This document shows, one piece after another, positions 1 through 64,000 of a stretch of 64,000 nt of DNA. Positions within the stretch are counted from its first letter, which is position 1. Each line of letters starts with the position of its first letter. Source of the DNA: Candidatus Roizmanbacteria bacterium. GTDB lineage: Bacteria; Patescibacteriota; Microgenomatia; UBA1406; GWC2-37-13. The stretch lies in NCBI GenBank assembly GCA_013335175.1, contig JAAXWC010000002.1, positions 62,001-126,000 of the forward strand, in the 5' to 3' direction. The notes under the pieces were generated by a model that saw nothing but the letters and a program-made list of their open reading frames with translations, was not told the DNA's origin and searched no databases. The translations under genes were made by a program, and so were the position numbers.

Positions 1-1
1 T

Positions 2-208
2 GATTTTGCGAAGAATGTCAGACCTTCAGATCGAGGTGAAATTGAAATTCCCGACGTTATTAATCAATATTTAGATCGAAAAGAGTTAAAAGTCAGCACC
101 ATTCATGGAATTTGGGAGGACGCGGGAACGTTTGATAGTTTACTACGAGTAAATAATTACTGGGCGGAAAAAGCAAAACAGCAATTAAATGTAGATATAG
201 CGAAATAA
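2..208 (+). CDS. Sugar-1-phosphate nucleotidyltransferase, C-terminal end (partial)
   Basis: Only the last 68 residues are present; the frame is open to the left window edge. The visible part contains PSDRGEIEIPDVINQYL followed by GIWEDAGTFDSLL, which matches the C-terminal part of RmlA-like glucose-1-phosphate thymidylyltransferases, where a Trp-x-Asp-x-Gly-Thr segment closes the sugar-binding site. The enzyme family activates a sugar phosphate with a nucleotide for surface-glycan synthesis in the cytoplasm. The exact nucleotide and sugar cannot be judged from this fragment. Confidence 0.7.
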   Translation, partial: DFAKNVRPSDRGEIEIPDVINQYLDRKELKVSTIHGIWEDAGTFDSLLRVNNYWAEKAKQQLNVDIAK

Positions 209-232
209 TATCTTTGATAACAGTTCCGCCAC

Positions 233-262
233 TTGCACTATTTTATACTAATACTGTATTAT
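233..262 (+). promoter_or_regulatory. Possible promoter for the small membrane protein gene at 281
   Basis: TTGCAC (233-238) and TATTAT (257-262) are separated by 18 bases, and the ATG lies 18 bases after the -10. The region is very AT-rich, so a chance match is possible. Confidence 0.3.
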
Positions 263-280
263 ATATATACATAAATAAAG

Positions 281-544
281 ATGGATACAACTCAACTTTT
301 ACTAACTATCGTTTTAAGTCTCACCACTATTCTTCTTGTTATTGTGGGTGTTCAGCTTATTTTTGTCCTACGGGAGCTCAAAACAACGCTTCATAATGTT
401 AATAAAATAATAGAAGGATTTGAAACGATGGGCACGGGACTGCATCATGGAGTGAGCGAGGTTGTCGGATTTTTAAACGGCTTTAAAGCAATTGTAAAAA
501 CAGTAGAGCTGGCGAAATTGAAAAAAAATGAAAAAAACAAATAA
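281..544 (+). CDS. Small single-pass membrane protein, function unknown
   Basis: An 87-residue protein with one strong hydrophobic segment near residues 6-30 (VLSLTTILLVIVGVQLIFVL) followed by a short amphipathic, helix-prone region and a Lys-rich tail. It resembles the small DUF948-like anchor proteins often found before YtxH-like genes, but no catalytic motif is visible. It overlaps the next gene by 17 bases, so the two are likely co-transcribed and translationally coupled. Its role is unknown; a structural role at the membrane is only an inference from topology. Confidence 0.65.
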   Translation: MDTTQLLLTIVLSLTTILLVIVGVQLIFVLRELKTTLHNVNKIIEGFETMGTGLHHGVSEVVGFLNGFKAIVKTVELAKLKKNEKNK

Positions 545-884
545 TCCTCATCCAACAAATTTTTGGTTTGGGTTTGCCATGGGTGGTGTTTTTGCCACTC
601 TTGCTTCGTATTTTTTGGGCACAAAAACTGGTCGTCAAAAAGCTCGCGAGATACTCGATTATGCGGAAAAGATAGAACTAAATCCAGAAGAGCTCATGGA
701 GCTAATTCAGTCTTTGCAGATAACACCTACCGAATCTTCCGAAGATTCAAAGGAACCAGAAGCAAAAAATGCATTAGCAAACATAGATTCTATTATCGAT
801 AAAATGAAATCTATGACACAAACTAATAAAAAAGTAAAAAAATTCTTTGTAAAAGGTGGGAAAGTAGTCAACTCAGACGAGTAA
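528..884 (+). CDS. YtxH-like small membrane protein
   Basis: A 118-residue protein with an N-terminal hydrophobic segment (FWFGFAMGGVFATLASYFLG, about residues 12-31), then a charged helical tail beginning GTKTGRQKAREIL. A Gly-rich membrane segment followed by a Gly-Arg-x-x-Arg helix is typical of YtxH-like proteins, a small family of ill-defined function sometimes linked to stress. The tail is acidic in the middle and Lys-rich at the end. The start overlaps the preceding membrane-protein gene. Assignment rests on architecture rather than a diagnostic motif. Confidence 0.6.
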   Translation: MKKTNNPHPTNFWFGFAMGGVFATLASYFLGTKTGRQKAREILDYAEKIELNPEELMELIQSLQITPTESSEDSKEPEAKNALANIDSIIDKMKSMTQTNKKVKKFFVKGGKVVNSDE

Positions 885-889
885 AAGTG

Positions 890-918
890 TTGACATTTCC
901 TCCAAAGTAGTGTATAAA
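890..918 (+). promoter_or_regulatory. Promoter of the rpoB operon
   Basis: TTGACA (890-895), a 17-base spacer and TATAAA (913-918) give a near-consensus housekeeping promoter. Transcription would start near 925, leaving an untranslated leader of about 72 bases before rpoB, unusually long for this window. Confidence 0.7.
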
Positions 919-937
919 TATGTAATTCTTTTTAAAA

Positions 938-964
938 ACCTATTGTTATGTAGGTAATTTTTTT
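938..964 (+). terminator. Weak terminator-like hairpin in the rpoB leader
   Basis: ACCTA (938-942) pairs with TAGGT (951-955) around an 8-base loop, followed by a T7 tract (958-964). The stem is only 5 bp, so strong termination is unlikely; it may act as a pause or partial attenuator. The loop and 3' arm contain an ATG-TAG start-stop pair at 948-953. Confidence 0.3.
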
Positions 965-996
965 ATTATCTTTGAGATTTATTCTTCAAACACCCG

Positions 997-3900
997 ATGA
1001 ATAATACAAAACAATCAACTCAACCCAACCTCCCAACCCAAATTTATTTAGGTACGAACGAAGAGAACATCCAGGAGCTCGACCTAATCGAAATTCAGAA
1101 AGAATCCTGGAAACGCTTTTTAGAAACGGATTTGAAAGAAATACTCAAAGAGTTTTTCCCCATTGAAGACTATACAGGAAAAAAGTATGTCTTGTACTTT
1201 GATGATTTATACTACGGAGAACCCCGCTTTCCTTTAGACCTTTGTATCAAGAAAAAACTTACTTATGATACTCCTGTTTACATGAGACTTCGTTTGGTAA
1301 ACAAAAAAACTGGTACCGAAAAATTTCAAGATGTATATTTCTTCAACGTTCCGAACATGACATCCCGCGGAACATTTTATATTAACGGAATTGAACGAGC
1401 AATTATTAATCAAATTGTTCGATCTCCTGGAGTTTATTTCACAGCTGAGATTGATAAAACAACAGGTCTGACGCTTTACAATGCAGAAATTAGACCATAT
1501 ATCGGCGCATGGATTGATTTTACTATCAATAAACATGGCTTAATTGAAGTAAAGGTAAACAAGAAACGAAAACTTTTGTCTTCTGTATTCCTTCGTATTT
1601 TTGATGGTGAAAGCAATAATCAGCTTCTCAACTATTTTTCTGATATTGATAAAGAATTAGTGGACAAATACCTTCTCCCCACCTTTAAAAAAGATCGCAC
1701 CCGTGACCGAGATGAAGCTGTGTTGGAGTACTACCGAAAAGTAAAACCAGGTGAGCCACTTATTTTAGAAAATGCATACAAAACACTCAACACAATGTTT
1801 TTTGATCGTCGACGCTATTCCTTAGGTGATGTGGGACGGTACAAAATGAATAAACGTCTTGAGTTGACATCGGATATAAATGCAGAACATCACTTGCTCA
1901 GTAAAGAAGATATTATCACCGCAATGAAATATCTCATGAATTTGAGTAAGGGAAAAGGGAAATTTGATGATATTGACCATCTGGGAAATCGACGATTAAA
2001 AACAGTCGGTGAGTTGATTGGAATGTACGGTATTCGTGTAGGAATGGTACGTGCGGAAAAAGAAGTAAAAGAACGCATGAGTCTTATTGCAAACGAAATT
2101 AATCCGACTCCATCGCAGATCATAAACACAAAACCAATTGTGATGGCGATCAATACATTCTTTAGAACAAGTCAGTTATCTACCATTCTCGATCAGACAA
2201 ACCCTCTTTCAGAACTCGACAATCTTCGTCGTATCACGGTAGGCGGGCCAGGAGGAATTGAAAAAGAACGAGCATCCTTCTCAATCCGCGATATTTCAGC
2301 TTCTCAGTATGGACGTATTTGTCCAATTAGATCGCCAGAAGGACCAAATATCGGTGTCGTTACTTATATGGCACTTTATTCTCGCGTAAATAAATATGGA
2401 TTTTTAGAAACGCCATACAAAAAAGTTGTCAAAGAAAAATCAGGAACAAAAACAAAGGTAAGAGTTACAGACGAGATGGTTTACATGCAAGCAGATGACG
2501 AGGAACAGTATTATATTACTTCTGCGAATGTAAACATTGATGAAAACGGATATATTACTGACTCCGATGTCGTAGCTCGACATAAAGGTGATATCGCCGA
2601 AGTGCCGGTTGAAAAGATCGATTTTATTGATATTTCACCACGCCAAGCAATCGGAGCCTCAGCAGCTCTTATCCCCTTCTTGCAAAATGATGATGCTTCC
2701 CGTGCTCTTATGGGAACGCACATGCAATGTCAGGCTGTTCCATTGGTACGCCCTCAAGCACCTATCGTGGGAACTGGAATGGAAGGAAAAGTATCCGCCT
2801 CACTTGGGAGAACCGTACAAGCTCCAGAAGAAGGGACAATTACGTATGTTGATGGAGAAAAAGTAGTTGTCAAAGGAAAATCGGGAAAAGAATATACTTA
2901 CCCGGTAGAACGTTTCATGCGTACGAACAAAGACGTTTCTTTTGATCAAAAACCTATTGTAGAACCAGGACAAAAAGTTAAAAAAGGAGATATTATTGTC
3001 GATGGACCGGCTACTCAAGGCGGAAGATTGGCTTTAGGACAAAACCTCGTTGTCGCCTACACATCCTTAAATGGACTAGGATACGAAGACGGATTTGTCG
3101 TTTCTGAACGCCTCATTAAAGAGGATAAGCTGACTTCTATTACCTGTGAAGAATTTATCGCCGATGTCGTCGATACAAAACTTGGACCAGAAGAAATCAC
3201 GAATGATATCCCCAATGTTCGAGACGATGTTTTGGCAAATCTTGATAAGGACGGATATGTCCTTAATGGAACAAATGTAAAAGGTGGCGATATATTAATT
3301 GGTAAAGTAGCTCCCAAAGGAGAGCGCGAACTTACCGCTGAAGAACGGTTACTCAGAGCTATCTTTGGCGAAAAGGCAAAGGATGTAAAAGATACGTCAC
3401 TTCGATTACCATACGGAAAAAGAGGAACAGTTGTCAATATTGAGACTATAGACTCTCAGAAAGATCCAAATGAATTAGAACCAAGTATTATGAAACGGGT
3501 ACTTGTTAATACCGCTGAATTACGAAAAATTCAGGTCGGAGACAAGCTCGCTGGTCGACACGGAAATAAAGGTGTCATTTCACGCATATTGCCTGAATAC
3601 GACATGCCATATCTTCCCGATGGTACCCCAGTAGATGTGATTATTTCACCTCTTTCCATCTTAGCTCGTATGAATCTTGGACAGCTGTTTGAAACTATCC
3701 TTGGCATTATTGCCATGCGAAATAACGAACAGATTTCTGTTCCTGTTTTCGAGAAAATGAGAGAGGATTTCATCTTGAATGAGTTCTCTAAACTTGGAAT
3801 GCCAGCTGATGGAAAAACAGTACTCTATGATGGAAGAACCGGAAAAGCATTTGATCGACCAGTACTTGTTGGAGTAGGATACATTCTCAAACTTATCCAC

Positions 3901-4215
3901 ATGGTGGAAGATAAATTCCATGCACGATCAGTTGGTCCATACTCTTTGGTTACCCAACAGCCACTCGGAGGAAAATCACAAATGGGAGGTCAGCGTTTCG
4001 GAGAAATGGAAGTATGGGCACTTGAATCACATCGTGTTCCGTATACATTACAAGAAATGCTTACCATTAAATCTGATGATGTACGTGGACGTACTAAATC
4101 ATTTGAATCAATCATTAAGGGATTGGACATTCCACAGTCGAGTGTGCCGGAATCATTCCACGTACTTATGAAAGAACTAAACGCCTTAGGGTTATCAATT
4201 GATTTCATCTCATAA
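997..4215 (+). CDS. rpoB: DNA-directed RNA polymerase subunit beta
   Basis: The beta subunit (1072 aa) forms half of the active-site cleft of RNA polymerase. Recognisable landmarks are the rifampicin pocket (about residues 389-417, with SQLS and DQTNPLSEL), GGPGGIEKERA, a GDKLAGRHGNKGV segment that contacts the substrate channel, and the C-terminal beta-prime docking region with QPLGGKSQMGGQRFGEMEVW. It is shorter than the E. coli protein (1342 aa), as expected where lineage-specific insertions are absent. Several rifampicin-pocket residues differ from the usual bacterial ones: Thr396, Asn409, Leu410, Thr414 and Gly416 (E. coli 513, 526, 527, 531, 533). It is the first gene of an rpoB-rpoC-rpsL-rpsG-fusA operon. 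Confidence 0.98.
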   Translation: MNNTKQSTQPNLPTQIYLGTNEENIQELDLIEIQKESWKRFLETDLKEILKEFFPIEDYTGKKYVLYFDDLYYGEPRFPLDLCIKKKLTYDTPVYMRLRLVNKKTGTEKFQDVYFFNVPNMTSRGTFYINGIERAIINQIVRSPGVYFTAEIDKTTGLTLYNAEIRPYIGAWIDFTINKHGLIEVKVNKKRKLLSSVFLRIFDGESNNQLLNYFSDIDKELVDKYLLPTFKKDRTRDRDEAVLEYYRKVKPGEPLILENAYKTLNTMFFDRRRYSLGDVGRYKMNKRLELTSDINAEHHLLSKEDIITAMKYLMNLSKGKGKFDDIDHLGNRRLKTVGELIGMYGIRVGMVRAEKEVKERMSLIANEINPTPSQIINTKPIVMAINTFFRTSQLSTILDQTNPLSELDNLRRITVGGPGGIEKERASFSIRDISASQYGRICPIRSPEGPNIGVVTYMALYSRVNKYGFLETPYKKVVKEKSGTKTKVRVTDEMVYMQADDEEQYYITSANVNIDENGYITDSDVVARHKGDIAEVPVEKIDFIDISPRQAIGASAALIPFLQNDDASRALMGTHMQCQAVPLVRPQAPIVGTGMEGKVSASLGRTVQAPEEGTITYVDGEKVVVKGKSGKEYTYPVERFMRTNKDVSFDQKPIVEPGQKVKKGDIIVDGPATQGGRLALGQNLVVAYTSLNGLGYEDGFVVSERLIKEDKLTSITCEEFIADVVDTKLGPEEITNDIPNVRDDVLANLDKDGYVLNGTNVKGGDILIGKVAPKGERELTAEERLLRAIFGEKAKDVKDTSLRLPYGKRGTVVNIETIDSQKDPNELEPSIMKRVLVNTAELRKIQVGDKLAGRHGNKGVISRILPEYDMPYLPDGTPVDVIISPLSILARMNLGQLFETILGIIAMRNNEQISVPVFEKMREDFILNEFSKLGMPADGKTVLYDGRTGKAFDRPVLVGVGYILKLIHMVEDKFHARSVGPYSLVTQQPLGGKSQMGGQRFGEMEVWALESHRVPYTLQEMLTIKSDDVRGRTKSFESIIKGLDIPQSSVPESFHVLMKELNALGLSIDFIS

Positions 4216-4222
4216 CAAACTT

Positions 4223-7200
4223 ATGGAAGATATACAAATGGTAGATTTTACCGGACTAAAAATAAGACTCGCTTCACCTGAAGATATTCTCACGTGGTCA
4301 AAAGGCGAAGTAACAAAACCAGAAACTATTAACTATCGAACGTTCCGTCCAGAAAAAGATGGACTTTTTGATGAAAGAATCTTTGGACCTACAAAAGATT
4401 ACGAATGTTACTGTGGCAAATACAAACGGATCCGATATAAAGGAATCGTATGTGATCGCTGTGGTGTAGAAGTAACTTCATCTGTGGTACGACGAGAACG
4501 CATGGGCCATATCAAACTGGCTACCGCTATCGCACATATCTGGTATTTTAAAGGGTCAGCCGCACCATTAAGCACCATTTTAGATGTACCTCCTCAGGCT
4601 CTAGAACGAATCATCTACTATGCTCTGTATTTGACTACCAAAGTTGATAAGGAGAAACAGAAAGAAGCAAACCAGAAGTTAGATGAAATAAGAAATCAAG
4701 AAATTAAACTCGAGGAAGAAAATTTTGAAAACAGCAAGGCTGCTTTTCATGCTGATTTTGAAAAACAAAAAGCTGGCATTGAGAAAAAACTTGGCAATGT
4801 TGAGCTACGAGCAATAACCCTTCAAGAACTTGATATTAAAGAAAAAGAACAGTTCAGAAAACTATCCGACCACTTTACGGAAGCAAAAGCCCAAAAAATG
4901 GCTTTCTATGAACGTATTGGAAAAATAGTTCGTTCGGTAAAAGAAAACGATACCCTTGAAGAAGATGACTATCTTTTCTTAAAAGAAAAAGGTATTGAAG
5001 AATTTCTCGAAGTTGGCATGGGATCAGAAGTAATTCATGATATCCTTTCCAATTTTGATATAAAACAAAAACACACAGATGCATTAAATGAATTGGCAAA
5101 AGCAAAAGGTGAACGAAGAAATAAACTGTTGAAAAAGATTCGAGTTCTTGAATCATTTATCAAAAGTAATATTTCTCCTCAATGGATGCTTTTAACCGTT
5201 CTTCCTGTCATCCCTGCAGACCTTCGCCCGGTTGTTCAACTTCAAGGTGGAAAGTTTGCTACGTCTGATTTGAACGATTTATATCGACGTGTTATTAATC
5301 GAAACATTCGATTAAAACAATTGATGGATTTAGGTGCACCGGAAATTATTTTAAGAAATGAGAAACGCATGTTGCAAGAAGCAGTAGATTCTCTTCTTGA
5401 TCTGCAAAAATCACGAGGTCGATCTCGAGCGCAAGGCCCTCAGGCAAAGGTTCTGAAATCGTTATCAGACATACTGCGAGGGAAACAGGGACGATTCCGA
5501 CAAAACCTCTTGGGAAAACGTGTAGATTACTCTGGACGTTCTACGATTATCGTCGGACCCGAGCTAAAGATTAATCAATGTGGTATTCCAAAAGAGATGG
5601 CTATTGAACTCTTTAAACCACATCTTCTTCATGAAATTATTGTTCGAGGATTAGCACCAAATATAAAAAGTGCTAAAAATTTCCTAGAACAAAAAGATCC
5701 TGTTGTTTATGATATTTTGGAAGAGATTACAAAAAACCATCCCGTGCTCTTAAACCGTGCCCCCACGCTGCACAAACTTTCTATTCTCGGATTTTACCCA
5801 GTACTTACCGATTCGTATGCGATTAAACTCCATCCAACGGTCTGTGCAGGATATAATGCCGACTTTGATGGAGACGCTATGGCAGTATTCCTTCCATTAT
5901 CAGAGAATGCGATTAAAGAAGTAGATAGTAGAATGCTTCCCTATCACAACTTGTTAAAACCAGCAGATGGTACACCTATCGTGGTTCCAAACAAAGAAAT
6001 GGCTTTGGGAGTTTATTACATTACCACTCTTGACAACGCCTTCAAAGATACAAAGGATACCGAATTAAAATTCTATGCTGACGCAAATGAAGCCATTAGT
6101 TTTTACAACCTAGACAAGATTACTCTTCGTCAGCCGGTTGTAGTAAAGATAAATGGAGAAGCAATGCGAACCTCTGTTGGTCGTATTCTCTTCAATAATC
6201 TGCTTCCTGAAGAACTTCAGTACATGAATTCTGATGTAAAAGCAGGAGATATAAAAAATCTTGTTGTCAAAGCAATTAAAATCTTTAATGATAATTCAAA
6301 GGTTGGAGAACTCATTGATAAGATCAAAACAATTGGGTTCTGGGGAGCAACGGTTTGTGCCGGTCTTTCCGTATCTATCTTTGACTGTACCATTATTGAC
6401 GAAAAGACAAGTATCGTCGCTGAAACAGAAAAAGAAATTAAAAAGATCGAAGAAAACTATAATAATGGTCTTTTGACTCAAGAAGAGAAGAAACGATACT
6501 CAAACAAAGTCTGGATCGAAACCACAGAACGACTTGCAGACCTTACGTGGGATGCACTTGATGAAGAGAATCCAGTCAAAATGATTATTAAGTCTGGAGG
6601 AGCTCGTGCTTCTCGCGAACAGTTGAAACAGCTTTCCGCTATTAAAGGTTTGGTAGTCGATCCAATGGGAAAAATCATTGAAGTTCCTACGAAATCGAAC
6701 TATCGTGAAGGACTTTCTATCTTTGAATACGTAATTTCAACACGAGGAGCTCGAAAAGGGTTAACTGACTCTGCTTTGAAAACAGCAGACGCTGGATACC
6801 TTACTCGACGACTCCACGATGTTGCTCACGATATGATCGTCCGACAGGAAGACTGTGGCACAACTCAGGGGCTGATTGTTACCTCTGAGGGAGATCGAGG
6901 CGAAAAGCTACGCGATCGAATTCGAGGACGATTTGCCTTGGAAGATATCAAAGATGAAACGGGTAAAGTAATCATAAAAGCCGGAGAATTGATCAACGAA
7001 AATTATGAAGCAGCAATCCAAAAGCACGAAATTAAACGCGCAGTAGTACGTTCTCCCCTTACCTGTGCAGCTCGCTATGGTGTCTGTCTGAAATGTTATG
7101 GAATTGACCTTTCTACCAACGGATTAGTAGAGGTCGGTGTACCAACTGGTGTACTGGCTGCTCAATCAATTGGAGAACCAGGAACTCAGCTTACCATGCG

Positions 7201-8017
7201 TGTCCGACACTTTGGAGGAATCGTTATTTCTGACGTTACCCAAGGATTACCACGTGTAGAAGAACTATTTGAAACACGAACACCAAAAGTAGTTTCACCA
7301 ATTGCAGAAATCTCTGGAAAAGTATCGGTGAAAGAAGATGCTGATAAAGATATATACAGTGTTAAAATTACTCCAACCGATTCTTCAAGCGGACAGGAGC
7401 AGGAATTCGTTATACCTACTTCTCAGAAACTGAAGACCAAAGATGGAGATCTCATTGTTGCCGGTACTGCACTTTCTGAAGGACATCTCGATGTACACGA
7501 CGTTTTGGCTATCAAAGGATTACAGCCAGCACAAACGTATTTGGTAGATGAAATTCAAAAAGTATACGAATCACAGGGTATCGCTATTCACGATAAGCAT
7601 TTTGAGGTGATAGTTCGCAAAATGAGTGATAAAATAGTAATTGAAGATGAAGGAGATACTGCATTCATAAAAGACGAAGTCGTTTCAAAGATACGTTTTG
7701 AAGAAGAAAATAAAAAAGTACTTGCAATCGGAGGCAAGCCAGCAGTCGGAAAGGTATCCATCTTGGGAATCACCCGAGCAGCTATTTATACTGACTCGTG
7801 GCTATCCGCTGCATCATTCGAACAAACAACCAGTGTTTTGAGTTCTGCTGCCATCAAAGGCCAAGTAGAGTACTTGTTAGGACTCAAAGAAAATGTTATA
7901 ATTGGCCGATTAATTCCTGTCACTGCAGAGTTAATTGATAAATACTATAGTAAGTTCTTATCCAAATATGCCCACAATCAACCAGCTCATCAAGAGGAGC
8001 CGACAGCCACGAATTAA
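4223..8017 (+). CDS. rpoC: DNA-directed RNA polymerase subunit beta-prime
   Basis: The beta-prime subunit (1264 aa from this start) carries the catalytic Mg ligands in NADFDGD (residues 545-551). An N-terminal zinc site ([20 protein letters not shown]) and a second Cys cluster ending GVCLKCYG are both intact. The trigger-loop/bridge region is seen in [20 protein letters not shown] long Lys/Glu-rich coiled-coil insertion follows the zinc region. The ATG at 4223 lies 7 bases after the rpoB stop; an in-frame ATG at 4199 would overlap rpoB by 17 bases and adds residues not expected in the family, and ATG 4238 is another option. The 3' end overlaps rpsL by 50 bases in another frame. Confidence 0.97.
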
Positions 8018-8390
8018 AAAATCGCGTGCAGCCGCCTTTAAATCAAGCTTTAATGCAATTAAACGCAAGTATGTTCCCACAGAGAACTCGATGAAACGAG
8101 GAGTCTGCACCGTGGTCCGTACGATGACACCAAAAAAACCAAACTCAGCCCTTCGAAAAGTGGCTCGTGTGCGTCTTTCCAATAAGATGGAGATCACCGC
8201 CTACATTCAGGGTATTGGGCACAATCTCGCCGAACACTCTATCGTGCTCGTGCGTGGCGGTCGTGTTAAAGATTTACCTGGTGTAAAATACCATATTGTG
8301 CGAGGAAAGTTTGATACCGCAGGCGTAGCCAAACGATCAACTTCCAGATCAAAATATGGAGCAAAAGCAGGAGCAGCAGCTAAAAAATAA
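7968..8390 (+). CDS. rpsL: 30S ribosomal protein S12
   Basis: S12 (140 aa) sits at the decoding centre of the small subunit. The start at [13 protein letters not shown] matches the universal S12 N-terminus. The decoding loops [11 protein letters not shown] and [12 protein letters not shown] are intact, including the lysine whose substitution gives streptomycin resistance elsewhere. A longer basic loop before KRGVCT resembles Gram-positive S12 more than E. coli S12. The start lies inside the end of rpoC: the two genes share 50 bases in different frames, which suggests coupled translation. An upstream in-frame ATG at 7935 is rejected because it adds non-homologous residues. Confidence 0.97.
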
Positions 8391-8411
8391 TTATAAATAA
8401 AGAAATAACAT

Positions 8412-8885
8412 ATGCCACGTCATGCCTATAAATCCAACGATGTCTCGCCTGATCCCGTATACGAAAGTATTGAGGTCGCAAAACTCATTAATTATTTAAT
8501 GATTGATGGAAAAAAAGATGTATCTGAACGAATAGTTTATAACACCTTAGAACGAATCAAAGCAGAGGGTGAAGAACCTCTCAAACTTCTCTATAAAGCA
8601 ATCGCAAATGTAGCTCCTAATCAGGAAGTAAAACCTCGAAGATTGGGCGGTGCTTCTTATTTAGTACCTACTGAAGTACGACGTGAGCGAAGACTTTATT
8701 TAGCGCTTCACTGGATTATCGAAGCCACGAAAACAAAATCTAATAAAGAATTTCATACATTCGAAGAAAAACTTTTGAGTGAACTTCATGAAGCAGCAAA
8801 AAATCAAGGACAAGCAGTAAACAAACGATTACAAGCTGAAAAGCTAGCTGATGCCAACAAAGCATTCGCCCATTTGAAATGGTAA
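8412..8885 (+). CDS. rpsG: 30S ribosomal protein S7
   Basis: S7 (157 aa) nucleates assembly of the 30S head and lies near the E site. The N-terminal PRHAYKSNDVSPDPVYES and the conserved GGASYLVPTEVRRERR segment, which binds the 3' domain of 16S rRNA, identify it. Length is normal. It follows rpsL after 21 bases and precedes fusA, the standard order of the str operon. No Shine-Dalgarno sequence is evident before the ATG. Confidence 0.97.
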   Translation: MPRHAYKSNDVSPDPVYESIEVAKLINYLMIDGKKDVSERIVYNTLERIKAEGEEPLKLLYKAIANVAPNQEVKPRRLGGASYLVPTEVRRERRLYLALHWIIEATKTKSNKEFHTFEEKLLSELHEAAKNQGQAVNKRLQAEKLADANKAFAHLKW

Positions 8886-8917
8886 TCGATTCCAGCCACC
8901 AGTGATCTGATTCGTAT

Positions 8918-8938
8918 AGACGCTCAAATTGGGCGTCT
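8918..8938 (+). terminator. Hairpin between rpsG and fusA
   Basis: AGACGCTC (8918-8925) pairs with GGGCGTCT (8931-8938) with one G-T pair and a 5-base loop, then only a short T run. It could be a partial terminator that lowers fusA expression relative to the upstream genes, or a processing site. Confidence 0.45.
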
Positions 8939-8983
8939 TTACATGTTAAATGTAATATTGAAATTAAAAATTATTCTTTGAAT

Positions 8984-11080
8984 ATGGCCCAAGCAAATGT
9001 CGTTACCACCAAAAATCGCCTCGTACCATTAGATAAAATCCGAAACGTCGGAATTATTGCCCATATTGATTCGGGTAAAACCACGACTACCGAGAGAATC
9101 CTCTTTTATACCGGACGATCTTACAAAATTGGCGATATTGATGATGGAAATACCCAGATGGACTGGATGCCTCAGGAGCGTGAACGAGGAATAACCATCG
9201 TTTCCGCGGCAACCACCACCTTCTGGAAAGGTATGCGTATCAATATTATTGACACTCCCGGACATGTAGACTTTACCGCAGAGGTAGAACGATCGCTTCG
9301 TGTCTTAGATGGCGGAGTCGTCGTATTTGATGCAGAAGAAGGCGTACAAAGTCAGTCAGAAACCGTATGGCGACAAGCTGATAAGTACCATGTACCACGT
9401 ATTTGCTTCATCAATAAAATGGATAAATTGGGAGCCGACTTTGATGGAACAGTAAATGAAATCCGTGAACGATTAGGAGCACATCCTGCTGTTATGGTCT
9501 GTCCTATCGGGAAAGAGGACGAATTCGAAGGTATGGTAGACTTGCTTACCTTGAAAGCATTGGTTTGGGATAAGGCAGGACAGGGAACTGAATATACTGT
9601 CAAAGAAATACCAGAAAACTTAAAAGAAAAAGTAATGGAAATGCGAGCCGCACTTACTGAGCAGATTGCTGAAACCGATGATGCGTTGCTTGATAAGTAT
9701 TTAGCAGGTACAGAAATTACCGAAAAAGAGCTCAAAGCAGCACTTCGAAAAGCAGTTATTGCCTACAAACTGATCCCCGTTTACTGTGGAACTTCTTTGA
9801 GAAATAAGGGCGTTCAGCCAGTACTTGACGCAATCGTCGATTATCTTCCTTCTCCTCTTGATCTTAAAGAGGTACGAGGAGTGAATCCAAAGACGAATGA
9901 AGAAGAAGTACGCCAGCTCAATCAGGAAGAAAAATTCTCTGCATTGGCTTTTAAGATCCAACTTGATCCTCATGTCGGAAAAATTACATACACTCGTATC
10001 TATTCCGGAACCCTGGAAACAGGATCCTATGTTTACAATGTAAGCAAAGGGAAACAGGAACGTGTTTCTCGTCTCCTTCTTATGCATGCCAATCAGCGCG
10101 AAGAGATTGACCGCGCCTATGCAGGTGAGATTGTGGCACTTGTTGGCCCCAAAGACGCAAAAACCGGAGATACATTAGCTGATCAGGATCATCCAATTCT
10201 TCTTGAACAAATTAGTTTCCCCGATCCTGTTATTTCTTTGGCAATTGAACCAAAAACAAAAGCAGATCAAGAAAAATTATCGTATGCACTGCAAAGACTT
10301 GCAGAAGAAGATCCTACCTTCCGAGTAAAAATGAATCACGAAACGGGTCAGACTGTTATGTCTGGAATGGGAGAGCTTCATCTTGAGATCCTCGTAGATC
10401 GTATGAAACGAGAAATGGGCATGGATGTAAATGTAGGTGAACCTCAGGTAGCTTACAAAGAAACTATTTCTAAGGATGCAGAAGCTGAAGGAAAGTATAT
10501 TAAGCAATCAGGAGGACATGGACAGTATGGACATTGTGTCCTCACCGCTAAACCTCTTGCACGAGGCGAAGGATTCAGATTTTTGAACAAAGTAAAAGGT
10601 GGCGCTATTCCTTCTGAGTTTATTCCTTCGGTAGAAAAAGGTGTAATAGAAGCTCTAGATAAAGGTGTCCTTTTAGGATATCCTCTTGTAGACCTTGAAG
10701 TCGCAGTAATTGATGGAAGTTACCACGAAGTAGACTCTTCGGACATTGCATTTAAAATCGCCGGATCGATGGCACTGAATGATGTTGCTAAAAAAGCAGG
10801 ACTCGTACTTCTTGAGCCAATCATGAAAGTCGAAGTAACAGTACCAGAAGAGTTTATGGGTGTCACCATTGGTGATATTTCCAGTAAACGAGGAAAAATC
10901 CTGGGAACTGAAAAGAGAAGTAAATCCGTCGTAATCAAGGCATACACACCACTTGCAGAGCTTTCTGGCTATGTAACAACGGTCCGATCGTTAACTGAGG
11001 GACGCGGATTTATTTATATGGAACCTTCTCATTATGAAGAGGTGCCCAATAACATTGTTCGCGCCATGCAGGAAAAATAA
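8984..11080 (+). CDS. fusA: Translation elongation factor G
   Basis: EF-G (698 aa) is the ribosomal translocation GTPase. The G1 loop [14 protein letters not shown], switch region [14 protein letters not shown]3 DTPGHVDF and G4 [11 protein letters not shown] are intact, followed by domains II-V including [11 protein letters not shown] and the C-terminal [15 protein letters not shown]. The ATG at 8984 gives the usual MAQ-type start; a TTG two codons earlier is also in frame. Length is typical. tuf, which often follows fusA, is absent; instead a metallophosphoesterase begins 4 bases after the stop. Confidence 0.97.
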
Positions 11081-11084
11081 TTGT

Positions 11085-11744
11085 ATGAATGTACTGGTTT
11101 TTTCTGACACCCATTTGACTGTCCCTTTTGAACAGGAGAAGTACAATTTTTTAGTACGGCTTATCAAAAAAGCAGATACTGTGATCATAAATGGCGATTT
11201 TTGGGATGGATATCTGACCGATTATAAGACGTTTGTGCGTTCTTCGTGGGTAAAGCTGTTTCCCCTTTTAAAAGAAAAACATACCGTTTACGTGTATGGA
11301 AATCATGACAAAGCTTCCTTTACAAATACAAATCAGGTTTCCCAGTTCTCTGATATACAAACGGTGGTGTATCGTGCAACGATAGATGGAACTACCTGTG
11401 TCTTTCAACATGGGAACCGTATAACCCCTTTTTTTGAGGAGCTCGGTTTTTATCATCCTCCAAAGATAGTTATATCTCTCTTGAACTTTATAGAAAAAAT
11501 AATGACACGTGTTTTTCGCAATAAATATATTGGTCTCATATCCCAAAAATATAATAATAAAATGAAACGGTACGCTAAAAAGCACCTCAAACCAGGGGAA
11601 CTATTGTTTTGCGGTCATACCCACTGCGCCGAATTTGATCTTCAGCATCAGTTTGTCAATACGGGATTTATACGATATGGCCTTGCACAGTACGTATGGA
11701 TTAGGAATGGAAAAGTTGAGTTTCAAGAAGAATGGTACGAATAA
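11085..11744 (+). CDS. Calcineurin-like metallophosphoesterase
   Basis: A 219-residue protein with the full dinuclear-metal signature of the calcineurin-like phosphoesterase superfamily: SDTHL near the start, NGDFWDG, GNHD and GHTH near the C-terminus. These supply Asp, His and Asn ligands for two metal ions. The size and order resemble the UDP-2,3-diacylglucosamine hydrolase/YfcE-like branch, but a lipid A role is not supported here because no lipid A genes are visible. The ATG at 11085 lies 4 bases after fusA, so it is probably the last gene of that operon. The substrate is unknown. Confidence 0.85.
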   Translation: MNVLVFSDTHLTVPFEQEKYNFLVRLIKKADTVIINGDFWDGYLTDYKTFVRSSWVKLFPLLKEKHTVYVYGNHDKASFTNTNQVSQFSDIQTVVYRATIDGTTCVFQHGNRITPFFEELGFYHPPKIVISLLNFIEKIMTRVFRNKYIGLISQKYNNKMKRYAKKHLKPGELLFCGHTHCAEFDLQHQFVNTGFIRYGLAQYVWIRNGKVEFQEEWYE

Positions 11745-11759
11745 ATAAACTCGTGTAAA

Positions 11760-14700
11760 ATGAAGGAACATATGAAACCCGTTCCATTTGCTGCGTTCTT
11801 TTGTACTACGCTTCTCGTTTCTACTGTAATCACGGTTTTGTATACGCAGCTTTTTTTCAAATCTCTATCTTCAAAACCGGAAAAATTGAACCAATTGGAA
11901 GTTACGCCAAGTCTTCAGCTTGCAAAAGATAAGAAACTCTTTGACTCCATGACGGTTGAACAGGGGGTGTTGCATTTGACCTCCCCTACGTTGTTTCAAC
12001 AAGACTCCGTTTTTAAGGGAAAAACAATTCTTGACGGCGAGGTGGTAATTCAGGGTAAATCCAATATTCCCAGCCTTTTTTCAGGAGTTCTTACTATTCA
12101 GGGGAAAACAGGGAACGTGCAACTTTTAGGATCGCAGGGGATTTCGATTGAAGGCACTCTTATAAAAAATACCGGAATTCTTAGCCTTTCCGCTGGTTCT
12201 GGGATATCTGTCGATGGATCTCTCATTACCAACGCAGACAAGGGTTCTTCTCAAAATATTTTTAAAACCCTGCATATTCCCCATCAAACAGACATAACCG
12301 CCAGCTCAAACAACGATTCCTTCACCGTACAAGCCGGAGCGGGGATATCAATTTCAAGCGATTCAACAGCTCATTCACTCACAATCTCAGGAGTAGATCT
12401 ATCGCAGAAAAACAACTGGTCTGGAATACAAACATTTCAAGCTCAAACAAACTTTCCGTTTGGTGTCTGGGATTCTGGAGGAAATATTGGGATTGGAGTA
12501 CTTCAACCGACTGCAGCACTTGAGTTGGGGGCATATAAATCCTTGCGCATAACGGGCGGACCAACCTTCCCCTCCTCGCCAAATGAAGGAGAAATCTATT
12601 TTAATACGGATACGAAGGAAATTTATTTGTACGCCGAGCAGAGGTGGCAGGCTGGAAAAAAATCAGTCTCAAAAATAGTGGCAGCAAGTAATTCTCCCAA
12701 CAAAGCTCACGCAGATTATATTGGGAACGGAACAGAAGATCAAATTGTAATACAGTCGGCAATCGATAGCCTCCCTGCTGGTGGTCGAATCGTATTGCTT
12801 GCTGGGACCTACCATTTATCCCAGCCAATCATCCTAAAAGATAATATTACATTGGAGGGTGAGGGATGGAACAGTACATCCATTCGTATAAATGATGCCA
12901 CCGATATGAACGCCATCGAGACCAATGGAAGCATCACTTATAACGGCTATATTCACGATTTGCAAATAGACGGTAATAAGCAAAATAATAGTTCAGCGAC
13001 AAAAGGATCAGGAATCTATGCCGCATTAGACCATGTGTTAATTCAACATGTTCGCTTCATAAATATCAAAAAAAATGCAATTAATATCTGTACTGAAGAT
13101 TTAGTCTCAGGAAATTTATGTTACTTAAATTATGTGATCGATAATGAAATTGTAGATGCAGATGTTGATGGGATTCGCTGGGACTGGCCCATGACTGACA
13201 GCGTCCTCATGGGGAATAATGTTGGAGCATCTCAGGCAGACCTCCATTTTGGCGGTTCTACGGGACGGATTATGTACAACCATCTCGATGGAGATGCCCA
13301 ATACAATATCTTAATCGATCGAGGCGCCGTCTCATACCTTATCGCAAATAATATTATTGAACATGCTGCGAAAAACAATATTTTCTTTCAAATGCCTTCG
13401 TGGGAAGGGACCGACATGTACCATGATATAAATATTTCCAATAATCTTATTCGGGGCTGTAGTCTGAGCGAAAACGGAGGGTATGACTGTATTCGCATTA
13501 ATGGATATTCTGCAACTAATCTTGCTCGAGGATTTACTATTACCGGAAATACGATTGAAGAAAAAGATATGATACGACCGAATAATCTTATCCATCTTAC
13601 CAATGTAGATCAAGCTACTATCACGGGGAACGATATGGCAAATAATGGAATTATTGGTGAATCAATTCAGTACTCAGGAGTAGTAACCCATTCTCATATT
13701 CTAGGAAATACCAATACCGCTCAATCTTTGATTTCCGGAAATCTCGGTTTGGGAACTTCGGATGCAAGCCAACTCCTTACCCTAAACGGAGGACAGTTAG
13801 ATATTACTCAGGTCTCGGGCGGACAATCATTACTCGCCGGTAGAATTCAAGGGGATAGTTTTGATCGTATATCCATTGATTCGTGGGGAAATGTACTGAC
13901 AATTGGATCCATATATACAAACTATGTCCGCGAAAAAGATCCAAACCAAGATATGATCATACAGCTCCCCAACACCGGACACAATCTCTTCTTCACGAGT
14001 AGTGGTGACGCTCCCCTAGTAACCATATCATCTACCGGAAACGTGGGTATCGGTACCACCAATCCTTCTCTGGGCCCCTTACAGTTTACCTCCGGAGCCT
14101 ATGTGGACACCGCAGGAACGTGGCATAACGGCTCGGATGTGAATAAGAAAACAAATTTTTCTGTTGTTGATCCCTCAACCATCCTTTCCAAAATTAATGC
14201 GCTCCCCATTTCTCAATGGAACTATAAAATAGATGATCCCTCTGTTCGCCATATTGGGCCCATGGCACAAGACTTTTTCTCTATTTTTGGGTTAGGCGGG
14301 GACGATAAAACTATCTCTACGGTAGATTCAGCGGGCGTTGCATTCATCGGGATTCAGGCATTATCCCAGCAGGTAGGAATCTTGAATACCGATTCCCGAC
14401 AAACAGAAGCTACTATCAATTCCCATACGAATACCGTTGCTACCCTTTCAGCAGAACTGGTTGATCTTCAAAATGGAATACAAGATACCAATAAACAACT
14501 CGGATTATTCGCACAAAGACTCTCGTTTTTGGAAGAAATGTCTCAAATTGCCTCGCAGTCTGCTTCAACATTAGGAATAGCAACCCAGTCAGGAGTCCTG
14601 ACAATCGCCCAGAAAGTTGCGATATCCGACGACCTCACCGTAACCGGGAAAACAAAACTCAATGATGTAAATGTATTTGGCACATTTACATCCGGTATTC

Positions 14701-15095
14701 TATCAGTCGATGGTCTTGCAGCCTCTGCTAGTGCCACCATTTCCGCAGCAGGGACCCTAAAACTCCAAACAACTGGATTGGGAGATCTTGAAATAATGAA
14801 TGGTGGTGTTATCGTAGATACCTTCGGGAATCTGAAAGTTGAACATGGCAACATGTCCATCAAAGAAGGTGTGATCATGGGGAATGCAACTTTTCGAGGA
14901 CGAGCCATTATGCCAACAGGAGCGACAGAGATTACCATTCATCAAAATTGGAAAATGGAGCCCGAGGTGTTGAATATTACCTCCTTTCAAAAAACGGCAT
15001 TTTGGGTTGAGAACAGATCAGCATCTGGATTTACTATTAAAATCGATACTGCTGCTCCCCGAGACATTGAATTCGACTGGCTCGCAGTGTGGTAA
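11760..15095 (+). CDS. Surface fibre protein with beta-helix and S74 intramolecular chaperone domain
   Basis: A 1111-residue protein with an N-terminal membrane anchor (about residues 9-30), repetitive beta-rich segments, a right-handed beta-helix of the pectate-lyase-3 type (about 310-650, with many short N-N-x-I turns), and Gly-rich NVGIGTTNPS repeats. An S74 peptidase/chaperone domain starts at Ser792, where SDVNKK keeps the Ser/Lys pair (Ser792, Lys797) that mediates self-cleavage in phage tailspikes. An S74 domain normally ends the protein; here about 320 residues follow, with a coiled coil (about 860-930) and a beta-rich tail. It is probably a trimeric cell-surface fibre for adhesion or glycan binding. 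No phage genes surround it. Confidence 0.8.
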   Translation: MKEHMKPVPFAAFFCTTLLVSTVITVLYTQLFFKSLSSKPEKLNQLEVTPSLQLAKDKKLFDSMTVEQGVLHLTSPTLFQQDSVFKGKTILDGEVVIQGKSNIPSLFSGVLTIQGKTGNVQLLGSQGISIEGTLIKNTGILSLSAGSGISVDGSLITNADKGSSQNIFKTLHIPHQTDITASSNNDSFTVQAGAGISISSDSTAHSLTISGVDLSQKNNWSGIQTFQAQTNFPFGVWDSGGNIGIGVLQPTAALELGAYKSLRITGGPTFPSSPNEGEIYFNTDTKEIYLYAEQRWQAGKKSVSKIVAASNSPNKAHADYIGNGTEDQIVIQSAIDSLPAGGRIVLLAGTYHLSQPIILKDNITLEGEGWNSTSIRINDATDMNAIETNGSITYNGYIHDLQIDGNKQNNSSATKGSGIYAALDHVLIQHVRFINIKKNAINICTEDLVSGNLCYLNYVIDNEIVDADVDGIRWDWPMTDSVLMGNNVGASQADLHFGGSTGRIMYNHLDGDAQYNILIDRGAVSYLIANNIIEHAAKNNIFFQMPSWEGTDMYHDINISNNLIRGCSLSENGGYDCIRINGYSATNLARGFTITGNTIEEKDMIRPNNLIHLTNVDQATITGNDMANNGIIGESIQYSGVVTHSHILGNTNTAQSLISGNLGLGTSDASQLLTLNGGQLDITQVSGGQSLLAGRIQGDSFDRISIDSWGNVLTIGSIYTNYVREKDPNQDMIIQLPNTGHNLFFTSSGDAPLVTISSTGNVGIGTTNPSLGPLQFTSGAYVDTAGTWHNGSDVNKKTNFSVVDPSTILSKINALPISQWNYKIDDPSVRHIGPMAQDFFSIFGLGGDDKTISTVDSAGVAFIGIQALSQQVGILNTDSRQTEATINSHTNTVATLSAELVDLQNGIQDTNKQLGLFAQRLSFLEEMSQIASQSASTLGIATQSGVLTIAQKVAISDDLTVTGKTKLNDVNVFGTFTSGILSVDGLAASASATISAAGTLKLQTTGLGDLEIMNGGVIVDTFGNLKVEHGNMSIKEGVIMGNATFRGRAIMPTGATEITIHQNWKMEPEVLNITSFQKTAFWVENRSASGFTIKIDTAAPRDIEFDWLAVW

Positions 15096-15100
15096 GGAAG

Positions 15101-15631
15101 CTACTTTGACGAAACACTTCGTCGCGTTACAAGCGTAATCTGCGAATTAGGAATATATATGATATCCGATTTATCTGTTTCAAGAATCGTAAGGCGAAGT
15201 GTTATTTTTCGCACCTTTCCTTCTTTCTCTCCAATCTGAATACGATCACCGATATTATATTGATTCTCGGCAATGATAAAAAAACCGGAAATAACGTCTT
15301 TCACCAATGTCTGAGCTCCGAAGGAAAAAGCTAATCCCAAAACACCGGCTCCCGTTAAAATTGGGCCAATATTTACTCCCCATTCAGAAAGGATAATCAT
15401 AATCGCGATGGCAAAGAGCAAGACATCTATTACATTTTTTAAAAGCGAGTACATGGTTTGCGATTTTGCTCGTGCAGTAGGAGATCCAATTCGATCTTTA
15501 ATATTTGAGAAAAAAAAGCGTACCAAATAGTTGATACTGAGTGATAGAACAAGGGTAATCAACAGTACTACAATCGAGAATATGAATTTAGGGATATAGA
15601 TTTGTGCGACAAACAGTTCCATTTCCTTCAT
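15101..15631 (-). CDS. mscS: Small-conductance mechanosensitive channel, MscS family
   Basis: A 176-residue protein with two or three hydrophobic helices and the pore-lining/TM3 motif GVLGLAFSFGAQTLVKDVISG, followed by the beta domain start NIGDRIQIGEKEGKV. This is diagnostic of MscS channels, which open under membrane tension to release solutes. It is clearly shorter than E. coli MscS (286 aa): the C-terminal alpha/beta vestibule is mostly missing, so it is a minimal MscS. It ends 6 bases from the end of the converging fibre gene and follows the YibE/F-like gene by 32 bases. Confidence 0.9.
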   Translation of the reverse strand: MKEMELFVAQIYIPKFIFSIVVLLITLVLSLSINYLVRFFFSNIKDRIGSPTARAKSQTMYSLLKNVIDVLLFAIAIMIILSEWGVNIGPILTGAGVLGLAFSFGAQTLVKDVISGFFIIAENQYNIGDRIQIGEKEGKVRKITLRLTILETDKSDIIYIPNSQITLVTRRSVSSK

Positions 15632-15663
15632 TATACATCATGAGAACTGTAAGATTACTGAAA

Positions 15664-16812
15664 TTACCGTGACCTTGCTGCTACGACTGCGGCTAGTAAG
15701 GACGTAAACGGAACCGCAAGCACTAAAATGATACTTCCAATGAGGGTTCTAAAGACTTCCACGGCAATTATCTCAAAATTTATTACCTGCCCGAATGGTT
15801 TTTGATTATTGGCAAACAAAAGTAATAAAGGCAAAGATGCCCCTGCATAGACCAATACAAGGGTATTTACCATAGAACCGATATGGTCTTGCCCAACATT
15901 CATCCCCTTCTTATACAGCTCTTTCCAGGTCAATTTTGCGTTCGCTTCCCGAAGTTGAAAAATGACGGCAGCTTGAGATACCGTTATATCATTAATCGCG
16001 CCCAACGAACCAATAAGAATTCCAGCCAACATAAGATCTTTCATATTAATAGAACCACTCATTACCTGTAAAAAACTCGCCTCATCCGAGGTGAACCCGG
16101 TAAAATAAAGAAATCGAGAAAATACTGCGATAAATGCCCCCGCTGTAATCAAAGAAACAAAGGTAGCAATAATTGCAATCGTTGTCTTTTTGTTCAACCC
16201 ATGAGAAAGATAAAAAGTAATTGGGATAATGAAAAGTGAAGCTAAAATAACGATTACAATCGGGTCGGTACCCTGCTGAATCTGCGGAAGAATCATCTGC
16301 ATAATAAAGAAAAAAGAAACGGCAAGACTAATGAGAGATGTAAATCCTTTTAACCGGCCAATTGCTATTACCAATAGCACAAAAATAAAAGAAAGAATCA
16401 AAAGTGGTTGCCTCCGGACATGATCCGTTATGTAGGTTGCGTTTGAGTCTTGACCTTTGCCATAGTTTACAACTACTTGGTCCCCAACGGCGTACAATTG
16501 ATTATTGGTGGTTGCCATGTTTCCGTTTTCTACTATTATTTTTTTTCCTTTTATTGACCCATCCGTAATGATCAGCTCTAATTTTTGTTCCGTCTGTTTT
16601 TTCTTGTCCACCATGAAGTCTTTCTGAGAAATGACTTTCGTTATCGTGCCCTCAAGTGTCTCATCAGCGGGAGGGGTTGTCGAGGGTGTCTGTGCATGGG
16701 CTACCAGGGATAGATTTAAAAAAACAATAAGACACACAAGAGCAATAAATGTATTGAGTGTACGCATACGTGTAAGTCCCATTGTACCATATCCCTTCCG
16801 TACCTCTCTCAT
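15664..16812 (-). CDS. YibE/F-like multi-pass membrane protein
   Basis: A 382-residue protein with an N-terminal signal-like helix (about residues 20-40, ending AHAQTP), an extracytoplasmic beta-rich region (about 45-130) and about seven hydrophobic helices. The layout and motifs such as GSLGAINDITVSQAA and DHIGSMVNTLVLVYAGASLPLLL match the YibE/F family of membrane proteins, whose transport role is not established. The 16812 start creates a 4-base overlap with the upstream nth stop; later in-frame ATGs at 16782 and 16767 are possible and sit closer to the signal helix. Confidence 0.8.
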   Translation of the reverse strand: MREVRKGYGTMGLTRMRTLNTFIALVCLIVFLNLSLVAHAQTPSTTPPADETLEGTITKVISQKDFMVDKKKQTEQKLELIITDGSIKGKKIIVENGNMATTNNQLYAVGDQVVVNYGKGQDSNATYITDHVRRQPLLILSFIFVLLVIAIGRLKGFTSLISLAVSFFFIMQMILPQIQQGTDPIVIVILASLFIIPITFYLSHGLNKKTTIAIIATFVSLITAGAFIAVFSRFLYFTGFTSDEASFLQVMSGSINMKDLMLAGILIGSLGAINDITVSQAAVIFQLREANAKLTWKELYKKGMNVGQDHIGSMVNTLVLVYAGASLPLLLLFANNQKPFGQVINFEIIAVEVFRTLIGSIILVLAVPFTSLLAAVVAARSR

Positions 16813-17420
16813 TCCGTGAGATTGGATAAAGGACAGTTCTCATGAGAGTGCGATCGGGCTGGGCAGTACGTTCTGCCATATTCAATCAATCGATGGCTGA
16901 AGTCAATCCACTCTGTTTTCGGTACTATTTTTTCTAAATCCTCTTCAATTTTATCTGGGTCGGTATGTTGTGTTAGCGCAAGAAGCCGAGCCAATCTTTT
17001 CACATGAGTGTCAACCGCAATCCCTGTTGGTATCCCAAATGCAACTCCCATTACCACATTTGCTGTTTTCCTCCCCACGCCAGGCAAGGTTTGCAGATCG
17101 ACCAAAGATGAAGGGACCTGCCCTCGAAACAGCGTGCTGATAATCTGTGCTGTTTGAATGAGGTGTTGTGATTTTATATGGTAAAATCCGAGTGAGTGAA
17201 TATACGGCTCTACCGCTTCTACCTGTGCCCGAGCCATACGCTGAGGTGTCGGAAATGCTTTAAAAAGTGCCGGTGTTACCTTGTTTACGGCTTTGTCCGT
17301 AGTTTGTGCAGATAGCATAACCGCAATAAGCGCCTCCCACGGGTTACTAAAATTCAATGTACAGTTTGGATTCGGAAATAACGTTTTAAGTGTAGAAATT
17401 ATCCGTGTTATGCGTTGCAT
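16809..17420 (-). CDS. nth: Endonuclease III-like DNA glycosylase lacking a complete Fe-S cluster site
   Basis: A 203-residue helix-hairpin-helix glycosylase for oxidised pyrimidines. It has MLSAQTTDKAV, the hairpin LPGVGRKTANVV with the catalytic Lys, and the catalytic Asp in VDTHVKRLARLL. The C-terminus should hold four Cys (C-x6-C-x2-C-x5-C) for a 4Fe-4S cluster, but reads YCPARSHSHENCPLSNLTE: positions 2 and 4 are His and Thr, leaving only two Cys. The cluster is therefore probably absent. It lies in an operon with a MutY-like glycosylase and overlaps the next gene by 4 bases. Confidence 0.92.
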   Translation of the reverse strand: MQRITRIISTLKTLFPNPNCTLNFSNPWEALIAVMLSAQTTDKAVNKVTPALFKAFPTPQRMARAQVEAVEPYIHSLGFYHIKSQHLIQTAQIISTLFRGQVPSSLVDLQTLPGVGRKTANVVMGVAFGIPTGIAVDTHVKRLARLLALTQHTDPDKIEEDLEKIVPKTEWIDFSHRLIEYGRTYCPARSHSHENCPLSNLTE

Positions 17421-17429
17421 AGTTCGTTT

Positions 17430-18233
17430 TCAAATAAAAAATAAGTTCTGTTCCTGTTGAATAATTGCTTCTTTTTTCATCTGTTTGAGTATGGTAATTA
17501 CCCGCTCCTGATCTTTTTGAAGAGCTTCAATAATTTCTTCCCTAGATTGGCTTTTTTTCAGCAAGAGACGCAATATAGCGCCCCGGATCTGCCGATCCGA
17601 TCCTTCGAATTTGCTCTGTATAGTATAGTGTCTGCTTCGTTTATTCGGATTTTCAAGAGTTTTCCCCAAATACGTTCCATAGTCCATAAGGGCATAATAC
17701 CAATCTCTCGGATTTTCAGTATCGAGCGTTTGCTGAACGAGCGGATAAATGGCAGTGTCAGGAATATCAATTTGATCCTGAAATAGATGATGAATAAATA
17801 CCCGGCGAATATTGGTTTCAATAAAAACTGTTGGCAAATTGAATGCGAATGCACATATAGATGCCGCAGTCGCAGGGCCAATTCCAGGAAGTTCATCGAC
17901 TAAAATTGGATTATGAGGAAGCTCTCCGTTATATTTTTGCACAATTACCTCAGCTAATTGTTTTAAATACTTCCCCCGTCGGTTATATCCCATCCCCTGC
18001 CAGACCAACAGAACCTCCGACAAAGATGCACTCGCAAGTGTAGAAAAATTAGGAAATTTTTCTAAAAATTCCGGATATTTAGAAAGAACCCGTGGAACCT
18101 GTGTCTGCTGGAGCATAACCTCAGAAACAACAATGCGATAGGGATCAGTTGTTTCCCTCCAGGGTAAATCACGTTTATGCTTGCGATAGTAGGTTAGTAC
18201 GGTATCACGAAATTGATGTACGTTTATAGCCAT
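17430..18233 (-). CDS. MutY-like A/G-specific adenine glycosylase without Fe-S cysteines
   Basis: A 267-residue HhH-GPD glycosylase. The N-terminal DLPWRETTDPYRIVVSEVML carries the MutY catalytic Glu in SEVMLQQTQV, and LPGIGPATAASICAFAF is the hairpin. At the usual MutY Asp-Gly-Asn-Val site the protein has ETNIRRV, so Glu replaces the expected Asp. The C-terminus has no four-Cys cluster; instead it reads NPNKRSRHYTIQSKFEGS and then DRQIRG. This resembles a cluster-less MutY-related clade. It is shorter than E. coli MutY (350 aa) and lacks the 8-oxoG-recognising C-terminal domain, so its base specificity is uncertain. Confidence 0.8.
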   Translation of the reverse strand: MAINVHQFRDTVLTYYRKHKRDLPWRETTDPYRIVVSEVMLQQTQVPRVLSKYPEFLEKFPNFSTLASASLSEVLLVWQGMGYNRRGKYLKQLAEVIVQKYNGELPHNPILVDELPGIGPATAASICAFAFNLPTVFIETNIRRVFIHHLFQDQIDIPDTAIYPLVQQTLDTENPRDWYYALMDYGTYLGKTLENPNKRSRHYTIQSKFEGSDRQIRGAILRLLLKKSQSREEIIEALQKDQERVITILKQMKKEAIIQQEQNLFFI

Positions 18234-19197
18234 ATCGTATTATACGGCGAAGCAAGAGAATTATGAATCCAAGTCCAAGAATAGCTGCCCCTCCAAAAAA
18301 ATATCGTGAAGAAAATGAAAGTACAGATAGTGGTGGAGGTGGTGGGGTTGTTATATTTTTTGCTTTTGCATGTGTCCCTAATACTTCTGATACCGGTTTT
18401 GCCGCAGTCCCGTTTGGCCGAGCAGCAATAACACTCGAAAATGGCCCTGTTGCACACCCATTGATCGCTTGAATTTTAAAATAGTACGTAGTCCCGCCAG
18501 AAAGGTTGGTTAGTTGATACTGTTTGGTTGTTGCATTCCCTACAACCGCGATCTGAGCAGATCGATTATCAAAATCAGGGCTATAGGACAACATATATGC
18601 AGTAACCGGTGAAGATACCGTTTGCCATGAAAGAGTAACCTCGTTTGTCCCTGTCGTTACCGAAAGATTATGGGGAGCATTCGGGACAGCCTCCTTACAG
18701 ACTTCTTCCTTCCCTTTGGTATTTTCAAAACCCAGATCTAAGGTAAATGCCGTGCTTGTTTGCTGATACTCGTTCTCCGCAGATTGATCCATACTCACCG
18801 TAATCGTGTATTCCTGCTCTGTTTGAGCATCAATCGTTCCTAAGGATATCTTATGTTGTTCATAAAACGTATCAAGTGTCCCCGCCCAGAGAGAAGAATT
18901 CGTTTCTGTAGCAATACGAATGAGCAACTCACCCTCAAGAGCGTTTTTTTTATCAGAACGTTTTGGGATAAGAAGCGCGTTTCTTTTTTCTGACGAACTA
19001 TTTTCGTACGATAGTATCTTTGAGACAACGTTACCCGGGTACCATTCTTCGCCCTGGCCTTGAGAGAATAGACTATCCCCTTTCAGCTCACAATCCTTTT
19101 CGCCGTTAGAACAAGTAATTTTCAAATCCGCGGCAAGGACTGTCCCGTGAAATAAAACTATGCTACTAACAAACACGATAAGCGCACATTTCTTCAT
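18205..19197 (-). CDS. Secreted surface protein with camelysin/TasA-like and fibronectin III domains
   Basis: A 330-residue protein with a signal peptide (residues 1-22, ending VLAAD). Residues about 25-165 have the pattern of camelysin/TasA-like matrix proteins: GEEWYPGNVVSK, a Leu-Trp-x-Gly segment, SLGTIDAQTEQEYTITV and ENEYQQTSTAFTLDL. A fibronectin type III domain follows (about 170-262). A Pro-rich linker (TTPPPPPLS) leads to a C-terminal membrane helix and a basic tail. It would be anchored on the cell surface. It heads the minus-strand operon and overlaps mutY by 29 bases. A biofilm-fibre role is suggested by family only. Confidence 0.7.
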   Translation of the reverse strand: MKKCALIVFVSSIVLFHGTVLAADLKITCSNGEKDCELKGDSLFSQGQGEEWYPGNVVSKILSYENSSSEKRNALLIPKRSDKKNALEGELLIRIATETNSSLWAGTLDTFYEQHKISLGTIDAQTEQEYTITVSMDQSAENEYQQTSTAFTLDLGFENTKGKEEVCKEAVPNAPHNLSVTTGTNEVTLSWQTVSSPVTAYMLSYSPDFDNRSAQIAVVGNATTKQYQLTNLSGGTTYYFKIQAINGCATGPFSSVIAARPNGTAAKPVSEVLGTHAKAKNITTPPPPPLSVLSFSSRYFFGGAAILGLGFIILLLRRIIRYGYKRTSIS

Positions 19198-19205
19198 AGT
19201 ATTTT

Positions 19206-19211
19206 ACTATA
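19206..19211 (-). promoter_or_regulatory. -10 element of the 19197 operon
   Basis: On the minus strand TATAGT lies 8 bases before the ATG at 19197, which would give an almost leaderless mRNA. No convincing -35 is visible. Confidence 0.35.
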
Positions 19212-19284
19212 GGTTAATATATTTTAAAGATAGATAATTCATACCATTTTAATACATGAGATTGTCTTTACTTTTTAAATCCCC

Positions 19285-19293
19285 TGATATAAT
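19285..19293 (+). promoter_or_regulatory. Extended -10 promoter of the glycan operon
   Basis: TGATATAAT is a consensus -10 (19288-19293) preceded by the TGn extension. Transcription would start near 19300, leaving about 45 bases before the ATG at 19345. A candidate -35 TTGTCT (19262-19267) is 20 bases away, too far to count on. Confidence 0.4.
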
Positions 19294-19344
19294 CGCAATC
19301 AAATTTGTGGCTTATAGTTCATATTCGAATATCTCAAGATTATT

Positions 19345-22300
19345 ATGACAGCAATATCTATTATCATACCAACTTTAAATGAAGAGGGAACAATCGTTGC
19401 CCTCATTGAAAGAATACATAAAATATTCGGCCATGAAAGCAACGAATATGAGATTATCATCGTAGATGATGGTTCAACAGATCGCACAACCGATGAAATA
19501 AACACCATAGTGAACAAATATCCTGTTTACTGCTTCAAAAAGAAGGGTAAAAAGGGAAAAGCTCAGTCTCTTGTAGAAGGTTTCTCCTACGCAACCTATC
19601 CAGTAATCGCTATGATTGATGCAGATCTTCAGTATCCGCCGGAAGCTATCCCTCAGATGTTAAAGAAAATAGACTCAGGAGAGGCAGATCTTGTAGTGGC
19701 AAATCGTCGTGATTTCCAGTCGGGAGTTATGCGACGCATATTATCGAGAGGTTTTCGATTGTTCTTTTCTCAACTTTTGCATGGTCAAACGGTAGATGTC
19801 CAGTCTGGACTGAAGGTATTTAAAAGAGAGATCTACGAACGCATTTCTCTCCACAATCTCAAACCTTGGTCATTTGATCTTGAGTTTCTAACAAAAGCAC
19901 GCCATGCTGGCTATTCTATTGCCAGTATTGATATTGCATTTACAAAAAGGGTTTATGGCAAACCAAAGATATCACTCATATCTGCTATTTTCGAGATCGG
20001 ATTTGAAGCCATAAAGCTCTGGTTCAAGCAACCCGATATTATCCATCTGCATCCCAGTCAAGGGAAACAATCAGGTTTTCACTATAAGGGAGTTGAGTTT
20101 ATACATTACAGCACACTCCGCAACAAGGATACTGCATTCCTCGTATTGTATAAAAAACAAAAACTCATTTTTATAGTGGGTATAGTGCTTTTTCTTCTTG
20201 CCCTTGCTCTGAATTGGTTTTTCACGATTCTTAGTCTGGTGGCATTCATTACCGTTCTCTATTTTTTCGATCTATTATTCAACCTTTTTTTAATTTCCCG
20301 AAACTTTACACATAATCCAGAACTATCTATCAATCAAAAAGAAATCCATTCGCTCATACCGAGCAAACTCCCGAAATACACTATTCTTTGTCCTCTCTAT
20401 CACGAATGGGAGATCCTCCCCCAGTTTGTAAAGGCCATGTCTGCCCTCGATTATCCAAAGAATAAATTGCAGGTTATGATTCTTCTGGAAGAAGATGACA
20501 CCGAAACAATCAATAAAACTCGCAAATTTCATCTTCCTTCCTACTTTGACATTGTTATCGTTCCACATTCTCTACCAAAAACAAAACCAAAAGCCTTAAA
20601 TTACGGCCTTGAAAAAACAACGGGCCAATATCTGGTTATTTATGACGCAGAAGATATCCCCGATCCGAAACAACTCAAAAAAACAGTAATTGCATTTCAA
20701 AAAGCGCCTTTCAATACCGTATGTATCCAAGCGAAACTCAATTTTTATAACCCAAAACAAAATATTTTAACACGGGTATTTACTGCAGAGTATACCCTTT
20801 GGTTTGATCTTGTTTTAACCGGGCTTCAATCAATTTCTGCTCCGATTCCGCTCGGAGGTACATCGAATCATTTTAAAACAGAAAAACTGAGGACACTCAA
20901 GGGATGGGACTCATTTAATGTAACCGAAGACTGTGACCTCGGCATGCGTCTTGTTAAAAAGGGCTATTCTACAGCGCTTATTCACTCTATTACTCTCGAA
21001 GAAGCAAACAGCGACCTCAAAAACTGGTTCCAACAACGTAGTCGATGGATTAAAGGCTATATTCAGACCTATCTCGTACATATGCGCGATCCAAAAGCCT
21101 TTAGCCATACCTGGAGAAAACCACATCTCCTTACGTTTCAGCTTATTGTCGGCGGAAAAATTCTATCGATGTTTATCAATCCGCTCATGTGGATTACCAC
21201 CATTTTATACTTTTCGCTCCGCACTGAAATTGGCCCCTTCATTTCTCAGTTTTTTCCTGCTCCAATCTTGTATATGGGCGTTTTTTCTCTTATCTTTGGT
21301 AACTTTTTGTACATGTATTACTACATGATTGGCTGTGCAAAAAAAGGACAGTACGATCTTATCAAATATGTATTCCTTGTTCCGATTTACTGGCTTGCGA
21401 TGAGTGTTGCTGCATGGCAGGCATTCATTCAGCTTTTTACTAAACCCCATTTCTGGCCAAAAACAATTCACGGTCTCCACATAGATCGTGAACGGGCACT
21501 TCTCCAAGGCGCAGAAACGAGTCAGAATAGAAAACCGAGAAATCATAACTGGAACAAAAAAATGATTTCTTCTGGTTCCTTTCTCGTATTTTCTTTGATG
21601 GTCGCCAATGGGCTGAATTTTATTTTTAATGCTTTTTTGGGACGAATTCTTACCTTTAGCGACTTTGGACTACTTACGCTTCTCAACACATTTTTGTACA
21701 TAAACACCATCTTTACCGGTGCTCTTGGAAGCACAACCAGCCATCGGGTGGCCTACCTTTCATCTAAAAAAAATCCCGAGATCGGAAAACAGTTTTTTAG
21801 TGCTGTCTTCACAAAATTTCTTTTCATAAGTTTTGTTTATTGTGTCCTTTGGATAATAAGTATTCCATTTATTGTTCGTTTCTTTCAAGTACACAGCTTT
21901 GTCCCGGTACTTCTGTTTACACCCGTGCTCGCTTTAGGATTTTTAGAGGCAATCGCCAGTGGCTATTTACAGGGAAGTTTTTCATTTGCAACTTTAGGCA
22001 TTATTGCAATTGTTAGTACATTTTCTAAGTTTGCTGTAGCCCTCATTGTTATACTCTTAGGTTTCCAAAGCTACGCATATGTCCCTATTGTACTTATGTC
22101 CATTGTTTCATTTCTTTTTGTGTTCGGCGCAGTTTACAAAACTATTACCTTTAAAACCGTTGGTCGGACCTCGCTGTATCATTTCCCAAAGAAGTTTTTT
22201 TTCATTAACTGTATTGCCGGACTTTCAGCGAGCTCATTTATAACTATTGATGTCCTCCTGGCAAATCATTATCTTTCTCCTGCAGCTTCTGGGCAGTATG

Positions 22301-23940
22301 CCTTCTTATCTCTTGCAGGTAAAATGATATTCTTTCTCGGTTCGACCTTCAATTTATTTATCTTTTCTTTCGTAGGTCGAAATGAGGGACTCAATAAAAA
22401 TTCAAACAGAACCTTTTATCGATTATTGTTTGGCAGTGGAGCACTCACGTTTTGCATTTATCTATTTGTGGGTCCATTTGGATATCTCACCATGCCATTT
22501 TTCTTTGGCATAAAAACCATTGCCATTATTCCGTATCTCAATACGTACGCCCTCGCGATCGCGATGTTTACCATCTCAAACAGTATCTTAAACTACGATC
22601 TTGCGAGAAAACGATACTACTCCTCATATTTTTCTCTCGGAATGACCGTGCTATTGGCTTCCGGAATTGTCGTATTTCATTCGTATATCCGAAATTTTGT
22701 TGATCTCATTTTTATAATGAGCGTTGTTCGACTCATTGGGATGCTTTACTCACACTTTTACTACGGCACTCTTGAATCTGCATTGAGAAATCTGAACGAC
22801 TTTACCGGGGCATTCAAATTTAAATCAAACATTGCACCGAAAACAAAGGGGCAAAATAATATTCTTATTTTTAATTGGAGAGATACCAAGCACCGGTTTG
22901 CCGGGGGAGCAGAGGTATATATTCATGAACTGGCAAAACGATGGGTGAAAGCAGGGCACAATGTTACCCTATTTTGTGGAAACGACGGGCATAACCCTCG
23001 GAATGAAATGATCGATGGAATTGAAATTGTACGCCGCGGTGGATTTTATTTCGTGTACATTTGGGCATTCCTGTATTACATTTTAAAATTTAGAGGAAAA
23101 TACCACACTATTATAGACTGCGAGAATGGTATCCCCTTTTTCACTCCTCTTTACTCACGTGAAAATAAATATCTTCTTATTCATCATGTACATCAGGAAG
23201 TTTTTATGAAGTCGCTCCGTCCACCCTTATCTTGGCTTGCTATTTTTCTTGAATCGAGAGCTATGCCATGGGCTTATAAAAACACCAATGTAATTACTGT
23301 TTCCCCCTCATCAAAACAAGAGATTATGGATTATAAACTGACTACCAAAGAACCAAAAATTATTTTTAACGGAGTAGATGTTTCTAAATATAAACCGGGG
23401 AAGAAAAGTAAACACCCAACCATTTTATACGTCGGACGACTGAAATTATACAAAAGTCTTCATGTGTTTATTCATGCTGCTTTAAAAGTTCTAAAAGAAT
23501 TCCCGACTGCCACCTTTATTATCGCCGGAGATGGTGAAGAACTAAAAAAATTAAGAAAGCTTGTTTCTCAGTTAGGGCTAACTGAGAAAGTTAGATTATT
23601 GGGGAAGGTAACAGAAGAAGAAAAAATTCGTTTGTATCAAAAAGCTTGGATATTCATGAATCCCTCATTTATGGAGGGCTGGGGAATTACGAGCATTGAA
23701 GCGAATGCCTGTGGGACACCAGTAATTGCATCCAACGTTCCCGGGCTTCGAGATTCGGTTCGCAACCCAACCACCGGCATTTTAGTAGAGTACGGTAATA
23801 GCGATAAGTTTGCATTGGAGGTCTCTAAAATGCTCAAAGATCGAGAATTTAGAACACGATTATCGCGAAACTCTGTAGACTGGGCACAAAATTTTACTTG
23901 GGAAAAAAGTGCTGAATCGTCCCTTACATTATTCCTATGA
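19345..23940 (+). CDS. Four-module fusion: GT2 glycosyltransferase, GT2 synthase, Wzx-like flippase and GT4 glycosyltransferase
   Basis: One uninterrupted frame of 1531 residues holds four enzymes. Module 1 (about 1-235) is a GT2 polyprenyl-phosphate-sugar-synthase-like domain (IIIPTLNEEGTI, VDDGSTDRT, DADLQYPP). Two membrane helices follow (about 265-320). Module 2 (about 343-720) is a processive-type GT2 (CPLYHEWEIL, DAEDIPDP, TEDCDLGMRL, QQRSRWIKGY) with its own membrane helices. Module 3 (about 738-1155) is a polytopic Wzx/MATE-like flippase. Module 4 (about 1170-1531) is a GT4 with GGAEVYIHEL and EGWGITSIE (E-x7-E). Together they could start, extend, flip and decorate a lipid-linked glycan. 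It is the first gene of an overlapping operon. Confidence 0.88.
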   Translation: MTAISIIIPTLNEEGTIVALIERIHKIFGHESNEYEIIIVDDGSTDRTTDEINTIVNKYPVYCFKKKGKKGKAQSLVEGFSYATYPVIAMIDADLQYPPEAIPQMLKKIDSGEADLVVANRRDFQSGVMRRILSRGFRLFFSQLLHGQTVDVQSGLKVFKREIYERISLHNLKPWSFDLEFLTKARHAGYSIASIDIAFTKRVYGKPKISLISAIFEIGFEAIKLWFKQPDIIHLHPSQGKQSGFHYKGVEFIHYSTLRNKDTAFLVLYKKQKLIFIVGIVLFLLALALNWFFTILSLVAFITVLYFFDLLFNLFLISRNFTHNPELSINQKEIHSLIPSKLPKYTILCPLYHEWEILPQFVKAMSALDYPKNKLQVMILLEEDDTETINKTRKFHLPSYFDIVIVPHSLPKTKPKALNYGLEKTTGQYLVIYDAEDIPDPKQLKKTVIAFQKAPFNTVCIQAKLNFYNPKQNILTRVFTAEYTLWFDLVLTGLQSISAPIPLGGTSNHFKTEKLRTLKGWDSFNVTEDCDLGMRLVKKGYSTALIHSITLEEANSDLKNWFQQRSRWIKGYIQTYLVHMRDPKAFSHTWRKPHLLTFQLIVGGKILSMFINPLMWITTILYFSLRTEIGPFISQFFPAPILYMGVFSLIFGNFLYMYYYMIGCAKKGQYDLIKYVFLVPIYWLAMSVAAWQAFIQLFTKPHFWPKTIHGLHIDRERALLQGAETSQNRKPRNHNWNKKMISSGSFLVFSLMVANGLNFIFNAFLGRILTFSDFGLLTLLNTFLYINTIFTGALGSTTSHRVAYLSSKKNPEIGKQFFSAVFTKFLFISFVYCVLWIISIPFIVRFFQVHSFVPVLLFTPVLALGFLEAIASGYLQGSFSFATLGIIAIVSTFSKFAVALIVILLGFQSYAYVPIVLMSIVSFLFVFGAVYKTITFKTVGRTSLYHFPKKFFFINCIAGLSASSFITIDVLLANHYLSPAASGQYAFLSLAGKMIFFLGSTFNLFIFSFVGRNEGLNKNSNRTFYRLLFGSGALTFCIYLFVGPFGYLTMPFFFGIKTIAIIPYLNTYALAIAMFTISNSILNYDLARKRYYSSYFSLGMTVLLASGIVVFHSYIRNFVDLIFIMSVVRLIGMLYSHFYYGTLESALRNLNDFTGAFKFKSNIAPKTKGQNNILIFNWRDTKHRFAGGAEVYIHELAKRWVKAGHNVTLFCGNDGHNPRNEMIDGIEIVRRGGFYFVYIWAFLYYILKFRGKYHTIIDCENGIPFFTPLYSRENKYLLIHHVHQEVFMKSLRPPLSWLAIFLESRAMPWAYKNTNVITVSPSSKQEIMDYKLTTKEPKIIFNGVDVSKYKPGKKSKHPTILYVGRLKLYKSLHVFIHAALKVLKEFPTATFIIAGDGEELKKLRKLVSQLGLTEKVRLLGKVTEEEKIRLYQKAWIFMNPSFMEGWGITSIEANACGTPVIASNVPGLRDSVRNPTTGILVEYGNSDKFALEVSKMLKDREFRTRLSRNSVDWAQNFTWEKSAESSLTLFL

Positions 23941-25955
23941 AACATTATCCAACGCTTACCATTGCAGTACCTGCCTATAACGAAGAAAATACTATCGAGC
24001 ATCTTCTCCGCGCCTTGATAATGCAAGAAAACGGTGTGTACAAACTTAATGAAATTATTGTCATATCCGACGGAAGTTCCGACAAAACGGCTGCTTTAGT
24101 GAAAAAACTACAACTTGAATATCCAATCATTCAACTGAGAGACGATAAACAGCGAATGGGGAAAATAGCACGACTCAATCAATTCTTTTCAGATACAACC
24201 TCCGATTTTCTCTGCATTATAGATGCAGATATGATCCTTACCGACACTCGCTATTTAAAAAAAATAATGGCAAAAGTTACAAAAGATCCAAAGGCTCAGA
24301 TGATATCACTGCATCAAGAACCACTCCGTCCAACTCATTTTGTAGGCAAGTTATTTTATGCCACTTTTGTGATGTGGGATTTTGTCCGTTTAAGTATCCC
24401 AAATTATGATCATGTTCAAAATTATTACTGTGGAGCAACCGTATACCGAAAATCGTTTTTTTCCAATCTTTGTATTCCAAAAGATGTATTTGAAGAACGT
24501 ATTTATCTCTATCTTATGGCACAAAAACTCAATGGTTTCCGATTCTACCGGACTCCGCTTATCCATTACTGGCCCATTACCAGTTTTTCCGATTACTTTA
24601 AACTTGCGGACCGAGCCTTTGGGTCAAACCAAAAAAAATTAGAAAAGTTATTTGGAAAAGAGGTAAATACAATCCATATCATCCCATGGAAATACAAATG
24701 TATAGGAATAGTAAAATCGTTTTATCATCAGCCTTTGTATACCCCTATTGCTCTGGTATTTGGATATACCTTAAGCATTTTGGCAGCCTACAAACCAAAA
24801 CAAAAAACTGCATTATGGGATATTTCTCGTTCAACAAAAGTTGCTCTTTCTCCAATCCCCGATAAACATACCGTTATTATTTCCTGTTATGACGATCTCA
24901 AAAATCCATCTTATGCGGGTGGAGGTGCGTTTTGTATTTTCGAGTTAGCAAAACGTCTTACAAAAAAATTTCGAGTTATCGTAATAACAGGAACCTACAA
25001 AAATGCTCAAAATGAAACGATCGAAGGAATAGAATATCTAAGGATTGGATCTTCTGTATTTGGCCATAGAATAGGACAACTCGTCTATCAATTTGCTCTT
25101 TTACCTATTGCTGCCCGCTTTCGCTACAAACTATGGATTGAATCCTCTACTCCTCCTTTCACCTTTTCTTTGCTTCCTCTCGTGATAAAAAAGCCCTTAC
25201 TTATCTGGATTCATATGTTTTGTGGCAAGGAAATGAAACGGAAATATAATCTTCCTTTTGAAAAGGTAGAACATTTTTTGGCGAACAACTATTCCCATGC
25301 CGTTGTTCTTTCCGAGTATATGAAACACCAGTTAAGAACTGTAAATAATCACTGTTCAATTAGTATCATTCCGAATGGCGTTTCTAAAGACATGATTGTA
25401 TCTATTGGAAATACATCATCTGCATACATGCTATTTATAGGAAGAATAGAAATCAGTCAAAAAGGAATTGATCTTCTCCTAGAAGCATTCGATACCATCC
25501 CCAGTACAAATAAACCAAAACTGCTAATCGCTGGAGATGGCGACATAAAAGAAGTAAATAAACTAAAATCACTCATTCACAGTAGTGCGAGTTTTCTTTC
25601 AATTTCTTATGTAGGAAAAGTGTCAGGACTCGCAAAACAACGACTATTTAAAAATGCCAGTGCCGTACTGGTACCATCACGTTTTGACACCTACCCCCTT
25701 ACCATTTTAGAGGCCTTCAGTTACGGAAAACCCGTGGTACTATTTTCCATTCCCGAACTTTCATGGGTACCAAATAATGCTTCTATCCAGATACCACCAT
25801 ACTCGTTAACAGAATTTGGAAAAGCGATGAAAAGAATTCACACTGATAAACAACTACAGATGCAACTGGGAAGTCAGGGCCTCAGCTTTGTAAAGAGGAA
25901 CACCTTGGAGATCATATCAAAAAAATTTGAAGAGTTAAGTTTCCAACTCATATGA
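23937..25955 (+). CDS. GT2-GT4 bifunctional glycosyltransferase fusion
   Basis: A 672-residue two-domain protein. Residues about 1-240 form a GT2 domain (AVPAYNEENTIEHLL, SDGSSDKT, IIDADMI). A short hydrophobic segment lies near 260-290. Residues about 310-672 form a GT4 domain with an Ala-Gly-Gly-Gly donor loop near 325, LFIGRIEISQKGIDLLLEAF and VPSRFDTYPLTILEAFSYG. The EX7E acidic residue at the first position is replaced: the segment reads RFDTYPLTILE, so Asp stands where Glu is usual. It starts with a 4-base ATGA overlap with the preceding fusion gene. Both modules probably add sugars to the same surface glycan. Confidence 0.85.
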   Translation: MKHYPTLTIAVPAYNEENTIEHLLRALIMQENGVYKLNEIIVISDGSSDKTAALVKKLQLEYPIIQLRDDKQRMGKIARLNQFFSDTTSDFLCIIDADMILTDTRYLKKIMAKVTKDPKAQMISLHQEPLRPTHFVGKLFYATFVMWDFVRLSIPNYDHVQNYYCGATVYRKSFFSNLCIPKDVFEERIYLYLMAQKLNGFRFYRTPLIHYWPITSFSDYFKLADRAFGSNQKKLEKLFGKEVNTIHIIPWKYKCIGIVKSFYHQPLYTPIALVFGYTLSILAAYKPKQKTALWDISRSTKVALSPIPDKHTVIISCYDDLKNPSYAGGGAFCIFELAKRLTKKFRVIVITGTYKNAQNETIEGIEYLRIGSSVFGHRIGQLVYQFALLPIAARFRYKLWIESSTPPFTFSLLPLVIKKPLLIWIHMFCGKEMKRKYNLPFEKVEHFLANNYSHAVVLSEYMKHQLRTVNNHCSISIIPNGVSKDMIVSIGNTSSAYMLFIGRIEISQKGIDLLLEAFDTIPSTNKPKLLIAGDGDIKEVNKLKSLIHSSASFLSISYVGKVSGLAKQRLFKNASAVLVPSRFDTYPLTILEAFSYGKPVVLFSIPELSWVPNNASIQIPPYSLTEFGKAMKRIHTDKQLQMQLGSQGLSFVKRNTLEIISKKFEELSFQLI

Positions 25956-26704
25956 AATACCATTACTTTCGAAACAAACAGATATTTGTAATCTCACCAC
26001 ATTTGGATGATGCACTCCTGTCGACGGGTATGCTTCTTACCTCGCTTCAACCCTATTCTGATATTACCGTTATTTCCATTTTTACAAAAGGAACACCTGG
26101 TCCCTACACCTTATCGGCGAGAAAATTTATCTCTACATCCGGATGTAATGACGCGGTTACCTTATTTGAGAAACGAAAATTAGAGGATAAAAAAGCATTA
26201 GCAAAAATTGGTGCAAAACATGTGTACCTTGAATTCGAAGATGCTCTTTTTCGAAAAAAAGCAAGCCAAAGCCTATGGGGAAAAATTCTTCCAGAGTTTA
26301 GTCACCTCTATCCTATCTATCGTTTTAATATTTTAGGGAACGCAATATCCTCCCGTGATACCGCGCCAGATCAATTGAAACAAGTCCTCAAAAAATATAT
26401 ACCTCCTCAAGCCATCGTGCTCTCTCCACTTGGAATTGGGAATCATGTCGATCATACGATCACGCGTTTTGTTTGCACAGAACTGTTCCCCCAGGTAGTT
26501 TATTATGCCGATTTTCCATATACGATCAGAAATAATATTTTTGGAATACCGCCGTTTGGATACAAATTAGTGGAATTTCCAGTTGATATTAAGAAAAAAC
26601 AAACGCTTATAAATTGTTATGCAAGTCAGGTACAAGGGCTTTTTCCCAACGGGAAAATTCCACCTCATACCGAATTACTATTTGTCCCCGAAAAATGGCT
26701 ATGA
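25952..26704 (+). CDS. PIG-L family deacetylase
   Basis: A 250-residue LmbE/PIG-L zinc-dependent N-acetyl hydrolase. The metal and catalytic motif PHLDDALLSTG lies near residues 14-24, and the second metal ligand region HVDH is at residues 165-168. The family removes acetyl groups from N-acetylglucosamine-type sugars. In this operon it probably deacetylates a glycan intermediate or polymer, which would give it positive charge. It has an ATGA overlap with the gene before and another with the gene after. No signal peptide is seen, so it acts in the cytoplasm. Confidence 0.88.
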   Translation: MKYHYFRNKQIFVISPHLDDALLSTGMLLTSLQPYSDITVISIFTKGTPGPYTLSARKFISTSGCNDAVTLFEKRKLEDKKALAKIGAKHVYLEFEDALFRKKASQSLWGKILPEFSHLYPIYRFNILGNAISSRDTAPDQLKQVLKKYIPPQAIVLSPLGIGNHVDHTITRFVCTELFPQVVYYADFPYTIRNNIFGIPPFGYKLVEFPVDIKKKQTLINCYASQVQGLFPNGKIPPHTELLFVPEKWL

Positions 26705-27759
26705 ATGTCCATATTGCTACCACGACATCAGATCAACTCCTGAAAGAATGGGAATCGCTTTGGAATACATCTCAAATGGCAACAATGATGAATTCTCCCT
26801 ACTGGTTCCAGGCAGCTTTTCATGCATTTAAACCAAAAGCTATTCGAATTATTTGTATTTATGAGGAAGATCAATTACGAGCTGTTGCTCCTTTTTTTCA
26901 AGAAAAACACTACGGAGTACCTCTCTATGTAACCCCCCTTCACGACCTTGGCGATAAGTCTTCAATTCTTTGTGATTTTAATAATACCCCGCTCACTAAA
27001 CTTCTCATCCTCAAAATACGAGAATTAGAAAATGTATGGTTAACAGGTCTATCAAAAATAGAATTTGATTCCGTTCAGATTGCGGTTCCTCATGCACGCA
27101 TGATCGCTACAGATTTAAATGCATACATTACTATTTTTGAAGGGATATATGGAGATTTTCCCAAGCCGATGAAAGCAAAAGTTATCAACCGTTCCAAACG
27201 ATCCTCTCAACCCCTTCATGTTGAACACAACGAAGATAATCATACAAACTGGCTACCAACTATATTTGAAATTGATCAAAACAGTGTGAAACAAAAAAAA
27301 GGACGAAGTATCTTCGGAAGAAAAGAAGTACGAGTATTCTTTCAAAACTTGTATCGTCTTGCACCAAAAAGAATTCTCATTTCACTCTTATTTTTTGGAG
27401 AAATACCAATTTCATATACATTGGGGTTTGTGTGCAACAACATTTATCAAGGGAGTCAGAAAGCATTTTTACCTGGGTACGAATACTACTGTCCTGGCTC
27501 CTTATTATTACTGAACGTACTCGAATTAATGCATAATAAAGGTTCTCCAGAGTTCGACATGGGTAAAGGATATGATTCTTTTAAATCTGGTTTTACCAAA
27601 AAAACCAGACCACTTTATACTGTTGCATTTACAAAAAACAACTGGACATGTAATTATCTTCATAAAATATCTCTTTTGCGACAAACACTGTATGCATTTG
27701 TAGAGCATCATCATACGTTATATGGTGCTTATAAAAATTTAAAAAACAAAATACTATGA
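26701..27759 (+). CDS. GNAT-fold acyltransferase (BioF2/CelD-like)
   Basis: A 352-residue protein resembling the CelD/BioF2-like GNAT acyltransferases found in polysaccharide loci: an N-terminal NSPYWFQAAFHAF segment (YWF-type), a central KRSSQPLHVEH region, and a C-terminal half with ISYTLGFVCNNIYQGSQKAF, PGSLLLLNVLELMH and FDMGKGYDSFKSGF. These match the second GNAT domain where acyl-CoA binds. The start at 26701 makes an ATGA overlap with the deacetylase; in-frame ATGs upstream (26614, 26695) would extend into that gene. Together with the PIG-L enzyme it may swap an acetyl group for another acyl group on an amino sugar (inference). Confidence 0.78.
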   Translation: MNVHIATTTSDQLLKEWESLWNTSQMATMMNSPYWFQAAFHAFKPKAIRIICIYEEDQLRAVAPFFQEKHYGVPLYVTPLHDLGDKSSILCDFNNTPLTKLLILKIRELENVWLTGLSKIEFDSVQIAVPHARMIATDLNAYITIFEGIYGDFPKPMKAKVINRSKRSSQPLHVEHNEDNHTNWLPTIFEIDQNSVKQKKGRSIFGRKEVRVFFQNLYRLAPKRILISLLFFGEIPISYTLGFVCNNIYQGSQKAFLPGYEYYCPGSLLLLNVLELMHNKGSPEFDMGKGYDSFKSGFTKKTRPLYTVAFTKNNWTCNYLHKISLLRQTLYAFVEHHHTLYGAYKNLKNKIL

Positions 27760-29267
27760 AATCACTCATTCCATCACTATTTATTATTTTTTTAGGTATC
27801 GCATTGTATGGATCTACGATAAAGGGAACGTTTGGTAATTACAAAACAGTTCAGCAAATGACCACACTGGGAGAAACGACCAAACCATTCGAATCTTCTC
27901 ATGAGCGAGCGACATTTAGTCAAACCATATCGATACTTGTTCACAAGCGTTTTGATCTCCCGTTGGATTTTGCAAACTTTTCTGCGCCTGACGTAGGGTA
28001 CCATAAAGGAAAATTTTTTAGTTATTTTCCACCTGGTATTTCTTTCCTTATTATGCCATTGTACCTTTTCGGAAGTACATTAAACCTTAATCTTTTACTT
28101 GCTTATGCAACTATTCCACTCATTTCTGTTCTTTCCCTTATTATGCTATATTTGATCGCTTCTCAAATATTTCGTTTTCCTCTTTGGGTTTCCTTAGCGT
28201 CCGTTATGATCTACGCATTTGCTACTACTTCATGGAGTTATGCAATTACCATTTATCAGCACTCAGCAACCACGTTTCTTCTTCTTTTGATGTATTATGC
28301 TGTTTGGAAATATACACAGGCACAAAAAATGCGTGTCGTCTGGGCATTGGTTGTTGGATTTTCCTATGGTGTCTCCTTCTTTTTTGATTATCCCAATGCC
28401 TTCTTACTGTTACCAATTATGATCTATTTCCTTATTAGTACAGTGCGCTACACTGCCTTCAGAAGCAAGATTACTGTTGGCTTGAGTCCAACTATCATCT
28501 TAACAGGAGCTTCCGTCGCAATTATGATGATCATATTTGGATCGTACAATTACAAAACCTATGGCAACTGGAAAACCCTAGCAAATCATTTACCTCGCTA
28601 TGAAATAACTAATCTCGAAAAAATTAAACAATATGAAAAACAAAAAGTAACTGCTCGCTTGGGTGGAGTATTTTTGGAAGAACGTCTCCCAAATGGACTA
28701 TACGAACTAACAGTTGCACCCGATAAAGGTCTCTTTTTATTTTCTCCTATTCTCTTATTAGCAATTATTGGAATTATAATGAGCAGTAAAAAAATGAAAT
28801 TGGATCGTTTTATTTTGCTTTGTATTATATTTACTAACTTATTGTTATACGCTAGTTTTAGCGATCCGTGGGGTGGTTGGGCATACGGTCCACGGTACCT
28901 TATCCCGAGTATGGCCATTCTTTCTCTGTTTGTCGGGGTTTATTTATCGAGCATAAGACTTCAAGGAATAGCAAAAATTGCAACGCTTATCCTTTTCATT
29001 GTTTCATCTAGTATTGCGCTTCTTGGAGCCTTAACGACAAATGCAACACCACCGCAAATAGAGGCCGCGTATTTCAAAATTAAGTACGGAATTTTGTTTA
29101 ACTTAGATTACCTCTTCATGGGAAAGACGGGAAGTTATATCTACACAACAGTCTTCTCTCATGGAATTACTTTATTGCACTATTTTTTCGTTATTGAAAC
29201 CCTGTTACTTATTATTTTCAGTATCGTTTTATTCATTGTCCCTCGAATTTTTCACTATGAATCTTAA
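27756..29267 (+). CDS. Polytopic membrane protein, GT-C glycosyltransferase-like
   Basis: A 503-residue protein with about ten hydrophobic helices. The first periplasmic loop contains the acidic ERATFSQTISILVHKRFDL region and GKFFSYFPPGISFLIMPLY, and a later loop has DPWGGWAYGPRYLIPS. This layout is typical of GT-C enzymes of the GT39/GT83-like type, which use lipid-phosphate sugars on the outer face of the membrane. No single residue proves catalysis. ATGA overlap with the previous gene and an 11-base overlap with the next, another GT-C-like gene, place it firmly in the operon. Confidence 0.75.
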   Translation: MKSLIPSLFIIFLGIALYGSTIKGTFGNYKTVQQMTTLGETTKPFESSHERATFSQTISILVHKRFDLPLDFANFSAPDVGYHKGKFFSYFPPGISFLIMPLYLFGSTLNLNLLLAYATIPLISVLSLIMLYLIASQIFRFPLWVSLASVMIYAFATTSWSYAITIYQHSATTFLLLLMYYAVWKYTQAQKMRVVWALVVGFSYGVSFFFDYPNAFLLLPIMIYFLISTVRYTAFRSKITVGLSPTIILTGASVAIMMIIFGSYNYKTYGNWKTLANHLPRYEITNLEKIKQYEKQKVTARLGGVFLEERLPNGLYELTVAPDKGLFLFSPILLLAIIGIIMSSKKMKLDRFILLCIIFTNLLLYASFSDPWGGWAYGPRYLIPSMAILSLFVGVYLSSIRLQGIAKIATLILFIVSSSIALLGALTTNATPPQIEAAYFKIKYGILFNLDYLFMGKTGSYIYTTVFSHGITLLHYFFVIETLLLIIFSIVLFIVPRIFHYES

Positions 29268-30849
29268 TCTCACTATTTCAAAATCGCAGATATATAAAAT
29301 TCGGTCCATTTTGCACGCAATTCCCTTACATAAGGTTGTTTTTGGATTATCTCTCCTATTAAGTATAGTTGCAACTATTGTTTACCTGAAACAAGATCTT
29401 ATTCTGGCATATGGAGATGCCGAGTCTCATTTGAATATTGCCAAGCGTATCACACAAAGCATAACACCTGGTTTTGCTCAGCTTGGAGGTATATGGCTTC
29501 CTATTCCTCATCTGTTCATGGTACCTTTTGTTTTTTTTGATCCCCTATGGAGAACCGGTCTCGCCGGATCTCTCGTTTCGGGCATTTCGTTTGTGATAAG
29601 TTCACTATTTGTGTACAAACTAGCGTTCCTTCTTACTCGAAATTCACTTGCATCCTTTTTTGCTGCGTTAGTGTTTATGCTTAATCCTAATATTTTGTAT
29701 CTGCAGTCAACACCGATGACCGAAATGCTGCTTATCATGTTTTTTTTACTTTCCAGCTATTATTATATTTCCTATATAAAAAATGAGCGCCGCCTTTCTT
29801 CTTTACTCCTAGCAAGTTTTTTTGGTTTCTGCGCTGTACTAACACGATATGATGGATGGTTCCTTGTACTATTTGAAGCACTTATTCTTATTGGAGTTCA
29901 TCTTTCCAAACATGAACGTTGGCAAAAAATCGAGGGGAAATTTATACTATTTTCGACACTTGCATTTTTTGGTGCAGTGTTATGGATGTTGTGGGACTTT
30001 CTTATTTTAGGAAACCCGTTTTACTTCATCACTAGTGAATTTTCTGCACATACGCAACAACTAAATTGGCTTCAACGGGGTGAACTTCCGGCTTATCACA
30101 ACCTGCCTCTCGCGGTTCTGTATTACATGGTAACCGTAATGAGTAACAGCGGCGTTTTCATTTTTCTCATCTCAATTTTTGGGTTTATATTCTTTATCAA
30201 AAATAATAAAAATCTTTATCGCTATGCTATTAGTGGCGTTCTGCTTGTACCCATTTTTTTTAATACTTTTACCCTCTTTGCGGGACAATCGGTTATTTTT
30301 ATTCCCCACCTTACACCTATCAGTTTTGAATGGAGACTTTTTAATGTACGGTATGGTTCTTTAGCACTCCCTGCCATCGCATTTTTTTGTGCTTATGCCC
30401 TCTATCGTTGTAAGTCGTTGGGGCCAAAGTTTCTTATTTTCATTTTGTTTATTCTCCAATTTGGACTGTACTTTGTTGGCTATTCACAGATCATTACTAT
30501 CTCAGATGGTGTATATGGATTGTCCCATGCGAAACGACCGGATGCCGAGAATTTTATCGTTAAACATTATGATTCCGGCAAGGTTCTTATTGATGATTAC
30601 GCACGTACACTCAGTATCATTCGGAGTGGTATTCCCATGCAAAATATTATCTACGTCGGAAATAAACCATACTGGGAAAATGCCTTACGCGAACCAGAGC
30701 ACTATGTAACGTGGATTATTATGCAAAAAGACGACGCGGTATGGAAAAATCTATATGGAACACCGGAAGCACAAGGCCGATTATATAATTCTTATCAAAA
30801 GGTATACACCTCTCCGCAAATACTCATTTTCAAGAAAACTACACGATGA
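29257..30849 (+). CDS. Polytopic membrane protein, GT-C/GT39-like glycosyltransferase
   Basis: A 530-residue protein with about eleven hydrophobic helices. The first outside loop has AYGDAESHLNIAKRI, giving the acidic residues expected at a GT-C active site, followed by GGIWLPIPHLFMVPF. The C-terminal soluble part (about 420-530) contains VLIDDYARTLSIIRSG and HYVTWIIMQ, as in mannosyltransferase-like proteins that use dolichyl/polyprenyl-phosphate sugars. The ATG at 29257 overlaps the previous gene by 11 bases; an earlier in-frame ATG at 29161 would extend far into it. It probably transfers a sugar outside the membrane. Confidence 0.78.
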   Translation: MNLNLTISKSQIYKIRSILHAIPLHKVVFGLSLLLSIVATIVYLKQDLILAYGDAESHLNIAKRITQSITPGFAQLGGIWLPIPHLFMVPFVFFDPLWRTGLAGSLVSGISFVISSLFVYKLAFLLTRNSLASFFAALVFMLNPNILYLQSTPMTEMLLIMFFLLSSYYYISYIKNERRLSSLLLASFFGFCAVLTRYDGWFLVLFEALILIGVHLSKHERWQKIEGKFILFSTLAFFGAVLWMLWDFLILGNPFYFITSEFSAHTQQLNWLQRGELPAYHNLPLAVLYYMVTVMSNSGVFIFLISIFGFIFFIKNNKNLYRYAISGVLLVPIFFNTFTLFAGQSVIFIPHLTPISFEWRLFNVRYGSLALPAIAFFCAYALYRCKSLGPKFLIFILFILQFGLYFVGYSQIITISDGVYGLSHAKRPDAENFIVKHYDSGKVLIDDYARTLSIIRSGIPMQNIIYVGNKPYWENALREPEHYVTWIIMQKDDAVWKNLYGTPEAQGRLYNSYQKVYTSPQILIFKKTTR

Positions 30850-32081
30850 TGAAAGTTATTCTTGGAATAGGTGTTTTGTATGCACTTACAATACAATCTG
30901 TCTCTGCTCAAGAACGATTTTTTCAGGTGCAATCAATTGATACTATGAAATACTCCCGCGACACTGCCCGAGAGAAGTTGAATGACAGTTCTTTTGACCA
31001 AGAAATTGAAATTCAAGTAAAGAATATTGCAGCAACCGGAGCAACCCATGTAGCGATTGCTACTCCTTACGATGAAGAATTTCTTCCTTTCTTAAAACGG
31101 TGGGTTGCCGCAGCTCGTTTCAACCATTTAAAAGTATGGTTTCGCGGGAACTGGTCTGGTTGGGAAGGATGGTTTGATTATCCCCCAATTGATGCTGCTA
31201 CCCATTTAGAAAAAACAAAAACTTTCATCCTCAGCAACCGAAGTCTTTTTGAAGATGGAGACGTTTTTACTGCCTGTCCCGAATGCGAAAATGGCGGTCC
31301 GGGCGATCCAAGAAAAACTCAAAAAATTGCAGATTTCCGAGCTTTTTTAGTCGCTGAAAATACCGTGGTAAATAATACATTTCAAATCATTGATAAAAAA
31401 GTAACAACACATTATTATTCTATGAACGGCGATGTCGCGCGGGTCGTTATGGATAAACAAACAACGATAGATTTAGGAGGGGTCATTACAATAGATCATT
31501 ATGTAGCCACACCAGACCTGCTTATTACCGATATCAAGAATTATATTTCACACACTCAGGGTACTGTCGCATTAGGAGAATTTGGGGCACCTATTCCCGA
31601 TATTAACGGACCACTTTCCGAAAAAGAGCAGGCACTATGGATTGACTCGGCTCTGAACAAACTTGTACAAATTCCACAACTTGTTGCCATTAATTACTGG
31701 ACAAATAAAGGGAGTAGCACCGCACTGTGGAATGATGACAATACACCTCGCCAGGGAGTAGCTGTACTTACCACGTATTTTAAACCTTATACGCTCTCTG
31801 GAGTCGTGAGAGGAAAAGACGGTAATGCCCTATCAGATGTCCTTGCTATAGGAAAAGAACGAAGTTATATAAGCAAGGACGGGACATACGTTTTGCCTGT
31901 TTTAGAAGGAGAAACAATTACCTTTCAAAAACAATCATATATTTCAAAATCAGTTACTATCACCGGTAACAACACAAAAAATATTCATCAGAATATTGTG
32001 CTCGAAATGAAATCTCCATCGCTGTTTCACCAAATACTTTTCCAAGTCTTACATTTTTTCAAATCACTTCATATATGGTAA
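30846..32081 (+). CDS. Secreted glycoside hydrolase-like protein with a C-terminal beta-sandwich domain
   Basis: A 411-residue protein with a signal peptide (about residues 1-20, ending VSAQE). The main domain looks like a TIM-barrel glycosidase: WFRGNWSGWEGWFDYPP, a possible acid/base segment CPECENG (Glu146/Glu148) and a possible nucleophile Glu245 in VALGEFGAP, then INYWTNKG. Residues about 315-390 resemble a carboxypeptidase-regulatory-like beta-sandwich. A short hydrophobic/amphipathic tail ends the protein. Family assignment (GH5-like clan) is tentative. As the last gene of the glycan operon, joined by an ATGA overlap, it may trim the polymer outside the cell. Confidence 0.65.
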   Translation: MMKVILGIGVLYALTIQSVSAQERFFQVQSIDTMKYSRDTAREKLNDSSFDQEIEIQVKNIAATGATHVAIATPYDEEFLPFLKRWVAAARFNHLKVWFRGNWSGWEGWFDYPPIDAATHLEKTKTFILSNRSLFEDGDVFTACPECENGGPGDPRKTQKIADFRAFLVAENTVVNNTFQIIDKKVTTHYYSMNGDVARVVMDKQTTIDLGGVITIDHYVATPDLLITDIKNYISHTQGTVALGEFGAPIPDINGPLSEKEQALWIDSALNKLVQIPQLVAINYWTNKGSSTALWNDDNTPRQGVAVLTTYFKPYTLSGVVRGKDGNALSDVLAIGKERSYISKDGTYVLPVLEGETITFQKQSYISKSVTITGNNTKNIHQNIVLEMKSPSLFHQILFQVLHFFKSLHIW

Positions 32082-32086
32082 AAAGA

Positions 32087-32113
32087 AAAGACAGCCCCCT
32101 GCAGGCTGTCTTT
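32087..32113 (+). terminator. Intrinsic terminator of the glycan operon
   Basis: AAAGACAGCC (32087-32096) pairs perfectly with GGCTGTCTTT (32104-32113) around a 7-base loop. The stem lies 6 bases after the last stop codon. The A/T flanks make it potentially bidirectional. Confidence 0.85.
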
Positions 32114-32356
32114 CTGGCACACTCTGTTTTTTGCACTATGTATTTGTTTTGACCGTATTATATTTTTTAGGATCTATTGCGAGTAATAAATCCTAAACCT
32201 AAATCCCAAAAACTCACCTCCTACTTACAATTTATAACTATTTGTGTAAGATCGCTCTCTACTTCTCCATCAATTTATTAAGGTAGAACTATCATACCTT
32301 TCCCGTATGTGAGATCAATATGCGAAATGTAAGAAGAGGGTAAGAAGAACGAAAAC
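32114..32356. other. Intergenic region without a recognised gene
   Basis: These 243 AT-rich bases between the operon terminator and the end of the converging pilin-like gene show no convincing open frame or RNA gene. A TTGACC at about 32149 lacks a good -10. Confidence 0.5.
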
Positions 32357-32884
32357 CTAATTTCCTCTTTGCGATGGGGGAGGTAGAGCGTTTTGATTGG
32401 ATACCTTGGGTGTAGTTAGCGGACGAATGGTTGGGGTTGGAGTAGCATGCCAAGGCTCGGTAATGTACGACTCCAACGTAACCTGCATACAACTGTGACC
32501 TTTTGTATGCCTGAATTGAGTACCACCGGTATAGTAGTATGTAGATGTCGCTTTATTCGTTGCAAAGTTAGCGCACAAGGAATACGAATCTTCTCCCGCG
32601 ATTGTGTATTCATAGAGTTTTTTTGACACAGGATCATGTAAATCATCTTCCGATATATAATACTGCGTATTGAGCGATAGATTCTCCAATGATCGCGGAA
32701 GCTGGTTTTTTACTCGTGCATATTCAGAGATTGCTGATCGAATCGTGGAAAAATTTGCCATCCGGCGTTCATCATAGGCAAGTTCCCGTTGGGAAGCGGG
32801 TGATCCAATTATCAAAAAAGAGATACTCACTAAACCGCCAACTAAAATAAATAAGGACGCTATAAAAAAGTAGTATTTACGCAT
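32357..32884 (-). CDS. Pseudopilin-like membrane-anchored protein, function unknown
   Basis: A 175-residue protein starting MRKYYFFIASLFILVGG, with one N-terminal hydrophobic helix (about 5-27) and an outside domain that begins with a helix (RRMANFSTIRSAISEYARVK) and LPRSLENL, as in type II secretion pseudopilins and type IV pilin-like proteins. Two Cys may form a disulphide. The tail is a Pro/Thr-rich linker (ATPTPTIRPLTTP). No clear prepilin peptidase site is seen, so it may be anchored rather than polymerised. The ATG at 32884 overlaps the upstream gene by 8 bases; an earlier in-frame start at 32971 is less likely. Confidence 0.6.
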   Translation of the reverse strand: MRKYYFFIASLFILVGGLVSISFLIIGSPASQRELAYDERRMANFSTIRSAISEYARVKNQLPRSLENLSLNTQYYISEDDLHDPVSKKLYEYTIAGEDSYSLCANFATNKATSTYYYTGGTQFRHTKGHSCMQVTLESYITEPWHATPTPTIRPLTTPKVSNQNALPPPSQRGN

Positions 32885-33530
32885 ACAATTTTCTGTCTCC
32901 TTTAACCTGATAAAAATAATACCCAAAGACGATTCCCGAGACAAGTATCGTAACAATAAAATGCAATACAAAATTAACAGTGATATTACCGTTTAAGAAG
33001 CTATAGATAAGTCCAATAATATTGGAGATCAAGATTATAAAAGTAATGACGAGTGTCAGATAAATAAGGAACTTGCGTGATTTTAACGATCGTATAGCTG
33101 TATTCTGTATGCTCCGCTTGGTAATATCGAGAAAGAAAAACGCGAACAAGGGGAACGATACAACAAGAGCCGAGACATACCATCGCAAAAGGGTGAGCTG
33201 AAACGATTCGACGCTCGAAACGTACAATTTATCTAAACTGACAGTGGGGAACCATTTATCAACAAAGTAATGTAAAATGAGCGCAATCGATGTTGCCATA
33301 ACATACAGCGAAATGAAGAGCAAAATGTGCTCGAATGCATCCCACATGCTGTGAGGGGAAAGTGATTTTGGAGGAGGAGGCGCAACCAAAGTCTTATCCT
33401 TATCCTCAAATACAGACTCGATAGCCTGCTGATCCCATCCTGCTTTCTGGAGACTTTCGCGAATTTGAGTTTCAGAAAAACCGTTTTGTTTTGATTGCTC
33501 GACAAACGAGCTCAGTTCTGAGTTTTGCAT
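32877..33530 (-). CDS. DUF5671-like multi-pass membrane protein with N-terminal UBA-like helix bundle
   Basis: A 217-residue protein. Residues about 1-42 form a small helical module (ESLQKAGWDQQAIESVF) like the short UBA/SHOCT-like helices seen in CPR proteins. After a Pro-rich linker come four hydrophobic helices; the first segment HSMWDAFEHILLFISLYVMA followed by HYFVDKWFP resembles DUF5671 proteins. Function is unknown. It overlaps the pilin-like gene by 8 bases, and a tiny Lys-rich frame lies just upstream, so the three may form one unit. Confidence 0.65.
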   Translation of the reverse strand: MQNSELSSFVEQSKQNGFSETQIRESLQKAGWDQQAIESVFEDKDKTLVAPPPPKSLSPHSMWDAFEHILLFISLYVMATSIALILHYFVDKWFPTVSLDKLYVSSVESFQLTLLRWYVSALVVSFPLFAFFFLDITKRSIQNTAIRSLKSRKFLIYLTLVITFIILISNIIGLIYSFLNGNITVNFVLHFIVTILVSGIVFGYYFYQVKGDRKLYA

Positions 33531-33554
33531 ATAAATAAATTAAGAATACTTTCC

Positions 33555-33617
33555 TTACTTTTTATTCTTTTTTGGTTTTTTCTTTTCTTTTGGGGGTTTC
33601 CCATTACGTTGTGCCAT
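33555..33617 (-). CDS. Possible 20-residue Lys-rich small protein
   Basis: A tiny frame encodes MAQRNGKPPKEKKKPKKNKK with ten Lys and no hydrophobic residues beyond the start. A TATACC hexamer lies 8 bases before the ATG, similar to other starts here. Such a peptide could bind nucleic acid, but it could also be a chance frame in an A-rich stretch. Confidence 0.3.
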   Translation of the reverse strand: MAQRNGKPPKEKKKPKKNKK

Positions 33618-33683
33618 GTATTGATGGTATAGAAAATATAAAACATTATCAAGTGCATTTTGCATCCACCCAAGTCTCTCGAA

Positions 33684-33712
33684 TTGCTATACATTCTAAA
33701 AAGGAATAAAAT
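33684..33712 (+). promoter_or_regulatory. Promoter of the MFS transporter gene
   Basis: TTGCTA (33684-33689), 17-base spacer, TAAAAT (33707-33712); the ATG follows after 8 bases, which predicts a leaderless or nearly leaderless mRNA. Confidence 0.55.
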
Positions 33713-33720
33713 GCGAGAAC

Positions 33721-34923
33721 ATGAAGAAACTTACGACCATTGCTCGGCTGTATCTTTTCACACAATTTTTTCGATCTCTCTATTTTTCCTGGCCCATATG
33801 GTATGGTTTCGCTACAAAAACACTCACTCCTTTGCAAGTCGGAATTTTCTTTGGTTTGTTGGGTTTTGTGCAACTTTTAGCCGAGATACCGAGTGGTGCT
33901 TTTGCTGATCGCTATGGCCGAAAACTATGTGCAATCATAGGGAGCGTTGTTGTATTAGTTGGACCTTTGTGCATTTATTTTGGGCATAATTTCACATGGT
34001 ACTTGCTTACAGCTCTTTTCTATGGTGCTGGTCGAGCATTCCTCAATGGGACACTCGATTCGCTTCTTTATGATCATCCAACCATCTCAAAACAGGAATA
34101 TCGAAGGGTGAATAAACTCAATATCACTATCTTTCAAACAGGACTTATTTTCAGTGCAGCAGTGGGTGGTTTTTTGTATGCAGTTCATCCGAGTTTCCCA
34201 TTCCTAGCCGAGGTTATAACCGGATGTATATGTCTTATGTTGATTCTTTTCATAGATGAAGGACGAAACCATACAATTACAAACATTCAAGAGCCATATC
34301 TTTCTCATTTTGGGAATGGATTAAAGCACCTGGTTGCTACGAAACAGATGCAGCTCCTCGTCTTCATGGGAGTTCCTTATGCCGTTATGTTAAGTATTTG
34401 TGTCGACTATCTGAATGAAGCGGCGATGATTGAGCACGGATTTGCCCCTTCAACGCGCGGCGTTCTGATTGCAGGAATGAAAATATTTACACTTATTATC
34501 CTAAATATATTCTTCTTCCGCTGGTTTGAACAAGATACAAAGAGAATTGTATTTTTAGCTATTGGAAGTGTACTGACATTTACCCTCCTCAGTCTCAATT
34601 TCTTATCAGTATTTGTAATTGGATACATTGTATGGAACATTTTAGTTGCAACCCAAACTGCCTTTTTCAATCCCATTCTCCATGACAATCTTCCAAGTTC
34701 TCACCGTGCGACAGCTATAGGTAGTTATAATGCGCTGATAAGTTTAGTTGAATTTGGAGTAAGTACAGGTATCGGTTTTCTTGTGCAGTGGTTCCATACT
34801 CCTCGATTTGCATATGGAGTTTTTGCAGTAATTAGCTTTTTTATTATTTTGCCATGTGGAATAATGATCGCAAAAAACCTTACAAAAAATCAGAGCAGAG
34901 TACAGCTTATTTCTCCAAATTAA
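33721..34923 (+). CDS. Major facilitator superfamily transporter
   Basis: A 400-residue protein with about twelve hydrophobic helices. The loop between helices 2 and 3 reads PSGAFADRYGRK, the A-type MFS signature (G-x-x-x-D-R-x-G-R-K). Helix 1 contains a YFSWPIWYGF segment. The family exports or imports small molecules by ion coupling; a drug-efflux-like role is possible but the substrate cannot be read from sequence. The C-terminal 17 bases overlap the converging ABC-F gene. There is no sign of truncation. Confidence 0.88.
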   Translation: MKKLTTIARLYLFTQFFRSLYFSWPIWYGFATKTLTPLQVGIFFGLLGFVQLLAEIPSGAFADRYGRKLCAIIGSVVVLVGPLCIYFGHNFTWYLLTALFYGAGRAFLNGTLDSLLYDHPTISKQEYRRVNKLNITIFQTGLIFSAAVGGFLYAVHPSFPFLAEVITGCICLMLILFIDEGRNHTITNIQEPYLSHFGNGLKHLVATKQMQLLVFMGVPYAVMLSICVDYLNEAAMIEHGFAPSTRGVLIAGMKIFTLIILNIFFFRWFEQDTKRIVFLAIGSVLTFTLLSLNFLSVFVIGYIVWNILVATQTAFFNPILHDNLPSSHRATAIGSYNALISLVEFGVSTGIGFLVQWFHTPRFAYGVFAVISFFIILPCGIMIAKNLTKNQSRVQLISPN

Positions 34924-36358
34924 GTATCTGATCAATACGTATCTGAGATACAAATTCAGGAACGTGGGAAACGAGAATCATAACACTTCTGAAATCGCTC
35001 AGAGCTTTGGCGATAATTGGCAAGTGACGGAAATTGATATGATTGGTTGGTTCATCAAGAATTAATACTCCCGGTTTTAAAAGAACAAGACGAGCAAAAG
35101 AAACCAAACCTTTTTGACCTTCCGAAAGAAATTTTATCTGTGTATTAATTAAATCTGACGTAATGAGAAAACGAGCAGCAACAGAACGCAAATACCCTTC
35201 GTTGAGCGCCCCATCTGATATCACTAACGCTTTTGCCAAACACTCGTATACGGTATCTTCGAAATCGAGGGTTGAAAAATTTTGGCTATAGTATCCAATT
35301 CTTACCCCCGGAGTAATACTTAATCCCTCTGCTTCTCCGGTTGCAAGTTTCTGAATAAGAGTACTTTTCCCAATGCCATTTGGTCCCACAATCAAAAGAT
35401 GATTATTTTTGCTGAGAAAAACATTTGCAGATTTTGAAACAAGACTATAATTCTGCATGATCGTATATGAATGAATCTTTAAAGTTAGGTGAGAAATATT
35501 TTCCTGTACGGGAATAACAAAATTGGGAATCGTTTTATCTTCTTTACGAACCTCTACTTTTTCACTCTCCATTTTTTCTACTTTTTCACGCATTTTTTTA
35601 GCAACATTTCTCATTTTTCCTCCTTTATTGGCAAAGAAATTGGCCTTGTCCTTATTTTCTTGAATTCCTCGTTCCATCTGCGCATTTTGTCTCCGTTCTT
35701 TTTCTATACGAACCGCGATTTCTTCAACTACATCGTAATAATCTCCTGCATATTGCTCAATCTTTTTCTTAAAACTATCAAGATATAAAACTCCTTGGGT
35801 AAATGTGTTTAAAAACTCAGCATCATGCGAAATAACTACTACACTTTTTTTGTAATTCACAAGAAATTGTGTGAGATGATCGATCCCTGCATGATCCAAA
35901 TTGTTGGTTGGTTCATCGAGCAGGAGCAAATCTGGGTCTTGTATCAATGCAGAAGCAAGGAGCAGTCGTGCTTGCTGCCCTCCAGAAAATGATTTGATTA
36001 TTTTATCGCCCGGGGCTTGGAGATTTACCGCATCGAGTACATTACTCATCCGGCGACGTAGTTCATAGAGTTCGACATCGCAACAGGTACGAAAATAGTC
36101 TTCCATGGTAAGCTCCATATCATCTGGAGAGATAACCTGGTGTGCAGTTGCAACAGTGAGTTTTTTATCTACGATAATTTCACCGCTATCTGGTCGAAGC
36201 TTTCGAGTAAGGAGTTTAAAGAGAGTACTTTTTCCCGCGCCATTTTGTCCCATAAGGGCAACTTTCATCCCTTTTCGAACAGAAAAACTGACTTCATCTA
36301 AGATAATTTTATTTTCAAATGCAAATGATACCCCATTAAATCGAATGATTGTTTCCAT
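34907..36358 (-). CDS. ABC-F family ATPase
   Basis: A 483-residue soluble protein with two ABC ATPase domains and no membrane helix. Domain 1 has Walker A GQNGAGKST, signature SFSGGQQAR and Walker B LLLLDEPTNNLD. A charged linker helix (about 225-285) follows, and domain 2 has GPNGIGKST, LSEGQKGLVSFARL and VLILDEPTNHI. ABC-F proteins act on the ribosome to rescue stalled translation or protect it from antibiotics; the linker (P-site tRNA interaction motif) here is of moderate length. It is shorter than typical members (about 530 aa or more). Whether it is resistance-type or housekeeping is unknown. Confidence 0.92.
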   Translation of the reverse strand: METIIRFNGVSFAFENKIILDEVSFSVRKGMKVALMGQNGAGKSTLFKLLTRKLRPDSGEIIVDKKLTVATAHQVISPDDMELTMEDYFRTCCDVELYELRRRMSNVLDAVNLQAPGDKIIKSFSGGQQARLLLASALIQDPDLLLLDEPTNNLDHAGIDHLTQFLVNYKKSVVVISHDAEFLNTFTQGVLYLDSFKKKIEQYAGDYYDVVEEIAVRIEKERRQNAQMERGIQENKDKANFFANKGGKMRNVAKKMREKVEKMESEKVEVRKEDKTIPNFVIPVQENISHLTLKIHSYTIMQNYSLVSKSANVFLSKNNHLLIVGPNGIGKSTLIQKLATGEAEGLSITPGVRIGYYSQNFSTLDFEDTVYECLAKALVISDGALNEGYLRSVAARFLITSDLINTQIKFLSEGQKGLVSFARLVLLKPGVLILDEPTNHINFRHLPIIAKALSDFRSVMILVSHVPEFVSQIRIDQILNLEK

Positions 36359-36487
36359 AATTTTTTGCGCGTAATAATCAGTACATTGCCCATTAAAATA
36401 CGATCAGAGAAGATTTAATTGAAGGCTTTGTATTGCCCTATTTTACCATATTATTCCATGAAGTTGCGAAGATAATATAACGGTTAA

Positions 36488-37342
36488 TTACACCAATTTG
36501 AAATGCTTCAAAATATCTAAAGCTCCGTTTTCGTCTACCGATTTTCCAACATAGCCACGATCATTCTTGAGTGCAACATGATCCCTTAATCCTTGAGAGG
36601 CATTTCCCATAGCGCCTGCGTAGCCACAAATCTCCATAAACTGCCAATCGGTCATACCATCTCCCACGCCCAGCATTTCATCAAGCGGCACGCCTGTATG
36701 CTTTGAGATCGTTATAGCTGCCTGTTTTTTTGATATCCCTTGCAGGGTGATAATTCCAAACTGATAGGGGAGTGCAGTAGGATGAATACCCCATTGCAAG
36801 GTAAGCGTGTTTTTAAATTGTTCAAAAAGTGAAATAATTACATTCTTTTGAGTCTCGTCATCAGCGACTGGCATAATTTTGACAACTGCCAATTCGTTAG
36901 CTTTTTCTCTGAGGGAATCGACAATGTTTGGTTCTCGATAGAGAATTGCTTTATGTTTCTCAGTCTTATCACCGATCTGATTTTTCTGAATATAATACCC
37001 GTCTTGAGTATAGAGTTCCGTATAGATATTATGCGAAAGCAACATATCAAGTATTGTTAATACATGATTTGTATCTATGGTGTGCTGTTCTATGATTTTC
37101 TGATTGAGAATGTCTGCAACCACCGCCCCTCCGTCGCCGATATGAACATTATCCAAATGGGCGAGCTTCACAATTTCGTGAATTGCAAATGTCCCCTTAC
37201 CGGTGCAGAGACTTATGACAACACCATTTTGGCGAAGCGATTTGAGAGTTTCGAGAACACGGGTATTGGGAAGGGGCCAATTATACCCTTGTTTATTCCC
37301 AATAATTACCCCATCTACATCCAAAATAATTCCCTTTATCAT
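36488..37342 (-). CDS. HAD-superfamily (type IIB) phosphatase
   Basis: A 284-residue HAD hydrolase. Motif I LDVDGVI near residue 8 gives the nucleophile Asp, motif II is CTGKGTF, the conserved Lys lies before the C-terminal half, and motif IV is GVGDGMTDWQFM, followed by GYAGAMGNA. The cap type is that of Cof-like and sucrose/mannosyl-phosphoglycerate phosphatases. It removes phosphate from a small sugar phosphate or cofactor; the substrate is not clear. The start lies 8 bases after an extended -10, divergent from the metallopeptidase gene. Confidence 0.85.
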   Translation of the reverse strand: MIKGIILDVDGVIIGNKQGYNWPLPNTRVLETLKSLRQNGVVISLCTGKGTFAIHEIVKLAHLDNVHIGDGGAVVADILNQKIIEQHTIDTNHVLTILDMLLSHNIYTELYTQDGYYIQKNQIGDKTEKHKAILYREPNIVDSLREKANELAVVKIMPVADDETQKNVIISLFEQFKNTLTLQWGIHPTALPYQFGIITLQGISKKQAAITISKHTGVPLDEMLGVGDGMTDWQFMEICGYAGAMGNASQGLRDHVALKNDRGYVGKSVDENGALDILKHFKLV

Positions 37343-37350
37343 ACGATCGA

Positions 37351-37359
37351 ATTATAGCA
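37351..37359 (-). promoter_or_regulatory. Extended -10 promoter of the HAD gene
   Basis: On the minus strand TGCTATAAT is a perfect extended -10; the ATG follows after 8 bases, so the mRNA should be nearly leaderless. No good -35, as is usual for extended -10 promoters. Confidence 0.5.
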
Positions 37360-37387
37360 AAACTAGAGAACGTGGAATGAGTGATTT

Positions 37388-37416
37388 TTGCTTATATTTT
37401 TGCTAGACTCTATAAT
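37388..37416 (+). promoter_or_regulatory. Promoter of the metallopeptidase gene
   Basis: TTGCTT (37388-37393), 17-base spacer, TATAAT (37411-37416); the ATG at 37426 follows after 9 bases. Confidence 0.55.
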
Positions 37417-37425
37417 AATTCAAAC

Positions 37426-39042
37426 ATGAATAATAAAAAGGGAGAAATCGCTACAATTTTTGCAATTAGTGTATTTGCGGTATTAAGTATCACAACAATG
37501 ATTAGTGCGGTTCTCTTTAATAGTAGTAAACAAACAGGAAATAGCACCCGCGCTGCTGCTGAAAATTGTTCAGATTTTGGCAATACTGATGCTACAAAAT
37601 CTCTTGCTGAATCTTGGAAAGTAACCGATTGCTCTACGCAATGTGTATTGACAGACAATGATATTAGTATTAAATATGGATCAGACGAGTGTACGAAATC
37701 ATTTTCATCTACGTACGGAAATAATCGAGAAGATTACTGGTGTTATTATTTTGATGATACCCCCAACGCAGGAAGATGCTTAGTACTTAAAAACGCCGAA
37801 GATCGCCCTGCTAATCCAACGCCCTTACCAACCTTTACCCCAACACCTATCCCCACTCATACACCTACACCTACTTCTACTCACACGCTTAGTGCAACTC
37901 CTACACCCACTCCTACGAATCTACCCAATACCCCGATCCCCACCATAACACCGATTATTTCATCAACGCTTGCCCCCACACCATTTTGTATTGATTACGA
38001 AAAAAATAGCAAAACTACCATTGGAGGACAATCATACTGCTTTAACGAAACTACCAAAAGAATCTGCTGCGTTGGCGGTTCTCAAGATCAATCATCTCCC
38101 TGTTACGGAAAGACAAATTTAGAAGAATTATCCTGTTCGAAATCAAATATGACTTGTATTCAAAATGGAGACACAGCTTTATGTGTATATCCGACCTCTA
38201 CACCAATTCCTGCAACATCAACACCAACACCTTCTACTATACCTACGCCATCCAATACGCCCACCCCTCTTGCCCCCAGCTCTACTCCTACACCTTCAAT
38301 CTCTCCTACTGCAACACCGACACCAAAACCAATTCCTCTCTGCGAAGCATTGCTAATGAATGGAGATTCCAACTCAAAGCTTGATATTGTGTTCTTATCT
38401 ACAGGGTACACCAACTTAGATCAACTGAGAAATTCTATTTTAACTGAAATAAATAGGTGGTATAGTGGTTCTAATATAGGCAGAGATCGACTCAATAAAC
38501 TCAATTTTACGCTCTATACCGATTTGACGAAAAACTTTAACGATGGACCTGTAGTTAAAGATAATGTCTATCCCCATTTAACATTAAATTGGAAAAGTAG
38601 CACACAAGAATCAAAACGATGTGCTGGCGATATATTTCTCGTAATTGTCAATAGTCAAACATGGGGTGGGTATGCAGATTTTGGCATCGGCGCTGTAGTA
38701 TCAACTATAACAATGCCAGCAATGGAGCACGAGTTAAGCCATGCAATTGGGTATATGCACGATGAATATGTTCCCAAAAAAGTGGACGCACCTCAATCTG
38801 CAAAAGTTTACGAACAATGTTATGATGGAGTATCTCGAGATCAAACTCAACCGTGTATTAAATGGATGTTTCAATATCAAAAAAGTTCTTACCCCCAGAT
38901 GGGCTGCTACCCCGGATGCAATTATCAAAACTGGTTTCGAGCATATGACGATGATATCATGTTTCAAAAAATTGTAGATAACTTAATCTATACTCCCATT
39001 CAATTAGATTTATGGGATCGCAATACGAAAAGTTATCATTAA
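37426..39042 (+). CDS. Secreted zinc metallopeptidase, M64-like, with two Pro/Thr linkers
   Basis: A 538-residue protein. An N-terminal hydrophobic helix (about 8-30) anchors or exports it. A Cys-containing domain, a Thr/Pro linker (about 128-185), a second Cys-rich domain, and another Thr/Pro linker (about 250-300) precede the catalytic domain. The zinc site HELSHAIGYMHDEY (His435, Glu436, His439, His445) fits both the metzincin HExxHxxGxxH pattern and the spacing of IgA-peptidase M64 enzymes (HExxH...DEY). The earlier DIVFLSTGYT also matches M64. It probably digests an outside protein. The start at 37426 is preferred over an upstream ATG at 37381, which lies ahead of the promoter. Confidence 0.8.
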   Translation: MNNKKGEIATIFAISVFAVLSITTMISAVLFNSSKQTGNSTRAAAENCSDFGNTDATKSLAESWKVTDCSTQCVLTDNDISIKYGSDECTKSFSSTYGNNREDYWCYYFDDTPNAGRCLVLKNAEDRPANPTPLPTFTPTPIPTHTPTPTSTHTLSATPTPTPTNLPNTPIPTITPIISSTLAPTPFCIDYEKNSKTTIGGQSYCFNETTKRICCVGGSQDQSSPCYGKTNLEELSCSKSNMTCIQNGDTALCVYPTSTPIPATSTPTPSTIPTPSNTPTPLAPSSTPTPSISPTATPTPKPIPLCEALLMNGDSNSKLDIVFLSTGYTNLDQLRNSILTEINRWYSGSNIGRDRLNKLNFTLYTDLTKNFNDGPVVKDNVYPHLTLNWKSSTQESKRCAGDIFLVIVNSQTWGGYADFGIGAVVSTITMPAMEHELSHAIGYMHDEYVPKKVDAPQSAKVYEQCYDGVSRDQTQPCIKWMFQYQKSSYPQMGCYPGCNYQNWFRAYDDDIMFQKIVDNLIYTPIQLDLWDRNTKSYH

Positions 39043-39046
39043 TAGT

Positions 39047-39622
39047 ATGTTTAAAACAAAAATTGGAATTACCTTAATCGCAAGTCTTATCCTTGTTAGT
39101 TTTGTCACCCTTTTTATTAACTTACTCCCTTCCGACTCTCCAGTACCACACAATGCGCTTGTTCTCAATTTGCTCCAAACTCCCGAAGGTAGTGTTGCCT
39201 TACAAAAGTTAGATGTTCAAGATACCTATCCATCTGACTATAAACTGGATATCCCAAATAACTATCTCATTGTTCAAATATTCAAAAATAAAGAAAAACT
39301 GTTTGAAGGAAAAGTTGTAAATAAGGAGACCATTGTTTTTACTCGACCATTAGATCCTCATGTTGTTGTGAAACCATACGAAATTTCCTTAAACAATGTA
39401 GTTGTCTATTTACCGTATATCAGGACGGCTACCGATATCAAAGTATTGGATGAAAAGAGCAATCTAAAACTATCTATTCACTTGGCCTCATATAAATTAA
39501 ATGCCGTAAATATAAAGTCCAATTTATGTGGAAACGGGATTTGCGACTCTAATGAGAATGCTATCAGCTGCTTCAGCGACTGCAAACCGGTTAATCCTCA
39601 TGTAAATAAACCTACAAAATAA
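39047..39622 (+). CDS. Membrane-anchored surface protein with a C-terminal Cys-rich CGNG motif
   Basis: A 191-residue protein with an N-terminal hydrophobic helix (about 6-27), a beta-rich outside domain and a C-terminal CGNGICDSNENAISCFSDC, a four-Cys motif with acidic residues that recurs in secreted proteins of archaea and CPR bacteria and may bind calcium. It begins 4 bases after the metallopeptidase gene, so it is probably co-expressed, and could be a partner, inhibitor or substrate of the peptidase (inference). No enzyme motif is seen. Confidence 0.65.
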   Translation: MFKTKIGITLIASLILVSFVTLFINLLPSDSPVPHNALVLNLLQTPEGSVALQKLDVQDTYPSDYKLDIPNNYLIVQIFKNKEKLFEGKVVNKETIVFTRPLDPHVVVKPYEISLNNVVVYLPYIRTATDIKVLDEKSNLKLSIHLASYKLNAVNIKSNLCGNGICDSNENAISCFSDCKPVNPHVNKPTK

Positions 39623-39784
39623 TCTCACTGCGAACTGTAATTGCATGAAAACAATCACTTAACGAAACCCGTTCTTATTTGTCTAGCAGATGTATATTTA
39701 TTCCAAACATGTTGAGTAATTACTGAGCGATGCGCTGTTTGAAGGCTTAGTAGCTGTCCTATAGTATATTTAATCGTCATATAT

Positions 39785-39790
39785 TATAAT
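39785..39790 (+). promoter_or_regulatory. -10 element before the 39797 gene
   Basis: A perfect TATAAT lies 6 bases before the ATG. No strong -35 is seen. Confidence 0.4.
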
Positions 39791-39796
39791 TAGACA

Positions 39797-41320
39797 ATGG
39801 AAACTGATAGGAGGCCTCATTTGTCAGAAATATCATCTGATGCTCACGATATAATCATACAGCAAGTTATTGATACGAAACATTTCACTCATGAACTGTT
39901 TCTAGAAGTAGACGCACTTGTGGGAAAGAAAGTAGTCAAAGGATCACCCTTTTCTCAAGATATCGTTGAATTGTCAGAGCTAACTGGGATTTCACCCTTA
40001 TCACGAAATTTACTTTTTGAATCATTACTATCTTCTTCAGATGGCACTTATAAAGCAAGAAATGGTGCTTTTCTTTCACAATGCGCAGGTTATCTTCAGA
40101 ATACATATCCTGTCCCAGATAAAACCATTGAAATACAAATACGTAAGTTGCTCAATAGTAATAAAGAGCTTTCTCCCCTTTTCACCCAATTCATCGAGAA
40201 TAATGTATTCTTTGGGTCAACTATTGCTTTACTGTGTACCGATTGTGCTGAAGGTTTACACAATGTCGGTAACACAACCGAGAAACCGGTTTTGGGATGG
40301 TATCTTGATATGATTAATTCTTCTAATACCTTGTTGAAAAAAGTAGATGTATTTTTTTGTTCACTTCAAGATAAAATTTCAGATAAAAATATACTACTTC
40401 CGTCGTTTTTAACTGACTGGCAGAAAGACATCAATCTTCAGATTTTTGAAACTGTCTCTATAGCAACAGCTATGGCAATCCATGCCCGTAAAGAAGAAAA
40501 TTGTGCCGTTTTGTTTTCCCATATCCTTTTCAATGTAAATCGCGCTGATTTTGAGTTGAGAAAACAACAGATTAATAAGCTAAAAGCTAACGATCCTGCT
40601 GCGCCCAACCTGTTTGATACCTATTCATCAGGCGTATTTGATTTTAATGAAAGGCAAAGACCAAACGATCAAATACTAGCGATTCCTATGTATATGAGTA
40701 TGTACGATATTAAAGATTTTTTAACACAATATACTATGTTTTGGGATCAATTGACAAAGGGAACGAGTACAGATTTTGGAATTTCCATAAATTCAAACTC
40801 CGATCATTCCCGAATTCAGATTAAAAATGCTGCAGTAATTATCTGTCGACCAGAACAAACAGAAAAAGGTCAGGCCCGTATTAAAATTGAGACTACAGGA
40901 CCAAGTGGGATATGCATTCGTATAGATAAAGAGAGAAGTACGCTTGGGCTTGATTTCGTTGGCGCAGAATTCGCTCAAGCATTGACATTAGCAATAGATT
41001 TCCAAGAACAAGAAAAGCGGGGAAAAGTACTAATGGCCTACAATTCAATGATAAATGATAAGGGAGAATTAAAAAATGGTGGAAAATATTTTTCCCTTTT
41101 CAGAAGTGCACCTTCGAAAACATTTATCAAGGGATCGGATACGATAACTGTGGGTGAAAAAATAGCATGTATTGCAGCAATGACTATGTCGATGGGAAGA
41201 TCGGCAGGCATCCGCGATACAGATTCATTTTCATATCACAGTCGTGGGGCTATATCAAAATCCGAATATTTTGATAATTTTGGACAGATAGTAAAAGAAT
41301 TTATCGCTCTATTTTCGTAA
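39797..41320 (+). CDS. Uncharacterised 507-residue soluble protein
   Basis: I do not recognise this protein. It is soluble, without signal peptide or membrane helix, largely helical in the N-terminal two thirds (Leu/Ile-rich with Lys and Glu) and more beta-like after about residue 320 (SRIQIKNAAVIICRP, ARIKIETTGPSGICIRI). No nucleotide-binding loop or metal motif is visible. It stands alone with its own promoter, converging on the VOC gene. Composition and codon use do not differ visibly from neighbours, so recent transfer is not suggested. Confidence 0.7.
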   Translation: METDRRPHLSEISSDAHDIIIQQVIDTKHFTHELFLEVDALVGKKVVKGSPFSQDIVELSELTGISPLSRNLLFESLLSSSDGTYKARNGAFLSQCAGYLQNTYPVPDKTIEIQIRKLLNSNKELSPLFTQFIENNVFFGSTIALLCTDCAEGLHNVGNTTEKPVLGWYLDMINSSNTLLKKVDVFFCSLQDKISDKNILLPSFLTDWQKDINLQIFETVSIATAMAIHARKEENCAVLFSHILFNVNRADFELRKQQINKLKANDPAAPNLFDTYSSGVFDFNERQRPNDQILAIPMYMSMYDIKDFLTQYTMFWDQLTKGTSTDFGISINSNSDHSRIQIKNAAVIICRPEQTEKGQARIKIETTGPSGICIRIDKERSTLGLDFVGAEFAQALTLAIDFQEQEKRGKVLMAYNSMINDKGELKNGGKYFSLFRSAPSKTFIKGSDTITVGEKIACIAAMTMSMGRSAGIRDTDSFSYHSRGAISKSEYFDNFGQIVKEFIALFS

Positions 41321-41349
41321 CTAATTTCTACACGAGTAAAAACTATTCC

Positions 41350-41769
41350 TCACTGAGCGGGTTTTGTTCCAATTCCTTGCGAAAATCGGAGTAAATATCC
41401 ATCTGGATCCATAACAAGGATTTCTCTGCAACCGTGAAGTAAATTATCCTCTCGATACCAACTATCTTTTGCTCCGCGTTTTAAGGGATAGTTACTGTTT
41501 GCTAACGATTCTACCAAGAGCTGGATGTTATCCGTTTCTATCTGAAAATTTAAACCTCTTCCAAACGGATACTCTGGCTTGCCATTATGCCACTCTTCAT
41601 CTTTGTCTTCTTGCTGAATCATCAATTGACTTCCTTGATAGGATAAAAAAGCAAATAGCGGATTTTTCCGTTCATACTCTATCTTAAAACCAAGAATATC
41701 TACGTAATAATGCAAACTCTTTTTGTAATCAGAGACATATAATTCTGGTATCAAATGATTAAACTGCAT
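41350..41769 (-). CDS. VOC family protein (glyoxalase/bleomycin-resistance-like)
   Basis: A 139-residue vicinal-oxygen-chelate fold protein. It shows the paired beta-alpha-beta-beta-beta units: [23 protein letters not shown]... and later [17 protein letters not shown], the last carrying the conserved DPDG turn and a metal-site region. The closest general match is bleomycin-resistance/glyoxalase-like proteins, so drug binding or small-molecule metabolism is possible. The ATG at 41769 is chosen because a consensus TATAAT lies 7 bases upstream; a TTG at 41787 would extend it by six residues over that promoter. Confidence 0.85.
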
Positions 41770-41776
41770 AGAGGCA

Positions 41777-41782
41777 ATTATA
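41777..41782 (-). promoter_or_regulatory. -10 element of the VOC gene
   Basis: TATAAT on the minus strand, 7 bases before the ATG at 41769. No clear -35. Confidence 0.4.
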
Positions 41783-41825
41783 TCCAATATCTGTTACAGA
41801 AGTAGATTATTATATGAAGGCGAGA

Positions 41826-41905
41826 ACGCAAGAAATTTACACAGTAAATTTCAGCGTTCCAGCCACGCTGAACGTAATGCCGCCTTGCGACAAACGTTCT
41901 TGCGT
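41826..41905 (-). other. Multi-hairpin element downstream of tRNA-Ser
   Basis: An outer 9-bp pairing (41826-41834 with 41897-41905) encloses a perfect 8-bp hairpin (41833-41840/41844-41851), a 7-bp hairpin (41851-41857/41865-41871) and an alternative 6-bp pairing (41870-41875/41894-41899). These pairings overlap, so not all can form together. It may be a tRNA trailer, a terminator without a U tract, or a small structured RNA. Confidence 0.4.
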
Positions 41906-41994
41906 GGCGGAGAGGGAGGGATTCGAACCCTCGATAGTGTTGCCACCATACTAGTTTTCGAGACTAGCCCGTTCAACCACTCCGGCACCTCTCC
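41905..41994 (-). tRNA. tRNA-Ser (anticodon CGA)
   Basis: On the minus strand the acceptor GGAGAGG (41994-41988) pairs with CCTCTCC (41915-41909). The anticodon arm CTAGT/ACTAG encloses a loop with CGA, reading codon UCG. A long variable arm, typical of tRNA-Ser, follows, then the T arm with GGTTCGAATCC. The 3' CCA appears to be encoded (41907-41905). The first 17 bases of the gene are repeated about 160 bases upstream. Confidence 0.93.
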
Positions 41995-42000
41995 AGTTGT
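41978..42000. repeat. 23-bp direct repeat, copy 1 (overlaps tRNA-Ser 5' end)
   Basis: These 23 bases (first 17 bases of the tRNA gene plus 6 bases before it) recur exactly at 42138-42160. The pattern resembles a target duplication or a partial tandem duplication. Confidence 0.85.
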
Positions 42001-42035
42001 AAAAGCTCCGTTACCGACAAAGTACTGTTACGTTT

Positions 42036-42053
42036 TTCGACCTTTCGGTCGAA
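42036..42053. repeat. Perfect 7-bp hairpin
   Basis: TTCGACC and GGTCGAA enclose TTTC. On the minus strand the loop reads GAAA, a stable GNRA tetraloop. It lies in the 160-base segment between the two 23-bp repeats. Confidence 0.6.
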
Positions 42054-42074
42054 GTTCAACCCCTCCACAACTTC

Positions 42075-42116
42075 CTTTGAAACTTTACTCACCGCGATTT
42101 GCTCGTCGTTTCAAAG
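42075..42116. repeat. 9-bp inverted repeat
   Basis: CTTTGAAAC (42075-42083) and GTTTCAAAG (42108-42116) are perfect complements around a 24-base loop, also inside the segment flanked by the 23-bp repeats. Confidence 0.6.
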
Positions 42117-42137
42117 AGCGTTTGTTGGCGGGCAAAG

Positions 42138-42160
42138 CACTCCGGCACCTCTCCAGTTGT
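42138..42160. repeat. 23-bp direct repeat, copy 2
   Basis: Exact copy of 41978-42000. It is a detached tRNA-Ser 5' end: the bases that follow on the minus strand do not continue as a tRNA. Confidence 0.85.
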
Positions 42161-42192
42161 GAGCTTTATTTTAGCACAAAACATGGTAAACA

Positions 42193-43239
42193 TTACCCAA
42201 ATACTATCTCCGTTTTCTCAAACTCGGCGAGTTCAGCCAGTTGTACTTCTGTTGTTGTAATAATCGTTTGGTACTTTTCAATAAGATGTAAAACCAATTT
42301 TTTATTATGTGTATCTAACTCTGAAGAAATATCATCTAACAACAATACCGGCTTTTTGTGAAATAGTGCTTCGATAAGATAAATCTCGTAAAGCTTTAAC
42401 CAAAACACACTCAAACGCTGTTCACTCCGTGAACCATACGCATGAATATTTTTTTCGTTATCGGACACAAGATACATTTGAAAATCATCCTTCTGAGGCC
42501 CAATCGAGGTCTTTCGCATCCGTATTTCTAAATCATACGCCTTTGCAAGTCGTTCTTTTGTCATTTCATTTTTCACGTATTCCATCCGCAAAACACGATC
42601 CTCGAGCGAAACATTCGTATTAATTCCCGCCACGTATTCAGCACGTTTTGCAGTAATATAAGAAGCCATCTCTTCTAAATAATTGTCCCAAAATGGTAGT
42701 TGATCCCGCAACTCTTGTTCATTCTTATGAAGTTCTAATAGTTTGTTTCGTTTTCTGAGAGCATGTTCATAATTGCGTAGCTTGCTTTTGTATACCGGAT
42801 CGGTCAAAGAAAGCACTCGATTTAAATACTCACGCCGTTTATCTGGAGCACCAAGAACTATATCCATATGTTCTGGTGAAAAGAGAATTGCTTTTGTTGT
42901 AAAGTTTAAATACTGACCATGGGTCTTACCCGTTTTGTTTACATAAAAAGCTTTCTCAATCCGATCCCCTTTTTTCGTAAGTGCAATCTGAAAAAGAATT
43001 GGCAAACCTTCTTCCTTCCAAGTTGTCTCTACAATAGATTTTTCTTGTTCCCAGTAAACAAGCTCTTCTTCTTTTTGTTCACGAAAACCTATTCCATTCA
43101 TAGAAAAAAATATTGCCTCTAATAAATTGGTTTTGCCCCGTGCATTTTCTCCCACAATAATGGTAAGTTTTGGATGAATAGAAAAATCTCTAGCAGTAAA
43201 ATTACGAAAGCAAGTAAGGTAAATATGTTCCAACAGCAT
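42193..43239 (-). CDS. recF: DNA replication/repair protein RecF
   Basis: A 348-residue SMC-like ATPase that loads RecA at gaps. Walker A is [15 protein letters not shown], the middle is helical, and Walker B is [13 protein letters not shown] followed by the D-loop. The ABC signature region reads [11 protein letters not shown] where most RecF have a Gly-Gln-Gln version. Start [14 protein letters not shown] matches the family. It is not next to dnaA or dnaN here, contrary to many bacteria. Its ATG lies 5 bases after a TATAAT. Confidence 0.93.
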
Positions 43240-43244
43240 AGGAT

Positions 43245-43250
43245 ATTATA
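43245..43250 (-). promoter_or_regulatory. -10 element of recF
   Basis: TATAAT on the minus strand, 5 bases before the ATG. A TTGCTG lies 20 bases further upstream, a poor spacing. Confidence 0.4.
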
Positions 43251-43258
43251 CTGTGTCT

Positions 43259-44590
43259 TTATCTCTTCTTCAGCAAAAATATTGTTTCTATAAAAGATGG
43301 TAAGCGAAAGAACGAACCTCGGACAATCGATACCTCTTCCTGATCTACAAAAAGCCGATGCCAGTATTTTTTGGGAAAAACCGAAATATGAGAAAAATCG
43401 CGCTTATGGAAATAGGAAATGTAGGTATTTTCCTGAGTATACATTTTATGTAAAATATATTTTTTCGAAACACGAATTGTTTCATCTACAGCTTTTTTTA
43501 TCTTTGAACGTTCCAAATGCTCTAATACATCGAATGAGAATACCAATTCAAACTGAGCATCTTCATAGGGAATTTTCACAACATCTCCCAGTTTCAAATA
43601 TGGTTTCATCTGATCTTCGGCCATCGCAATTGCGTCCTTAGAAATTTCAACGCCATATGCGTCAATACCAAATGATCGTAAAATACGAACTAACTCCCCT
43701 GTCCCACACCCAATATCGAGACAATTTTTTGGATTAATAAAAAATTTAATCAGAATAGCTCGATAATAGGTTACGACTGTACGTAGTAATTTAGTAAAAA
43801 AAGGATCTGCATATCCCAATCGATATCCTCGTTTCGCGTGCTTGTGCGTGTAATACTCGCGATCATAAAAGCTCGCATCTATGCGATACGGCATAATAAT
43901 AGTACCTTTAAAAGAATCTCCCTCTACTATTTTTGTGAGATTTTTAAAATCGGTACCATTAGTTACGATAACAGTTAGACCAAGTTTTTTTGCAAGCTGA
44001 GCCGCTACCGGATCAAAGGGAGTATTAATCCCCGGAGACCACGTTACACCTACCAAACTTTCCATTTCATTCCATGTCATTCGTTTGATTGGCTTTGCAT
44101 TTGGGTTTTGAGAAGGATCTGAATCATATACCCAATCTATATTGGACATATTTACAATTACATTTGCACCATAATCTCTTGCCAATATAACGGCATCATA
44201 ATCGGTAGACCAACCGGGTTTCCAACCTGCGCCAATTACCACTGGTTCTTTCCACTTATGAAGTTTTTTATCGTAATTCTCGATAATACGAGGGTGTGCA
44301 ATGTCTTGAAATATCGTTCGAAGTAAATGTCCGTTCAAATGAGTTGCGTGTATTCCTAACCAATCTAAATCCTCGTTAGAAAGTGAACCAATCACCGATT
44401 TCCCCGCATCGCGGTACTGACGAGCAGTTCGCCCGCCACCAGATACCAAGAAGAACCGCTTTCCTTTTTTTACCTGACCACGAATAAAGGTATTTAATCT
44501 TTTTAAAAATACTGTATCAATGCCTCCACTCGGAGAAATGAGGCTACCGCCAACAGAGAGAATTATAGGTGGCTCTTTATAGTGGATCAT
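43259..44590 (-). CDS. UMP kinase (archaeal-type) fused to a SAM-dependent methyltransferase
   Basis: A 443-residue fusion. Residues about 1-230 are an amino-acid-kinase-fold UMP kinase of the archaeal type: ILSVGGSLI, SGGGRTARQYRDAG, a Thr-Asp-Tyr-Asp-Ala segment, SNIDWVYDSDP and FDPVAAQLAKKLG with VTNGTD. It makes UDP from UMP. Residues about 275-443 are a class I methyltransferase: motif I LDIGCGTGEL (about 286-295), GVEISKDAIAMA and FSFDVLEHL. The methyl acceptor is unknown. The ATG at 44590 is chosen; a TTG at 44602 lies in the leader's T run. The leader holds a terminator and a short reading frame. Confidence 0.88.
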   Translation of the reverse strand: MIHYKEPPIILSVGGSLISPSGGIDTVFLKRLNTFIRGQVKKGKRFFLVSGGGRTARQYRDAGKSVIGSLSNEDLDWLGIHATHLNGHLLRTIFQDIAHPRIIENYDKKLHKWKEPVVIGAGWKPGWSTDYDAVILARDYGANVIVNMSNIDWVYDSDPSQNPNAKPIKRMTWNEMESLVGVTWSPGINTPFDPVAAQLAKKLGLTVIVTNGTDFKNLTKIVEGDSFKGTIIMPYRIDASFYDREYYTHKHAKRGYRLGYADPFFTKLLRTVVTYYRAILIKFFINPKNCLDIGCGTGELVRILRSFGIDAYGVEISKDAIAMAEDQMKPYLKLGDVVKIPYEDAQFELVFSFDVLEHLERSKIKKAVDETIRVSKKYILHKMYTQENTYISYFHKRDFSHISVFPKKYWHRLFVDQEEVSIVRGSFFRLPSFIETIFLLKKR

Positions 44591-44600
44591 ATCTTTTCGC

Positions 44601-44638
44601 AAAAAAAATCCCGCTGCCTCTTCGTTTATTTGCGGGAT
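44601..44638 (-). terminator. Terminator hairpin in the UMP kinase leader (candidate attenuator)
   Basis: On the minus strand ATCCCGC (44638-44632) pairs with GCGGGAT (44614-44608) over a 17-base loop, followed directly by a T7-8 run, 11 bases before the start codon. The next gene upstream diverges, so the only transcript to terminate is that of the UMP kinase gene itself. Confidence 0.6.
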
Positions 44639-44658
44639 GAAAAAATAACTCTGTACAT
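44626..44658 (-). CDS. Candidate leader peptide of the UMP kinase gene
   Basis: A 10-codon frame (MYRVIFSSRK) starts about 4 bases after the predicted transcript start, crosses a U-rich tract (GUUAUUUUUUCAU) and stops inside the terminator loop. A ribosome at that stop would cover the 5' arm of the hairpin. No Shine-Dalgarno sequence is expected for a leaderless frame. Confidence 0.35.
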   Translation of the reverse strand: MYRVIFSSRK

Positions 44659-44668
44659 ATTATAGGCT

Positions 44669-44697
44669 ATTATACTCTTAACTTTGACTTTCGTCAA
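44669..44697 (-). promoter_or_regulatory. Promoter of the UMP kinase-methyltransferase gene
   Basis: On the minus strand TTGACG (44697-44692), 17-base spacer, TATAAT (44674-44669). Transcription would start near 44662, giving a 72-base leader. The -35 abuts the -35 of the divergent promoter; together they form TTGAC-N4-GTCAA (44684-44697). Confidence 0.65.
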
Positions 44698-44712
44698 TAT
44701 CTGCACTAGAAT
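44684..44712 (+). promoter_or_regulatory. Promoter of the RHH-nucleotidyltransferase gene
   Basis: TTGACT (44684-44689), 17-base spacer, TAGAAT (44707-44712); the ATG at 44719 follows after 6 bases, so the mRNA should be leaderless. The promoter overlaps that of the divergent UMP kinase gene. Confidence 0.6.
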
Positions 44713-44718
44713 GGGACA

Positions 44719-45597
44719 ATGAGAAGATCCCGAATAACCATTACCCTTCGGCAAAAAACGGTAGAACAGGTGGATCTGTTAATAGACCATAAACAAATTC
44801 GTAATCGTTCTCATGCTATCGAGTACATTTTGGACAACTATCTTCAGGGAAAAGTTCATAAAGCAATTATATTAGCAGGTGGACAAGGAACGCATCTGCG
44901 TCCATATACCTATGAGGTTCCAAAACCCCTTCTTCCTGTACAAGGAAAACCTCTCTTAGAACATCTGATTGAACAGTTAAAAAAAAGTGAAATTACTGAA
45001 ATTATTCTTTGCATCGGGTATTTAGGTGAAAAGATTAAAGATTATTTTGGCGACGGTAGTAAATGGGGAATTCACATTGTGTATCTGGAAGAAAAAGAGC
45101 CACTATTTACTGGAGGAGCTGTGAAACAAGCACAAGCACTCGTCCACGATGCACCCTTTCTTATCATTCACGGAGACATTCTGACTACGCTCTCGTTTCA
45201 GGATCTGATTGATTTTCATATCAAAGAACATGCCGTAGCAACTATCGCACTCTCTCCTACCTCACACCCGGGAGAGTACGGACAATTCAAACTGCAAGGG
45301 ACAAAACTGCTCGATTTTTATCAAAAATCAGATGCTAAGGACGTAAAAAGTCTGCTTGTTCACACCGGGATTTATGTCTGCGAACCTGAACTATTTCAGT
45401 ATTTTCCCAAAACGAGCGATACATTTTTATTGGAAGACATCATAACTAAAATCATCGATCAAAAAAAAGGAAACGGATTCATGTTTGAAGGACAGTGGTT
45501 TGATGTCGGAAGTACAGAAAACTACGAAAAGGCAATTAAGGAGTTTAAAACAAGCCCTTCCCCAGACCAAAAATCATCGAAACTAAAGAAACAATAA
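44719..45597 (+). CDS. Ribbon-helix-helix domain fused to a sugar nucleotidyltransferase
   Basis: A 292-residue fusion. Residues about 1-45 look like a ribbon-helix-helix DNA-binding domain (SRITITLRQKTVEQVDLL, then NRSHAIEYILDNYL). Residues about 47-280 are an NTP-transferase domain of the RmlA/GlmU/GDP-mannose-pyrophosphorylase type: LAGGQGTHLRPYTYEVPKPL, GEKIKDYFGDGSKWG, TGGAVKQA, HGDILT and WFDVGSTENY. His replaces the usual Arg in the GTRLRP loop. The enzyme part would make a nucleotide sugar, and the N-terminus may bind DNA, perhaps its own promoter (inference). The 3' end overlaps the converging pilin gene by 53 bases. Confidence 0.85.
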   Translation: MRRSRITITLRQKTVEQVDLLIDHKQIRNRSHAIEYILDNYLQGKVHKAIILAGGQGTHLRPYTYEVPKPLLPVQGKPLLEHLIEQLKKSEITEIILCIGYLGEKIKDYFGDGSKWGIHIVYLEEKEPLFTGGAVKQAQALVHDAPFLIIHGDILTTLSFQDLIDFHIKEHAVATIALSPTSHPGEYGQFKLQGTKLLDFYQKSDAKDVKSLLVHTGIYVCEPELFQYFPKTSDTFLLEDIITKIIDQKKGNGFMFEGQWFDVGSTENYEKAIKEFKTSPSPDQKSSKLKKQ

Positions 45598-45871
45598 CAT
45601 AGGAGACAATCAATAGTATAAACCCAATCAGCCCTGTTGTGATTTTTGCCTTCGCTGACTTCACTTTTTCCGGATTTCCTTGAGACATCATAAAGTTATA
45701 CCCTCCCCATATAAGGACTAAAAGAAGAATAATGGCAGCAAATGGAATCATAAAATTGGTAATTGCACTTATGATATCGGCTAAACTAGGATTTTTATTT
45801 CCGTTAATATTGAGAGGACCAGATATTCGCTGATTATTAATCGTGAATTGTTGGGCAAGAAGGTTATGCAT
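45545..45871 (-). CDS. VirB2/TrbC-like pilin subunit
   Basis: A 108-residue protein with two hydrophobic helices (about 43-62 and 77-100) joined by a short cytoplasmic loop GNPEKVKSAKAK. This is the hallmark of VirB2/TrbC-like T4SS pilins and their CPR relatives, preceded by an outside N-terminal stretch. It overlaps the M50-like gene by 8 bases and the converging nucleotidyltransferase gene by 53 bases. The same N-P-E-K-x-K-K/S-A loop appears in a larger protein at 56948-57832, so the island encodes two pilin-like proteins. Confidence 0.75.
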   Translation of the reverse strand: MHNLLAQQFTINNQRISGPLNINGNKNPSLADIISAITNFMIPFAAIILLLVLIWGGYNFMMSQGNPEKVKSAKAKITTGLIGFILLIVSYVIVSLVSMIFGLGKGLF

Positions 45872-46538
45872 ATTTAAAAACTTTTCGTAACAGTACTAAT
45901 AATAAAATGAGTCCACTGTGAATGCAAATGGTAAAAAACATGTATCCGTTAATTGAGCTAAAAAACTGCACGATATCGGCAATAATCGTATATTTTGTGT
46001 TCACGAAAGAAAATATATTGATGTTAAAAATATAGAGTATCGCTCCAATGACTAAAACCAATGGAATCATAAAAACTGCATCCACTAAATCTTGCTTTGA
46101 AGAAAACATAGACGTTGAAATGCTAAAAATAAGAAAAATGAGTACGGCATTGATGGCAATATTGGGCTGCGGGAATATGTGAAAATAGGAAATAATCCAC
46201 AAAAAAAATAATCCGCCAAAAACCGGAGCAATACCAACAATAAAACCACTGATTACATCTCGTTTTTCGTACAATACCCTTCCCAGTTTAATTCCTTTAT
46301 CTTCCCATTGAGGCAAAATGGTAATATCACGAACACGCATGACAAGCGCAATCGCCATAAAAAAGTGGCTAATTTCGTGGATAAGCGTTCCGGGAAGAAA
46401 TAACAAAGAAATGAGGACGAAAACAAGCTTTTCGCTTTTGAATATCCAACGGAGCGAAAAAAATAATTCCCGAATTGAAACCCGAGAAAGAAAATACAGA
46501 ATTATAAGCTGCAAAAAAAAGAGGAGAACCGATATCAT
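45864..46538 (-). CDS. M50-like membrane metalloprotease
   Basis: A 224-residue protein with about six hydrophobic helices. HEISH (residues 54-58), inside the second helix, is a zinc-binding HExxH as in site-2-type (M50) proteases; the expected distal Asp motif is less clear (candidates are in the 145-155 region with QDLVDAVF). It may process membrane anchors or signal peptides of neighbouring pilin-like proteins (inference), since it overlaps the pilin gene by 8 bases. A member with lost catalysis cannot be excluded. Confidence 0.65.
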   Translation of the reverse strand: MISVLLFFLQLIILYFLSRVSIRELFFSLRWIFKSEKLVFVLISLLFLPGTLIHEISHFFMAIALVMRVRDITILPQWEDKGIKLGRVLYEKRDVISGFIVGIAPVFGGLFFLWIISYFHIFPQPNIAINAVLIFLIFSISTSMFSSKQDLVDAVFMIPLVLVIGAILYIFNINIFSFVNTKYTIIADIVQFFSSINGYMFFTICIHSGLILLLVLLRKVFKYA

Positions 46539-46544
46539 GCAGTA

Positions 46545-46553
46545 ATTGTAACA
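46545..46553 (-). promoter_or_regulatory. Extended -10 promoter of the M50-like/pilin pair
   Basis: TGTTACAAT on the minus strand: TGn plus TACAAT, 6 bases before the ATG at 46538. Confidence 0.45.
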
Positions 46554-46577
46554 GAAATTGGAGCATGATTCCTTATG

Positions 46578-49500
46578 CTACTCTGCTTTTTGCAATTCTG
46601 TGCCATCTCCTTGTTCGGGAGGCTGAACTACCGGAGGCTGGGCCGTTGGGGAAGGTTCCGTAGCCGGCGGTTCCGATGGAACGGGTTCTGGTTTTGCGGC
46701 CTTTGGGACCGTGTTTTCTCGAACTTTTGAAGAAATACACTTTGGACAGATCGTGGTAGCATGAGCATTAACCTCTGTTTTAAATACACTGTGACATGCA
46801 GTACACACAAACTCTTTCTGCGCTTGTTGAGCTGCTTCTTCGGGCGAAACAAGTTCTACCGTTTCTACGTTGAAAACAAAACTTTCACCATCAAAATCAA
46901 CCTGTACGGTATCGCCCGGTTTTAATTTACCATCAATAATTAGCGTAGAAATTGGATTTTCGACCAATTTTTGGATCGCTCTGCGTAAAGGTCGTGCTCC
47001 AAAGAGAGGATCAAATCCGGCTCGTGCTATCTCTTTTATTGCGGCGTCTGTATAGGCAAATCCCATTTCCTGGTCTTCCAACAACTTCCCTACCCCCTTC
47101 ATTTGAAGGGCAACGATTTTTGTCATATGCTCAAAACGAAGCGGTTCAAATACAATCACTTCATCAAATCGGTTAATCAGTTCTGGACGGAAGAACTTTC
47201 GCAGTTCACCCATGAGCTTCTCTTTTAATCCGGCATACTGTGTGCTTGCCGATTCTGATTCGATAGAATTATGTTCTGCTAATTCCTGTTCCAAGGGGAA
47301 ATCTGCACCAAAGTACTCTCCCAATGCAGTTTTTTTCCACTCTTTCGAATCCTTTTCCCGTGTCCAGATAAACTCACCAACGACAATAATTTCTTTTCCT
47401 TGCGGAGAAAATGCATGAATATCCCAGTACTCAGTAGGAAATTTTCCCTCTGCACTATTTTGCTCTTTAAAATAATCAGCCAATGTTCCCGTTTCCCACT
47501 CATTTACCGACTCATTCCGTCGCCAGAATCTGTCTTCGTAGGTAATTATTTCCTGTTTCTCAGGACTAAAGGCATGCGTTTTCCAGGAAATAGTGGGCAA
47601 CTGTTCCTGGGGAGCATCTGCGGTAGCATTGGTAACCGTATTATCTTTTGTGTAATCAATAAGAGAAAGCGATTTCCAGGTTTTCCCGGTCGTCGAGGCC
47701 TTGATAAGCACCAAATCCCCTTTGGAAATAATCTCAACTCCGTCTGCAGAAATGGCATGCGTATCAAATCCTTGAATAGGGAATGCTTGCTCTGTTTCGG
47801 GATCTCCCTCTTTACGAGGCGCATCTTCAAATTTTTGACCAGCAAAATAATCCAACAACATATTCTGGTGCCAGCTCCTATCGGTTGCACTTTCATCTCG
47901 TTCAAAATATTTTGCACCAATCGAGAGTATCTCTCTACCGCGGGGTGAGAATGTATAGGTAGAAAGTATCGGAGGTATTTTTATATCAGTCTTTCCTTCT
48001 TTTATCAGTTCATCTTGAATCAATTGACTCCCCAAATTAGAGGTACAAATAATGACAGTGTTTTTAAAAGAAATTACGTGTCCTTTATTGTCTGTCAGAC
48101 GACCATCATCCAGTATTTGAAGTAGGATGTTAAAAATATCCGGATGAGCTTTTTCGACCTCGTCAAAAAGAACCACGGAATACGGTTTTCTTCGCACAGC
48201 TTCGGTAAGTTTACCACCCTCTTCATATCCAACATATCCCGGAGGTGCGCCCAGCAATTTTGCAACTTCGTGTTTTTCCATGTACTCCGTCATATCAAAT
48301 CGGATCATTGCTTCTTCCTGTCCAAACAGCACATCTGCTAAGGTTTTTGCTAGTTCTGTCTTTCCAACACCGGTTGGCCCCGCAAAGATAAAGCTCCCGA
48401 TAGGACGACCTGCCGACTTAAGGCCTGCCCGTCCCCGCTTTACCGCCTCAGCAACTGAGGTAACAGCCACATCCTGACCGATAAGCCGCTTATGCATAAT
48501 CTCCTCCAAATGAGCTAGTTTCTCTGTTTCCGAACCACTAATTTTGGCGACCGGAATACCGGTCCACCGAGCGACTATATCCTTAATGATAGGTTCGGAA
48601 ATTTCAGTGGTCGTTTGTGCTTTTTTTGTGTTGAAGGCCTCTCGTTTTTCGTTCAACTCTGCTCCAATATCATCAAGTTTTGATCGTGTTATCCGTGCCT
48701 TCACTCGATCTCCCGTTTTATCCGATTCCACTGCCTCTTGTTTCAATTGAGCGATACGATCTTCGAGAGACTTAATTTCCTCGGGGAGTGATAATAAAGG
48801 CAACCGAACTGCCGATGCGGCTTCATCGATAAGATCTACTGCTTTATCGGGAAGGAATCTATCCCCAACATAGCGTTTGGATAATTTTACAGATGCTTCG
48901 ATTACGGCATCGGGAATTTTTACTTTATGAAATGCTTCGTATTTGTCGCGAAGCGCTTTTACCATTTTAATAGCTTGTTCTTCTGTTGGCTCCGGGACTA
49001 CTACTTGCTGAAATCTTCGTTCCAACGCCGGATCTTTTTCAATATATTTACGATACTCGGTAATGGTTGTTGCTCCAATGAGCTGCATTTCCCCACGAGC
49101 AAGGGCTGGTTTTAAGAAATTAGAAGCATCCAAAGCTCCATCCCCAGAGGCTCCCGCACCAACTATGGTATGAATTTCATCAATAAAAAGAATAACCTTC
49201 CCCTGAGAAGATTTTACCTCCTCGATAAGATTTTTCATTCGTTCTTCAAACTCACCCCGATGAGAAGCTCCCGCAAGAGTACTCATAAGATCTAGCTGAA
49301 GAATTCGTTTGTCGAGAAGAGATTCAGGGACCTGTTTTGAAATAATTTTAAAGGCTAAACCCTCTACAATAGCCGTTTTCCCAACTCCCGGTTCTCCAAC
49401 AAGAGCCGGATTATTTTTTGTTCTCCGAGAAAGGATATGAATAACTCGTTCAATTACTTCAGAACGTTCAACCACTGGATCAAGTTGCCCGGATGCCGCC

Positions 49501-50429
49501 TTCGCAGTAAGGTCTATCGTAAACTGTTCAAGCATACTTTTTTGCTTTTCTTTCTGTTGCTGATCTTCTGTTAATCCTTCTTTTTTGCCGATAATTTTCT
49601 TATTTAAATCTTCTTTTTTTAACCCCAATTTGGTAAGCACCCGAGCAGCAACTCCTTCGCCTTCATCAAACAACGCCAATAAAAGATGTTCCGGTGAAAT
49701 AAACTCAAAGCCAATCTTCCGCGCTATAACAAGCGAATTATCAACAACGAGTTTTACCCGGGGAGACATTTGGGGAACACCCTTATAATTACTGCGGCGA
49801 TACAGTTTTATGAGCTCTTCTTCTACGGTTTGCGGCTGAATTTTTTGTTCTGTGAATAGTTTATAAATTTCTCCATCAGAAAGCAGCCCGTGAAGAATAT
49901 GCTCTGTATCTACATAATTGCTTTGCAGCTCTTTTGCTTTCGTATTCGCCGAAAGAAAAACCCGATTTGAACGCTGCGTAAGATGCGTCATAACGTCTAA
50001 ATCTGATCGTTTCTGATTATTTAGGGTTGAAGTAAGTGCAGGCGCACCTCCCGACGAAGGAGTCGTTTTTACTTCGTGAGGAGTCCCTTTGAGCGATTCA
50101 AGAGTTTTTGATTCATCTTTCGACGTACTCTCTTCTATCTTTTGTTTATCATTATTTTGTGGTGAAGAAATAGGCGTTAGTTGTGCAGGTTGAACCACAG
50201 ATGGGACCGATCCTGTTACCTGAGTTGGGGTTGGTGTTTGAAAAACTCCTGAGGTAGTCTGTGGCTGGGGCACCGTAATTGGCGTCGGCTCTGATATGAG
50301 AACCTGTTGTTCATTTACGGATGAACTTTGTGTGGATGTATCCGGGATTGATTGGGGAATAGAAGCCTGAGGAACATTTGTCGTTGCATTTGGTGGAGTT
50401 TTTTTTATAAAATCAAATATGCCTGCCAT
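46578..50429 (-). CDS. clpC: ClpC/ClpB-type AAA+ unfoldase with a four-repeat insertion in the second ATPase domain
   Basis: A 1283-residue HSP100 protein. Residues about 1-125 are low-complexity (Pro/Thr/Gln/Ser). A ClpN-like double repeat follows (about 130-280). AAA-1 has [15 protein letters not shown] and a Lys/Glu helical middle region. AAA-2 has [30 protein letters not shown] and TSNLGS, then an insertion of about 250 residues (about 815-1070) before the arginine-finger region [14 protein letters not shown]. The insertion holds four copies of a 40-residue unit (consensus HAFSP-x-G-x-EII ... DYF). A zinc ribbon (VCTACHS, CPKC) and a Pro-rich tail end the protein. The ATG at 50429 is supported by a promoter 6 bases upstream. 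Confidence 0.9.
47230..48000 (-). repeat. Protein-level repeat array inside clpC
   Basis: Four imperfect repeats lie near 47845-47965, 47650-47772, 47468-47590 and 47310-47430, about 55-62 codons apart. Examples are [39 protein letters not shown] and [13 protein letters not shown], each ending about 30 residues later in a DYF/DYT/EYF-like triplet. Confidence 0.8.
50384..50411 (+). promoter_or_regulatory. Promoter of the CHAP-domain gene, inside clpC
   Basis: TTGCAT (50384-50389), 16-base spacer, TATAAA (50406-50411); the ATG at 50419 follows after 7 bases. It lies within the first codons of clpC on the other strand. Confidence 0.45.
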
Positions 50430-52359
50430 GGAATCATTATGGAGAACTGCTAACAATTTGTCAATTCGGTATAAAAAAAGCTATGCTTTTGGATTGTTGC
50501 TGAGCCTCATTTCATTATTTTTTCTTATAACATCCCCCGTACAAGCGCAAACCAGTTGTGCAAAAATAAACAGTGTTTCTGTGAGTACCAGCGAAGTTGA
50601 ATCCGGGAAAATGTTTAACTGCACCGTAGCAGTGGACAAAGCATCGGTTGCTACCTCTCAGAGCTCCATTGCGTGCGGGATTCGATTTGACGGTGGATGG
50701 CCCCTTGACTTTTGTCCTTCTACCTCGGATACGTTTGGTGGGTGGGATGCGCAGGGGAATGCAGTTTTTCACTGTGTTATTCCCGACACGAATATCTCTG
50801 CGAAAAAAGTGGAAGCCGTCGGGTATGATTTTCAGTCGGAATGCGGCCCTAGCACGGGTGCAACAACGGAAATTAAACTAAAAGTGACTGATACAAAGGA
50901 ACAACCGACATCGGTCGATACACAGCTAGACAAAGTAAAAACTCTTTTACGCGCCTTACTCGGCACTGATAGTCCTTTGAATGGGGGTAGTTATTCAAAT
51001 TCTGCCGCTTCGTACCCGAATGCAACCTATGATGCCGTCGGCCCTGCATGCTATACAGAGTCCGGTGCTCTTCCTCCCATGAAAGCCCCTAATTATGCGG
51101 CACTTGGCCTTCCGCAACCGGTAACTTCCGGTACAAATGGAGTCGATGCACTGATAAAACAGATTACAGCAAATGCCAGAGCTGTCTGGACGATTAATGA
51201 ACTTCTATCTGCGGAAAAAACAGTTCTCTCAAAAGATCCTGGCTTACTTCAAAATCCGTACCTCATTACCGCGTGGCTTTGGTTTGAAAACGGTGCTTCT
51301 GCATATCCTGATATATATGAAATAAACTGTAATGATACCGATTCCCTTTCTCAAGTTTCAGTTATGTGTAATTCGACCAATTTTCAAATTGCAGGATATC
51401 AGGTCTCAGGTCATAAAACTCAATTCTTAAGTTATTATAATAAGTACTTTGCTGCAAGCCAACTTCCCGGTGTATTGCAAAAAGTGATTGATAATAGTAC
51501 GGCTGCATCCCGTCCACAGTGGAGTTATCTCAATGCCGACCAAAAAAAGGGGCTATTGAAATATCTCCAGGGAGGATCCGGTGTTCCTAACAGCCTCAGC
51601 ATAAACGATATCTCTTCGGGAAATGATCTCCTTTCGGATGAACGAAAGCAATTCTTTACCCTCATTTTAGGAAAAAATCCATTAATGGTCGTATTATTAA
51701 ATAGCACGACGGTAAATGGGCTCGCCGATTCGCTCAAGGCAGGCGGCACTATTTATGGGTATATCGGTGAATCGCAAAAGCAGCTTATTTCGAATATGCT
51801 CCAAGCGTTATATAAATACGATAGCATCATAAATTTTGTAAACACGGGATTACAAGTCTTGAAAGATATAAATGCCGCATTGGTAGTGCAAAGAATCCAG
51901 CAACAATGTACCCAAGCAGGCAATGCCGGGCGCGTAACAGCAAATAACTCAGGATGTGTCGATGGAACAATTAGTAGTTCGCTTGCCGTTTCCAAATGGA
52001 AACAGTCGGCAAATGACTATTTCTATCTTCAGTGCGTAGGTTTTGTATATGGTATGGAAGGTGCAGTTGGAGGTAAAAATATGTACTGTTCAGGGAACGC
52101 AAAAGATTTTTTATCAACCTGTCCCGCAACTGGCCAGTACATAACAATACAAAACACCGGCTCAACGAGCACTATGAAAGTAGGAGATGCAGTGGTATGG
52201 ACCGGAGGAACGTGGGGACATATTGCTTTTGTTTCAAAAATTTATGATAGTAAGACATTTCAAGTAGCAGAGGCCAATTATGACGGGGCAGGTTCGGTTC
52301 GTATTTCAAATGTTACGGTAGACAGTCCAGGTCTCGGAGGCTGGCTCCGCTCAAAATAA
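50419..52359 (+). CDS. Secreted CHAP-domain peptidoglycan hydrolase
   Basis: A 646-residue exported protein. A signal/anchor helix (about 22-42) is followed by an Ig-like Cys-rich domain (about 45-155) that is clearly similar to one in the protein at 53098. A long helical middle (about 220-500) leads to a C-terminal CHAP amidase/endopeptidase domain: Cys539 in [25 protein letters not shown] with His601, and [12 protein letters not shown] enzymes cut peptide bonds in the cell wall. It starts an operon with Ig-like, SLT and membrane proteins, so it may open the wall for a T4SS-like machine. ATG 50428 is an alternative start. Confidence 0.82.
50436..50464 (-). promoter_or_regulatory. Promoter of clpC, inside the CHAP gene
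   Basis: On the minus strand TTGACA (50464-50459), 17-base spacer, CATAAT (50441-50436), then 6 bases to the ATG at 50429. It lies within the start of the divergent CHAP gene. A leaderless clpC mRNA is predicted. Confidence 0.6.
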
Positions 52360-52363
52360 TACT

Positions 52364-53095
52364 ATGAATAAAAGAAAACTTATCTATTTACTGATCGGTG
52401 TTATCTTTGTAGGTTTGATGATTTTAGGAGTGATCTTAAAGAATCAGCCAAAGAAAGAGGCGAACCCTTCCCCAACTCCTATACCGAGTATTGCCCCGCA
52501 GGGAAATCTAAACACCATGAATGATCCCAATCGTCTTCAATTCGTTTCCTCTGTTCCCGAACAAAGCGCACCTCAGGTTGCGACGACTCTCGGGAACATT
52601 ACATTAACTTTTAATAAAGCCATTTCTTTGAAAGATATTTCGATTAAATTGATACCGACAGTATCTTTTGTTCCGGAATCAAACGGGAACGATATCACAC
52701 TCGTTCTCAAACAGCCGCTCCGTGCAAGCACTTTGTATACAGTGGATATTGATTTTACCGATCCAAAGTTATTTCCACGAACACTCTCGTTTACTACCGT
52801 TGGTCCTACGCCAACTATCGCTCCTGACACCAGTTCGTTAGAAGTAGTCAAGCAACGCAACCAGTCAGAACTAAAAAAACACCCCGACGTATTTCTATCT
52901 AATAATACGCCCCATGATGAAGGAGATTTCTCCATTACTTCAGATTTTACCGCTAAACCAGAAGGTCATTTCGTTTTTACCGTAACTTTGAAGAATGCCG
53001 ACAAACAAAAAGCGAAGGATAGTCTTGTTGCCTGGTTGAAATCGTTAGGATTAACAAAGGTAGATTTAATCTCATTAGATATTATCTATAAATAA
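52364..53095 (+). CDS. Membrane-anchored Ig-like domain protein
   Basis: A 243-residue protein with an N-terminal hydrophobic helix (about 7-25), a Pro-rich linker (PSPTPIPS), a beta-sandwich resembling SbsA-type/Big_5 Ig-like domains (about 55-150: VSSVPEQSAPQ, ITLTFNKAIS, LRASTLYTVDID), a second linker (PTPTIAPD) and a C-terminal alpha/beta domain (about 160-243). It probably sits on the outer face of the membrane as a structural or docking part. It starts 4 bases after the CHAP gene and ends 2 bases before the SLT gene. Confidence 0.7.
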   Translation: MNKRKLIYLLIGVIFVGLMILGVILKNQPKKEANPSPTPIPSIAPQGNLNTMNDPNRLQFVSSVPEQSAPQVATTLGNITLTFNKAISLKDISIKLIPTVSFVPESNGNDITLVLKQPLRASTLYTVDIDFTDPKLFPRTLSFTTVGPTPTIAPDTSSLEVVKQRNQSELKKHPDVFLSNNTPHDEGDFSITSDFTAKPEGHFVFTVTLKNADKQKAKDSLVAWLKSLGLTKVDLISLDIIYK

Positions 53096-53097
53096 AT

Positions 53098-54318
53098 ATG
53101 AAGCCCATCTGTTTTTTATTTTCGACAACATTTCTGTTTATGGCCTTTTTTATCTGGTTGAATCCGGTTCATGCAGCGATCGATGATTGTGCACAAATTC
53201 AAAGTGTATCCATTTCACCATCTACTATTGAAACGGGAAAAGACCTTACCTGCAATGTGGTAGTAGATTCTGAGCATGCAGGCTCACGAAGTATTACCTG
53301 TGGCATTGCTTACGACGACAAATGGCCAGAGAGCATCTGTCCCGACACATCCGCATTTCGTACGTGGAACGGTAGTACTGCTTCGTTTGCCTGTACCTTT
53401 CTGAATGTCTACCCCGATGCAAAAAAAACACTGATCTCTGCGTACGATTTTCGGAGTAATTGTGGACCTAGTACCGGAAAGACCATACCTGTTTCAATAA
53501 CGGTAAATGATATTGATAAAAAAGTAGATACAAACTCGCGAGATGAACGCATTGAAAAAGTAAAAAAACTTCTCGAAGCACTCATTGGAGAAAATGGCCC
53601 GTTATCTGCTGCTACTTTGGAAAATGCACTATCCGAACTTCCTACAAGTACGGCAAGTGCTTGTTACTATGCTCCGACTGGCAATCTTTCTATTAATGCG
53701 GTTACCGCTGTTGCTGATATTCTCAAAATTACTCCATCGGCATCAGCGCTTAGTCATAAATCAGACGTAAAGGACTGCTCAGCGAACAGAGCTATTTACG
53801 ATCAGGCATCTCAAGCAACAGGCGTTCCATGGCAAATATTAGCCGGAATCCATTATCGCGAAGGAAACTGCGGGTCAAATTCTTCATTGGTGAGCGGCAC
53901 AACAATTGGACAAATTGAATCAGACGTACCAAGCTGCTCTACACAGGATGCTGGTTCGGGAAAACCTATTCCCATCGGGAATGGGTGTGGATTTAAATCG
54001 CTCCTCGACAGCGCGATTTATGCAGGGAATATATTAAAACAAAAAATTGGTGGTGTTCCAAAAACACTCGCTGAACTCATGAAGGCACTCAGTTTGTATA
54101 ACGGTGGAGGTAATTCAAATTGTGGAGAAGATACTGCCTATGCAGGAACCTGCCCTCCGGCAAATGTTGGAGACGATGATACCTATGTGATGAATTACTT
54201 TGACTCAAAACATATACCAATGTATATTATATTTTGTGGAAATAACTCCAAGTGTAACCCTCCAAAAATAGATGGACGCATCGGAGTATTAACAGCCATA
54301 CAGCTCATTGCTCAATAA
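53098..54318 (+). CDS. Secreted lytic-transglycosylase-like protein
   Basis: A 406-residue exported protein: signal peptide (about 1-27, ending VHAAI), then an N-terminal Ig-like Cys-rich domain (about 30-140) similar to that of the CHAP protein, a helix (about 145-165), and a lysozyme/SLT-like domain (about 220-406). The catalytic Glu is probably Glu255 in ILAGIHYREGNCG, followed by SLYNGGGN and a long tail. These enzymes cleave the glycan strand of peptidoglycan, as VirB1 does for T4SS. Pairing with a CHAP peptidase of the same N-terminal domain suggests that both are recruited to the same place. Confidence 0.8.
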   Translation: MKPICFLFSTTFLFMAFFIWLNPVHAAIDDCAQIQSVSISPSTIETGKDLTCNVVVDSEHAGSRSITCGIAYDDKWPESICPDTSAFRTWNGSTASFACTFLNVYPDAKKTLISAYDFRSNCGPSTGKTIPVSITVNDIDKKVDTNSRDERIEKVKKLLEALIGENGPLSAATLENALSELPTSTASACYYAPTGNLSINAVTAVADILKITPSASALSHKSDVKDCSANRAIYDQASQATGVPWQILAGIHYREGNCGSNSSLVSGTTIGQIESDVPSCSTQDAGSGKPIPIGNGCGFKSLLDSAIYAGNILKQKIGGVPKTLAELMKALSLYNGGGNSNCGEDTAYAGTCPPANVGDDDTYVMNYFDSKHIPMYIIFCGNNSKCNPPKIDGRIGVLTAIQLIAQ

Positions 54319-54325
54319 TTTACCT

Positions 54326-54907
54326 ATGAATATCTCATTTCAAAAAAAATACCTGGTGATGGGCACAGTTGCATTCATCCTTATTCTTGTTTCTCTTGTG
54401 CTTATATTAAATCGTCAGAAGAAAAAAACGACACAACAACAAGTTTCATCCTACATTACCCCTACAAAAAAGCCCTACGATCCCAGTGAGCCACTCCCCG
54501 ATTCAAAAACAATCAAACAGATTCCCACACTTGCCCCGCAACAAGGCGCTGGAGTAGATATTCAATCTGCTCCCGCAGAGGCGTCAAAGCAAGAGCTAAA
54601 AAAAATTCGGCCATTTCTTCCCTTTTCAAAAGAGGTGAAGGTTTCCGATACTATTACTGCCTCAATTTTGATTCCTTCTGCCGATTTGCAAACGAACCAA
54701 TGGTCACTGAATGTAGACATTTCCGGCATAAACTACCGTGTAGCCAATGGGACACCTGAGTACACCACCATGAGAAATGCTTTCCGCATTGCCGCAGATG
54801 AAGTTTTTTACTTCCTAAAAAGCAATGGTGTTGATACCACAAAACTTGCTATTACCTGGGGTAGTCGAAAATTTATTCAAGATAGGGCCTTAGAATGGCT
54901 TAAATAA
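54326..54907 (+). CDS. Membrane-anchored protein of unknown function
   Basis: A 193-residue protein with one N-terminal hydrophobic helix (about 8-30), a Pro-rich disordered linker (about 45-85) and a C-terminal alpha/beta domain (about 105-193). It resembles the 52364 protein in overall design, but I see no strong sequence match. A single-pass anchor with a small outside domain is reminiscent of VirB8/VirB10-type scaffold parts, though not assignable. It starts 7 bases after the SLT gene. Confidence 0.6.
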   Translation: MNISFQKKYLVMGTVAFILILVSLVLILNRQKKKTTQQQVSSYITPTKKPYDPSEPLPDSKTIKQIPTLAPQQGAGVDIQSAPAEASKQELKKIRPFLPFSKEVKVSDTITASILIPSADLQTNQWSLNVDISGINYRVANGTPEYTTMRNAFRIAADEVFYFLKSNGVDTTKLAITWGSRKFIQDRALEWLK

Positions 54908-54924
54908 TAAATAAAAAAACAAGT

Positions 54925-54954
54925 TTGACACCACATTACTAGATCAGATACAAT
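54925..54954 (+). promoter_or_regulatory. Promoter of the VirB6-like gene
   Basis: TTGACA (54925-54930), 18-base spacer, TACAAT (54949-54954), then 7 bases to the ATG at 54962. Confidence 0.6.
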
Positions 54955-54961
54955 AAAACCA

Positions 54962-56680
54962 ATGTTTCAATTACTAAAAAAAGTTTTTTCTGCAGCATAC
55001 AAATTCTCAACAGTTTTTGTATTTGTTATATTGATAATGTATATATTTAGCTTGGTAGCTTTTAAAAGTACCCCTTCTCAATCTAATGACGTAGCAAATC
55101 AAGATAAATTTGAAATTTACAATTATTTAAATAACATTAGCAAAACGGGGAATCAACAAACAAAAATTATTGCCGTTATATATAGAGGAGCTAATTGCTC
55201 ACTTATAGGACAATATTGTTCCAATAACCCAGATGATGAAACAAAAAATTATTCTGCTAGTTTATTCGGTAGTGTTGCAAATATCATAAGTGCACCACTC
55301 TCGCAACCTCCTGCTTCCGGGATATACTGGGTTTATAACAATTTAGAAAATAATGGATTTGTACCCAACACCATGGCATATGAGGGAACTGGCTTTGCTG
55401 CTATTAAAGGTTTCCTAAACTTGTGGCTTTTATTTAGAAACTTTGCATTTTTAGTATTGGTTATCATAATCGTAATTATTGGTTTTATGATCATGTTTCG
55501 CATGAAGCTTAACCCACAAACGGTTATTTCCGTAGAAAACGCGTTGCCAAGAATTGTTATTACTATGCTCCTCATCACTTTTTCCTTCGCAATCGCAGGT
55601 TTCTTAATTGATCTCATGTACTCCTTCATTGGTATTGTTATTTATATCCTCTCCCAAGCAAATATTGGAGAGTTGAAACCAACAAATTTATTAGATTGGG
55701 AAAATAGATATATCGCTGCTCAATTTGGAGAGTTATGGCCATATAAATCAGAATCATCGGCATTTAGCACAGGCTTTGCACTTGTAAACGTTCTTCCTAT
55801 GGCTATACAAGCGCCTGTTCGAGGAGTCGTTAGTTACATAGTTACAAGCGCGATGAATCAACTCGTTTTTCGACCTTTTATAAAAGGCATGCTTAGCCCA
55901 CTAGATAATTTAGGATTACAAGCATTTACCTTTGGAATTAATCTTGGCGGACTTCCTAGTTATGGGGTGTTAGTTCTCGATATCATCATATTTTTTGCTA
56001 TGACGGGCTATGCCCCAGGGCTTCTGTTAGGAATAATAATTTTATTTACCTTATTATTTCTTATGTTTAAGATTTTTTTCATGCTGATTACCTCCTATAT
56101 TAAAATCATTCTTTTTATTATTTTTTCTCCAGTTATATTATTATTTGGAGCAATCCCCGGGAAAAACGTGTTTGGTTTTTGGTTTAGAGGATTATTTGCA
56201 GAACTTATATCTTTTCCTTTGGTAATAATAATCATGATGGTTGGATATGCTATTGTCGAAGTAAGTAAAGCAAAGACAAGTGCGTTTGTTTTGCCTTTTC
56301 TTTATGGATTTAACTCTTCTGATTTTGGTGTCATTATTGGACTTGGGCTCATATTAGTAATACCTCAAGTTATTGGATTAGCCAAGCAATTGCTCGGAGT
56401 GAAAGAACTTGGACTAGATGTCGGAGTGGGGACATTCTTAGGTGGAGGCGCAGCAGCTTTAGCTGGTGGAGGCGCAATTCTAAAAGCACCTGCTCTCCTA
56501 CATTCATTACCTTTGAACTGGCAACATGCACTTAGAACAAAAGGACCATTGCAAGGGATCATGAAGAACATCCTGCCTCCTGAACAGTCCGAATTGAACA
56601 AGAGCCTAGCACAGAATATTGCTATTGGAATGGGGGTAGGGACTAAGGAAGCCTCTGATAGAGGGAAATTAATGAAATAA
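54962..56680 (+). CDS. VirB6/TrbL-like polytopic membrane protein
   Basis: A 572-residue protein with an N-terminal helix (about 15-37), a large outside loop (about 38-140) with two Cys, then at least seven hydrophobic helices (about 150-490), and a Gly/Ala-rich segment (GGGAAALAGGGA) before a charged cytoplasmic tail. This layout matches VirB6/TrbL-like T4SS channel components, common in CPR genomes. It has its own promoter and lies between muralytic and pilin-like genes, which supports a role in an envelope-spanning complex. Sequence identity to classical VirB6 is expected to be low. Confidence 0.65.
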   Translation: MFQLLKKVFSAAYKFSTVFVFVILIMYIFSLVAFKSTPSQSNDVANQDKFEIYNYLNNISKTGNQQTKIIAVIYRGANCSLIGQYCSNNPDDETKNYSASLFGSVANIISAPLSQPPASGIYWVYNNLENNGFVPNTMAYEGTGFAAIKGFLNLWLLFRNFAFLVLVIIIVIIGFMIMFRMKLNPQTVISVENALPRIVITMLLITFSFAIAGFLIDLMYSFIGIVIYILSQANIGELKPTNLLDWENRYIAAQFGELWPYKSESSAFSTGFALVNVLPMAIQAPVRGVVSYIVTSAMNQLVFRPFIKGMLSPLDNLGLQAFTFGINLGGLPSYGVLVLDIIIFFAMTGYAPGLLLGIIILFTLLFLMFKIFFMLITSYIKIILFIIFSPVILLFGAIPGKNVFGFWFRGLFAELISFPLVIIIMMVGYAIVEVSKAKTSAFVLPFLYGFNSSDFGVIIGLGLILVIPQVIGLAKQLLGVKELGLDVGVGTFLGGGAAALAGGGAILKAPALLHSLPLNWQHALRTKGPLQGIMKNILPPEQSELNKSLAQNIAIGMGVGTKEASDRGKLMK

Positions 56681-56947
56681 TACACACGAGGATATCTTAT
56701 CACGATTAATTTTGTCTCTGGCACAGAAATAGCTATTACGTTTTGGTATCATCCTCAACAAGGCCCGATCAAGGTGGACACCCACCATAGAATATGAATC
56801 TATCTATACTCTATAGATATTGTGCTTCTCCAAATCATACGCTACTATATTAGTTGACCTCCGATTTATCTCTATTTCAAATAGAATAAAATAACAGAGA
56901 AGTACTATTTATCTACTTGTATTGTATTGGTATAAGGATATTGCCCG
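56681..56947. other. Intergenic region between converging genes
   Basis: This 267-base AT-rich gap contains two simple hairpins: GGTGG-ACAC-CCACC (56773-56786) and TATCTATA-CTC-TATAGATA (56801-56819). Neither is followed by a T tract. No gene is seen. Confidence 0.5.
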
Positions 56948-57832
56948 TTATTTACTGAAACCTGGAAGCATCAAGATGTCATACCCTATAAGACGGAGAA
57001 TGAATATCGAAAAGATTATAAGAAGTAAACCAATAATACAAGAGGTAAGAACCTCTTGTGCTTTTTTAATTTTTTCTGGATTGGCACGAGAAGTTTGCAT
57101 TGTAAAAGCAGCATAAATGATACATAAAGATGCAACGGCACCACCAAAACCAATTCCCATTCCTAGCAAATTCTTCTCTATAAAGCCAGATAATTGAAAA
57201 TCTACACATCCAACTGCCGTCCATATTCCGCCCGAATTTTGAGCAGAATTAGACCCACCTAATGCTCCAACACATGTGAGGCATTCATTTCGTTCTGAAT
57301 TGTTTTTAATGGGTGTACAAAGAGCTGCTAACTTTTGTCTTGCTTGTTCTACACAAGTACAATTTACTGAATAATCGCTTGCATTTGAAGGAGCACTTCC
57401 ATCTGTACAAGCGACACCTGGTAAATCTACCGTACCGCTTGTGATCGTACCAATCAACGGATTAAGTATCGCATCTCGTGCGGCACCAAATATAAGGCTA
57501 ACAAATCCTGAGACCACCCCGCAGAGAGGCTTGATAACTGCCTCAGCAATTTTCCCTGCTCCACCAGTCACAACATCTACCACTGTTCCTACAACTCCAC
57601 TACCTCCACCACCAAGATCAATTTTATCAGGACATTGAAATGGCGGCTGCTCTAATTTAAGTCCATGGCAACATGCATGATTTAAAGTACCGCATTTAAG
57701 TTGTTGCACTTGTCCATTAATGTCATAGGTACTTGAGGTCTGGGCATTCACAAAAGAGATGGGGAAAAAAACAAAGAATACGAAAAAGAAAATAATTGAA
57801 AGGAAATACAAAAGTACCTTTTTTTTGTCCAT
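56948..57832 (-). CDS. Secreted Cys-rich protein with a C-terminal VirB2-like domain
   Basis: A 294-residue protein: a signal peptide (about 5-30, ending FVNAQT), a Cys-rich outside part (about 31-205) including LKCGTLNHACCHG and two hydrophobic Gly-rich patches, then two hydrophobic helices (about 215-235 and 262-285) joined by RANPEKIKKAQEV. That loop matches the NPEKVKSAKAK loop of the VirB2-like pilin at 45545. It looks like a pilin with a large added ectodomain. The ATG at 57832 gives a clean signal peptide and follows a TATAGT by 6 bases; ATG 57847 and TTG 57859 are alternatives. Confidence 0.65.
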   Translation of the reverse strand: MDKKKVLLYFLSIIFFFVFFVFFPISFVNAQTSSTYDINGQVQQLKCGTLNHACCHGLKLEQPPFQCPDKIDLGGGGSGVVGTVVDVVTGGAGKIAEAVIKPLCGVVSGFVSLIFGAARDAILNPLIGTITSGTVDLPGVACTDGSAPSNASDYSVNCTCVEQARQKLAALCTPIKNNSERNECLTCVGALGGSNSAQNSGGIWTAVGCVDFQLSGFIEKNLLGMGIGFGGAVASLCIIYAAFTMQTSRANPEKIKKAQEVLTSCIIGLLLIIFSIFILRLIGYDILMLPGFSK

Positions 57833-57838
57833 ATTATT

Positions 57839-57844
57839 ACTATA
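57839..57844 (-). promoter_or_regulatory. Possible -10 element of the Cys-rich pilin-like gene
   Basis: TATAGT on the minus strand, 6 bases before the ATG at 57832. No -35; the gene may also be read from the upstream 1259-residue gene. Confidence 0.3.
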
Positions 57845-57861
57845 CATTATTTTGACCAATG

Positions 57862-60800
57862 TTATCTATGTTTATTCTTCGATGATGCTCTCCGTATAAA
57901 CTCTGCAAGCAACAAAAGCATGCCTATTGTCATTATGTTTGGCCCATACTGCATAATTAACAATTTTTGCCAATCTGCACCTAAGTTCCTTTTTAGCCAT
58001 TTATCATTAAACCGTTCCTGTTTAAAATCATCACCAATAAAATGCATTTCTGTAAGTTCATTAATATAATCTGCTATATCGTTTTCATTCCATGTCCAGC
58101 CTCCATGAATATTATAGCTTGATAGCGATTTGAAACGACCCAAATAAGAACCATAAACTAAATTCAATGGGAAAGGCGCACGTGCTAAATGATGTTCCTG
58201 AAAGAATCGAGACGTAACCGATGTTAAAATATAGTTCAATTTTTGAGCCTGCTCGATACCAACAATTCCTCTTACCTCATGAATGGCTGCATGCAATTCT
58301 ATTAAGGGTTTCCTATCTTTTGTTATTGCTACCTGATGCAAAATTTCATCAAAACTACACAGTTTATCGGTTACCTTATTCCAAGCAGCAAGATCGCCCC
58401 AAAGACGACTAAATACTGCTTCACCGTCAGAAGCGATCTTATCCAAAAACGGCGCAGTCTTTACCTCATTAAAGTTGGGAAGAATTTCTCCTATCTGAGT
58501 TCGCCAGTTTTCGACTGCTTTCACAAAAAAGTTGTGTTCATCGCCTAATTCTTTCCCTTTGCCAATAGCGAATGCTTCTTCTAACCTGCCATTGGCGAAC
58601 ATACCTCTAAAATGGGTGACCATTCCTTGTGTCCCGTACAACATATCCCAATATGCCTGGCCAAGTTTATCAGTATCCCCTGGCCGAGTAAAAATCTCGT
58701 CCATGCTCCGAGCATCTTTCAAAACAACTCGCTGTGTTTCCGTCGTCATCCGATTAAAAAACATATTCCAGTTTTTTTTATCTGTATTTGCAGAATTGAG
58801 TCGTTGTCCGTTTTCACCCGTATAATACACATTATGCATAAGCTCAGTTATTTTTTCTATGTGGTGCATGCCATGTTCGCCCCAATGCTGTAATAACTGA
58901 TTCCGTAAATTCTCTCTATCCTTTTGTTGTGCCTGATTAAGATTAGTACGAGCTGGAGGATGAAATAAAAATTCGTACATACTTATATCCCGAACTGTGC
59001 CATCGACAGACGCCTTCACCGTATCCAACAGTTTTGGTTCCAGTTGTAAAATATTCGTAAGAAAGCTGTTCGGAGATCGTTCAAGTATAGAGTACATAGT
59101 ACGGCCATGATATACATTCGTTTTTTTCTCTAAAAACTCAGTTATTGTTAGTTTTTCACCGTGTACTTTAACATACCGATCTTTCGTATCGGTTTGGGAT
59201 GAATCAAAATATGCCGGAGGCTCTTTTTTTAAATCAGCCTGTTTTGCTGCAATTTCAGCAGCAGTCCAACGAGTTTTATAATCAGAGCCCCACAATCCTT
59301 GCCAAAACTCATCTTCTGCTCGTGCACCATCCAGATACCAGAGTGCACCCGCTCCTACTTCCTTTCGAATATTTTCATATGATTCTGTCCAGTTTGCGTC
59401 TAAGGTTTTCTTTTGATGCTGTTCTGCATACCATTCTTTAAATGCATCTAAACGCCACCCGCCCCGCGAAAAGAAGCCAGGAAGATTAAACTTTCTGAAT
59501 AAAGTCGAAAGTGTTGCTTCGTCCTTACCGACCGAAGCATTCATAAGATTATCTGTAAACAGATCAACTAAATTGTACTGCGATTCCGCAGCAAAATTAT
59601 TCATATTTTTAAGAAGCTTTATAGGATTCCAGCCTTTAAAAAGCCGTTTCCGTAAAGACTTTTCCTCTTCCATTTTTACTGTTACCTTAAACAGTTCTCG
59701 AAACCGAAAACCAGCATCCGGAGTATCCTGCCCACCGCGACCAGCGCGCCATTTAGCGGCCATGCTAAAGTACTGCGCAAACTCGGAACCAGGGCCCTTT
59801 AAGTGTTTAGAAATATAGGCCATTGCCATTATTTCCTGTCCTCGCAACGTGGTAAACAAAGAGACACCAGGGGCAAGAATAAGGGCTCGAGAAAACTGCC
59901 AATCATTCTCCTCATCCGATATTTCGTCAAGAGCAGCTTTTACTTTTGGATCATATCCCGGATCATTTTTTATTGTTTCTATTCGTTGCCGAACTGCATT
60001 TTTTAGCCGTTTATAGTCTTCTGTCTTCATACGCTCAGTCGGATCAAAATAAGAGGCAAATAAATTGGCGGGAAGTGTATTTCCTTCTGTAAGTATCCGA
60101 TTCTGGAGATCCGTTTCAAACTCTCGTTGCACTAACTGCATAAATATCGGGTTTACTACCTGCATCGCCGAAACTAGTTTTGAAGCCGGAAATTGTTTTG
60201 CAAACTTGGTAATCTCTTCTGGGCCACCCCAACCTCGTTTAAAGAAACGCTGGGCTGTATGATATGCCTGCCGCATATCTACCTCGGAAGCAATCTCACT
60301 TACCACTGTGGTAGAGATAAAATCCTTGAACACTTCTCTTGCGTCTTTGCCCCATCTATCTGTAATTTGTTTAAGAATAACATCGTTATCTTTTAGACTT
60401 AAAATACGATACTGAATCATCTTGGTAACCCTTCCTTCATTTAGAGGATTATATGCCTCTTGCCAATCCATATCCGGATTTGAACTGACATTCTGCAAAA
60501 GTTTATTAATTGTTTTATATGCAGTACCAAGCATCTCCGCTTTTATCTTTTCATTTAGCACAGGTTTATTATCAGGGCCAATAACAAAAAGACTATCATT
60601 TCTAATTTCATCAAGTATTTTCTCGGCGCTTACCTTATCCAAATCAGATTTTTGGATGCTATATCCAGAAATTTCACGTACAAAATATTCATCTACTGCC
60701 ATCATACGCATATATCGTCTATCAAGATCAACAAAAGTGCGGAGATCTCCTTCTGTAAGAAGACCCGGACCTTGCAAATACTGAAAAAGTACATCCCACT

Positions 60801-61641
60801 GAGGTGGCTCAGAAGATAATGCATTATCAATTTCATCTCTTCGTGTCGTTCGTGCCGCTTCGTCTGTAATACCATTTAAATGAGCCTTGATAGCATTATT
60901 TATTTTTATGCTATTATCTTTATAGACTTCTCTCTCTTTATCACTTAATGGCTGAACCAGGCTTGCTTCTCCCTTCATCTGATAGTTCCAAAATGCGGTC
61001 ACTTCTGCATCACTTATACCAGCATCGCGTGCTGCTGGCCGGATAACATCCATTACCAATTTATAGTGCATGCCTGCATCAATCATCTTAAGCGATTGCA
61101 ATTCCTCATTCGAAAGCGCATGAAGTGGATTGTCTAACGTACCGCTTATGGCTTTATGTACCAGTTTATAGATATACGGAGATTCTAAATACCCAACTTT
61201 TTGTTCTACATTACCCCCGGAAAAAGCCTCTGCAAGCCTTCCGAGCACTTTGCCACCAGCAGAATCAATAGGGACAGGCGAAGCAAAATGAGGACCTTTC
61301 GTAACAATCGCCTTCAAAAACTCCTGTACTACCAATTGAGTAGATACGTACTTATGTTTTGGTTTTCCTTTTTCACCAAACTGCCCTTCGTGAACCCTCA
61401 AATCAGAGTCCTGCGCTCTTCCTTCTCGTTTCGCCTTAGCATGAGTATTCAACTCAAACATTGCTTCATCGGCTGCATCTTGGTTCTCATCGATGAGTTG
61501 TTTTATATCTGATGCATTTGCACCAAAAAAAACCGGAGTCAGCTTTTGACGTGCTGCTGTTTTGCGATTCTCTTCTGCAGTAGTTTGAGGAGCTTGGAAC
61601 TCCGCAGCCTCAGCAATATTGACAATTTCAGCAGGTACCAT
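57862..61641 (-). CDS. Uncharacterised 1259-residue protein with a C-terminal membrane anchor
   Basis: I do not recognise this protein. It has no signal peptide, is rich in Lys, Glu, Asp and aromatic residues, and looks mostly helical throughout, without an ATP-binding loop. Repeated Trp-rich segments occur (for example FWQGLWGSDYKTRW). A single hydrophobic helix near the end (about 1230-1248, GPNIMTIGMLLLLAEF) followed by a basic tail (RRASSKNKHR) suggests a tail-anchored protein with its bulk in the cytoplasm. It sits directly upstream of the Cys-rich pilin-like gene (gap of a few to about 30 bases), so it may be a cytoplasmic scaffold or coupling part of that machine (inference). Confidence 0.75.
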   Translation of the reverse strand: MVPAEIVNIAEAAEFQAPQTTAEENRKTAARQKLTPVFFGANASDIKQLIDENQDAADEAMFELNTHAKAKREGRAQDSDLRVHEGQFGEKGKPKHKYVSTQLVVQEFLKAIVTKGPHFASPVPIDSAGGKVLGRLAEAFSGGNVEQKVGYLESPYIYKLVHKAISGTLDNPLHALSNEELQSLKMIDAGMHYKLVMDVIRPAARDAGISDAEVTAFWNYQMKGEASLVQPLSDKEREVYKDNSIKINNAIKAHLNGITDEAARTTRRDEIDNALSSEPPQWDVLFQYLQGPGLLTEGDLRTFVDLDRRYMRMMAVDEYFVREISGYSIQKSDLDKVSAEKILDEIRNDSLFVIGPDNKPVLNEKIKAEMLGTAYKTINKLLQNVSSNPDMDWQEAYNPLNEGRVTKMIQYRILSLKDNDVILKQITDRWGKDAREVFKDFISTTVVSEIASEVDMRQAYHTAQRFFKRGWGGPEEITKFAKQFPASKLVSAMQVVNPIFMQLVQREFETDLQNRILTEGNTLPANLFASYFDPTERMKTEDYKRLKNAVRQRIETIKNDPGYDPKVKAALDEISDEENDWQFSRALILAPGVSLFTTLRGQEIMAMAYISKHLKGPGSEFAQYFSMAAKWRAGRGGQDTPDAGFRFRELFKVTVKMEEEKSLRKRLFKGWNPIKLLKNMNNFAAESQYNLVDLFTDNLMNASVGKDEATLSTLFRKFNLPGFFSRGGWRLDAFKEWYAEQHQKKTLDANWTESYENIRKEVGAGALWYLDGARAEDEFWQGLWGSDYKTRWTAAEIAAKQADLKKEPPAYFDSSQTDTKDRYVKVHGEKLTITEFLEKKTNVYHGRTMYSILERSPNSFLTNILQLEPKLLDTVKASVDGTVRDISMYEFLFHPPARTNLNQAQQKDRENLRNQLLQHWGEHGMHHIEKITELMHNVYYTGENGQRLNSANTDKKNWNMFFNRMTTETQRVVLKDARSMDEIFTRPGDTDKLGQAYWDMLYGTQGMVTHFRGMFANGRLEEAFAIGKGKELGDEHNFFVKAVENWRTQIGEILPNFNEVKTAPFLDKIASDGEAVFSRLWGDLAAWNKVTDKLCSFDEILHQVAITKDRKPLIELHAAIHEVRGIVGIEQAQKLNYILTSVTSRFFQEHHLARAPFPLNLVYGSYLGRFKSLSSYNIHGGWTWNENDIADYINELTEMHFIGDDFKQERFNDKWLKRNLGADWQKLLIMQYGPNIMTIGMLLLLAEFIRRASSKNKHR

Positions 61642-61647
61642 GGATAT

Positions 61648-61656
61648 ATTTTACCA
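61648..61656 (-). promoter_or_regulatory. Extended -10 promoter of the 1259-residue protein gene
   Basis: TGGTAAAAT on the minus strand, 6 bases before the ATG at 61641. Confidence 0.45.
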
Positions 61657-61689
61657 TACGCACTGTATAAAACTGCAACGGGAAATAAC

Positions 61690-61718
61690 TTGAGTTGCAT
61701 AATAACACATGGTAGTAT
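61690..61718 (+). promoter_or_regulatory. Promoter of the 336-residue protein gene
   Basis: TTGAGT (61690-61695), 17-base spacer, TAGTAT (61713-61718), then 6 bases to the ATG at 61725. Confidence 0.6.
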
Positions 61719-61724
61719 GTAAGT

Positions 61725-62735
61725 ATGCCACTTAGTAGTCCAGATGCACCAACAGTAGTACTTCCGAATAATCCAAATATTCTTCTACAACCTGGACAAC
61801 AAACTATCAATCAAGGAGTAAACAAAGCTCCTTCTCTTCTTCGGCAAAAAATAGTTGATATTACATCTAACATTCTCGGAAATAGAACACAAAGAAAGCA
61901 AACACGAGAAGCATTGAAATCTATAGCTGGATTAATAAAGCCAGGGGAAAAAGAATCGTCAGTTTTTTCACTCATGAATCAGGGTAAAGAAGGGTCAGAT
62001 GAACACTTAGAAGGTAACAAAACAATGGCAGCAAGACTTTTTGACAAAAGTGAACAAGCATTTCAAAAAGCCCGGCAAGAGGTACAAAAAAACCCAAAAG
62101 ACAAGGGAGCAATCCATCGTTATTCTGTAGCTACCGATATGCTTATTGCACTTAAACAATTGCAGGTTGGCAATCAAGAACAAGTTCTTGTTAATTTAAA
62201 TAAACAAGTACAACCAACGACAACCCCAGACAGTGCACCGACGGTAGTCCTTAACCCCACCCCCAATAGTGCCCCAACGGTTGTCTTACCTCCCGCCCCT
62301 TCTCCGGAAATACAGGCAGCCACCACAGCACGAGATGCACTTCAACAGGATATAATAACGCTCAGTACCGAACGAGGGGCAATAAGTAATGAACCTAATA
62401 TTATTCTTGACACAATAAAACAACTTGGGGTCCCCGACGCCGAATTACAAACAAATCCCTTAAATGCCCTCTTCAATCGGATGGGTTACCTTGCCGTTGA
62501 GGTGGAAAATAAAGGATTTAGTCGCGCAGTAAAAGACTATATTGGTAATACACCAAACATGAAAGGCAAAGAACAACGAGCGACAGAGAACGTACTTCGA
62601 GCCTTTTTAGGCGCTGAATCTTATGCAAAAGAAAGAAATGGAAAAATGGCTGGCATGGCCACGAAAGGAAGTATGGTCGTAGGGTTAGGCGTTCTTTTTG
62701 CCATTTTTATGCAAATCCGAAAACGACAGCAATGA
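61725..62735 (+). CDS. Uncharacterised tail-anchored protein with APTVVL motifs
   Basis: A 336-residue protein, not recognised. It has a disordered N-terminus with DAPTVVLP (residues 7-14), a helical segment (about 35-165, TPR-like in places: FDKSEQAFQKARQEV), a Pro-rich linker with two more motifs (SAPTVVL at 170-176 and 182-188), a second helical domain (about 205-310) and a C-terminal hydrophobic helix (about 315-330) with a basic end (RKRQQ). It diverges from the 1259-residue gene and shares its tail-anchored design, so the two may act together. The 3' end overlaps the converging small gene by 51 bases. Confidence 0.7.
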   Translation: MPLSSPDAPTVVLPNNPNILLQPGQQTINQGVNKAPSLLRQKIVDITSNILGNRTQRKQTREALKSIAGLIKPGEKESSVFSLMNQGKEGSDEHLEGNKTMAARLFDKSEQAFQKARQEVQKNPKDKGAIHRYSVATDMLIALKQLQVGNQEQVLVNLNKQVQPTTTPDSAPTVVLNPTPNSAPTVVLPPAPSPEIQAATTARDALQQDIITLSTERGAISNEPNIILDTIKQLGVPDAELQTNPLNALFNRMGYLAVEVENKGFSRAVKDYIGNTPNMKGKEQRATENVLRAFLGAESYAKERNGKMAGMATKGSMVVGLGVLFAIFMQIRKRQQ

Positions 62736-62939
62736 TGATCGTTTTACACCTTCTACCGCTTGTCCGATAACATATCCTGCTAAAGATGAAGTCCGGATAA
62801 ACTCTCCAACATTGCCGCACTGCAAACAAGAAGACCGATTCATCCAATAAACAATAACATCAAATAGAAGAACGGCCGGTAACAGCAAAAGGAGCATCAA
62901 CGTAAATTTATTGTTCTTCCTGCGTTTCTGGGATTCCAT
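62685..62939 (-). CDS. Small membrane protein with a C-x2-C motif
   Basis: An 84-residue protein with one hydrophobic helix (about 13-32, LMLLLLLPAVLLFDVIVYW) then CLQCGNVGEFIRTSS and a short hydrophilic tail. It overlaps jag by 32 bases and the converging gene by 51 bases, so it is less certain than its neighbours. The hydrophobic helix and position after yidC-jag support it. Function unknown. Confidence 0.5.
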   Translation of the reverse strand: MESQKRRKNNKFTLMLLLLLPAVLLFDVIVYWMNRSSCLQCGNVGEFIRTSSLAGYVIGQAVEGVKRSSLLSFSDLHKNGKKNA

Positions 62940-63393
62940 TTTCTTTCAGATCAACCACTAACCGACGATCCCGTCCTTCACCGAGTGAATAGGTAGTAAG
63001 TTCCGGATGATTGGTGGTGATATATTCGTGCATTATTTTCCGTTCATAGGAAGAAAAGCCGCGAAGATACTGCTGACGTCGCTCTGTTTGAACACGATCT
63101 GCAACCTGAGTAGCAATGTGTTCTAATCGCTCTTTCTGTTTTTCTCGATAATCGTTTACATTAATAAGAATATGAATGGGTTCTCCGGCTGTTTTAAACA
63201 TCATAACCTCAAGAATCTTTTGCATCGCCCGGATCGTTTCACCGTGATGCCCAATAAGCGTAGGTGCTTCGTCGTTAGTGGTAATATGAACTGAATACAT
63301 ATCTTCACTTTGTTCAACCGTAACTTCAAATCCCTCAATCATCTTTGAAAGAAGTGTCTGCATCTCTGTTTTAATTGTTTCTGAGTAATCCAT
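62908..63393 (-). CDS. jag: Jag/KhpB-like RNA-binding protein (KH and R3H domains)
   Basis: A 161-residue protein with a KH-II domain (about 45-115) carrying LIGHHGETIRAMQ and an R3H domain (about 120-155) with SYERKIMHEYITTN and SLGEGRDRRLVV. Jag partners YidC in Gram-positive-like bacteria and binds RNA; it influences membrane-protein insertion and cell-wall elongation. The N-terminal Jag_N domain is short or absent. It lies 28 bases after yidC on the same strand, the classical order. Confidence 0.92.
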   Translation of the reverse strand: MDYSETIKTEMQTLLSKMIEGFEVTVEQSEDMYSVHITTNDEAPTLIGHHGETIRAMQKILEVMMFKTAGEPIHILINVNDYREKQKERLEHIATQVADRVQTERRQQYLRGFSSYERKIMHEYITTNHPELTTYSLGEGRDRRLVVDLKENGIPETQEEQ

Positions 63394-63421
63394 AAAATAA
63401 GTAATAAATTGTAATCAATAG

Positions 63422-64000
63422 TTAACTTTTCTTGTGTTGAGCGTTAAAACGCATGTACTGCATTATACTAAACAGAGAAAAAATATTCCAATACACCGCA
63501 AGACCAATAGGTAAATTCCAAGAAAAAAATCCAAACATTACGGGTAATAAATACTTCATCTGCATGTTCATTGCCTTTTGAAAATCCTCACTTGAAGAAG
63601 GTTTTTCATCTTTTTTCTCAAGAGATTTTTCCTGTTTTGGAGGAGTTGGCATCGAAATACTGTACTGGAAATACTGCAAACCTCCCGTAATTACGGGGAT
63701 AAGCAATCCAATCGGATTATGAAGTTGGGCTGGCGTAAGGGCGAGATTTACCCCTAAAAACCATGGATTCAAACTGTGAATCTTTAAAAATGGAAAGTAC
63801 AAAACACTATTTATTTCTGCAATTGCTTTTGCAGTAGATTGAGCTTGAATGAAAATATTGAGACTACTGTACAAACCAATAAAAACCGGAAGTTGAATAA
63901 GTGCAACCAAACAACCTGATGCAGGATTTACACCCGCTTCTTTATACAGACGCATCTGCTCTGATTGCAATTTTTTAGGATCATCTTTATGCTTTTTTGA
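63422..64000 (-). CDS. yidC: Membrane protein insertase YidC/Oxa1 family (partial at 5' end)
   Basis: The last 192 codons are present and the frame stays open to the right window edge. The sequence LYKEAGVNPASGCLVALIQL is the conserved cytoplasmic loop and helix start of YidC/Oxa1, followed by PVFIGLYSSLNIF, a Lys-rich cytoplasmic loop (EKSLEKKDEKPSS) and MKYLLPVMFGFFSWNLPIGLAVYWN, a hallmark C-terminal helix (cited in two parts, MKYLLPVMFGFF and SWNLPIGLAVYWN). YidC inserts proteins into the membrane. The first bases at the edge read as Lys-rich codons. Confidence 0.93.
   Translation of the reverse strand, partial: SKKHKDDPKKLQSEQMRLYKEAGVNPASGCLVALIQLPVFIGLYSSLNIFIQAQSTAKAIAEINSVLYFPFLKIHSLNPWFLGVNLALTPAQLHNPIGLLIPVITGGLQYFQYSISMPTPPKQEKSLEKKDEKPSSSEDFQKAMNMQMKYLLPVMFGFFSWNLPIGLAVYWNIFSLFSIMQYMRFNAQHKKS

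Follow-up and report, generated by a model that had tools for sequence, protein, structure and literature searches.

The window, a stretch of 64,000 nucleotides from a Candidatus Roizmanbacteria genome, carries on its minus strand a gene that fuses an archaeal-type UMP kinase to a class I SAM methyltransferase. This gene is followed by its conserved neighbour recF and faces a divergent gene in which a ribbon-helix-helix domain (RHH_1, over the cut-off) is joined to an NDP-sugar nucleotidyltransferase. A promoter, a short open reading frame (ORF), a candidate hairpin and a run of T residues precede the kinase start (Table 1). A preliminary description of this DNA had proposed a UTP-sensitive attenuator of the Escherichia coli pyrBI kind at this place, and direct reading found its coordinates for promoter, frame, hairpin, T run and kinase start to be correct to the base. 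Our reading of genomes covered the closed relative G026 plus about half of the window's own genome; genes were called mechanically, promoters were located by eye and by pattern, and the leader start was taken as the first suitable ATG.

Table 1. Features of the UMP kinase locus, in window positions
Feature	Position	Strand	Basis or status
-35 box TTGACG	44692..44697	-	Direct reading
-10 box TATAAT, spacer 17 nt	44669..44674	-	Direct reading; -10-like box equally placed in 31 homologues
Leader ORF MYRVIFSSRK plus stop, 10 codons (ATG at 44658, TAA at 44628-44626)	44626..44658	-	ATG 10 nt past -10 box
T6 run within leader ORF (U tract of the preliminary description; nearest-base coordinates)	44640..44645	-	Not kept in homologues
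Candidate attenuator hairpin, 7 bp, 17-nt loop (arms ATCCCGC 44638-44632 and GCGGGAT 44614-44608)	44608..44638	-	Homologues (31 loci): pairing kept, sequence not
T8 run completing predicted intrinsic terminator	44601..44608	-	T6-T9 in 31/31 homologous leaders
Archaeal-type UMP kinase (residues 9-232) and class I SAM methyltransferase (about 285-400) fusion (ATG at 44590)	43259..44590	-	TIGR02076, Pfam
recF, next gene downstream, conserved neighbour	42193..43239	-	TIGR00611; synteny
Divergent ribbon-helix-helix and NDP-sugar nucleotidyltransferase fusion	44719..45597	+	Pfam

The kinase domain reaches 176 bits with TIGR02076, above the curated cut-off of 158, and its closest solved relatives are Pyrococcus-type uridylate kinase structures, for example 2ji5 and 2bmu. 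The bacterial PyrH model is over its cut-off in just 5 of 37 relatives (G000, G001, G006, G017 and G041), 3 of which are without the archaeal-type gene, and the archaeal-type kinase is the sole UMP kinase found in most genomes of the order. The gene order in the named relatives, which are Ca. Roizmanbacteria and Microgenomates MAGs, runs from a ClpC-like gene and an M50-like membrane protein gene (both labels given by eye) through a T4SS pilin gene and, in some, an inverted RHH-nucleotidyltransferase gene to the kinase-methyltransferase and recF. Bacterial pyrH occupies the same slot adjoining recF, inverted, in G006 and G017 (L244 306-1055; L245 316-1047), and in L244 it lies between the pilin gene and recF, at the place of the archaeal-type kinase. 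A complementary distribution of this sort is the pattern expected where one UMP kinase has taken the place of a different one, and the locus points to an apparent non-orthologous replacement in place. Together with the TIGR02076 match, it backs the earlier identification of the gene as a UMP kinase. Two genomes have both bacterial PyrH and the archaeal-type kinase, and the window's own is among them, so that its archaeal-type gene need not be its sole UMP kinase.

The leader ORF of the window has ATTTTTTC in mid-frame and its stop codon in the loop of the hairpin; 10 bases separate the end of the T8 run from the kinase start. The leader length of 72 nt presupposes a predicted transcription start about 7 nt past the -10 box. 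Given the distance between ATG and -10 box, the ORF would be leaderless or nearly so, which bears out the earlier placement of its start close to the RNA 5' end. Few genes of this lineage have a Shine-Dalgarno motif: it was found at 42 of 829 genes (~5 %) on the whole chromosome of G026 and at 4 of 98 (~4 %) on a contig of the window's own genome (C37), and a -10-like box lies close ahead of the start in 359 of the 829. Gene starts in both thus appear to be largely leaderless, and a leaderless leader frame is natural in such a lineage. The window hairpin is unexceptional by energy (-10.4 kcal/mol, z -1.17), 24 of 200 shuffles or about 1 in 8 being as good. Since this energy alone is unremarkable, the case for the hairpin rests on the relatives.

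We found 31 distinct leaders, belonging to a Ca. Roizmanbacteria order and spread over three of its families, in which a -10 box, an ATG, a short ORF, a hairpin, a run of six to nine T and the kinase ATG follow each other. By its own terms, the preliminary description would have been refuted if close relatives lacked the hairpin or the leader frame; both are kept in these homologous leaders. What it proposed to look for, covarying stem bases and a conserved short frame over a U tract, is there in part: the stems stay paired, with 25 distinct stem sequences that are all complementary, and the frame is kept, but the U tract is not. Pairing was read from individually located stems; a MAFFT alignment of the hairpins put several stems in the wrong place. 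The leader ATG lies 10-16 nt past the -10 box in 23 of the 31 (0-22 nt overall), and this is about the distance at which the kinase itself starts in relatives without the attenuator, which suggests that the leader frame occupies the place of a leaderless kinase start. The kinase ATG comes 4-18 nt after the T run, which leaves too little space there for the kinase to have a promoter of its own beyond the hairpin, and such a promoter was rejected. Readthrough from the kinase leader possibly reaches recF as well.

A tree was built from 42 kinases, of which 25 have the device; it excluded some rows, including the window. On it the trait changes 5 times compared to 13.4 in shuffles, and it is present in families f1, f2 and f3. 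This pattern is consistent with an ancient trait that was lost several times. In roughly one third of the relatives the kinase has a leaderless start and no attenuator, and the control is therefore dispensable.

The leader frames range from 4 to 42 codons and are not conserved in sequence; codon or peptide conservation was looked for in the leader peptides of the 31 loci and none was found. The position of the stop is another matter. It lies 5-19 nt ahead of the stem in 24 of the 31 leaders, compared to 4.8±2.0 in shuffled leaders with a maximum of 14 in 3000 (like all our shuffle tests, this one ignores how the loci are related). Among the others, the window, L014 and L036 have their stop in the loop, a minority geometry (3 of 31) to which the 17-nt loop of the window adds a second minority feature; the frame passes through the hairpin in L011, L012 and L088, and L022 is an outlier at 39 nt. 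The 24 regular frames have an excess of A at codon position 1 and of T at codon position 3 that goes beyond stop avoidance and is reached by 0 of 2000 shuffles. Stop placement and codon periodicity support the view that the leader frame bears marks of selection.

In E. coli, a terminator is repressed when a ribosome sits on a stop codon shortly ahead of it, almost fully within several bp; at 17-18 nt the termination efficiency is 0.12 or 0.8 depending on the sequence, and past about 27 nt there is no repression (PMC4824070). The gaps found here fall in this range. Most of them, at 10-19 nt, belong to the outer part of the range where the ribosome blocks folding. The physical principle and the distances are those of the stop-codon-repressed Rho-independent terminators of that study, which differ in having been measured after whole genes in E. 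coli reporters and not as a regulator.

On these grounds we consider ribosome-coupled attenuation as such to be highly probable, and the fuller reading, a pyrBI/pyrE-like attenuator of the UMP kinase gene with its leader frame at or very near the RNA 5' end, to be likely. From the DNA we infer the transcription start, the termination, the translation of the leader frame and the signal. By default, the RNA polymerase would halt at the hairpin-T8 terminator ahead of the kinase. A ribosome loaded on the 5' AUG and trailing the polymerase closely would get to the leader stop before the hairpin folds; closure of the stem would then be blocked and transcription would enter the kinase-methyltransferase gene. 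Low UTP would slow the polymerase and so lead to readthrough. The terminating ribosome in the window would cover the 5' arm itself.

A closely coupled ribosome likewise prevents the terminator in E. coli pyrBI (PMC5021804, PMC4824070). The PyrL leader resembles ours in its short ORF and intrinsic terminator (predicted here) and in acting on pyrB, as the like device would in relatives. It differs in that our leader ORF, of 4-42 codons and with no Shine-Dalgarno motif, sits at or near the 5' end, has its stop mostly 5-19 nt ahead of the stem and keeps no U-rich pause tract, and in that the gene here is a UMP kinase. The nearest geometry to the majority of our leaders is that of E. coli pyrE, where the stop codon lies about 8 nt ahead of the attenuator stem; the upstream frame there is a whole gene, rph, whereas here it is a short leader ORF. 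The trp and his attenuators also place a leader ORF before an intrinsic terminator, but the leaders described here have no regulatory codon runs and no antiterminator, which rules out an amino-acid leader attenuator. The attenuators of ABC-F genes (msrD and others) rely on drug-stalled ribosomes (PMC10314930); they too have a leader ORF and a terminator ahead of the gene, but our leaders show neither a stall peptide nor an alternative fold.

At 12 of 28 loci, for the most part from the same order, a like device precedes pyrB, the first gene of the pyrB-carA operon (L236, L238, L248, L251, L263, L264, L265, L267, L268, L269, L270 and L272). The leader stop lies 3-12 nt ahead of the stem in 7 of the 11 tested; with 0-12 nt as the range counted, shuffled leaders give 2.3±1.3 compared to these 7 (p 0.0016). 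The frames read, for example, MIINLFEK, MIIKLFKK, MIIYY, MIIKNLNFGK, MTILDNILSY and MKIITNWPKII. At one of these loci, L268, the leader frame crosses the hairpin in frame into pyrB. In three close relatives (L255, L256 and L258) the pyrB start codon is within an imperfect hairpin, and a run of eight or nine T follows inside the coding sequence.

What the signal would be is a separate question. The U-rich tract that had been put forward as a UTP sensor is not supported: only 12 of the 31 leaders have a T run of at least 5, several have no U tract at all (the window has T6), and the pyrB leaders are 47 % A. Over the 31 leaders T amounts to 0.357 and A to 0.351, with a slight enrichment in the mean longest T run (3.9 compared to about 3.4±0.25 in genomic controls, p 0.02-0.04). 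The proposal of a pyrBI-like attenuator is thus supported as regards an attenuator with a leader frame near the 5' end, seen at 31 loci, but not as regards the U-tract sensor. What strengthens the pyrimidine link itself is that relatives have a like device ahead of pyrB-carA. In view of this recurrence, on UMP kinase and on pyrB-carA, the supply of pyrimidine nucleotides is the most likely signal; granted ribosome-coupled attenuation, we would give a pyrimidine signal a good likelihood, the alternative being the general rate of translation or of the polymerase. Against a pyrimidine signal, pyrB is unattenuated in the window's own genome, and so is pyrG both there and in G026.

Arrangements of a related kind were also seen elsewhere. 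In G026, purF (L135 13808-13960) has a leader frame, MNKHKVSKAINFIK, whose end is 2 nt ahead of the terminator, and a small gene that is DUF2294-like by eye (G026:C1 21880-22000) has an 18-codon frame with its stop in the hairpin loop; the device is consequently not confined to pyrimidine genes. The purF attenuator was uninformative as a comparison case, as purF is present in just 4 of 56 relatives and patchy in the order. In the window's own genome, an ABC-F ribosomal-protection-like gene on contig C37 (L168 3300-3450; NF000355, over the cut-off) carries a terminator close to its promoter, whose hairpin is overlapped by a possible frame, MKPAQGLVFFCN; this leader is possibly an attenuator of the antibiotic type. 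The same genome has a T-box-like leader on contig C28 (L218 14569-14760; RF00230 at 35 bits, under the gathering threshold of 93), in which a T8 terminator lies ahead of a gene that is Asp/Asn-tRNA synthetase-like by eye.

A rival explanation is that the same ribosome-coupled attenuator answers a general signal, be it the supply of ribosomes, their initiation on leaderless mRNAs or the speed of the polymerase, rather than pyrimidine supply as such. We regard this as possible but rather unlikely. The lack of a conserved U tract and of codon or peptide conservation in the leaders, the near disuse of Shine-Dalgarno motifs in the lineage and the related arrangements on the purF, DUF2294-like and ABC-F genes all agree with it. 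A strict scan for the architecture found it at 2 of 1050 genes in G026 (the UMP kinase gene and one small protein gene) and at 1 of 648 genes in the sample of the window's own genome, again the UMP kinase. Among these genes, about 1,700 and all called mechanically, there were thus 3 matches, of which two are UMP kinase. A general signal is hard to reconcile with so strong a pyrimidine bias, with UMP kinase at 31 loci and pyrB at 12 of 28 loci compared to a single other gene among the roughly 1,700 scanned.

A constitutive throttle appears improbable; here the leader would form a small terminated RNA or encode a small protein, and a constant share of the polymerases would read through with no regulation. 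A fixed terminator needs no frame with its stop at a set distance from a stem that varies in position, and the recurrence on pyrB would go unexplained; the lack of conservation in the leader peptides speaks against it as well. In favour of a throttle, the kinase does with a leaderless, unattenuated start in a number of relatives.

It is conceivable that a bound factor governs the terminator, whether a PyrR-like protein, a riboswitch ligand or the divergent RHH-nucleotidyltransferase protein, and the RHH gene is indeed divergent from the kinase in about a dozen lineages. The device is, however, equally present where the RHH gene is absent. An antiterminator was sought upstream of the hairpin, where folding reaches -6.7 compared to -6.5 kcal/mol in shuffled sequences and the 5' arm is rarely masked, and the Rfam covariance models give no match for the leader up to E 1; an antiterminator or a riboswitch is ruled out on these two results. 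With neither an alternative fold nor conserved sequence in the leader, control by a bound factor is very improbable. As there is no antiterminator, occupancy of the stem by something, or an altered pace of the polymerase, must decide between termination and readthrough.

The intergenic region of the RHH loci has a further feature. All of them carry TTG(A/C)(C/T)-N4-GTCAA between the divergent genes (44683-44697 in the window), a palindrome that the TTGACG -35 box forms with GTCAA (44687-44683) and that overlaps the divergent gene's own -35 box. We do not claim TTGAC-N4-GTCAA as an RHH operator, since two overlapping back-to-back -35 boxes explain its perfect association with the divergent gene equally well; the palindrome may be only these two boxes or an operator of the fusion protein as well.

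That the hairpin is the 3' terminator of an upstream gene, or a chance structure as its unremarkable folding energy would allow, is hardly credible: the upstream gene is divergent in the window, which rules out the former there, and at every RHH locus, and across 31 loci the promoter is followed by a hairpin, with 25 different stems that are all paired.

Taken together, these results favour a ribosome-coupled attenuator with pyrimidine supply as its likely signal. A wider proposal, plausible though we make it tentatively, is that Roizmanbacteria have a general UTP-responsive attenuator with a leaderless leader frame for pyrB-carA, the committed steps of the pyrimidine pathway, and for what is usually their only UMP kinase, working with neither PyrR nor an E. 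coli-like U tract. To our knowledge, UMP kinase has not been known as a target of attenuation. Among papers free of subscription, our literature search found nothing on attenuation in candidate-phyla bacteria, and titles and abstracts on UMP kinase and attenuation mention no described case. How genes are regulated in candidate-phyla bacteria has hardly been explored. If this conserved attenuator does depend on coupling, transcription-translation coupling would operate on leaderless mRNAs in these bacteria and UMP kinase could be a target of attenuation. The pyrBI logic would then be present far from the Proteobacteria, through convergence or deep ancestry.

Follow-up and report, generated by a model that had tools for sequence, protein, structure and literature searches.

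A probable split type IV secretion system of Candidatus Roizmanbacteria, with a giant tail-anchored protein encoded beside its VirB6-like channel

Introduction

An island of genes on the chromosome of an ultrasmall, uncultured patescibacterium very probably encodes one module of a type IV secretion system (T4SS) of monoderm type, comprising its channel, its pilins and the enzymes that open the wall. The module would run from the gene for a CHAP-domain hydrolase to that for a giant protein of 1259 aa, together with the gene for a 108-aa pilin, and its motor module would be that found on another contig, C31; the transfer of a protein or other macromolecule to the host, or attachment to it, would be the likeliest job of such a machine. 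By sequence or fold, the genome contains a membrane protein with a VirB6 fold, pilins of family PF18895, a CHAP hydrolase, a PrgI-VirB4 unit and VirD4-like ATPases. The presence of these parts in one genome bears out the envelope-spanning, T4SS-like machine proposed in the original prediction, in which the observation itself is confirmed and the reading as a whole is partly supported.

Materials and methods

The window, meaning the whole stretch of 64,000 nucleotides that was analysed, corresponds to bases 62001-126000 of contig C37, in a genome of 1.45 Mb and 46 contigs; most of the relatives nearest to it that bear names are Candidatus Roizmanbacteria, of the Microgenomates group. Six-frame searches were made of 96 related genomes, and 286 genomes were drawn from the phylum. 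Loci of the Roizman type (n=44) were compared using counts of testable loci only, alongside loci from other families (n=46, in two sets with some genomes common to both). The window's family is denoted f1 and its sister family f2, while genome G061 represents family f3 of the same order. Every open reading frame (ORF) named in the original prediction is present at the position given there, and those of the island and its immediate neighbours are listed in Table 1.

Table 1. Features of the island and its adjoining genes, with positions in the window
Feature	Length (aa)	Position	Strand	Evidence or remark
T4SS pilin (VirB2-like)	108	45545..45871	-	PF18895 9.1e-10 (over cut-off); NF045849 9.2e-12
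Membrane HExxH protease-like protein	224	45864..46538	-	Adjoining gene, probably outside the machine
ClpC-type AAA+ unfoldase with ~240-aa repeat insert in D2		46578..50456	-	Pfam; adjoining gene, probably outside the machine
Secreted CHAP-domain wall hydrolase, putative VirB1-like role	646	50419..52359	+	CHAP 3.8e-12
Bitopic protein with Big_5 domain		52364..53095	+	Big_5 1.9e-8
Secreted protein with conserved C-terminal lysozyme/SLT-like (unproven) domain	406	53098..54318	+	Invariant Glu in AGIHYxEG
Bitopic protein encoded immediately before virB6	199	54308..54907	+	Family profile 2.5e-33 (profile includes this protein)
VirB6-like channel/platform protein	572	54962..56680	+	Fold and gene context
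Cys-rich domain with C-terminal T4SS-pilin domain	303	56948..57859	-	PF18895 1.7e-4 (ORF search, below cut-off)
Giant tail-anchored helical protein	1259	57862..61641	-	Candidate new T4SS component

Results

The proposed channel protein, of 572 aa, is given no family name by Pfam, NCBIfam or PHROGs, and the VirB6 profile found no matches among PDB sequences. Its fold was modelled with AlphaFold2 on an alignment of 38 homologues (mean pLDDT 76), and the leading matches were all VirB6 proteins. Foldseek placed VirB6 of R388 and DotA of Dot/Icm at the top of its PDB matches, with weak E-values of 0.14-2, while VIA-align 2 gave Z-scores of 10.6, 8.4, 8.1 and 8.1 for DotA and R388 VirB6 and 5.1 for the next, unrelated, protein, although values of 8-10 are within reach of unrelated helical proteins. 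These best matches, to VirB6/TrwI of R388 and to DotA, cover residues ~140-480 at an identity of 10-14%; the Roizmanbacteria protein differs in having an additional N-terminal part, and partners from an outer-membrane complex were not seen. The VirB6-like label of the original prediction is one that the predicted fold and the gene context support and that sequence families do not. Homologues were found in 84 of the 96 relatives by a single-sequence search (85 with a profile), and in 96 of the 286 genomes drawn from the phylum. Outside the Roizmanbacteria lineage they are often encoded beside PrgI, a 218-aa family, VirB4 and pilins, providing a tie to T4SSs that is independent of the fold.

In some relatives, a second and very weak match to the VirB6 profile falls within an ORF of 770-1070 aa (G053:C4:13408, G018:C14:25672, G026:C1:126898, G051:C31:3306 and others); that in G053 is ~4 kb from VirB4.

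Upstream of virB6, Pfam confirmed the CHAP and Ig-like (Big_5) domains named in the original prediction, as it did ClpC. The SLT-like hydrolase fared less simply: conservation of its domain extends to an invariant Glu, but the domain has no match in Pfam, NCBIfam, PHROGs or PDB sequences, and the label is unproven because no library search backs the name. The N-terminal domains of the CHAP and SLT-like proteins are 41% identical, and the C-terminal domain of the Big_5 protein resembles that of the 199-aa protein (up1 profile, 3.4e-11). Relatives encode directly upstream of virB6 a bitopic protein, commonly of ~145-200 aa, in a family that includes the 199-aa protein, for which a VirB8-like role is possible and the place plausible. 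The next slot upstream in relatives is occupied by a secreted or anchored protein, which was Peptidase_C39-like in 15 and CHAP in 3 of 32 scanned sequences that include a few misassigned neighbours (one valS, for example); in the window, the CHAP and SLT-like proteins take this slot. The wall-hydrolase slot is kept, and the enzyme families within it differ. Monoderm VirB1 proteins, such as TraG of pIP501, carry SLT and CHAP domains in one chain (PMC12857230), and the window similarly has a CHAP and a putative SLT-like domain by its channel gene, but on two separate secreted proteins with a common N-terminal domain, and in relatives the enzymes are mostly of the C39 type.

The VirB2-like pilin is recognised as such by its family match, and lies upstream in 19 of the 23 Roizman-type loci that could be tested. 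The Cys-rich, pilin-like protein is a closer call, as PF18895 falls below the cut-off in the ORF search and just over it when whole frames of the genome are searched; its gene is convergent with virB6 in all 43 testable loci among the 44 of Roizman type. Across the genome, PF18895 exceeds the cut-off seven times: twice in the island, once on C31, and twice each on C7 and C8. A second fusion of a Cys-rich domain with a T4SS pilin (L053:9238-9834, on G000:C31; PF18895 1.6e-9) is located ~1.2 kb away from an ORF whose translation reads as dnaA, on the contig that also carries VirB4.

The most constant neighbour of virB6 is the giant protein. Its C-terminal end is a hydrophobic helix, one of which is found in most members of the family, and an N-terminal hydrophobic segment is absent; the bulk of the protein is therefore probably cytoplasmic, although charged residues flank the helix on both sides and do not fix its orientation. 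In 39/39 testable Roizman-type loci, the Cys-rich pilin and virB6 are followed by a protein of 850 aa or more; in other families, virB6 is followed by a convergent ORF of 700 aa or more in 36/39 testable loci, the remaining three having ORFs of 590-621 aa on the opposite strand. Profile-profile comparison connected the Roizman-type with the Gottesmanbacteria-type giants across 755 columns (Prob 98.8; E 4.5e-17, a value that applies to a single comparison), against a Prob of 0.1 for the reversed-sequence control, and the giants of L179, L190 and L194 are also linked by profile. An alignment of all giants proved too coarse (Prob 25), whereas smaller alignments gave Prob 98-99 with reversed controls near 0. 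In six-frame searches, the Roizman giant profile found matches in 62 of 96 genomes; wherever the contigs permit the comparison, the match adjoins VirB6, as it does at the VirB6 loci belonging to G078 and G061. For many single diverged giants of other families, there was no link by profile, and hence only position and size speak for these; large proteins adjoining VirB6 in other classes had no detectable homology to the giant.

Neither Pfam, NCBIfam nor PHROGs names the giant protein, and its profile found nothing usable among PDB sequences, the best match being a designed helical protein. The model of the whole protein (pLDDT 73) likewise had no convincing match among PDB folds, with a best Z-score of 5.1 and no coherent family. 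Of the two large tail-anchored proteins in the original prediction, this one is conserved and has the C-terminal helix, but the other, a 336-aa ORF, has no relatives. As the giant is present beside virB6 across families whose loci lack ClpC and the protease, it belongs to the conserved gene set around virB6, and they do not.

The original prediction had placed the ATPases outside the window, allowed for a diverged or split system, and advised inspecting the genome for virB4 and virD4, all of which was justified by the search. There is one clear VirB4 (C31:36677-38431; PF19044 1.7e-28), a protein detected in 88/96 relatives, and it is preceded by a member of the PrgI/VirB3 family (PF12666 5.1e-8). 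With a 218-aa ORF that also precedes VirB4, in the TrsD position, and which has no Pfam match and is kept with VirB4 across families, these constitute the motor module (C31:35134-38434). Two VirD4/TrwB-like ATPases are encoded away from the island (TrwB_AAD_bind 1.6e-11 on C2 and 5.2e-8 on C45); by their sequences both qualify as coupling proteins, making them candidate partners of this T4SS.

Where both genes are on one contig, virB4 and virB6 are separated by ~2-23 kb in other families of the class (17 genomes), whereas the distance is 62-316 kb in f1 and f2 (seven genomes: G004, G007, G020, G026, G027, G045 and G065). Hence the cluster was split, and as the pair is still 2 kb apart in G061, from f3 of the same order, the simplest reading would place this event in the ancestor of f1 and f2. 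Two near-complete relatives, G089 and G090, gave no VirB4 or VirB6 matches, although co-loss in two genomes, one of which retains PF18895 pilins, is a weak test of whether these form one machine.

Random scattering of the genes in related genomes, which would have told against the original prediction, was looked for, and the genes are not scattered: the arrangement was recovered both in six-frame searches of relatives and in named loci, and is therefore more than chance. However, ClpC, the protease and the 336-aa ORF, which had been counted as members, are not part of it outside the window's lineage. ClpC is present in 26/29 Roizman-type loci and the HExxH protease in 11/23, compared with 0/46 loci elsewhere for each, and both were accordingly rejected as probable machine parts; on this comparative evidence, all three appear to be neighbours of the machine. 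The M50-like reading of the 224-aa protease retains its HExxH motif, found in all aligned homologues, but not a Pfam match. Within the lineage, yidC and jag are found in 30/31 testable Roizman-type loci, and the order from valS-yidC-jag to recF is kept around the island throughout, such that the conserved gene order is in part a frozen housekeeping neighbourhood.

Several further features of these neighbours were observed. The insert in ClpC, at residues ~820-1060 of the protein and within its second AAA+ domain, consists of four similar repeats (..AFSPxGxEI..W.R..W....L.DYF). Such an insert is present in 19 of the 32 members of the family, in which the span compared measures 262-389 aa; most others have only 31-62 aa there. 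The 336-aa ORF (61725-62735) has a C-terminal hydrophobic stretch, receives no name from Pfam, NCBIfam or PHROGs, and was without relatives in all of the loci fetched; it is perhaps specific to the lineage, or perhaps not a gene. Two adjacent ORFs (43259-44602 and 44719-45597) both read as fusions in their translations: the first of amino-acid-kinase-like and methyltransferase-like parts, the second of a sugar-nucleotide transferase preceded by a short stretch that looks DNA-binding-like.

Discussion

These parts can be assembled into a model of the machine. VirB4, held by PrgI, would drive assembly at the VirB6 platform, on which the pilins would be built into a pilus or short conduit, while the CHAP and putative SLT enzymes would open the peptidoglycan. 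The giant, anchored by its helix, might serve on the channel's inner face, as a scaffold or an adaptor. It is probably a new part of the T4SS, to which it is linked by position. A more ambitious proposal, to which we would assign slightly less than an even chance, is that giants of ~1,200 aa are an undescribed core component of T4SSs throughout the class Microgenomatia, forming, beneath the VirB6 channel, a platform in the cytoplasm that has no counterpart in conjugation systems and is needed for the loading or gating of substrates toward the host. No description of such a protein was seen in the available text of PMC12102498 or in a search of open-licence papers.

The genome encodes components of an MPF_FATA-type system, namely VirB4, an adjoining PrgI/VirB3, VirB6, PF18895 pilins, a VirB1-like hydrolase (CHAP) and a coupling protein. 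PMC12102498 describes patescibacterial T4SSs related to MPF_FATA that are similar in their VirB4, PrgI, TrsD-position gene, PF18895 pilins, chromosomal location and lack of a relaxase, with VirB6 scarce in Microgenomatia and PrgI there mostly not next to VirB4. The system in this lineage differs from those in the distance of at least 62 kb between its channel/pilin and VirB4 modules, in having VirB6 where the survey found it scarce, and in its constant giant tail-anchored neighbour. The T4SS of Ca. Southlakia epibionticum (SEML1_0006-0019), which is essential and has no recognised relaxase (PMC10633639), seems alike in its monoderm-type parts and pilins, but forms one cluster rather than two modules. 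By analogy with that system, export or host attachment is probably the job here. The relaxase family PF03432 was not found in this genome, and in only 1/96 relatives; with no relaxase of this family detected, delivery of a protein or other macromolecule to the host cell surface, or attachment there, would be the likeliest function, one already proposed for the Southlakia T4SS.

The frozen gene order could instead mean that the island is an ancient neighbourhood (valS, yidC, jag, recF) of unrelated envelope genes, of which only the VirB6-like and pilin genes are secretory, with the giant serving some other end. Both the order conserved around the island and the confinement of ClpC and the protease to the window's lineage are in keeping with this, but other families hold VirB6, the giant convergent ORF and the pilins together, alongside PrgI/VirB4 and in the absence of yidC, ClpC and the protease, making such an explanation unlikely. 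A little less likely again is an apparatus whose job is DNA import, serving competence or the scavenging of nucleotides, and not protein export. The island contains no DNA-specific element, and in Southlakia it is a comEC system, itself not essential, to which DNA uptake is tied, whereas the T4SS is essential (PMC12857230 and PMC12102498), even though archaea have DNA-importing relatives of T4SSs (PMC12102498), these cells need nucleotides, and the failure to find a PF03432 relaxase is in keeping with import.

Conjugation, one of the functions in the original prediction, is disfavoured. Conjugation systems draw on the families to which the VirB4, PrgI, VirB6 and coupling proteins belong, but in a search confined to PF03432 the relaxase results run against the transfer of a plasmid or integrative element, as does the fixed chromosomal place of the island in the same housekeeping neighbourhood across the family, which is not that of a mobile element; we consider this reading very improbable. 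An exporting or host-attaching T4SS is thus the reading we prefer.

Much of bacterial diversity lies within the Patescibacteria, whose only T4SS to have been studied genetically is required for living on the host. VirB6 had seemed to be missing from most Microgenomatia, yet a VirB6-like protein is now found in nearly all genomes examined; as virB6 is far from virB4 in the Roizmanbacteria lineage, a search centred on virB4 would miss it. That the hydrolase family changes while its slot stays fixed hints that these cells have adapted to differing cell walls, and the constant giant neighbour is a candidate new T4SS part that can be put to the test.

Follow-up and report, generated by a model that had tools for sequence, protein, structure and literature searches.

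Hsp100 motors are defined by what docks at the exit of their ring. The ClpP-binding element of Clp ATPases is a loop carrying an [L/I/V]G[F/L] tripeptide (IGL/F) (PMC5540906, PMC8745299), and the ClpB/Hsp104 disaggregases have no IGF tripeptide (PMC5540906). Exchange of the docking region changes the partner, as in BAP, an engineered ClpB with the ClpP-binding region of ClpA (PMC4023160). In a ClpC gene from Candidatus Roizmanbacteria, evolution appears to have done the reverse of what engineers did when they moved the docking region of ClpA into ClpB. The gene lies in a stretch of 64,000 nucleotides, called the window.

The window protein has in common with ClpC of B. subtilis and S. aureus the N-domain, D1, a short middle region, D2, D2-small and the Walker and arginine-finger segments. 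It differs in having a predicted propeller in place of the VGF/AGF loop, an extra N-terminal tail and a putative C-terminal zinc ribbon, and its genome is without detectable ClpP. Like the ClpB/Hsp104 disaggregases it would be a protease-free Hsp100 without the IGF tripeptide (PMC5540906), but ClpB has a short turn at the site instead of a propeller. As in BAP, the docking region at the exit end of D2 has been exchanged (PMC4023160). However, BAP is man-made and gains ClpP binding, whereas the window ClpC appears to be a natural exchange of a whole domain and the ClpP-binding motif is absent. With hemopexin-like domains (MMP-14, hemopexin, vitronectin and plant albumins) the predicted model of the insert shares a four-bladed fold (TM-score 0.6-0.7), although identity is about 10%, no Pfam match is above cut-off, there is no disulfide cysteine and the insert is cytosolic.

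Protein quality control in bacteria with such reduced genomes has been little studied. Literature searches found no paper joining ClpC with Roizmanbacteria, Microgenomates with ClpP and ClpC, or Patescibacteria with ClpP and proteolysis, and a search on ClpC, beta-propeller, insertion and AAA+ matched one paper, a review on apicomplexan effector trafficking.

The ClpC gene and its motor

The 1292-aa ORF at 46578-50456 (reverse strand) is an intact ClpC-type Hsp100 (Table 1). Translation probably begins at the ATG at 50429, the start conserved in relatives, and not at the TTG at 50456 given by the ORF tool. Pfam matches reveal Clp_N, D1, D2 and D2-small, so that the protein has the Clp N-domain, two AAA+ modules and D2-small lid of a class I Hsp100, and among solved structures the best sequence match in the PDB is B. 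subtilis ClpC (E 3e-235). The middle domain is of the short ClpC type, an orthologue lacking the insert (L034) being collinear with B. subtilis ClpC there without large gaps. The score against the NCBIfam ClpB equivalog TIGR03346 was 952 bits, below its cut-off of 1232.

Table 1. Positions of features of the window ClpC (window coordinates) and of related repeat proteins (locus coordinates)
Feature	Position	Strand	Basis
ClpC-type Hsp100 unfoldase gene	46578..50429	-	Pfam Clp_N, AAA, AAA_lid_9, AAA_2, ClpB_D2-small; 1283 aa from conserved start
D2 sensor-1 segment TSNLGS, then helix leading into insert	48027..48044	-	sequence
Predicted four-bladed beta-propeller inserted in D2 where the ClpP-docking VGF loop would be	47271..47972	-	AF2, Foldseek, B. 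subtilis ClpC alignment
Blade/repeat 1, ends MLLDYFAGQ	47835..47972	-	repeat profiles; predicted strands E3-8, E13-18, E21-26, E35-38
Blade/repeat 2, ends LIDYTKDN	47640..47774	-	repeat profiles; four predicted strands
Blade 2-3 linker, family consensus VVINALPDAPDEQLPT	47592..47639	-	column conservation
Blade/repeat 3, ends LADYFKEQ	47460..47591	-	repeat profiles; four predicted strands
Blade/repeat 4, ends LGEYFGAD	47301..47432	-	repeat profiles; four predicted strands
D2 helix and arginine-finger segment after insert	47166..47198	-	sequence
C-terminal zinc-ribbon-like CxxC...CxxC	46719..46814	-	Pfam Zn_ribbon_8 PF09723, E 0.0028, below cut-off
Secreted or anchored CPR repeat proteins	L108:3-2372, L108:4491-6779, L109:3635-6034, L118:2605-3375		profile match

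Both rings have Walker A and B, and the protein also contains the D2 pore loop (GYVG) and the arginine-finger segments; the motor therefore looks competent by sequence. In the window clade His takes the place of the aromatic residue in the D1 pore loop (ASHRGEFE vs TKYRGEFE) and, given this change, substrate translocation by the window ClpC is putative.

The preliminary description had noted a disordered N-terminus and a C-terminal zinc ribbon. The former is real, about 149 aa preceding the N-domain and opening with a conserved peptide. For the latter the Pfam match is weak, but the CxxC...CxxC pair occurs in 54 of 63 orthologue sequences. The conserved start peptide (window 50380-50429) is followed by a disordered tail in the N-termini of L010-L105 also, and may possibly bind a membrane or a partner. 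Short YSGIG/YNGIG motifs occur in the tail of 45 of 65 sequences, in up to five copies, with none in the window copy.

Predicted fold and site of the inserted domain

An insertion in the second AAA+ domain of ClpC, reported from a first inspection of the letters, was borne out: 276 residues separate TSNLGS (aa 805) from the segment at aa 1087. The insert itself is about 235 residues long and lies between the helix following sensor 1 and the helix ahead of FRPELINR. The four imperfect repeats seen at that stage are genuine (about 40-46 residues each); their starts are 66, 61 and 53 aa apart, against the spacing of 55-62 first given. Profiles were built from 43 homologues, one per repeat. Each matches the other three repeats at 21-46 bits compared with a maximum of 8-16 bits for shuffled sequences (about 1,800-1,900 per profile), showing repetition far beyond chance.

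AlphaFold2 prediction of the insert alone, using the 43 homologues, gave a pLDDT of 94.1 and a pTM of 0.89, with four strands and a short helix per repeat (4 x 4 strands in total). The insert was folded alone because only AAA+ domains were among the Foldseek matches listed for a model of D2 plus insert. Against the PDB, hemopexin-type four-bladed propellers made up most of the best 31 Foldseek matches listed; MMP-14, plant albumins, hemopexin and vitronectin were matched at E of about 1e-8 to 1e-6 (best 1.7e-8) and TM 0.6-0.7. Thus, the insert is predicted with high confidence to be a four-bladed beta-propeller whose nearest relatives by fold are hemopexin domains. Pfam, NCBIfam and PDB sequence searches gave no match to the insert, nor did they reveal any common domain already described at this place in ClpC. 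The hemopexin repeat signature (PF00045) had no match in the window insert and a best E of 0.049, in one of 30 members, and the window insert contains no cysteine with which to form the disulfide between blades 1 and 4 of hemopexin. The domain is therefore hemopexin-like by predicted fold but falls outside the hemopexin family by sequence. Three PDB matches to Sla1 SH3 (E 0.2-0.3) were at chance level.

In a phmmer comparison of L034, without the insert, with B. subtilis ClpC, the insertion falls on the loop KYVGFNVQ. This VGF loop is the short loop which a normal ClpC had been noted to have here, and in T. thermophilus ClpB there is only a short turn at the site. Both the window ClpC and the orthologues without the insert lack the [L/I/V]G[F/L] docking tripeptide at this position. 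ClpP (PF00574) had no match in the window genome, which is rated 100% complete (the PF00574 control was positive in 12 of 14). Within the class sample, 43 of the 47 genomes carrying the insert had no PF00574 match, and all 11 genomes in which ClpP was matched strongly (E < 1e-40) lacked the insert. Together, the site, the missing tripeptide and undetected ClpP argue that the insert sits where ClpP would dock, in an unfoldase that has no ClpP. Fold and site of the insert are both well supported.

The preliminary description had envisaged a substrate- or partner-binding platform on the outer surface of the ring. As the replaced loop is the ClpP-docking VGF/IGF loop, the propeller would by homology sit on the protease-facing exit face of the ring, and the outer-surface location is not upheld. 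Neither the docking role of the loop nor the lack of ClpP had been noticed at that stage. A binding platform is nevertheless its most likely role, since the high-confidence prediction is of a four-bladed beta-propeller and such folds usually bind proteins.

Three further Clp-type ATPases are encoded on contigs C17, C30 and C37 (L056-L058) of G000, a genome without detectable ClpP. For L056 and L058, the D2 segments that were read show no VGF loop.

Distribution, history and relatives of the insert

The insert was present in 47 of 373 genomes sampled from the class, almost always within ClpC, and named carriers are Candidatus Roizmanbacteria, Gottesmanbacteria and similar MAGs. A phylum-wide sample of 380 genomes gave three matches: the genome of the window, G065 from the same class and a weak one outside the class. 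Sister genomes, from which an artefact would be missing, do contain the insert, with several secondary losses; its presence in dozens of independently assembled genomes rules out an assembly artefact.

In a ClpC tree built without the insert columns, the root separates two groups that both contain carriers, and orthologues lacking the insert are scattered. Parsimony gives five changes, at least three of which are forced by well-supported branches. This pattern fits one ancient gain followed by several losses. The losses are clean, leaving a loop of 40-70 residues, and in L043 about 116 residues with no recognisable repeats are kept at the site.

Every ClpC copy uncut by a contig end has exactly four repeats, with the exception of one gene (L046, the same as L090), where a second complete four-repeat propeller is nested in the strand c-d loop of blade 1 to give eight. 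Variation in insert length is due to low-complexity linkers between blades and to this one nested duplication of a whole domain. A variable tandem array was ruled out because the copy number is fixed at four.

A 353-residue ORF in G040 (L107:5665-6723) has four repeats on a truncated piece of D2. It occupies the syntenic place of ClpC, upstream of an M50-like gene and a pilin. The N-domain, D1 and D2-small are gone and both Walker A (GPTGPAKT) and Walker B (IVHFANIEN) are degenerate, making the remnant ATPase-dead by sequence. It may be a decaying gene or pseudogene, or a standalone propeller with a use of its own.

Between close pairs, dN/dS was approximately 0.03-0.13 for the insert and 0.01-0.04 for D1/D2, ratios which are rough as dS is high in all pairs. 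The insert evolves about three to nine times faster than D2; it is under purifying selection, constrained but less tightly than D1/D2. Of the non-strand segments of the domain, the linker between blades 2 and 3 is one of the best conserved, a hint that it serves in binding or packing as well as in keeping the fold together.

The repeat family also occurs in secreted proteins of other CPR genomes, with weaker but significant matches (L108, L109 and L118; E 2e-20 to 2e-5). Among the L108/L109 proteins, one has DUF2961 and a weak dockerin match and another a glycoside-hydrolase-like part and a dockerin domain, the dockerin-like part being C-terminal in both; L118 encodes a membrane-anchored repeat protein in a genome outside the class. 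The repeat of these proteins falls under no library family. By profile they belong to the same family as the ClpC insert but, unlike it, they have a signal peptide or membrane anchor and lie outside any ATPase. Since the same repeats are found in secreted and anchored proteins, a surface propeller is a plausible source of the ClpC insert, the direction of transfer being putative.

Possible roles of the propeller and the gene neighbourhood

As the docking loop has been swapped and ClpP is missing, a rewiring of the unfoldase to some other partner is probable. A two-ring AAA+ ClpC would have given up ClpP, and the hydrophobic VGF loop on D2 would have been replaced by a complete hemopexin-like four-bladed propeller. 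From homology, we infer that six propellers would form a crown around the channel exit of the hexamer. With two ATPase sites and a D2 pore loop that look intact, the motor would still pull substrates through. ClpC would then work as a protease-free unfoldase or remodeller, with its crown docking a partner other than ClpP, or holding the emerging chain, at the exit. We give this reading, a ClpP-free unfoldase whose docking loop was exchanged for a propeller with one of these two functions, a probability of about one half. If the crown does bind a partner, this would point to an unfoldase complex of a new kind, in bacteria whose genomes are very reduced. More tentative is a fuller version, in which a Microgenomatia ClpC that lost ClpP took up a surface-type propeller in the docking loop and now feeds or couples to a new partner through the six-propeller crown, an Hsp100 partnership not described before. 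A point against the rewired unfoldase is that the insert was lost several times while the ATPase stayed; the insert is thus not essential to the motor. A further point against it is that no neighbouring gene stands out as a partner.

These losses, together with the distant relatives in secreted or membrane-anchored proteins, are what might be expected of a tolerated passenger, a self-folding propeller from the surface or secreted pool which settled in a loop freed by the absence of ClpP and persists there, harmless, with little function. This is the main rival, though a rather unlikely one. Its faster evolution than D2 might be a further mark of a tolerated insert, as may the variable low-complexity expansions between blades. 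However, a passenger sits poorly with the occurrence of carriers to either side of the root in the sampled tree, with the constant number of four blades, with a highly conserved non-strand linker (NALPDAPDEQLPT) and with retention of the propeller in the ATPase-dead remnant. By homology, six copies would lie side by side at the D2 end, where contacts between subunits or between tail-to-tail rings, rather than binding of a third protein, could set the assembly state or ATPase rate. Ring-ring assemblies of S. aureus ClpC in its resting state use other contacts. Such resting states have been solved (S. aureus ClpC decamer, 9qqr), but orthologues without the insert are otherwise the same protein, and control of oligomerization or activity is unlikely. 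MMP hemopexin domains recruit substrate and inhibitors. The fold analogy to them (Foldseek) raises the idea of an exosite that captures substrates or adaptors and hands them to the pore; this is improbable, as Hsp100 substrates enter at the N-domain/D1 end and the insert is by homology at the opposite, exit end. The existence of insert-bearing, insert-less, duplicated and ATPase-dead versions provides a natural set with which the question is directly testable.

Scarcely credible is a tether to neighbouring membrane proteins, an M50-like metalloprotease and a T4SS-type pilin, to form an envelope machine. ClpC, the M50-like gene and the pilin are adjacent in many genomes, and the G040 remnant is directly upstream of the other two. 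For the neighbourhood, 12 window genes were compared with all loci by tblastn, and genomes were searched with the M50-like protein. A widely conserved order at ClpC loci is ClpC, M50-like (HEISH), T4SS-type pilin, amino-acid-kinase/methyltransferase and RecF/SMC-like, but no neighbour among the 12 genes co-varies with the insert across the loci. The M50-like gene is independent of it, several carriers lacking this neighbour and five orthologues without the insert retaining it, and the T4SS-type pilin also flanks orthologues without the insert. In addition, two genomes (L122 and L123) have kept the M50-like gene and pilin at a locus that has lost ClpC. The CHAP and Big_5 genes adjoining the window copy are at only eight ClpC loci each. 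The proposal that the insertion is linked to the adjacent envelope machine, and tied to the same island, is thus unsupported.

The HEISH protein (window 45864-46538) is a membrane protein resembling a minimal M50/site-2-type metalloprotease; it has no Pfam match and usually adjoins ClpC and the T4SS-type pilin. In L122 and L123 a single-helix membrane protein of about 110 aa is found in ClpC's stead, upstream of the M50-like gene. A fusion of amino-acid-kinase and methyltransferase domains (window 43259-44602) is conserved beside ClpC across the group.
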